A DNA stretch of 19,992 nt from the NCBI GenBank assembly GCA_027858795.1, contig JAQICF010000059.1, positions 1-19,992 of the forward strand. Reading direction: 5' to 3'. The notes under the pieces were generated by a model that saw only the letters and a program-made list of their open reading frames with translations, was not told the DNA's origin and did no database searches. Positions 1 to 19,992 of the stretch are shown here, piece by piece. The stretch's first letter is position 1. Each line of letters starts with the position of its first letter. Source of the DNA: Candidatus Delongbacteria bacterium. GTDB lineage: Bacteria; Delongbacteria; UBA4055. Position numbers and translations under genes: made by a program.

Positions 1-788
1 GTAGGAAATTCTTTCATACTACCGTCAAATTTCCAGATCCTATCCATTGATGCGTAAGTTATGTCAAAGGCACCGTCTGTCAATTTTGAAATTGCAATTG
101 AACGTTCGATCAGATCAAATAATTCCTTATCTACTTTAACAGGTTTGATCCCGGCATTTTTGTTTATCTTTGAAGTTTCTGAAGATACATCCCAGGATGA
201 GATCAGTTTTTCTATCCTTGATATTTCTGCTATCGCAAGATCAATATATTTATTTCCCTTGTCGGCATCATCAGCTATAACGGTAATGTCAAATCTGCTA
301 CCCATAAGTTTGTCTGTTCTGTGGAAAGATTCGTTAATATCTAGCGTTTTAGGTATAAAAGAATTTAATATTTTAATATATTCAGCCGGGGAGATATCCT
401 TATAACCCGTATTTCCAAGCACTTTTCCATTTTTATCCAAGATTACAACGAAAGGTACTGAATCCGAAGCATTGTACTTGTCAAATAGTTCCTGATTCTT
501 TTTTTGTTGTTCCTTTGATAGCTTATTTGCCTTCTTTCTTGGAAAATCAGCCATCAGCATTATATAGTTTTCTTTCGAATATTTTTTAAATTCATCTGTA
601 TTCCAAATGTTCATTGATAGTTTTATACAAGGCGTACACCAGTCAGATCCCTGAAATACAAGGACAACAGGTTTATTCTCAGCTACAGCTTTTTTTATAG
701 CTGTATCAAAATCTGTTAACCAATTCTGTGCGTTTAGAGAAAATACAGCTATAAATATCAATAGTAGTGTGTATTTTAATTTTTTGAT
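1..788 (-). CDS. Thioredoxin-like domain fused to ApbE-type FAD:protein FMN transferase (3' end cut by window)
   Basis: The minus strand is open from 788 to the window edge (262 codons), so the C-terminus is missing. Residues 1-21 form a Sec signal peptide (two Lys, a Leu/Ile-rich core, ending LNAQ). Residues 22-150 look like a thioredoxin-fold domain with the redox motif GSDWCTPC (C51, C54). From about residue 155 an ApbE domain begins: MGSRFDITV at 162, then EISRIEKLISSW and a GAFDITY stretch, all typical of the N-terminal half of ApbE. ApbE proteins transfer FMN from FAD to a Thr of exported flavoproteins such as RnfG or NqrC; the thioredoxin part may handle cysteines in the same compartment (inference). 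There is no ATG, GTG or TTG at the expected start. A strong Shine-Dalgarno (AGGAGG, 794-799) lies 5 bases before an ATC codon (786-788), which gives a normal signal peptide if read as Met. Family assignment is confident; the start is unusual. Confidence 0.85.
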   Translation of the reverse strand, partial: MKKLKYTLLLIFIAVFSLNAQNWLTDFDTAIKKAVAENKPVVLVFQGSDWCTPCIKLSMNIWNTDEFKKYSKENYIMLMADFPRKKANKLSKEQQKKNQELFDKYNASDSVPFVVILDKNGKVLGNTGYKDISPAEYIKILNSFIPKTLDINESFHRTDKLMGSRFDITVIADDADKGNKYIDLAIAEISRIEKLISSWDVSSETSKINKNAGIKPVKVDKELFDLIERSIAISKLTDGAFDITYASMDRIWKFDGSMKEFP

Positions 789-830
789 AACAACCTCCTT
801 AATATAACTTACTATATATATGTAAAATTT

Positions 831-860
831 AAATTATTTTATTAATTAAACATATGACAA
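831..860 (-). promoter_or_regulatory. Weak candidate promoter for the thioredoxin-ApbE gene
   Basis: On the minus strand TTGTCA (855-860) is followed after 18 bases by TAATTT (831-836), about 40 bases before the start. The region is very AT-rich, so such a match is easy to find by chance. Confidence 0.25.
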
Positions 861-978
861 ATGAGATATTTAGTTTTTTTTCTTTATGCAATTTTTACTT
901 TACGGTGGAATAAACCTCAGATGAAATATGCTGCAATACCACTAAGAACACCTTTATTCATTCACATATTCCTGTTTA

Positions 979-1464
979 CTAAAAAGAAAATCCCATATGC
1001 AGACCAGGCCATATATGATCATTCATAATATATACTACTCCTCGAAAAACAAATCCTTTCTCTGATCGGTATTCGAACCCAATGCCACCATAACCATAAG
1101 TTCCACCTTCTTCAGAATCTGAGTCATCCGAATCAGGATCATCGGAAACTGACAAATTAACAATTCCCCCTGTTAAGAAAGGCGACATTTCTTGTTTTGA
1201 CATATATATATTACCTCCCACAGACATAAATCTTCCTGTACCTAAGGAACTTATACCTGCTTGAATACCAAAATGAGACTTAATAATAAACTGAGCTGAA
1301 ATAGTGTATACATAACTCTTACCTAATAATTCAATACCCATATCTAATGGTAATTTTTCTCTAACATTAACCTTTAAGGAATCCGTTTGTGCATGAGCAA
1401 AAGTTGTTAGTAAAAACAAAGATATAGTTAAAATAGAAAATGAATTGCCAATTATTTTCAACAT
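979..1464 (-). CDS. Small exported protein, probably an outer-membrane beta-barrel-like protein of unknown function
   Basis: A 161-residue protein with a clear Sec signal peptide (residues 1-25, ending AHAQ). The mature part alternates hydrophobic and polar residues in short Gly-rich strands and ends in FSF, an aromatic terminus typical of outer-membrane barrels. Near residues 107-118 there is an acidic tract (DDPDSDDSDSEE) that could be an exposed loop or bind divalent cations. I do not recognise a family. It stands alone: its own promoter lies upstream (1507-1535), and 190 bases separate it from the downstream thioredoxin-ApbE gene. The ATG at 1464 is chosen because it gives the complete signal peptide; only a weak GAG lies upstream as ribosome binding site. 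Confidence 0.7.
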   Translation of the reverse strand: MLKIIGNSFSILTISLFLLTTFAHAQTDSLKVNVREKLPLDMGIELLGKSYVYTISAQFIIKSHFGIQAGISSLGTGRFMSVGGNIYMSKQEMSPFLTGGIVNLSVSDDPDSDDSDSEEGGTYGYGGIGFEYRSEKGFVFRGVVYIMNDHIWPGLHMGFSF

Positions 1465-1506
1465 GATAATAAGCTCGTTTATTCAATTGATTTTATAATT
1501 AGTTTT

Positions 1507-1535
1507 AATCTATCTAAGTTTCATATTAATGTCAA
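1507..1535 (-). promoter_or_regulatory. Sigma70-like promoter of the small exported protein
   Basis: Minus-strand TTGACA (1530-1535), a 17-base spacer, then TAGATT (1507-1512), about 43 bases before the ATG at 1464. Consensus -35 and optimal spacing make this a good candidate. Confidence 0.55.
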
Positions 1536-1642
1536 GCAATTAATATCTTATTATCCTTATACATAACACTAATATCTAATATAATTCCATAATATTTTGA
1601 TTATACGACTATATACTTTAACTCATCCCAGCATGTCTTAAT

Positions 1643-1684
1643 AAAAAAAAGGAACATTACAATTCAATAACATTCCTTTTTTTA
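1643..1684. terminator. Bidirectional intrinsic terminator after the glucan operon
   Basis: A hairpin at 1651-1676 (GGAA/TTCC outer stem continued by A-U and G-U pairs around a 6-base loop) is flanked by eight A's on the left and seven T's on the right, so both strands give a stem followed by a U tract. On the minus strand it lies about 28 bases after the phosphorylase stop and ends the six-gene operon before the unrelated exported-protein gene. Confidence 0.75.
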
Positions 1685-1703
1685 TACTATGTTCAATAAA
1701 TTA

Positions 1704-4700
1704 CTAAGCTAATTCGATCTTAATGTTGTTTACTTTTCTATCTCGAATCTTATGTGTAATTTCACCTGTCACTATTCCATCAGCAAATTCATGAGATACC
1801 CCATCGTTATCAATTACTGTGACTTTAGAAGGAGTAGCACCATCTTTACCAAATGTATCTAACATCTTAGGGTTATGATAAGTAACCAGAATACTACCAA
1901 GGAACATAAAACTGAATGTATTCTCTGCAAACTCTACTTCCTGCCAATTATCATTGATCTTAAGACGCTTTTTTCGAACTTCTTTGGTGAAAAACCATCC
2001 TGCCAGAGCTGGTGAAAATTTCAACTGCAGATTACCTTCTAAATTTATACTGAAAGGTTTTTCTCCGATCATCATTAAAAATAATATATGTATGAATTCT
2101 GCTGTTGCACCACTGAGACGAGCTACGAAACCATTACCATGGATCGAAGTATCAGGATTACAGCTAGTAACTATGAAAGAAGAATTTTCTAATATGCTTC
2201 TTCCGTATACTTCCGGATCAAAGAAAGGTACAAAAACATTTTTAAAATCCTGATAGAATTGATCGTATAATCCAGATCTTAATAGCTCCAGCATATATTT
2301 ATATTCCATATGAAGCCAAATGGATTCATTTTCAAACCATCCGGGAGAAAAAGTTCTTGCTCTTCCTATTTCCATTGGTTGATCTTCAAGAGACGCATTG
2401 ACTTTATACATTTTAAGCTTTTTGTCATAGAGACCACTCTTCCTTATGCTAGTTGCAAGGCTAAGTAGATTTCCATTATTTTTATGACATCTCATATAAT
2501 GAACAGGACCTTCTAAAAACAAAGGAAGATGTATTTGCTTAAACTTTTTTGCTTTAAAGCACTGCAGACCTTTAGAATTGCATTTGATTTCAGACTCGTT
2601 AGACATAATTAATTGATAATCTACAACTTCATTGATGAAATATGTAGATATTACTTTTTCTTCTGTATTCCAGGCTTTATCGATACCGGCATCTAATTTC
2701 TTCAGGCAAGCTTCAAAAAATACTTTGATCTCTGAAATTGTAATATTTTTTTCCTGACCACTGACACCGAATATTGTCTTCTCTCTATACGACTCTTTAG
2801 CTGTAGATGCTTTATCCCAGAATTCAAAAGGTGATAATTCCGAATTCAGTAATTCTTGAAGAGTGTTCATAAAGTCGATCAGTTCTTCATATACAGCCCA
2901 ACTCTCATTATTCATGCTTAAAACTTCAAATGATCCCATCAAAAAAAGAATATGTCTTTTTATCTCGAGAGTTTCATTTAAACTCGATCCCAAAATACCA
3001 GGAAGACCATTTAAAGCATCATACCAGTTCGGCTTATCTGTTTCAAGTTCAACTCCGACACCCTCAGGATCCAATGAAGCCATTTTATTAACGATCAAAC
3101 TTAAGAAAGTAGTCAGTAGATTAGTTGAATAAACTTCTCCTTTACCAAAATCTGTGTGTACCCTATTCTTATTGATTTTTCGCTCAGATATTAATTTATC
3201 TTTCTTTTCATCAAAAACTACTGAACCCAATTGCATGGCTTTACCTTCCCAAATGACATATTTATCCTCACGAGGATGAACACGGTGAGGGTTATCATAA
3301 AATGAAAATGACCTTTTCTCAAAAAGTAAATAACTGAGCTTTTCAGGATAAACAGCTAGGTAATTTTCAAGAAGATCAAGATTATATGTCCAATGATCAG
3401 ACCAAAATCCTTCTCCATAATCAGTATCATGAAATTTCTCGCATATCTTTACTAGATCTGCAATAAAAGATTCCGTACTTCCATTGATGCTTATTTTATT
3501 TTCTTTAAAGAATGTAGTAATTTCACCGGGAGTAAAAGGAGACTGTAAAAATGTAAATAGACCTTCTGTATCATATTTATCAAAATACTTACCAAGTAAT
3601 GGTTTTATACTTTCGTTATTACTTACTGAAAAACGGGTTTCTTTAATAACCAACGGGTTAAATCCGTCAAGCTGTATCAGATTATAGAATTGTTCTACAT
3701 TGTTCTCTTTAACATCTGGATTAAATAACAAGTCATTCCTTCTATTCTGATTTACATCTCTGAAATTTCCGTTACCCTGCGAGTAGTTGGTAGGCATAAG
3801 CTGATAATCATTATAATCCCTTTCAAGATCTCCATGTTTTCTGGAAAAAAGATGAAGAGCGAATTTACTATCTGTTCCTTTAAGTGTATGCGGGAAACCA
3901 CCTCTTAGTGTATTATCCAGAAAGTTTAATCTAGTATATCGATCAAAAACAGGTATCTGACTACAGATAAAATTATTCTGGGTTAAAGTCTGAATCAATT
4001 CTCTATTGGTATTTGATTTCAGATCAATATATTCATTCTTGGTAATTATCGGGATAAGACTATTCAACTCTTCAATTGATGAAGAATGACCAATTATCGA
4101 GGTATAGGTATAAGTACCACCTGAAGGTATTTCAGTTTTAAAATATCCCATTGCGGAAGGTAACCTGTTCTCCAATATTTGTCCTTCGTACAGTTCTTCT
4201 GCTGAACATGTTAAAAACCTTTCAGGATAACTGTAGTCACTCTGAGAGCCAAAGATCTTAACAGGATCAACAATTGGAGCTATCAGTTTTGTTTTTGAAC
4301 CCGAGTTCTCAAAACCAACATAAAAATTACCTTTTTTTATTCTTACAACCTCAGGTCTATCAGATGGTTCTACTTTTCCCCTAAAAAATGGTACTCCTGT
4401 ATCGTAGTTACTGACTTCTACAAAAGCCTCTACCAACCTTCTAATCATTTTTAAACTGCCATTATCAATACCATAAGGAATGATCAATGGTAATCCATCG
4501 AGCCCATCTATGTTCACTGATTCATTGTTTAAATTTTCTATAGACAGTTTCCTGACAAGTCCTGGAAATTTATCCTGAGCAATATTGAAGTATTCTACTT
4601 TGAACTTAAGACCAAGTGTGTGATTTTCTTCTTCAATGGTAAGACCATACGGTGCAATTATCATAGTCTGACTCTTATCATGTTCAATGCTTTCCAAATG

Positions 4701-5015
4701 GTTCTGAAACGGTTCATAAAACTTAGTAGATTCATTATCATTTAACTTAATAAATGTTCTAAATCCCTGAGAAGAAGCAAGTTGATACGCTCGATTTGCA
4801 GGCAAAAACTCCATTATCGGATGTTCTTTGTCCTGAATTCCCATACTACAAACACATTGTCCTCTGTTTACATAGAACAGCCACATAGGTATACCTTCTT
4901 TACCAGCTACACCTGGGAAAAAACTTGAGAACAACTTCGCTGAATTGTAGTTCTTTATAATAAATTTACCTGACGCGTCTAACTTGTATTGTATTTCATT
5001 AGAATGGTTCAACAC
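1704..5015 (-). CDS. Cytoplasmic GH94-clan beta-1,3-glucan phosphorylase (GH149- or GH161-like)
   Basis: A 1103-residue protein with no signal peptide. The N-terminal region (about residues 29-70: FFPGVAGKEG, then FYVNRGQCVCSMG) and the very long chain fit the large phosphorylases of the GH94 clan, not ordinary cellobiose phosphorylases (about 800 residues). KPNWYDALNG around D666 matches the position of the general-acid Asp motif (DWND) of GH94 enzymes. HGNGFVARLSGAT from H959 resembles the phosphate-binding region. Phosphorolysis of beta-1,3-oligoglucosides would give glucose-1-phosphate in the cytoplasm, saving ATP. Its neighbours (GH16, GH17, GH30, sugar symporter) strongly favour a beta-1,3-glucan substrate. 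I lean to GH149 on length and context; GH161 is possible. It is the last operon gene. The start is GTG 5015 or TTG 5012; AGGGG upstream is spaced slightly better for the TTG. Confidence 0.8.
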   Translation of the reverse strand: MLNHSNEIQYKLDASGKFIIKNYNSAKLFSSFFPGVAGKEGIPMWLFYVNRGQCVCSMGIQDKEHPIMEFLPANRAYQLASSQGFRTFIKLNDNESTKFYEPFQNHLESIEHDKSQTMIIAPYGLTIEEENHTLGLKFKVEYFNIAQDKFPGLVRKLSIENLNNESVNIDGLDGLPLIIPYGIDNGSLKMIRRLVEAFVEVSNYDTGVPFFRGKVEPSDRPEVVRIKKGNFYVGFENSGSKTKLIAPIVDPVKIFGSQSDYSYPERFLTCSAEELYEGQILENRLPSAMGYFKTEIPSGGTYTYTSIIGHSSSIEELNSLIPIITKNEYIDLKSNTNRELIQTLTQNNFICSQIPVFDRYTRLNFLDNTLRGGFPHTLKGTDSKFALHLFSRKHGDLERDYNDYQLMPTNYSQGNGNFRDVNQNRRNDLLFNPDVKENNVEQFYNLIQLDGFNPLVIKETRFSVSNNESIKPLLGKYFDKYDTEGLFTFLQSPFTPGEITTFFKENKISINGSTESFIADLVKICEKFHDTDYGEGFWSDHWTYNLDLLENYLAVYPEKLSYLLFEKRSFSFYDNPHRVHPREDKYVIWEGKAMQLGSVVFDEKKDKLISERKINKNRVHTDFGKGEVYSTNLLTTFLSLIVNKMASLDPEGVGVELETDKPNWYDALNGLPGILGSSLNETLEIKRHILFLMGSFEVLSMNNESWAVYEELIDFMNTLQELLNSELSPFEFWDKASTAKESYREKTIFGVSGQEKNITISEIKVFFEACLKKLDAGIDKAWNTEEKVISTYFINEVVDYQLIMSNESEIKCNSKGLQCFKAKKFKQIHLPLFLEGPVHYMRCHKNNGNLLSLATSIRKSGLYDKKLKMYKVNASLEDQPMEIGRARTFSPGWFENESIWLHMEYKYMLELLRSGLYDQFYQDFKNVFVPFFDPEVYGRSILENSSFIVTSCNPDTSIHGNGFVARLSGATAEFIHILFLMMIGEKPFSINLEGNLQLKFSPALAGWFFTKEVRKKRLKINDNWQEVEFAENTFSFMFLGSILVTYHNPKMLDTFGKDGATPSKVTVIDNDGVSHEFADGIVTGEITHKIRDRKVNNIKIELA

Positions 5016-5046
5016 TATCCCCTTCTTATTTTATTCTTAAATCTTT

Positions 5047-5072
5047 CAGAGCCGGTTACATGACCGGCTCTG
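5047..5072 (-). other. Perfect 10-bp hairpin between the binding-protein and phosphorylase genes
   Basis: CAGAGCCGGT (5047-5056) and ACCGGCTCTG (5063-5072) pair perfectly around a 6-base loop. It is the most GC-rich stretch nearby and lies between the stop at 5084 and the start at 5015. On the transcribed minus strand it is followed by AAAGATTTAAGAA, not by a U tract, so a complete terminator is unlikely. It could protect the 3' end of the upstream message, mark a processing site, or cause partial termination, setting different levels of secreted binder and cytoplasmic enzyme. Confidence 0.7.
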
Positions 5073-5083
5073 TAAATCATATA

Positions 5084-6448
5084 TTATTTGATCAGCATCA
5101 TACTCTTTGTATCAACTATTTTATTATCTACTGAAAGTCGATAAAAATAGTTTCCTGATGCAACTGCCATTTTATTATCATTTGTTGCATTCCAACTAAC
5201 ATTATAGCTATTTACTGGCAAATTTCCTTCGATAAGAGTTTTTACATGCTGACCATTTGCATCAAACACTTTCAAACTAACATTCCCAGGTTTATTTATT
5301 GAAAATTTAATTGAAGTAGTTGGATTAAACGGATTAGGATAATTCTTTTCTAAAGTATAACCTAACTCATGCGCTTCATCATCAGAAATACCGACAGTAT
5401 TATCATAGAAATATATGTTATCTAAATATACTGTATTTGGATCACCTGCAAGGATCATTTGAGCAAGATGTTCCTTGGTTGTTAGATTTATAAAATCGGT
5501 AAGTGGAATATTAAGACGAACCCAAGTTTCTGTATCCATAATTGTTTCATCCAGAATGATCTCATGTTCCACATCATCTCCACCTCCATATAGACCATCA
5601 GCACCAAAGTCAATGAGCTTAATTTTAAATACTGCAGGATTCGCAGTATCATCAGGTGTCCAGATGTCCATGTGAAGATCTGTCATAGAACTGGCATTTA
5701 TTGGTTCTGAAGTGAATTCAATACCTGCAAAATTAAGGCTTGAATACTTCTTCGTAGCGTTGCTGTCGATATACACATCAGAAACACTTGCATCATCCCA
5801 TCCAGCTGACCATGTATCTACAGTAACATTTGTATATGCATCACTGAATAATGAGATAACACCACTTTCAGATACTGTAGGAGTTGGTGCGGCAACCGTA
5901 GGTTCCGGAGTAGGTGCAGTATTAGCTTCTGGTAGCTGAATATTATCAAAATAAATTATATTATCCTGAGCTCTTGAAGCAAAATCAGGTATAATAGTAA
6001 GTGTACTGTAAGTGTTCCCTATTGAAGCTGAGAAGTCAAAGGTAATCTCTTCCCATTGATCAATTACTGTGTTTGGGACTTGTATTTCAACTGCTGGACT
6101 TGAACCTTCAAACTTTATTCCAATATTACTTATAACAGGTTTGTTAACCATAATTTTGACTGTTGAATTAGAAGCATTAAAAATAAACTCATCAACGCTT
6201 GTGTAACATAAAGCCCAGTCTTGACCTGATGCTCTCGCTGTAAATTTAGCAATTGTTGCTGAAGTATTTATCCCGCTACTCACTGGATTATCAATAAATT
6301 CAACAGCAGGATTGTCCCCGTTTTCACCAACGGTCCATCCCAAGTCCGCTCCTAAACCAGCAGGTTCAAAATCCGCCACTACATATTGTCCGAACATCGC
6401 AGCATTCATCAAAAATATTAGTGGTAAATAAAACATAACTTTCTTCAT
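5084..6448 (-). CDS. Secreted glycan-binding protein with two beta-sandwich domains and a T9SS sorting tail
   Basis: A 454-residue protein. Residues 1-21 form a Sec signal peptide ending MFGQ. Residues 22-172 are a beta-sandwich domain (starts VADFEP, ends IIYFDNIQLP) resembling carbohydrate-binding modules. A Pro/Thr-rich linker follows (173-195, repeated APTP). A second sandwich occupies about 198-350 (starts SLFSDAYTNV, ends TVYLDNIYFYDN). From Y370 to the end is a type A Por-secretion C-terminal domain (YPNPFNPTTSIKF, later GNYFYRL). No catalytic domain is present, so it probably binds glucan at the surface or in the medium after export by a type IX system. The second domain resembles the C-terminal domain of the neighbouring GH16 (shared SSMTDL/SGMTDL motif and YxDxIY ending), which suggests the same ligand. 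GGAGG sits 5 bases before the ATG. It lies 33 bases after GH17 in the same operon. Confidence 0.8.
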   Translation of the reverse strand: MKKVMFYLPLIFLMNAAMFGQYVVADFEPAGLGADLGWTVGENGDNPAVEFIDNPVSSGINTSATIAKFTARASGQDWALCYTSVDEFIFNASNSTVKIMVNKPVISNIGIKFEGSSPAVEIQVPNTVIDQWEEITFDFSASIGNTYSTLTIIPDFASRAQDNIIYFDNIQLPEANTAPTPEPTVAAPTPTVSESGVISLFSDAYTNVTVDTWSAGWDDASVSDVYIDSNATKKYSSLNFAGIEFTSEPINASSMTDLHMDIWTPDDTANPAVFKIKLIDFGADGLYGGGDDVEHEIILDETIMDTETWVRLNIPLTDFINLTTKEHLAQMILAGDPNTVYLDNIYFYDNTVGISDDEAHELGYTLEKNYPNPFNPTTSIKFSINKPGNVSLKVFDANGQHVKTLIEGNLPVNSYNVSWNATNDNKMAVASGNYFYRLSVDNKIVDTKSMMLIK

Positions 6449-6481
6449 TTTTTCCTCCGTTTTGTTTTGTGTGTAATTATT

Positions 6482-7585
6482 CTATTGAACATATTTTAGT
6501 TCTTTATTATAGTTAGTGAATGAAATTTTAGGCTTTCTAGTTTCAAAATATACACCCCAGTGCTTTTCAATATCAGTTGAATCAGCTACTTCTCCACCAC
6601 CTTTCCACGGCTCATCAAATGCCTCGAAAAGAAATAGAGTAATGTTATTTTCTTTTGTCCACTGATCAAGTATCTTCAAATACTCCTCCTGACCTTCAAG
6701 ATCGATTTTCCCTTTTATTAGAGTACTCTGCTGACCATCTCCTATCTTTGTTGGATCGTAACTTGTTGCCCAACCTGTTTCACCTAGAACAATCTTTTTT
6801 CCTGAATGCAGATTTTTTATCTTATTAAGAACTTCATTCATCCAGGATTTTGATTCAGCGATTTTCTTACCATTCCATACAGGATGAGCATGATAGGTTA
6901 TAAAATCTATTTCATCTGATACTTTAACACTTACTGAATCACTCCAGAACATATGGTCATCCGCAGTTGTTATCGGAGCTTCAATACTATTCCTGATCGC
7001 TCTTATATAATTTATCAAGTTTTTCTGATCCATCCTATGACCTGACCAAATTACCTGTGTCTCATTTCCTACATTTACTGCTGAGACAATGTCCTTATAT
7101 TTATTTGACAGTTCTACACATCTTATAACATTCTTAATATTGGAATTCTTTCCTTCTGGGTTACCCGATTCTTTAGTAAGCCATACTCCAAGCATCACTT
7201 TAAGTTTTATATTATTTTTACGAATAGTATTCAATACTAATTCTGTATCATTATCTGCATTATAAACTCTTATTATTTTCCAGTATTTTTCGATTATCCT
7301 AAGATCTTCAAGAATCTCTTCCTCTGAAGGTCCTTTACCCCATGGAGCCTGACCTTTTCTGTAGAAACCATAGCTCACACCGTTTCCAATAACACCGTTA
7401 TTAACTTCAGGTGTGAATTTTCTTAATTGGAAATTGTCATCTTTATTAAATTTCTTATTCTGCAAAAGCATTTGCTCCATACTTAAAATGTCAGGTTGCT
7501 TCATTTTTTGAATATCTGTATTGCAACCAGTCAAAAATAGCAGGGCAATTAATATGATATATCGTAGAAGGAGAGTTCTTATCAT
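6482..7585 (-). CDS. GH17 beta-1,3-glucanase lipoprotein
   Basis: A 367-residue protein with a lipoprotein signal (LTGC, lipidated C21). The body is a GH17 TIM barrel (clan GH-A): GNGVSYGFYRKGQAPWG near the start, SAVNVGNETQ with the acid/base E175, and KKIVLGETGWATS with the nucleophile E269. The last match is close to the family's GETGWPS motif. A late FEAFDEPWKG stretch also fits GH17. Members hydrolyse, or sometimes transglycosylate, beta-1,3-glucans. It should be anchored at an outer membrane face and act on laminari-oligosaccharides. Its ATG lies one base after the GH30 stop, so the two are very likely translationally coupled. It follows GH30 and precedes the secreted binder. Confidence 0.9.
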   Translation of the reverse strand: MIRTLLLRYIILIALLFLTGCNTDIQKMKQPDILSMEQMLLQNKKFNKDDNFQLRKFTPEVNNGVIGNGVSYGFYRKGQAPWGKGPSEEEILEDLRIIEKYWKIIRVYNADNDTELVLNTIRKNNIKLKVMLGVWLTKESGNPEGKNSNIKNVIRCVELSNKYKDIVSAVNVGNETQVIWSGHRMDQKNLINYIRAIRNSIEAPITTADDHMFWSDSVSVKVSDEIDFITYHAHPVWNGKKIAESKSWMNEVLNKIKNLHSGKKIVLGETGWATSYDPTKIGDGQQSTLIKGKIDLEGQEEYLKILDQWTKENNITLFLFEAFDEPWKGGGEVADSTDIEKHWGVYFETRKPKISFTNYNKELKYVQ

Positions 7586-7586
7586 A

Positions 7587-9278
7587 TCAATTACCCTTTT
7601 TTGCTAGTTTTACTCTTACTGTCTGAACCGAATTGGCTTTAATACTTATATCTGCACATTGATCACCGATCTGTAATTTGTAATTAATGAGTTTAGATCC
7701 TGTATTAAGCATCTGCACACTTAAAACTCTCTCACTGTTTAAAGTAGCGCAAGCATAGATGGTATCTTTATCAATTCCGTCGAGTTCCAGTGATGTTTGT
7801 ACAGCTTGATCACCAGGTCGTATTGTCCTGCTGAATTGTGATAGAATATCATATATCGGTGTATAGTAAACGAATTGTTTGTCAGTATCTATCATGATCG
7901 GTGCTCCGCAGAAATTACCTACGTGATTCGGACCACCATTCTTATCTAGAACTATATTCCAGTCTATCCAACCTTGAAGCCAGTGATCAATACTTACAAT
8001 AATATTCCTAGCATATCTGTGAACAGGTACATACGCAGGATGATCTTCTACTTTTACTCCTTGCCATGGAACAGTATAAGCCCAGTCTGTTGCATTCTTA
8101 CCCCACCAGAACTCATCGTTGTTAAACCAGTTCTCATCTTTATAACCCTCAGGATCAGAAACTCCTTCTGGAGCATCTTTTCCAAGATCATCAATACAAC
8201 CTTCAGTGTGTATTATTGAAAATTGTGGGAATTTCTCCTTTACAGAGTCAAAAACATCTTCGTAAACTTTATTTGTACTTTCATACCAATGTACAGCTAT
8301 ACCATAAATATACTGCGCTGTTTCCTTGTCATTAAAAAGTACATTTGTCCAGTGCTCAATTCCATCACGGTTCTGATCATAAATAAGAAGTTTTACGTCT
8401 GAATATCCACTTTCTTTCATTTTAGGACCCAGATGATCTTTGATAAATTCATTCTGTGATTCGGGAGTGAAGTTCATGCTTTCCCATTGTCCGTTATTTC
8501 CATAAGGCTCATTTACCGGTGTGATACCCCAGATATTTACACCTTCTTTTTGATATTCCTTTATATACCTTATTATATAATCCGCATAAACTGACTCATA
8601 TTCAGGTTTCAACGATCCACCCGTTCCCTGCCAGCTGTTCTTAGGTGATCCCGGAATATACCACTCTTCGATATCCTTCATCCAGTAAGGTGCAGTCCAT
8701 GCTGAAGAGATTATCCTTAATTCTCCATTCTGTTCTGATTTGATCTTTAAAGCTTCCTTTATCATAGGCATCAGATCATAAGATTCATCTTTGATCCCTG
8801 GATATTCCTTTTTACTAAATCCTTTACTATCACAGGAGATATCAAAAGAGCTAAGATCTGTATCACCTTTTTCATCATCATAGGAATATTTACCTTCAAC
8901 AGTAAAGTCACAGGAACCGATATGTGTTCTGGTTAGAGTAAAATCTGCTCCAGCCTTCCCAAAGATATTCTTCATAACCTCTGATCTTTTCACTGTATCA
9001 AGATGTGCAAGAACAAATGCCGACGATTCTGTAAAAGAAGTACCAATTCCGTCAATAGTCTGCTTGATACTATCTGGGTTTACATTAAGGATAATTCCTG
9101 ATTCGGCATGACCATTTATAAAAGTAACGTTATCTGTTATAGTCATTTTATCCCCTGCTTCAGAAGTAATCAATATCTCTGAAGTTTCGGTTAAATCATA
9201 AGAATTCTCATTACTACATCCAAAGAGGATAACAAACATTATCAAAGATAGAATATATTTAAACATTTTTTCTTTCAT
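7587..9278 (-). CDS. GH30 glucanase lipoprotein (probable beta-1,6-glucanase/beta-glucosidase)
   Basis: A 563-residue protein with a lipoprotein signal (LFGC, lipidated C21). GH30 hallmarks are in order: IDGIGTSFTESSAFVL near residue 75, THIGSCDFT, ITPVNEPYG with acid/base E257, and SIIHTEGC with nucleophile E359. A C-terminal beta-sandwich typical of the family follows from about residue 470. In this locus the likely job is removing beta-1,6 branches from laminarin, as known for GH30 beta-1,6-glucanases; beta-glucosidase activity is the alternative. It starts 6 bases after the symporter stop. ATG 9278 lacks a clear Shine-Dalgarno; the second ATG (residue 5, 9266) would give a more compact signal peptide and is possible. 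Confidence 0.9.
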   Translation of the reverse strand: MKEKMFKYILSLIMFVILFGCSNENSYDLTETSEILITSEAGDKMTITDNVTFINGHAESGIILNVNPDSIKQTIDGIGTSFTESSAFVLAHLDTVKRSEVMKNIFGKAGADFTLTRTHIGSCDFTVEGKYSYDDEKGDTDLSSFDISCDSKGFSKKEYPGIKDESYDLMPMIKEALKIKSEQNGELRIISSAWTAPYWMKDIEEWYIPGSPKNSWQGTGGSLKPEYESVYADYIIRYIKEYQKEGVNIWGITPVNEPYGNNGQWESMNFTPESQNEFIKDHLGPKMKESGYSDVKLLIYDQNRDGIEHWTNVLFNDKETAQYIYGIAVHWYESTNKVYEDVFDSVKEKFPQFSIIHTEGCIDDLGKDAPEGVSDPEGYKDENWFNNDEFWWGKNATDWAYTVPWQGVKVEDHPAYVPVHRYARNIIVSIDHWLQGWIDWNIVLDKNGGPNHVGNFCGAPIMIDTDKQFVYYTPIYDILSQFSRTIRPGDQAVQTSLELDGIDKDTIYACATLNSERVLSVQMLNTGSKLINYKLQIGDQCADISIKANSVQTVRVKLAKKGN

Positions 9279-9284
9279 TATTCA

Positions 9285-10727
9285 TTACGCCGTTACTTTA
9301 TTTTCTTCATCTGCATGTCTTTTATCCAGTTCAACACGTATCTCATGCGATCTTTTTTCTGTAAGATCATAGTTCCACATGACTGCGATCGCTATTAAAG
9401 TTCCCAGTATAGGAAGACCTGAATAGAAAAGTCTCAGTCCTGTCAGTGCAAAGGTTGTCTGTTCCGCTGCATCCTGATTGAAACCGACCAGAGACATAAT
9501 CAGTCCACTTGAAAGACCGGCAAATGCAAGCCCAAACTTGACCATCCACCAATATATCGCTCCGAATATTCCTTCCCGTCTCTGGTGTGAATTAAGTTCA
9601 TCTAGATCACAAACATCAGCTGTCATTGACATCATAAGAGTAAAAAGCCCTCCTATACCGAATGAGAAGAAAGGTAGTGGCAAAAGTATCCAATAAGGAC
9701 TTATACCTGGCTTTAAACACCACCAGAATAAGATGTATCCCAGAATTGATATACTCTGAGATATTAAGAAGGTCTTTCTCTTACCAATTTTTTGAGAGAT
9801 TTTTGATACAATTGGAATAACTATAAAAGTAGTACACAAAGCTCCGATCATTCCATGTAGCGTTGGCCATGGATTAGCGGCACCCTGATCTCCTGCAAAT
9901 GTGTAATGTACTATTATGAAGAATGAGAAAGCTGCTATAGTATTAAATGCATTGAATACTAAAAAAGTAGATATACATAATTTTCTAAAAGGACCATTGC
10001 TAAAAGCTTCTTTAAAGCTTTTGAATATAGATTTTAAGCTCTTCTTTACATTCTTTAAGTTGAGATCCTCATAATCTTTCTCATCTGTAGTAGGTCTGCT
10101 TTTTACGAAAATAGCAGGTACAATAGCTAGAATAAGACAAAATATTCCCACCCATACAGCAAGCTGTCTTGATCCTGCAGCTGGTGAGTCGAACCAGTCC
10201 TGACTGTATATTACAACCCAGAACCATGGTGCAATTACCCATGCCCACTGTCCTATCCACTGAGCTACCGCCATTATCCTGGTTCTCTCATGATAGTCAT
10301 TGCTCATCTCGTAACCCATTGCAACATAAGGAACACTGAATATCGTTAATCCAAGATAAAATGTAAGAGAAAATATCATAAAATAAATGAAATTGTAAAC
10401 AATTCCGTTCTCTATGTGAAGCTGCCACATGAAAATAAAAGAAAGTCCGGTAATGATCGCTCCCAAAAATACATACTGTCTTCTCCGTCCCCATTTAGAT
10501 CTTGTGTTATCAGATATAAATCCCATGATCGGGTCGGTTATGGCATCGAATAGACGAGGAAAGAAAAATATTATACCCCACAGCCATGGAGGAAATCCCA
10601 GTCCGCTTACCAATACTACCATGAATATTCCCAGAGCTGCAGGAAACATCTGATTTGCAAGCATACCTATACCAAAAGCAATTTTCTGTCCCATAGGTAT
10701 TGTATTTGTTTTATTAGTATCAGTCAT
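9285..10727 (-). CDS. GPH-family (MelB-like) cation:glycoside symporter
   Basis: A 480-residue inner-membrane protein with about 12 hydrophobic segments. The family signature follows TM2: FDAITDPIMGFISD with D61 and D65, spaced like the cation-site pair D55/D59 of MelB, then SKWGRRRQY. A cytoplasmic loop rich in Lys/Asp lies near residues 213-245. GPH carriers import glycosides with Na+ or H+. Placed between GH16 and GH30 and upstream of a cytoplasmic phosphorylase, it most likely imports laminari-oligosaccharides intact. ATG 10727 is preferred over TTG 10730 because AGGAG lies 5 bases before it. It begins 27 bases after the GH16 stop. Confidence 0.9.
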   Translation of the reverse strand: MTDTNKTNTIPMGQKIAFGIGMLANQMFPAALGIFMVVLVSGLGFPPWLWGIIFFFPRLFDAITDPIMGFISDNTRSKWGRRRQYVFLGAIITGLSFIFMWQLHIENGIVYNFIYFMIFSLTFYLGLTIFSVPYVAMGYEMSNDYHERTRIMAVAQWIGQWAWVIAPWFWVVIYSQDWFDSPAAGSRQLAVWVGIFCLILAIVPAIFVKSRPTTDEKDYEDLNLKNVKKSLKSIFKSFKEAFSNGPFRKLCISTFLVFNAFNTIAAFSFFIIVHYTFAGDQGAANPWPTLHGMIGALCTTFIVIPIVSKISQKIGKRKTFLISQSISILGYILFWWCLKPGISPYWILLPLPFFSFGIGGLFTLMMSMTADVCDLDELNSHQRREGIFGAIYWWMVKFGLAFAGLSSGLIMSLVGFNQDAAEQTTFALTGLRLFYSGLPILGTLIAIAVMWNYDLTEKRSHEIRVELDKRHADEENKVTA

Positions 10728-10754
10728 CAATACTCCTGTTTGAAAATATTTATA

Positions 10755-12947
10755 TTACCTTATATATATGTCATCAAAATAAAGTGAACCATAGATCAGA
10801 TTATTTCCACTGTTGAAAGGATTTACGAAAAGCAAATATTTGATAGCTGAAAGATCAACTGCAGAGAAATCTGACAATGGGATCTCATACTTAGACCAGT
10901 CACCTGTTATTATAGGAGTATATGAATAAAGGTCCAACTCAACTTGACTACCGGCATTATCTTCGAACTTTAACCATAAGTGTGCAAGGTCAGTCATACC
11001 TGAAGAATTAATATTCACTACAACTGTGGTGTATGAGGATATATCATGAAGGTAAGAGCTGTAATCGAATGCAATACCAGCCCACGATCCGTTAATATAT
11101 GTAAAATCAACAGCCAGAACATAAGTACCATCAACTGGAGTAACTGCTGTACTCATGACATCAGGAGAGGCTCCGTCACCACTCCAGTTTGCACTGTTAA
11201 TTATTGTTGTATAGTTAAGCGTTATATCGTTGTGTGACTCTGTATACACACCAGCAGTTTCTTCAATTGAGCTTACTTCAATTATTGCATTAGCACTTCT
11301 CTGGACACCGTAACTATCTAAATATTTTATATTTATTTTATCATTTTCAGATATCTCTATCGTATCAGTTGCATCATCTGTAGTCCCGAAATTAATTCGT
11401 CCTTTGCCGACGCCCATAGGATCAATGTTTATATCAATATTTATCGTATCTACATCATTTATCACTTGAACTGTTACTAAAGTGTTTGCAGCATCAATAT
11501 CTGAAACTGTTATATCGGTTCCTGTTGAATCTACAGTAATTGTTTCTGAATCGAAAATTATACTATTAGCTGGGGACCCGCCACCAGTCCAATAGATATC
11601 ATCAATTGCAAATTCACATTGAATACCACTCTCTTCAATAAATACAAATTCATAATTCAGCATCTCAAGGTCAACATTGCCTTTTATATCTTTAACCGGA
11701 ATGACAACCTGACCCCATTCCCCGTCCCTTTTCAAATCATATATATTTTGACCTGCAGGGAAAAGTACATAGCTCTCATTATTTTCAGAATCAATAATAC
11801 CTATTTTAAATGTTACATTTGCAGGTATCTTTATCATAAAATTGATATTGCCGCTTTCAAAATCTGAAAGGTCTAATGGTTGGTTTGATGCAATTCCTCC
11901 ACCAAACCATCCCTCTCCGGTAGTACTGAATGTCATACCGTTATCACCTTCATAGGGTAATATATTTCCTGCTGTCAATGTATTTTCCCATACATATATC
12001 TGCGCATCAGCTCCAACTGTTAATTCTGCATCGACAGGTGTATTATCTGTAAATATACCATAAGTTTTTATTGTCTCATTCTCATTTGCAACCTGATACG
12101 CTCTCACCCAGTCAACATACATCATCTGGGGCCATTCTGTAGTAGCATCAGGTGCTCCACCCAATGTTCCTCCAACAGCTACATTAAAGATCATGAAGAA
12201 CTTATTGAAATATTCAGACATCTCTACAGGATCAATAACTTTTATAAAAAATGTTATCCCGTCTATCTTTCCAACGATCCTTAGCTGATCCCATTCAATT
12301 TCGTATACATGGTAATCATCACTAAGAGGGACACCAATATCCTTATTAGCAGTATATGACTGAGGATATGGAGAGCTTTCAATTCCCCAGTGAGCTGCAA
12401 ATATTGTTGTACTTGTATTCAACATATAAGGGCTTACTTCCATAATATCGATCTCTCCACAATTCGGCCAACTTACAGTATCAACATTTTTTCCCAACAT
12501 CCAGAAAGCAGGCCACATTCCCATCCCGGTAGGAACTTTAATTCTTGCCTGTATTTTACCATATCTGAGATCAAATTTATCTTTTGTATTAACTCTTGAA
12601 GATGTTACTGAACCATCTCTTTTACCTGGTGTGGAAAAATTTACTGAATCGAATATAGCTGCGATAACCATATTCCCATTTTCTACCTTAATATTTTCAG
12701 AGGAATTGGTATATAACTCCCATTCGTCATTACCCCATCCATCATTACCATAACCTGTCTCAATATTCCAATTTTCAGGATCAAGTGCTGTAGTATCCTG
12801 ATCAAATTCATCAGACCATATAAGAGTGTAATTTGATGATGGGACAATATCATCAACAGGGTCTGGTTCAGTAGCCATATCACAATTGTATAAGAATAAC
12901 GAAAAAAATGAAATAATTAATAATATGCTGAATTTTACCATTTTCAT
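10755..12947 (-). CDS. GH16 laminarinase-like multidomain lipoprotein
   Basis: A 730-residue protein. The signal ends in LYNC (C22), an atypical lipobox with Tyr and Asn before Cys. Residues 41-286 are the GH16 jelly roll: LIWSDEFD at the start, catalytic GEIDIMEVS (E165, D167, E170), and DWVRAYQ at the end (W280). The EIDIME form is that of laminarinases (endo-beta-1,3-glucanases). Residues about 290-455 form a beta-sandwich resembling the ExoP-type galactose-binding domain found in marine laminarinases (IYVWENTL, GEGWFGGGI). Residues about 456-560 look Ig-like, with many Asp and Thr. Residues about 565-730 form another sandwich similar to domain 2 of the secreted binder. It is the first gene of the operon, with GGAGG 8 bases before the ATG and an operator-controlled promoter upstream. 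It should make the first cuts in the polymer. Confidence 0.9.
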   Translation of the reverse strand: MKMVKFSILLIISFFSLFLYNCDMATEPDPVDDIVPSSNYTLIWSDEFDQDTTALDPENWNIETGYGNDGWGNDEWELYTNSSENIKVENGNMVIAAIFDSVNFSTPGKRDGSVTSSRVNTKDKFDLRYGKIQARIKVPTGMGMWPAFWMLGKNVDTVSWPNCGEIDIMEVSPYMLNTSTTIFAAHWGIESSPYPQSYTANKDIGVPLSDDYHVYEIEWDQLRIVGKIDGITFFIKVIDPVEMSEYFNKFFMIFNVAVGGTLGGAPDATTEWPQMMYVDWVRAYQVANENETIKTYGIFTDNTPVDAELTVGADAQIYVWENTLTAGNILPYEGDNGMTFSTTGEGWFGGGIASNQPLDLSDFESGNINFMIKIPANVTFKIGIIDSENNESYVLFPAGQNIYDLKRDGEWGQVVIPVKDIKGNVDLEMLNYEFVFIEESGIQCEFAIDDIYWTGGGSPANSIIFDSETITVDSTGTDITVSDIDAANTLVTVQVINDVDTINIDINIDPMGVGKGRINFGTTDDATDTIEISENDKINIKYLDSYGVQRSANAIIEVSSIEETAGVYTESHNDITLNYTTIINSANWSGDGASPDVMSTAVTPVDGTYVLAVDFTYINGSWAGIAFDYSSYLHDISSYTTVVVNINSSGMTDLAHLWLKFEDNAGSQVELDLYSYTPIITGDWSKYEIPLSDFSAVDLSAIKYLLFVNPFNSGNNLIYGSLYFDDIYIR

Positions 12948-12984
12948 TTATATATCCTCCATAGTTTATAAAACCAATCAATTT

Positions 12985-13013
12985 CATCGCACATAAGACA
13001 CGGCTGTGCGATG
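12985..13013 (-). promoter_or_regulatory. 5'-terminal stem-loop of the GH16 operon leader
   Basis: CATCGCACA (12985-12993) and TGTGCGATG (13005-13013) form a perfect 9-bp stem with an 11-base loop. Given the predicted -10 at 13023-13028, transcription would start near 13016, which puts the stem almost at the 5' end of the mRNA. Such stems are known to protect long messages from decay (as in ompA). A second protein-binding palindrome is the alternative. Confidence 0.6.
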
Positions 13014-13033
13014 CTATATAGCAATATATTGCT
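13011..13033. promoter_or_regulatory. Operator O1 (two overlapping palindromes) on the GH16 promoter
   Basis: TGCTATATAGCA (13012-13023) is a perfect palindrome, read TTGCTATATAGCAT on the minus strand. It overlaps a second perfect palindrome, AGCAATATATTGCT (13020-13033). Both share the GCAA/TTGC arms. The site covers the -10 and start region, so a bound regulator would block transcription. The same core precedes the GH-barrel fusion gene and the regulator itself. Confidence 0.75.
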
Positions 13034-13050
13034 TTAAAATAAAAAGTCAA
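13023..13050 (-). promoter_or_regulatory. Promoter of the GH16-to-phosphorylase operon
   Basis: Minus-strand TTGACT (13045-13050), 16-base spacer, TATATT (13023-13028). The two last T's of the -10 are the first two T's of the operator, exactly as in the promoter at 14421-14448. Confidence 0.65.
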
Positions 13051-13209
13051 GAATAAAATTTTAGATTTATTTAGTCAAACAAATTCAGTATTTAGTTTAA
13101 TTTTTTTTTCAACGAATATTAGTAGCTGCTTTATGCATTGTTTTTTTATTGTTTCAAACATTTCATATTTGATTTTTTTTAATTACAATCATATTTTTTG
13201 TTTTTTTTC

Positions 13210-13238
13210 TTGACCAATTATATTTTTATTGCTACTTT
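13210..13238 (+). promoter_or_regulatory. Promoter of the regulator gene
   Basis: TTGACC (13210-13215), 17-base spacer, TACTTT (13233-13238). Transcription would begin near 13245, which makes the upstream TTG at 13247 an unlikely start codon and supports ATG 13295. Confidence 0.5.
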
Positions 13239-13246
13239 TCTTGTAG

Positions 13247-13260
13247 TTGCATTATAGCAA
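13247..13260. promoter_or_regulatory. Operator O2 in the regulator's own leader
   Basis: TTGCATTATAGCAA has the same TTGC/GCAA arms and 6-base AT centre as O1 and O3. It lies just after the predicted start of transcription, so it would give negative autoregulation by road-block. Confidence 0.65.
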
Positions 13261-13294
13261 TTCATCTCTAATAATTTTACAACGGATCCAATCA

Positions 13295-14350
13295 ATGAAC
13301 AGTATGCCACCTAAATATATAAGAGTTAAAAATTTGATAAAAGATGGTATTCGAAATGGATCCAATGTAGATAAACTTCCCGGTGAAAGAGTTCTTGCCA
13401 AGAAGTTTGAGGTGTCATATATGACGATCAGAAAAGCAATAGCTGAATTAGTAGACGAGGGGATCCTTCATAAAAACACAACTAAAGGAACTTATGTCTG
13501 TCACAGAAAAATGACACCTAAAACTACTTTCAACATAGGATTCTATCTTGACAGCAGAATAAAGGAAGGAATTTCAAGTCCCTATTACTCAATGATATTC
13601 AACGCTTTAGAAAATAAAGTCAAACAAAAAGATTATAACTTAACATTATTTTCAGATTTTGACGACCTTAATCCTTTAAATAATCAAAAGAAGATAGATG
13701 GAGTAATTATAAGTTGTTTTCCTAGAATTGAAGCTAAGATACAGGATCTTAAAGATCTTATACCCATCGTTCTTATGGACAATATTGCTTCTGACAAATC
13801 TATTCCGTCTGTTACAATTGATAATTTCAGTAGTAGTGTCGAGGCAATAAAGTATCTTTGTTCGTTGGGTCATGAGAGAATTGCTTTCATATCAGGACTA
13901 ATGGATTCTTCCGTATGCAAAGAAAGATATCATGGCTACACACATATACTGTCAAATCTTGGAATAAAATTAGATAAATTGATCGTTATCAAAGGTGATT
14001 ATTCTTATCAATCTGGTGAGGTTGCAGCAAAACATCTTCTTTCTTTAACTGACCCTCCTACTGCAATTATGTGTGCCAATGACTCTATGGCCATCGGAGC
14101 AATGAAGGTTATACAGGAGAACGGGTTGAAAATACCTGATGACATTAGTGTTATCGGTTTTGATGACATCAAAGTAGCATCAAGAGTTTATCCTTCTCTT
14201 TCGACTATAGCAGCCCCTATAAATGAAATTGCCTCAAAATCAGTAGAAATGCTTACAGCAATAATTGATGGGAATGATCTTGACTACCAGCATTCAATCC
14301 TGCCAGCGACATTAATTCTCAGAAGTTCATGCGGACCTGCAAAAAAATAA
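13295..14350 (+). CDS. GntR/LacI hybrid transcriptional regulator of the glucan locus
   Basis: A 351-residue protein. Residues about 6-70 are a GntR winged helix (KYIRVKNLI, then LPGERVLAKKFEVSYMTIRKA and EGILHKNTTKGTYV). Residues about 79-348 are a LacI/periplasmic-binding-type effector domain (starts NIGFYLDS; later CANDSMAIGAM, ISVIGFDDI and the SLSTI stretch). This is the architecture of AraR-type repressors, which are released by a sugar. The likely inducer is a laminari-oligosaccharide or derivative (inference). It lies between two enzyme units that carry the same palindrome as its own leader, so repression with autoregulation is the simplest reading. ATG 13295 is chosen, with a weak GGA 8 bases before it; ATG 13304 is an alternative. 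Confidence 0.88.
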   Translation: MNSMPPKYIRVKNLIKDGIRNGSNVDKLPGERVLAKKFEVSYMTIRKAIAELVDEGILHKNTTKGTYVCHRKMTPKTTFNIGFYLDSRIKEGISSPYYSMIFNALENKVKQKDYNLTLFSDFDDLNPLNNQKKIDGVIISCFPRIEAKIQDLKDLIPIVLMDNIASDKSIPSVTIDNFSSSVEAIKYLCSLGHERIAFISGLMDSSVCKERYHGYTHILSNLGIKLDKLIVIKGDYSYQSGEVAAKHLLSLTDPPTAIMCANDSMAIGAMKVIQENGLKIPDDISVIGFDDIKVASRVYPSLSTIAAPINEIASKSVEMLTAIIDGNDLDYQHSILPATLILRSSCGPAKK

Positions 14351-14420
14351 TTCTACTTTTATTCTGCTATATTTCACTAAACATTATTAATTTATTCATA
14401 AATTTTTCATTTTTATTTAC

Positions 14421-14448
14421 TTGACATTTCTTTTTTTTTTCTTAGCTT
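14421..14448 (+). promoter_or_regulatory. Promoter of the GH-barrel fusion operon
   Basis: TTGACA (14421-14426), 16-base spacer, TAGCTT (14443-14448), then the operator in the same register as at the GH16 promoter. About 60 bases of leader follow before the ATG. Confidence 0.65.
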
Positions 14449-14460
14449 GCTATATAGCGA
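14447..14460. promoter_or_regulatory. Operator O3 before the GH-barrel fusion gene
   Basis: TTGCTATATAGCGA differs from a perfect palindrome at one base. It overlaps the end of the -10 and the start of transcription. The 12 bases TTGCTATATAGC are identical to O1 read on its own promoter strand. Confidence 0.7.
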
Positions 14461-14518
14461 CCCATAAAGCAACAATAAACCGTTAAATTATTTATAATTT
14501 ATACCACGGAGATAATAT

Positions 14519-17500
14519 ATGGTACTAAAAAACATGATTACTAATATAAAGAGCATATATCGGTTCACTACGATATTCCTGTTGCTAAGTTTGTACATAA
14601 CCGGTTATGCTGGATCAGTTGACAGAGTAAATACATATCAGGATAAAAACGGATGGAAACTTCAGGTCAACGGAAAGGATTTTCTTGTAAAAGGAATGGT
14701 ATGGGGTTATGCACCAATCGGTGAGAACTATTCTTATAACTTATGGGCAAATTCAGATGAACAGATCAAGAAGATACTTGACTACGAATTCGAATTAATG
14801 AAAGCTGCAGGAGTTAATGCTATCAGATCTTTCGGTACTATTCCTCCAAGGTGGGTTACTTATATATATGAAAATTACGGTATCATGACCATAATGAACC
14901 ATCTAATGGGAAGATATGGGTTTACTGTGGGAGGTTCATGGATAGTTTCTGTAAATTATTCAGATGAACTTACTAGAAAGACAATTTTAGAAGATTTCAA
15001 AGAAATGGTACTGAAATATAAGGATACTCCCGGTATTTTAATGTTTGCACTTGGAAATGAAAATAACTATGGTCTTGAATGGTCTAGTTTTGAGATAGAG
15101 AATTTTCCTGAAGGTGAACGCCATAAAGAAAAAGCAAAGTACCTTTATTCATTATATAATGAAACAATTAAGGGAGGTAAATCACTTGATACCAACCATC
15201 CATTTACTATCGTGAATGGTGATATCCAATATATCGATATTATCAAGGAATATTGTACAGAACTCGATATCCTTGGAGTGAATGCATACAGAGGGATCAG
15301 CTTCACTGACATGTGGAAAAGAGTTAATACTGAACTTGGATTACCTGTTATGTTGACTGAATTCGGAAGTGATGCTTTCAATGCAGTTACATTTATGGAA
15401 GAGCAGGATGGACAGGCTGAAATTGTCAGGGGTAACTGGAATGAGATTTATAATAAATCTTATGGAAAAGGGGAGGAAGGTAACGCTATAGGAGGATGTC
15501 AATTCGAATGGCGTGACGAATGGTGGAAATACCTTCAGACTGAAAATCTTTTTATACATGACACAAATGCTTCCTGGGAAAATGGAGGATATTCTTTCGA
15601 TTTTGTTCACGGTCAGAACAATATGAACGAGGAATGGTACGGTATATGTGCATTGGGTAATCCAAATGAAGACGGAGTTTATGTTGCTGAACCCCGAATG
15701 GCGTATTATGTGCTTAAGCATATTTGGAGTATTGATCCTTACTTGGTAAGCAAATCTGAAATGAATGACAATCTCAATATGATAGATATGAATCTCCTGA
15801 GCATAAAAAGCAACCTTGATCTTGCAAAGAAGGACATTAAAGAATTAAAAGCATTCAGACTTACCGGAGGAAATCTTCAGGGAGACATGGTCTTTAACGG
15901 AATGTCTGAAGATTTTGAACTCAACGGTAAGAATGGATTGGATTTCTCTAATGGAGAAATGCTTTTTCTTGATTTCGAATTCCAACCGACAAAGAATATT
16001 TCAGGAGATTTTTCTATAAATATATTAGGAAATGTAGCTGATAAGAAGATGGAGCAGTATTACGGTAAGCGTGGTGAATCTTTTACTACTGTTACTTCTG
16101 ATCTGGATCCGGCTGGACTTGTTGTTACAACAGAAAAACAGATCATAGCTAATGAACGGATTGAAATATATGATTTTCAAGCTCAATATCGTCATAAGAT
16201 GTTTGATCTTACAAGTTTTTACCATGTACCGAGATACCACTGGGGATATGATGGAGATTTTTTCGGACTTTTGTATGAAGCAACAGATATGGAAGGTATG
16301 GATATTTGGAATGATAAAGCACCTTACGGGTTTGAATTTAAAGGAAAAAGATCTCTTAACGGACTTACTCTTGTAGCCGGTCCGGAAGTTTACTGGGGGG
16401 CAAATCCTAAAGCTATCGTTAAATATGATTTCAATGACAGTATATTTGATTATACCATCATTCATTCCGAAGACTTTGCCAGAGCTGAAGCATCTTCTAC
16501 TGCAACTGAGTCAACTGAAAGAGCTACGAGACAAAGTGCGATATATCTAAAAACAGATATTTTTTCAGCGTCTACACTGGAGATCGGTTATCTTTTCTCC
16601 GGTAGTGAGAAAATAGGTGAAGAATACTATTATGTTGATGATGATGTAGTTTACAAAAATGAGATAGAATTAAAAGATACTCAAGGAATTAAAGGAAAAA
16701 TTACTATAAAAGCATATGGCGGAGCAATTCTTGATGCTAGCGTTACTTATGCAGGTCTTGTAGCTGATGGAGGAGATCCTCTGCGTGAATTCGATACAAC
16801 TGTTCCATATTCAGGACTTGGTAATAAATTTGTAGCAGAAGGTGGTATTCTTTATCCTATAGGAGATTTTTGGATCATGCCTAGATATTTTTATAGAAAA
16901 AACCTGCTTGATGCAACATATAATATCGAACCTTCAATTGTCGGTTCTACCCTTTACCCCGGATTAACTCCGAGAAACCGTGATAGTGATCCTTTTGCAG
17001 TTCTTGATAACAGGGAGGCTGTAGCCGGTGAGTTATTTTTTACTTACGATCCTACTCCCGGTAGTTATTTTTACGCATGGGATAATGATCAGCAGGAAGA
17101 TGCAGGATTTGCTTTCAGCATAGGGGGCAACTATACGAGTTATAAAACAGATACTGATTCTCATTTATTTTATTATCAGGAAGGGAAAACGAATGCTCCA
17201 TTTGGTGTTGGACTAAAAGCAAGTGATGTATGGCTGGCAAAAGGCAGATTTCTAATGAATCCTGATCCAAATTTTAAAATAATAACTAATATAGAAGCAG
17301 GAAAACAACAGACAACAGGTGTTCCAGGCTACGATCCAGCAGAATACTTTTCTGTTGATGCTAAATTTATAATAAATAAAAAACACATATTATCCGGATA
17401 TGCGAAAAAAGATGCATGGGGTCCGCTTGACTGGTATAGACAGTTCAATATAACTTATCCTTATCAGTTCATGTTCGATTATTCAATGCTTATCGATAAT

Positions 17501-17644
17501 ATCCTGGATGATATTCTTTCAAGTAGAATTGGTATCAAAGCACTGTATCGAACTCTTGATGAAAATGCGCCTGATAATGAGTGGGAAGGTGGAGCAAATG
17601 ACTATATGTTCCAGGCTGGTGTGTACTATAAAATAGATTTTTAG
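14519..17644 (+). CDS. Fusion of a clan GH-A glycosidase-like TIM barrel with an outer-membrane beta-barrel
   Basis: A 1041-residue protein. Residues 1-31 form a Sec signal peptide (ITGYA end, no lipobox Cys). Residues about 35-405 are a TIM barrel resembling GH2/GH5/GH72-type clan GH-A enzymes: NGKDFLVKGMVWGY, AAGVNAIRSFG, FALGNENNYG with Asn-Glu acid/base E181, ILGVNAYRGIS, and VMLTEFGSDA with nucleophile E281. A short helical, coiled-coil-like stretch (about 410-445) follows. The last 600 residues show repeated amphipathic, aromatic-ended strands with Gly/Asp turns and finish in YYKIDF, the C-terminal Phe signature of outer-membrane barrels. I cannot assign a GH family. The enzyme part should hydrolyse or transglycosylate beta-glucan next to a pore formed by its own chain (inference). 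GGAG lies 7 bases before ATG 14519. It shares the GH16 operator and is followed by a lipoprotein gene. Confidence 0.8.
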   Translation: MVLKNMITNIKSIYRFTTIFLLLSLYITGYAGSVDRVNTYQDKNGWKLQVNGKDFLVKGMVWGYAPIGENYSYNLWANSDEQIKKILDYEFELMKAAGVNAIRSFGTIPPRWVTYIYENYGIMTIMNHLMGRYGFTVGGSWIVSVNYSDELTRKTILEDFKEMVLKYKDTPGILMFALGNENNYGLEWSSFEIENFPEGERHKEKAKYLYSLYNETIKGGKSLDTNHPFTIVNGDIQYIDIIKEYCTELDILGVNAYRGISFTDMWKRVNTELGLPVMLTEFGSDAFNAVTFMEEQDGQAEIVRGNWNEIYNKSYGKGEEGNAIGGCQFEWRDEWWKYLQTENLFIHDTNASWENGGYSFDFVHGQNNMNEEWYGICALGNPNEDGVYVAEPRMAYYVLKHIWSIDPYLVSKSEMNDNLNMIDMNLLSIKSNLDLAKKDIKELKAFRLTGGNLQGDMVFNGMSEDFELNGKNGLDFSNGEMLFLDFEFQPTKNISGDFSINILGNVADKKMEQYYGKRGESFTTVTSDLDPAGLVVTTEKQIIANERIEIYDFQAQYRHKMFDLTSFYHVPRYHWGYDGDFFGLLYEATDMEGMDIWNDKAPYGFEFKGKRSLNGLTLVAGPEVYWGANPKAIVKYDFNDSIFDYTIIHSEDFARAEASSTATESTERATRQSAIYLKTDIFSASTLEIGYLFSGSEKIGEEYYYVDDDVVYKNEIELKDTQGIKGKITIKAYGGAILDASVTYAGLVADGGDPLREFDTTVPYSGLGNKFVAEGGILYPIGDFWIMPRYFYRKNLLDATYNIEPSIVGSTLYPGLTPRNRDSDPFAVLDNREAVAGELFFTYDPTPGSYFYAWDNDQQEDAGFAFSIGGNYTSYKTDTDSHLFYYQEGKTNAPFGVGLKASDVWLAKGRFLMNPDPNFKIITNIEAGKQQTTGVPGYDPAEYFSVDAKFIINKKHILSGYAKKDAWGPLDWYRQFNITYPYQFMFDYSMLIDNILDDILSSRIGIKALYRTLDENAPDNEWEGGANDYMFQAGVYYKIDF

Positions 17645-17659
17645 AATTTGGAGGAATTT

Positions 17660-18280
17660 ATGTTAAAGAAATTGATTTATGTCGGATTGATCTTGTCAAT
17701 AATTTTTATATCAGGCTGTGATGTTAAGAACGGTACTGATGCTACTGAAATAGAACTTCCTTTAGATAATGAACTGACTTTGTATAGTGAAAATGTTGGT
17801 TTATACCCTGATAAAAGTATTCTGGACGATCCGAACAATCCATATGCTGATGCAAGCCTTAATATGGAAAATGTATGGGACCTGAACGATGAATGCCCTT
17901 CTCCAAAAGCGAAATTCTATCTTTGGGCTACTGTTACAGCAAAGTTCCCTACCGGTGAGCATCAGTATTACACAGCTCTTTCATTGCACGAATTATATAC
18001 TGCAGGCGGTAGTTTAAACGCAAAAGAGCAAGCAATAAAAGCTTATCGTTCAGTTCTCGATCATTTTTTTGATTCAACTACTTGGTTTCTAGCCGATTGG
18101 CTTGGTGAAGAAACTTATTACCCTGTTATTCTGAGAGACATGGTTGGTAGAAATTTGTACGATCCATCTGAATTTAATTATCTACCTTTCTACAATGATC
18201 CGGCATTTGCACTTCAGGACATAGGTGAATGGGGCTATGTTTATGATCAGGAAGCAGGTAAGTTATCAAGATACCAATAA
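17660..18280 (+). CDS. Lipoprotein partner of the GH-barrel fusion, unknown function
   Basis: A 206-residue protein with a lipoprotein signal (FISGC, lipidated C20, followed by Asp). The mature part begins with an acidic, Asn/Asp-rich segment (LDDPNNPYADASLNM). A helical region at about 85-135 (from PKAKFYLWATVTAKF to AYRSVLDHFF) could be one or two TPR-like hairpins, and the C-terminal part is rich in Trp and Tyr. I do not recognise a family. It starts 15 bases after the fusion gene and is certainly co-transcribed with it. A TPR-like lipoprotein beside an outer-membrane barrel recalls AlgK/AlgE-type pairs, but here the context is glucan breakdown. ATG 17660 is chosen because GGAGG (17650-17654) lies 5 bases before it; TTG 17648 overlaps that site and is rejected. 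Confidence 0.75.
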   Translation: MLKKLIYVGLILSIIFISGCDVKNGTDATEIELPLDNELTLYSENVGLYPDKSILDDPNNPYADASLNMENVWDLNDECPSPKAKFYLWATVTAKFPTGEHQYYTALSLHELYTAGGSLNAKEQAIKAYRSVLDHFFDSTTWFLADWLGEETYYPVILRDMVGRNLYDPSEFNYLPFYNDPAFALQDIGEWGYVYDQEAGKLSRYQ

Positions 18281-18292
18281 AAATCTCTCTCC

Positions 18293-18331
18293 AAAAAAAA
18301 GTGGTTATTCTAACGAATGCCACTTTTTTTT
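18293..18331. terminator. Bidirectional terminator between convergent genes
   Basis: GTGG (18301-18304) and CCAC (18320-18323) form the base of a stem extended by ATTC/GAAT, flanked by eight A's on the left and eight T's on the right. It serves both the + strand lipoprotein operon and the minus-strand symporter. Confidence 0.8.
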
Positions 18332-18355
18332 ATTTTAAATAAATAGCACAAATAC

Positions 18356-19768
18356 TTAAATCTTTATCTTACTATTATTTATATTATATATTTGTGAAAT
18401 TATCCAAGAAGCAGACAATGAAACTACCAAATTGATAATTACATAGGCATGGACTGCAAGGTCTTTAATAAAAATAACTGAAGCAATTGAACAGACCGCT
18501 CCAATAATTGTACCCCAGAATACTCCTGCTGATGTTATCTTCTTTGAGAACATACCTAAAACGATCAAAGATAGTATCGGTGCACCGAATCCGTGTATGA
18601 TTTTGTTGGCTACAACAAAAATACTACCTTCTGCTGCCATGATCGGTATTAGGATCAAAGCACCCGTTAAAGAAATAATCCCTAATATAAAAGTTCCTGA
18701 TTTACCTTTATTCACCGTACTGAATAATTTTATATCCTCAGAAAGTACAGCCGACATAGCATTCAGACCGGAATCAATAGAACTCATTGAAGCTGCAAGT
18801 AAAGCCGCTATGAACAAACCCGTAACACCTGTAGGCATTGATTGAATAAAAAACACCATTTGCTTTAACGGTGGTAATGATGATTGACCCGGAATAAGCG
18901 TTACTGTTATCCCCCAGAGTAAAAGAAGTGTCAGAATGACTAGAGCAGCTCCTGCATTCAATAATATCGCTTTCTTTGCTTCTTTTTCAGATTTAGCTGC
19001 CATATATCTTTGAATTGTTATCTGATCGGCTCCGTATCTCGCCATAAAAGCTATGAATGTTCCAGTCAGTCCACTCCAGAAAGTAATTCTCACTTTGGGG
19101 CTGAATGAGTAGAAATCATCTGGGAAAGGATGTTTTGAGAACCAGTCTCCTAAAGAATCTATCGAAAGAAAACCATTGCTGATAGCTACTCCCAATGTCA
19201 GGCATATTGTTCCGAATAATATAAAGAACTGAAGCAGGTCGGTAGTTACCACTGCCCTGAACCCACCAATAGAAGAGTAGAATAAAGCTGTGATCCCGGT
19301 TACTATGATAATGATATATAAAGGAATTCCAGTAAAGACCATCAACATTTTAGCTGAAGCGTACAATGTTACAGAGATCCACATTAGTCTCCAGATTACA
19401 AATAATACAGTTGCAAGATGTTTGGTTTTAACATCATACTTTTCTTCTAGAAAACTGTATGCAGAAAAACTTTTTCTTTTCCTGAAAAATGGTATAAACC
19501 ATTTAAATAGTGGATATATTACAATAATAAAAACAGGCAGTGAAATAAGAACTGCAGGTCCAAATTTGATTATCTCAGAAGGGAACGCTACAAAATTGAC
19601 AGCACTGAATGCTGATATCATTACTGATATTCCTAGCGGAAACCAGGAAAATGTATTACCTGCAAGATACAACTGATCATTGTCTTTACTTTTTTTTGAA
19701 CTGTAGATCCCTATTGAGATTACTATCAGTAGATATATTAAAGCTATGATTATTTCTATTTTGTTCAT
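18356..19768 (-). CDS. Sodium:solute symporter (SSS/SLC5 family)
   Basis: A 470-residue inner-membrane protein with about 13 hydrophobic segments. Family features include IGIYSSKKSKDNDQLYLAG after TM1, the SSIGGFRAVVTTD stretch, ARYGADQITIQRYMAAKSE, and SMSSIDSGLNAMSAVLSED around D332, which fits the conserved Na+-site region of TM8. The substrate cannot be read from sequence: sugars, sialic acid, carboxylates and amino acids are all transported by this family. It faces the glucan locus tail to tail, and no copy of the locus palindrome lies upstream, so I see no sign that it belongs to the regulon. A GAG lies 7 bases before the ATG at 19768. Confidence 0.85.
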   Translation of the reverse strand: MNKIEIIIALIYLLIVISIGIYSSKKSKDNDQLYLAGNTFSWFPLGISVMISAFSAVNFVAFPSEIIKFGPAVLISLPVFIIVIYPLFKWFIPFFRKRKSFSAYSFLEEKYDVKTKHLATVLFVIWRLMWISVTLYASAKMLMVFTGIPLYIIIIVTGITALFYSSIGGFRAVVTTDLLQFFILFGTICLTLGVAISNGFLSIDSLGDWFSKHPFPDDFYSFSPKVRITFWSGLTGTFIAFMARYGADQITIQRYMAAKSEKEAKKAILLNAGAALVILTLLLLWGITVTLIPGQSSLPPLKQMVFFIQSMPTGVTGLFIAALLAASMSSIDSGLNAMSAVLSEDIKLFSTVNKGKSGTFILGIISLTGALILIPIMAAEGSIFVVANKIIHGFGAPILSLIVLGMFSKKITSAGVFWGTIIGAVCSIASVIFIKDLAVHAYVIINLVVSLSASWIISQIYNINNSKIKI

Positions 19769-19804
19769 TGAATTACTCTAATTTAAAAGTTAGTCAATTT
19801 AACG

Positions 19805-19833
19805 AATAAACTATTCATTAGTAATAAATTCAA
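19805..19833 (-). promoter_or_regulatory. Possible promoter of the SSS symporter
   Basis: Minus-strand TTGAAT (19828-19833), 17-base spacer, TTTATT (19805-19810), about 36 bases before the ATG. Both boxes are imperfect. Confidence 0.3.
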
Positions 19834-19863
19834 GATTAATGAAAGTCGCATGTTCATTATATT

Positions 19864-19992
19864 TTATTCCTCATGAGTTTTAATTATATTGTTAATTTCG
19901 AGTTCAATACATAAGGAAGCATACGCATCGTTTGCAGCATATTTGAGTTGATTTTTCTGAAGCGGAAATGCCGCCCAATTAGAAGTTTGAGC
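19864..19992 (-). CDS. C-terminal end of a DnaQ/RNase D-like 3'-5' exonuclease domain protein (5' part outside window)
   Basis: The last 42 codons before a TAA at 19864-19866. The translation contains SNWAAFPL, then QLKYAANDAYASLCIE. This matches the final Exo III motif of the RNase D/WRN-type 3'-5' exonuclease domain, where a Tyr and an Asp (here Y-A-A-N-D) help bind catalytic metals. The protein ends about 25 residues after this motif, so it is probably a stand-alone exonuclease domain without an HRDC extension. It acts on nucleic acids in the cytoplasm and looks unrelated to the glucan locus. It points the same way as the SSS gene and ends 95 bases before that gene's start. Confidence 0.8.
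   Translation of the reverse strand, partial: AQTSNWAAFPLQKNQLKYAANDAYASLCIELEINNIIKTHEE

Follow-up and report, generated by a model that had tools for sequence, protein, structure and literature searches.

A predicted fusion of a glycosidase with an outer-membrane beta-barrel in bacterial beta-glucan loci, possibly a TonB-independent pore for one-way glucan uptake

Results

Genes and features of the locus

The window, i.e., the whole stretch of DNA analysed, comprises 19,992 nt of the forward strand of contig JAQICF010000059.1 from Candidatus Delongbacteria bacterium (assembly GCA_027858795.1), with the following features:

1704..5015, reverse strand, GH149-like beta-1,3-glucan phosphorylase (NF058639, E 5e-41, under the curated cut-off)
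5084..6448, reverse strand, secreted protein with a type IX sorting domain
6482..7585, reverse strand, GH17
7587..9278, reverse strand, GH30 (nearest NCBIfam model endo-1,6-beta-glucanase, under its cut-off)
9285..10730, reverse strand, GPH-type sugar symporter
10755..12947, reverse strand, GH16, with a lipobox read by eye
13013..13022, forward strand, palindrome GCTATATAGC before the GH16 gene
13247..14350, forward strand, regulator with a GntR-type DNA-binding domain and a LacI-type sensor domain
14449..14458, forward strand, operator-like palindrome GCTATATAGC before the fusion gene
14519..17644, forward strand, fusion gene, predicted GH-A glycosidase plus outer-membrane barrel (open frame, 1041 aa, C-terminus ...YYKIDF)
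14519..14611, forward strand, Sec signal peptide, about residues 1-31 (from the translation; N-terminal helix in the model, cleavage site by eye)
14627..15748, forward strand, clan GH-A TIM barrel, about residues 37-410
15059..15061, forward strand, E181, predicted acid/base, next to invariant N180 (alignment and GH158 comparison)
15359..15361, forward strand, E281, predicted nucleophile (alignment and GH158 comparison)
15752..15844, forward strand, helical linker, residues 412-442 (AlphaFold2 model)
15854..17641, forward strand, predicted outer-membrane beta-barrel, residues 446-1041, 24-26 strands, without a Pfam family (model, Foldseek, strand and loop statistics)
16223..16324, forward strand, conserved aromatic loop, residues 569-602, predicted extracellular, a candidate glycan-binding or constriction loop
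17660..18280, forward strand, TPR-like lipoprotein, 206 aa, Cys20
18293..18332, forward strand, hairpin flanked by A and T runs, probable terminator of the two-gene unit (read by eye; not flagged by a consensus scan with a loop limit of 8)

For the lipoprotein, the most likely start codon is ATG 17660, behind GGAGGAA, rather than TTG 17648. No plug domain was found in the window with a purpose-built plug profile.

The glycosidase domain

The original prediction described a single chain with a Sec signal, a GH-A TIM barrel with both catalytic Glu, a helical connector and about 600 residues of beta-barrel ending in Phe, and this architecture was borne out by the translation, a selected alignment of 89 sequences and an AlphaFold2 model of the fusion alone for which that alignment was the input. 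The model (mean pLDDT 87.2, pTM 0.75) places the TIM barrel at about residues 37-410, helices at 412-442 and the 24-26 strands of the barrel at 446-1040, and at the level of predicted structure it confirms the TIM-plus-barrel fusion in the window protein. A C-terminal Phe is present in 66 of the 89 sequences.

N180, E181 and E281 are invariant (89/89), and the alignment pairs them with the N/E and E that GH158 enzymes use in catalysis, given as N136, E137 and E220 for BuGH158 in the cited part of PMC7157763. Like GH158, the fusion has a TIM barrel in which an N-E pair carries the acid/base and a further E is the nucleophile, a combination common to other clan GH-A families too. A GH158 profile matched part of the domain only (E 4e-8 and 3e-7), and GH157/GH158 laminarinase folds were among the top structural matches, with GH157 and GH2 scoring as high as GH158; PF02836 (the GH2 TIM domain) was the sole Pfam match. 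The N-terminal sugar-binding and Ig-like domains of GH2 (PF02837, PF00703) are absent from the fusion according to Pfam and the model, the TIM barrel following directly on the signal peptide. Identity to the GH158/GH157 endo-beta-1,3-glucanases BuGH158, GH158(Pro) and LaGH157 is about 20%. BuGH158 carries a C-terminal Ig-like domain (PMC7157763, in the part cited), whereas the model of the fusion lacks such a domain and has at that place, from residue 412 on, the linker and then the membrane barrel.

The barrel domain and its orientation

The C-terminal half fits a transmembrane beta-barrel rather than beta-sandwiches, because both the hydrophobicity of the predicted strands and the lengths of the loops alternate. 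With 26 strands, the mean hydrophobicity contrast was 2.38, as against a mean of 1.26 and a maximum of 1.91 in 500 within-strand shuffles. The loops alternate between long and short whether 24 strands (22.2 vs 5.9 residues, Mann-Whitney p 0.0002) or 26 strands (18.8 vs 5.8 residues, p 0.0003) are read, with 844-863 (20 residues) and 992-1002 (11) as exceptions on the short side, and Foldseek matches include the outer-membrane channels BtuB, ChuA, chitoporin and AlgE. We give next to no credence to a stack of soluble beta-sandwich domains, the outcome that had been named beforehand as refuting the barrel: Foldseek also returned long alignments to multi-domain beta-galactosidases, but at low TM-score, and the 24-26 strands run unbroken.

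The strand count is even and the linker joins on the side of the short turns, which predicts a periplasmic position for the enzyme's linker. The aromatic loop 569-602 has a mean column conservation of 0.80, and in 12 barrel-only relatives it is 74% identical, vs 21% and 33% in the flanking parts. Five of the barrel-only relatives were read, and each begins with a signal sequence and lacks the TIM domain. The genomic context of these relatives (P0335, P0339, P0341 and others) was not found among 369 class-level and 390 + 63 order-level genomes; the long frames in these genomes were fusions, or in one case a shorter frame near a contig end.

These features bear on the main rival to uptake, namely that the protein is a surface-displayed glucanase: the barrel would serve mainly as an anchor, with the linker helix threading upward through the lumen in the manner of autotransporters, and the enzyme would work outside and feed porins or SusC/SusD. 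Helix 424-442 lies directly before strand 1 and could be of pore-spanning length, and the GH16 and CBM lipoproteins encoded nearby could plausibly lie at the cell surface. However, 24-26 strands far exceed the need of an anchor; no type V autotransporter barrel domain, which has 12 strands, was found in the fusion by Pfam; and the aromatic loop is common to barrel-only relatives, in which there is nothing for the barrel to anchor. Surface display therefore seems rather unlikely to us, a judgement that also takes in the loci described below.

The partner lipoprotein

The TPR-like lipoprotein follows the fusion directly in 59 of 73 sequences, and its Cys20 is invariant (82/82). It is missing in the other 14, so the fusion can occur without it. 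The 206-aa protein matched no Pfam family, SusD included, in a library with which six true SusD proteins scored 4e-28 or better. A role as lid or plug, as proposed originally, was not supported; the protein is TPR-like and nothing points that way.

Distribution and genomic context

Homologues of the fusion occur in Cloacimonadota, Pseudomonadota, desulfuromonads, Myxococcota and Bacteroidota, including named strains of Flavobacterium, Chryseobacterium and Myxococcus; among 397 genomes of Flavobacteriaceae, 87 match the fusion, 83 of them across the barrel. Existing annotations, such as beta-galactosidase or hypothetical protein, hide the barrel half. In a quick FastTree phylogeny of 75 rows, which carried composition and long-branch warnings, the window fusion groups with Delongbacteria and Cloacimonadota and not with Bacteroidetes, and all phyla represented by several rows come out as single groups, so that this tree offers no hint of recent transfer from one phylum to another.

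As had been expected, TIM plus barrel recurs in several phyla beside the lipoprotein and beta-glucan genes. The neighbours are GH16, GH149, GH17, GH30, GH3 or GH1 together with sugar importers, and such catabolic surroundings were seen in Cloacimonadota, Gammaproteobacteria, Geobacter, Myxococcota and Bacteroidota. Confinement to the neighbourhood of polysaccharide synthases, which would have spoken against the original prediction, was not seen: none of the 39 neighbour proteins scanned belongs to a synthase or glycosyltransferase family, and SKN1/KRE6 matches among them coincide with GH16. This makes it very improbable that the fusion is an export or synthesis device whose enzyme trims polysaccharide on its way out of the barrel, comparable to the secretion of alginate or cellulose, the neighbours being hydrolases, a phosphorylase and importers; in its favour are AlgE among the barrel matches and the fact that TPR lipoproteins accompany some export pores, e.g., AlgK the pore AlgE.

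Relation to SusC/SusD

SusC/SusD importers, like the fusion unit, combine an outer-membrane barrel with a lipoprotein in a glycan locus; unlike them, the fusion has no plug (PF07715 was not found by Pfam), its partner has no SusD match, and the enzyme is covalently attached. The expectation that such loci lack SusC/SusD held for the window and many other loci, but SusC/SusD stands in the gene run of the fusion in seven of 20 flavobacterial loci (six before 14 of the loci were extended by up to 10 kb per side), SusD being confirmed in six and the seventh having a SusC-length receptor 9-10 kb upstream. The two are therefore not mutually exclusive. For the other 13 loci, with the seventh counted out, neither SusD nor a SusC-length receptor was found within about 8 kb; SusC-length receptors lie 13-17 kb away in two further loci. 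Four loci of Gammaproteobacteria have a lone receptor 8-11 kb from the fusion, which, with the seven above, argues that the fusion is not simply a SusC/SusD substitute. Around the fusion, no plug domain was found in 77 of 81 sequences, of which only 32 reach 9 kb on both sides, short flanks being unable to reveal SusC/SusD-type receptors.

The fusion might thus be an auxiliary of a SusC/SusD-type system, processing glucan close to a TonB-dependent transporter, whether the gene for that lies at the locus or in another place, while its own barrel does not transport. The seven loci and the two with distant receptors agree with this, as do the plug-bearing receptors present somewhere in 26 of 27 fusion-bearing genomes. 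We nevertheless hold it improbable, given the 13 flavobacterial loci without such genes and the Cloacimonadota, Geobacter-type and Mariprofundus genomes searched, which have 0-8 plug-bearing receptors each; in one genome bin (G009) none was found. Surface display, for its part, gains from SusC/SusD in some loci and loses from the many loci without another candidate outer-membrane importer in the DNA examined.

Discussion

A possible route of beta-glucan uptake

To the reading that the fusion is an outer-membrane beta-1,3-glucan importer with a built-in glucanase, TonB-independent and driven by a hydrolysis ratchet at the inner mouth, we give just short of even credence. A secreted or surface GH16 would first shorten laminarin-type glucan, and the conserved aromatic loops at the outer mouth would steer chains into the wide barrel. 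The GH-A domain, joined by a helix to the periplasmic end of strand 1, would sit under the pore and cut emerging chains, which would keep them from slipping back; hydrolysis would thus power a one-way ratchet without a TonB plug. GH17 and GH30 could carry out the remaining periplasmic cleavage, a symporter or Opp-type ABC importer would take the oligosaccharides into the cell, where GH149 would phosphorolyse them, and the TPR-like lipoprotein, where present, may act as an accessory in assembling or positioning the pore.

What the analysis shows is the predicted architecture, the invariant catalytic residues, a barrel of membrane type, the catabolic neighbours and the shared operator; what we infer is a barrel open to glucan, a periplasmic enzyme and transport driven by cutting. 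Loop lengths put the linker on the periplasmic side, a point on which the original prediction had not committed itself, and so make cleavage at the inner mouth the more likely. Against importation stand a possible inner plug formed by loops, a passenger that could travel outward through the lumen, and the 14 of 73 sequences without the lipoprotein. That such a pore, whose glycosidase cuts entering beta-glucan chains at the periplasmic mouth and thereby makes uptake one-way, serves several phyla and about one fifth of the sampled Flavobacteriaceae genomes is possible, though on the doubtful side. If the ratchet is real, outer-membrane uptake would be powered without TonB.

Comparison with known systems

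GluM of Corallococcus, as the homologue of M. xanthus Oar, would belong to a different family from the fusion. It resembles the fusion in combining an outer-membrane beta-barrel with a beta-glucanase (beta-1,6) in myxobacteria (PMC10971235, PMC11319602, in the parts cited). FbGH17b of Formosa, an inner-membrane MFS transporter of 12 helices fused to GH17, likewise has a transporter and an enzyme that cleaves laminarin on a single polypeptide, encoded in flavobacterial loci that laminarin induces, but transporter and enzyme family, domain order (reversed) and membrane differ; its authors, in the passage cited, knew of no further transporter-CAZyme fusion (PMC6246565). Among the literature matches listed, outside which lie subscription papers and preprints, none was seen to describe the fusion of a glycosidase to an outer-membrane barrel.

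The laminarin locus of Muricauda (LuxR, 'GH2', GH16, GH149, GH17A, GH30_1, MFS, GH17B) resembles the flavobacterial fusion loci in gene order, and its 'GH2' is treated as an enzyme in the main text, where 'outer membrane' and 'porin' are absent (PMC13188888). Since the only Pfam match of the window fusion is the GH2 TIM domain, this 'GH2' is probably the same fusion. The cited parts of two further studies describe PUL-like loci without susCD in Colwellia (PMC10811738) and seven laminarin loci with a single SusC in Woeseiaceae (PMC12175321). Laminarin is a major algal storage glucan, and the fusion is a concrete candidate for carrying it across the outer membrane in bacteria whose laminarin loci have no SusC/SusD pair.

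A shared operator-like palindrome

The palindrome at the two-gene unit, originally taken for the operator of the locus, is within chance in the window alone (26 of 200 shuffles reach two matches at up to one mismatch). Over 81 sequences, 57 exact copies vs 0-2 in 12 shuffles bear the proposal out. It marks the fusion locus in three phyla and precedes the fusion in all 12 Cloacimonadota/Delongbacteria sequences, window included. The operator-like palindrome is also written TGCTATATAGCA.

Distribution of the fusion

The fusion of a glycosidase with a predicted outer-membrane barrel is real, conserved and widespread, and it has apparently been overlooked as a barrel so far. In the literature searched, no glycosidase joined to an outer-membrane barrel was described, and the barrel matched no family in Pfam or NCBIfam. 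Matches at E values up to 0.001 numbered 2741 proteins among the 7994 candidates scored, and reference genomes yielded 232 loci, the best 80 of which were taken as the locus set (81 sequences with the window). The 75 long fusions belong to Pseudomonadota (40), Myxococcota (10), Bacteroidota (9), Cloacimonadota (8) and Thermodesulfobacteriota (3), with one each from Delongbacteria, Spirochaetota, Zixibacteria, an unassigned bacterium and the window. Of 397 genomes from the family to which Sediminicola luteus belongs, treated here as Flavobacteriaceae, 87 matched at E values up to 1e-60; four (genomes G911, G1038, G1061 and G1120) matched with the TIM part only, and the barrel was thus covered in 83. 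In Gammaproteobacteria, the fusion was rare (4 of 369, 1 of 390 and 5 of 63 genomes in three draws with barrel-only queries, the starting genome counted).

The barrel and a possible transport mechanism

We read 24 membrane strands in the barrel, or 26 if a weak hairpin (522-542) is counted, and in the 26-strand reading the hydrophobicity alternation lay above all 500 within-strand shuffles. In the 24-strand reading, long loops (mean 22.2 residues) alternate with short ones (mean 5.9 residues), with two exceptions among the short-side loops (844-863 and 992-1002). Long loops of outer-membrane barrels point outward, therefore strand 1 would begin at the periplasmic face, the side to which linker and TIM domain are attached. 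The long, aromatic-rich loop 569-602 is unusually conserved (mean column conservation 0.80, the remaining outer loops having 0.41-0.77 except the short loop 624-630 with 0.91), and it is 74% identical in 12 barrel-only relatives, compared with 21% before and 33% after it. These relatives (proteins P0335, P0339, P0341, P0344, P0346, P0348 and P0350-P0355; about 580-599 aa, 36-38% identical) suggest an independent function for the barrel; the five that were read carry a signal sequence and lack the TIM domain. A search for the genomic setting of these relatives did not locate it.

In the favoured reading, a hydrolysis ratchet, the step from this architecture to transport of beta-1,3-glucan depends on three points: the barrel would have to be open, the enzyme would sit at its periplasmic mouth, and cutting would block back-diffusion of the chains. 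Judged by general dimensions, a TIM domain would probably not fit inside such a barrel and would therefore cap the opening. The main rival explanation is a surface-displayed glucanase, with the enzyme outside the cell and the linker helix within the lumen. The hydrolysis ratchet, if true, would make the protein a new type of importer, although the architecture is akin to known outer-membrane glycan channels and transporter-enzyme fusions. An inner-membrane MFS-GH17 fusion has been described in Formosa, and the authors of that study were aware of no further transporter-CAZyme fusion (PMC6246565).

Locus organization, operator and lipoprotein

The window encodes a beta-glucan locus that spans both strands. 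Its minus-strand genes are those for a GH149-like phosphorylase, a secreted protein with type IX sorting, GH17, GH30, a GPH sugar symporter and GH16; on the plus strand, the gene of a GntR/LacI-type regulator is followed by those of the fusion and the lipoprotein. Features with coordinates are:

3-761, minus: ORF that by eye resembles a thioredoxin-like domain fused to an ApbE-like domain, extending past the window edge
13013-13022: palindrome before GH16, conserved across phyla
13247-14350, plus: regulator with a GntR-type DNA-binding domain and a LacI-type sensor domain
14449-14458: palindrome before the fusion, likewise conserved
14519-17644, plus: fusion gene
17660-18280, plus: lipoprotein gene
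18356-19768, minus: sodium:solute symporter, convergent with the fusion-lipoprotein unit, the only homologue found among the 80 loci being in locus L017

In a tree of fusions, the window clusters with Delongbacteria and Cloacimonadota, and the locus is therefore not Bacteroidetes-like in appearance. The operator proposed for the fusion-lipoprotein unit is supported: the core GCTATATAGC precedes the fusion in all 12 Cloacimonadota and Delongbacteria sequences, window included, and GH16 in eight of them (20 copies, no others there). It was further found in Gammaproteobacteria, Geobacter-type and Mariprofundus loci, giving 57 copies in 29 of the 81 sequences versus 0-2 expected from 12 shuffles. 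The Myxococcota and Bacteroidota rows lack it, as does a large gammaproteobacterial branch with Woeseiaceae. We infer that the locus regulator binds this palindrome.

By direct reading, three bases separate the fusion stop codon from the first possible lipoprotein start, the more likely start being ATG 17660, which is preceded by GGAGGAA; 3' of the gene lies a hairpin between A and T runs. The lipoprotein (206 aa) matched no family in Pfam or NCBIfam; its predicted structure is helical and confident (pLDDT 91.4) and weakly resembles TPR proteins. Cys20 is invariant in 82 of 82 sequences. Because the +2 residue after this cysteine differs among the 82 (D 34, G 22, E 11, Y 6, S 5, A 2, N 1, Q 1), we draw no conclusion on sorting. 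In loci L017 (13152-14492, 446 aa) and L035 (12994-14151, 385 aa), the lipoprotein is longer, with additional sequence separating two portions of its profile.

A profile search placed the lipoprotein immediately downstream of the fusion in 59 of the 73 sequences, window included, with at least 600 bases downstream of the fusion (seven of the 81 were too short, and in L079 ORF calling missed the fusion frame, though the lipoprotein is present). The 14 without it were all nine Bacteroidota, L062, L066 and the Gammaproteobacteria L043, L045 and L047, and searches of four whole genomes (those of L043, L045, L047 and L066) found none. Among 369 genomes of the class of a Woeseiaceae bin, starting genome included, the four genomes with a barrel match (E up to 1e-20) were exactly those with a lipoprotein match (E up to 1e-5), and none had a lipoprotein without a barrel, with at most eight candidates per genome scored. 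The lipoprotein therefore seems to need the fusion, whereas the fusion does not seem to need the lipoprotein. In 20 flavobacterial loci, hand-picked from the 87 matching genomes, a carbohydrate-binding protein stands in its place, with a lipobox in most (by eye).

Neighbouring genes and SusC/SusD

All 20 flavobacterial loci show the order fusion, CBM-type protein, GH16, and 18 include GH149. Across the 80 loci, window left out and many ending at contig ends, clusters of the window's genes recur (GH149 in 39, regulator in 37, GH17 in 32, GH30 and symporter in 29 each), and Pfam searches of representatives added GH3, GH1 and Opp-type ABC importers, the latter in Leucothrix and Corallococcus. None of 39 neighbour proteins scanned matched a synthase or glycosyltransferase family, and SKN1/KRE6 ('beta-glucan synthesis-associated') matches occurred only jointly with GH16.

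The fusion often lies without SusC/SusD, as first proposed, but not always. A profile of the plug domain, derived from 20 receptors, matched four of the 81 sequences, the Gammaproteobacteria loci L025, L027, L029 and L037, 8-11 kb from the fusion; only 32 sequences extend 9 kb or more to either side of the fusion, so any farther receptors or those past contig ends would have escaped the search. Within about 8 kb on each side, six of the 20 flavobacterial loci had a plug (L145, L150, L153, L156, L158, L159), six had SusD (L150, L153, L156, L158, L159, L160) and five had both. Extension by up to 10 kb per side of the other 14 loci except L160, with L145 included, showed SusC-length receptors 9-10 kb upstream and in line with the gene run in L152 and 13-17 kb away in L143 and L146, a 763-residue frame in the piece adjoining L155, and a weak hit next to L151 (E 3e-4). 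Thus 7 of 20 carry SusC/SusD in the gene run (SusD scanned in all but the seventh, L152), whereas 13 lack it within about 8 kb, among them L145 with a receptor-type frame of 776 residues downstream. Plug-bearing receptors occurred somewhere in 26 of 27 fusion-bearing genomes (2 to 100 each), the one without, a Geobacter bin, being like other bins possibly incomplete.

Formosa laminarin loci are described as lying close to TonB-dependent receptors and SusD (PMC6246565), and for Colwellia and Woeseiaceae there are reports of laminarin loci that lack susCD or have just one SusC (PMC10811738, PMC12175321). A Muricauda laminarin locus comprises LuxR, GH2, GH16, GH149, GH17, GH30_1, MFS and a PKD protein, and its gene order is likened to a laminarin-induced Formosa cluster (PMC13188888); gene order and Pfam match suggest that its GH2 is the fusion.

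A barrel-less paralogue of the TIM domain (about 440-630 aa) lies near the fusion in 20 of the 80 loci (L004, L010, L012, L015 and others), in many cases as the next gene after the lipoprotein. Sediminicola luteus (L070) has a GH2 enzyme with the N-terminal GH2 domains PF02837 and PF00703 at 2664-5420, upstream of the fusion.
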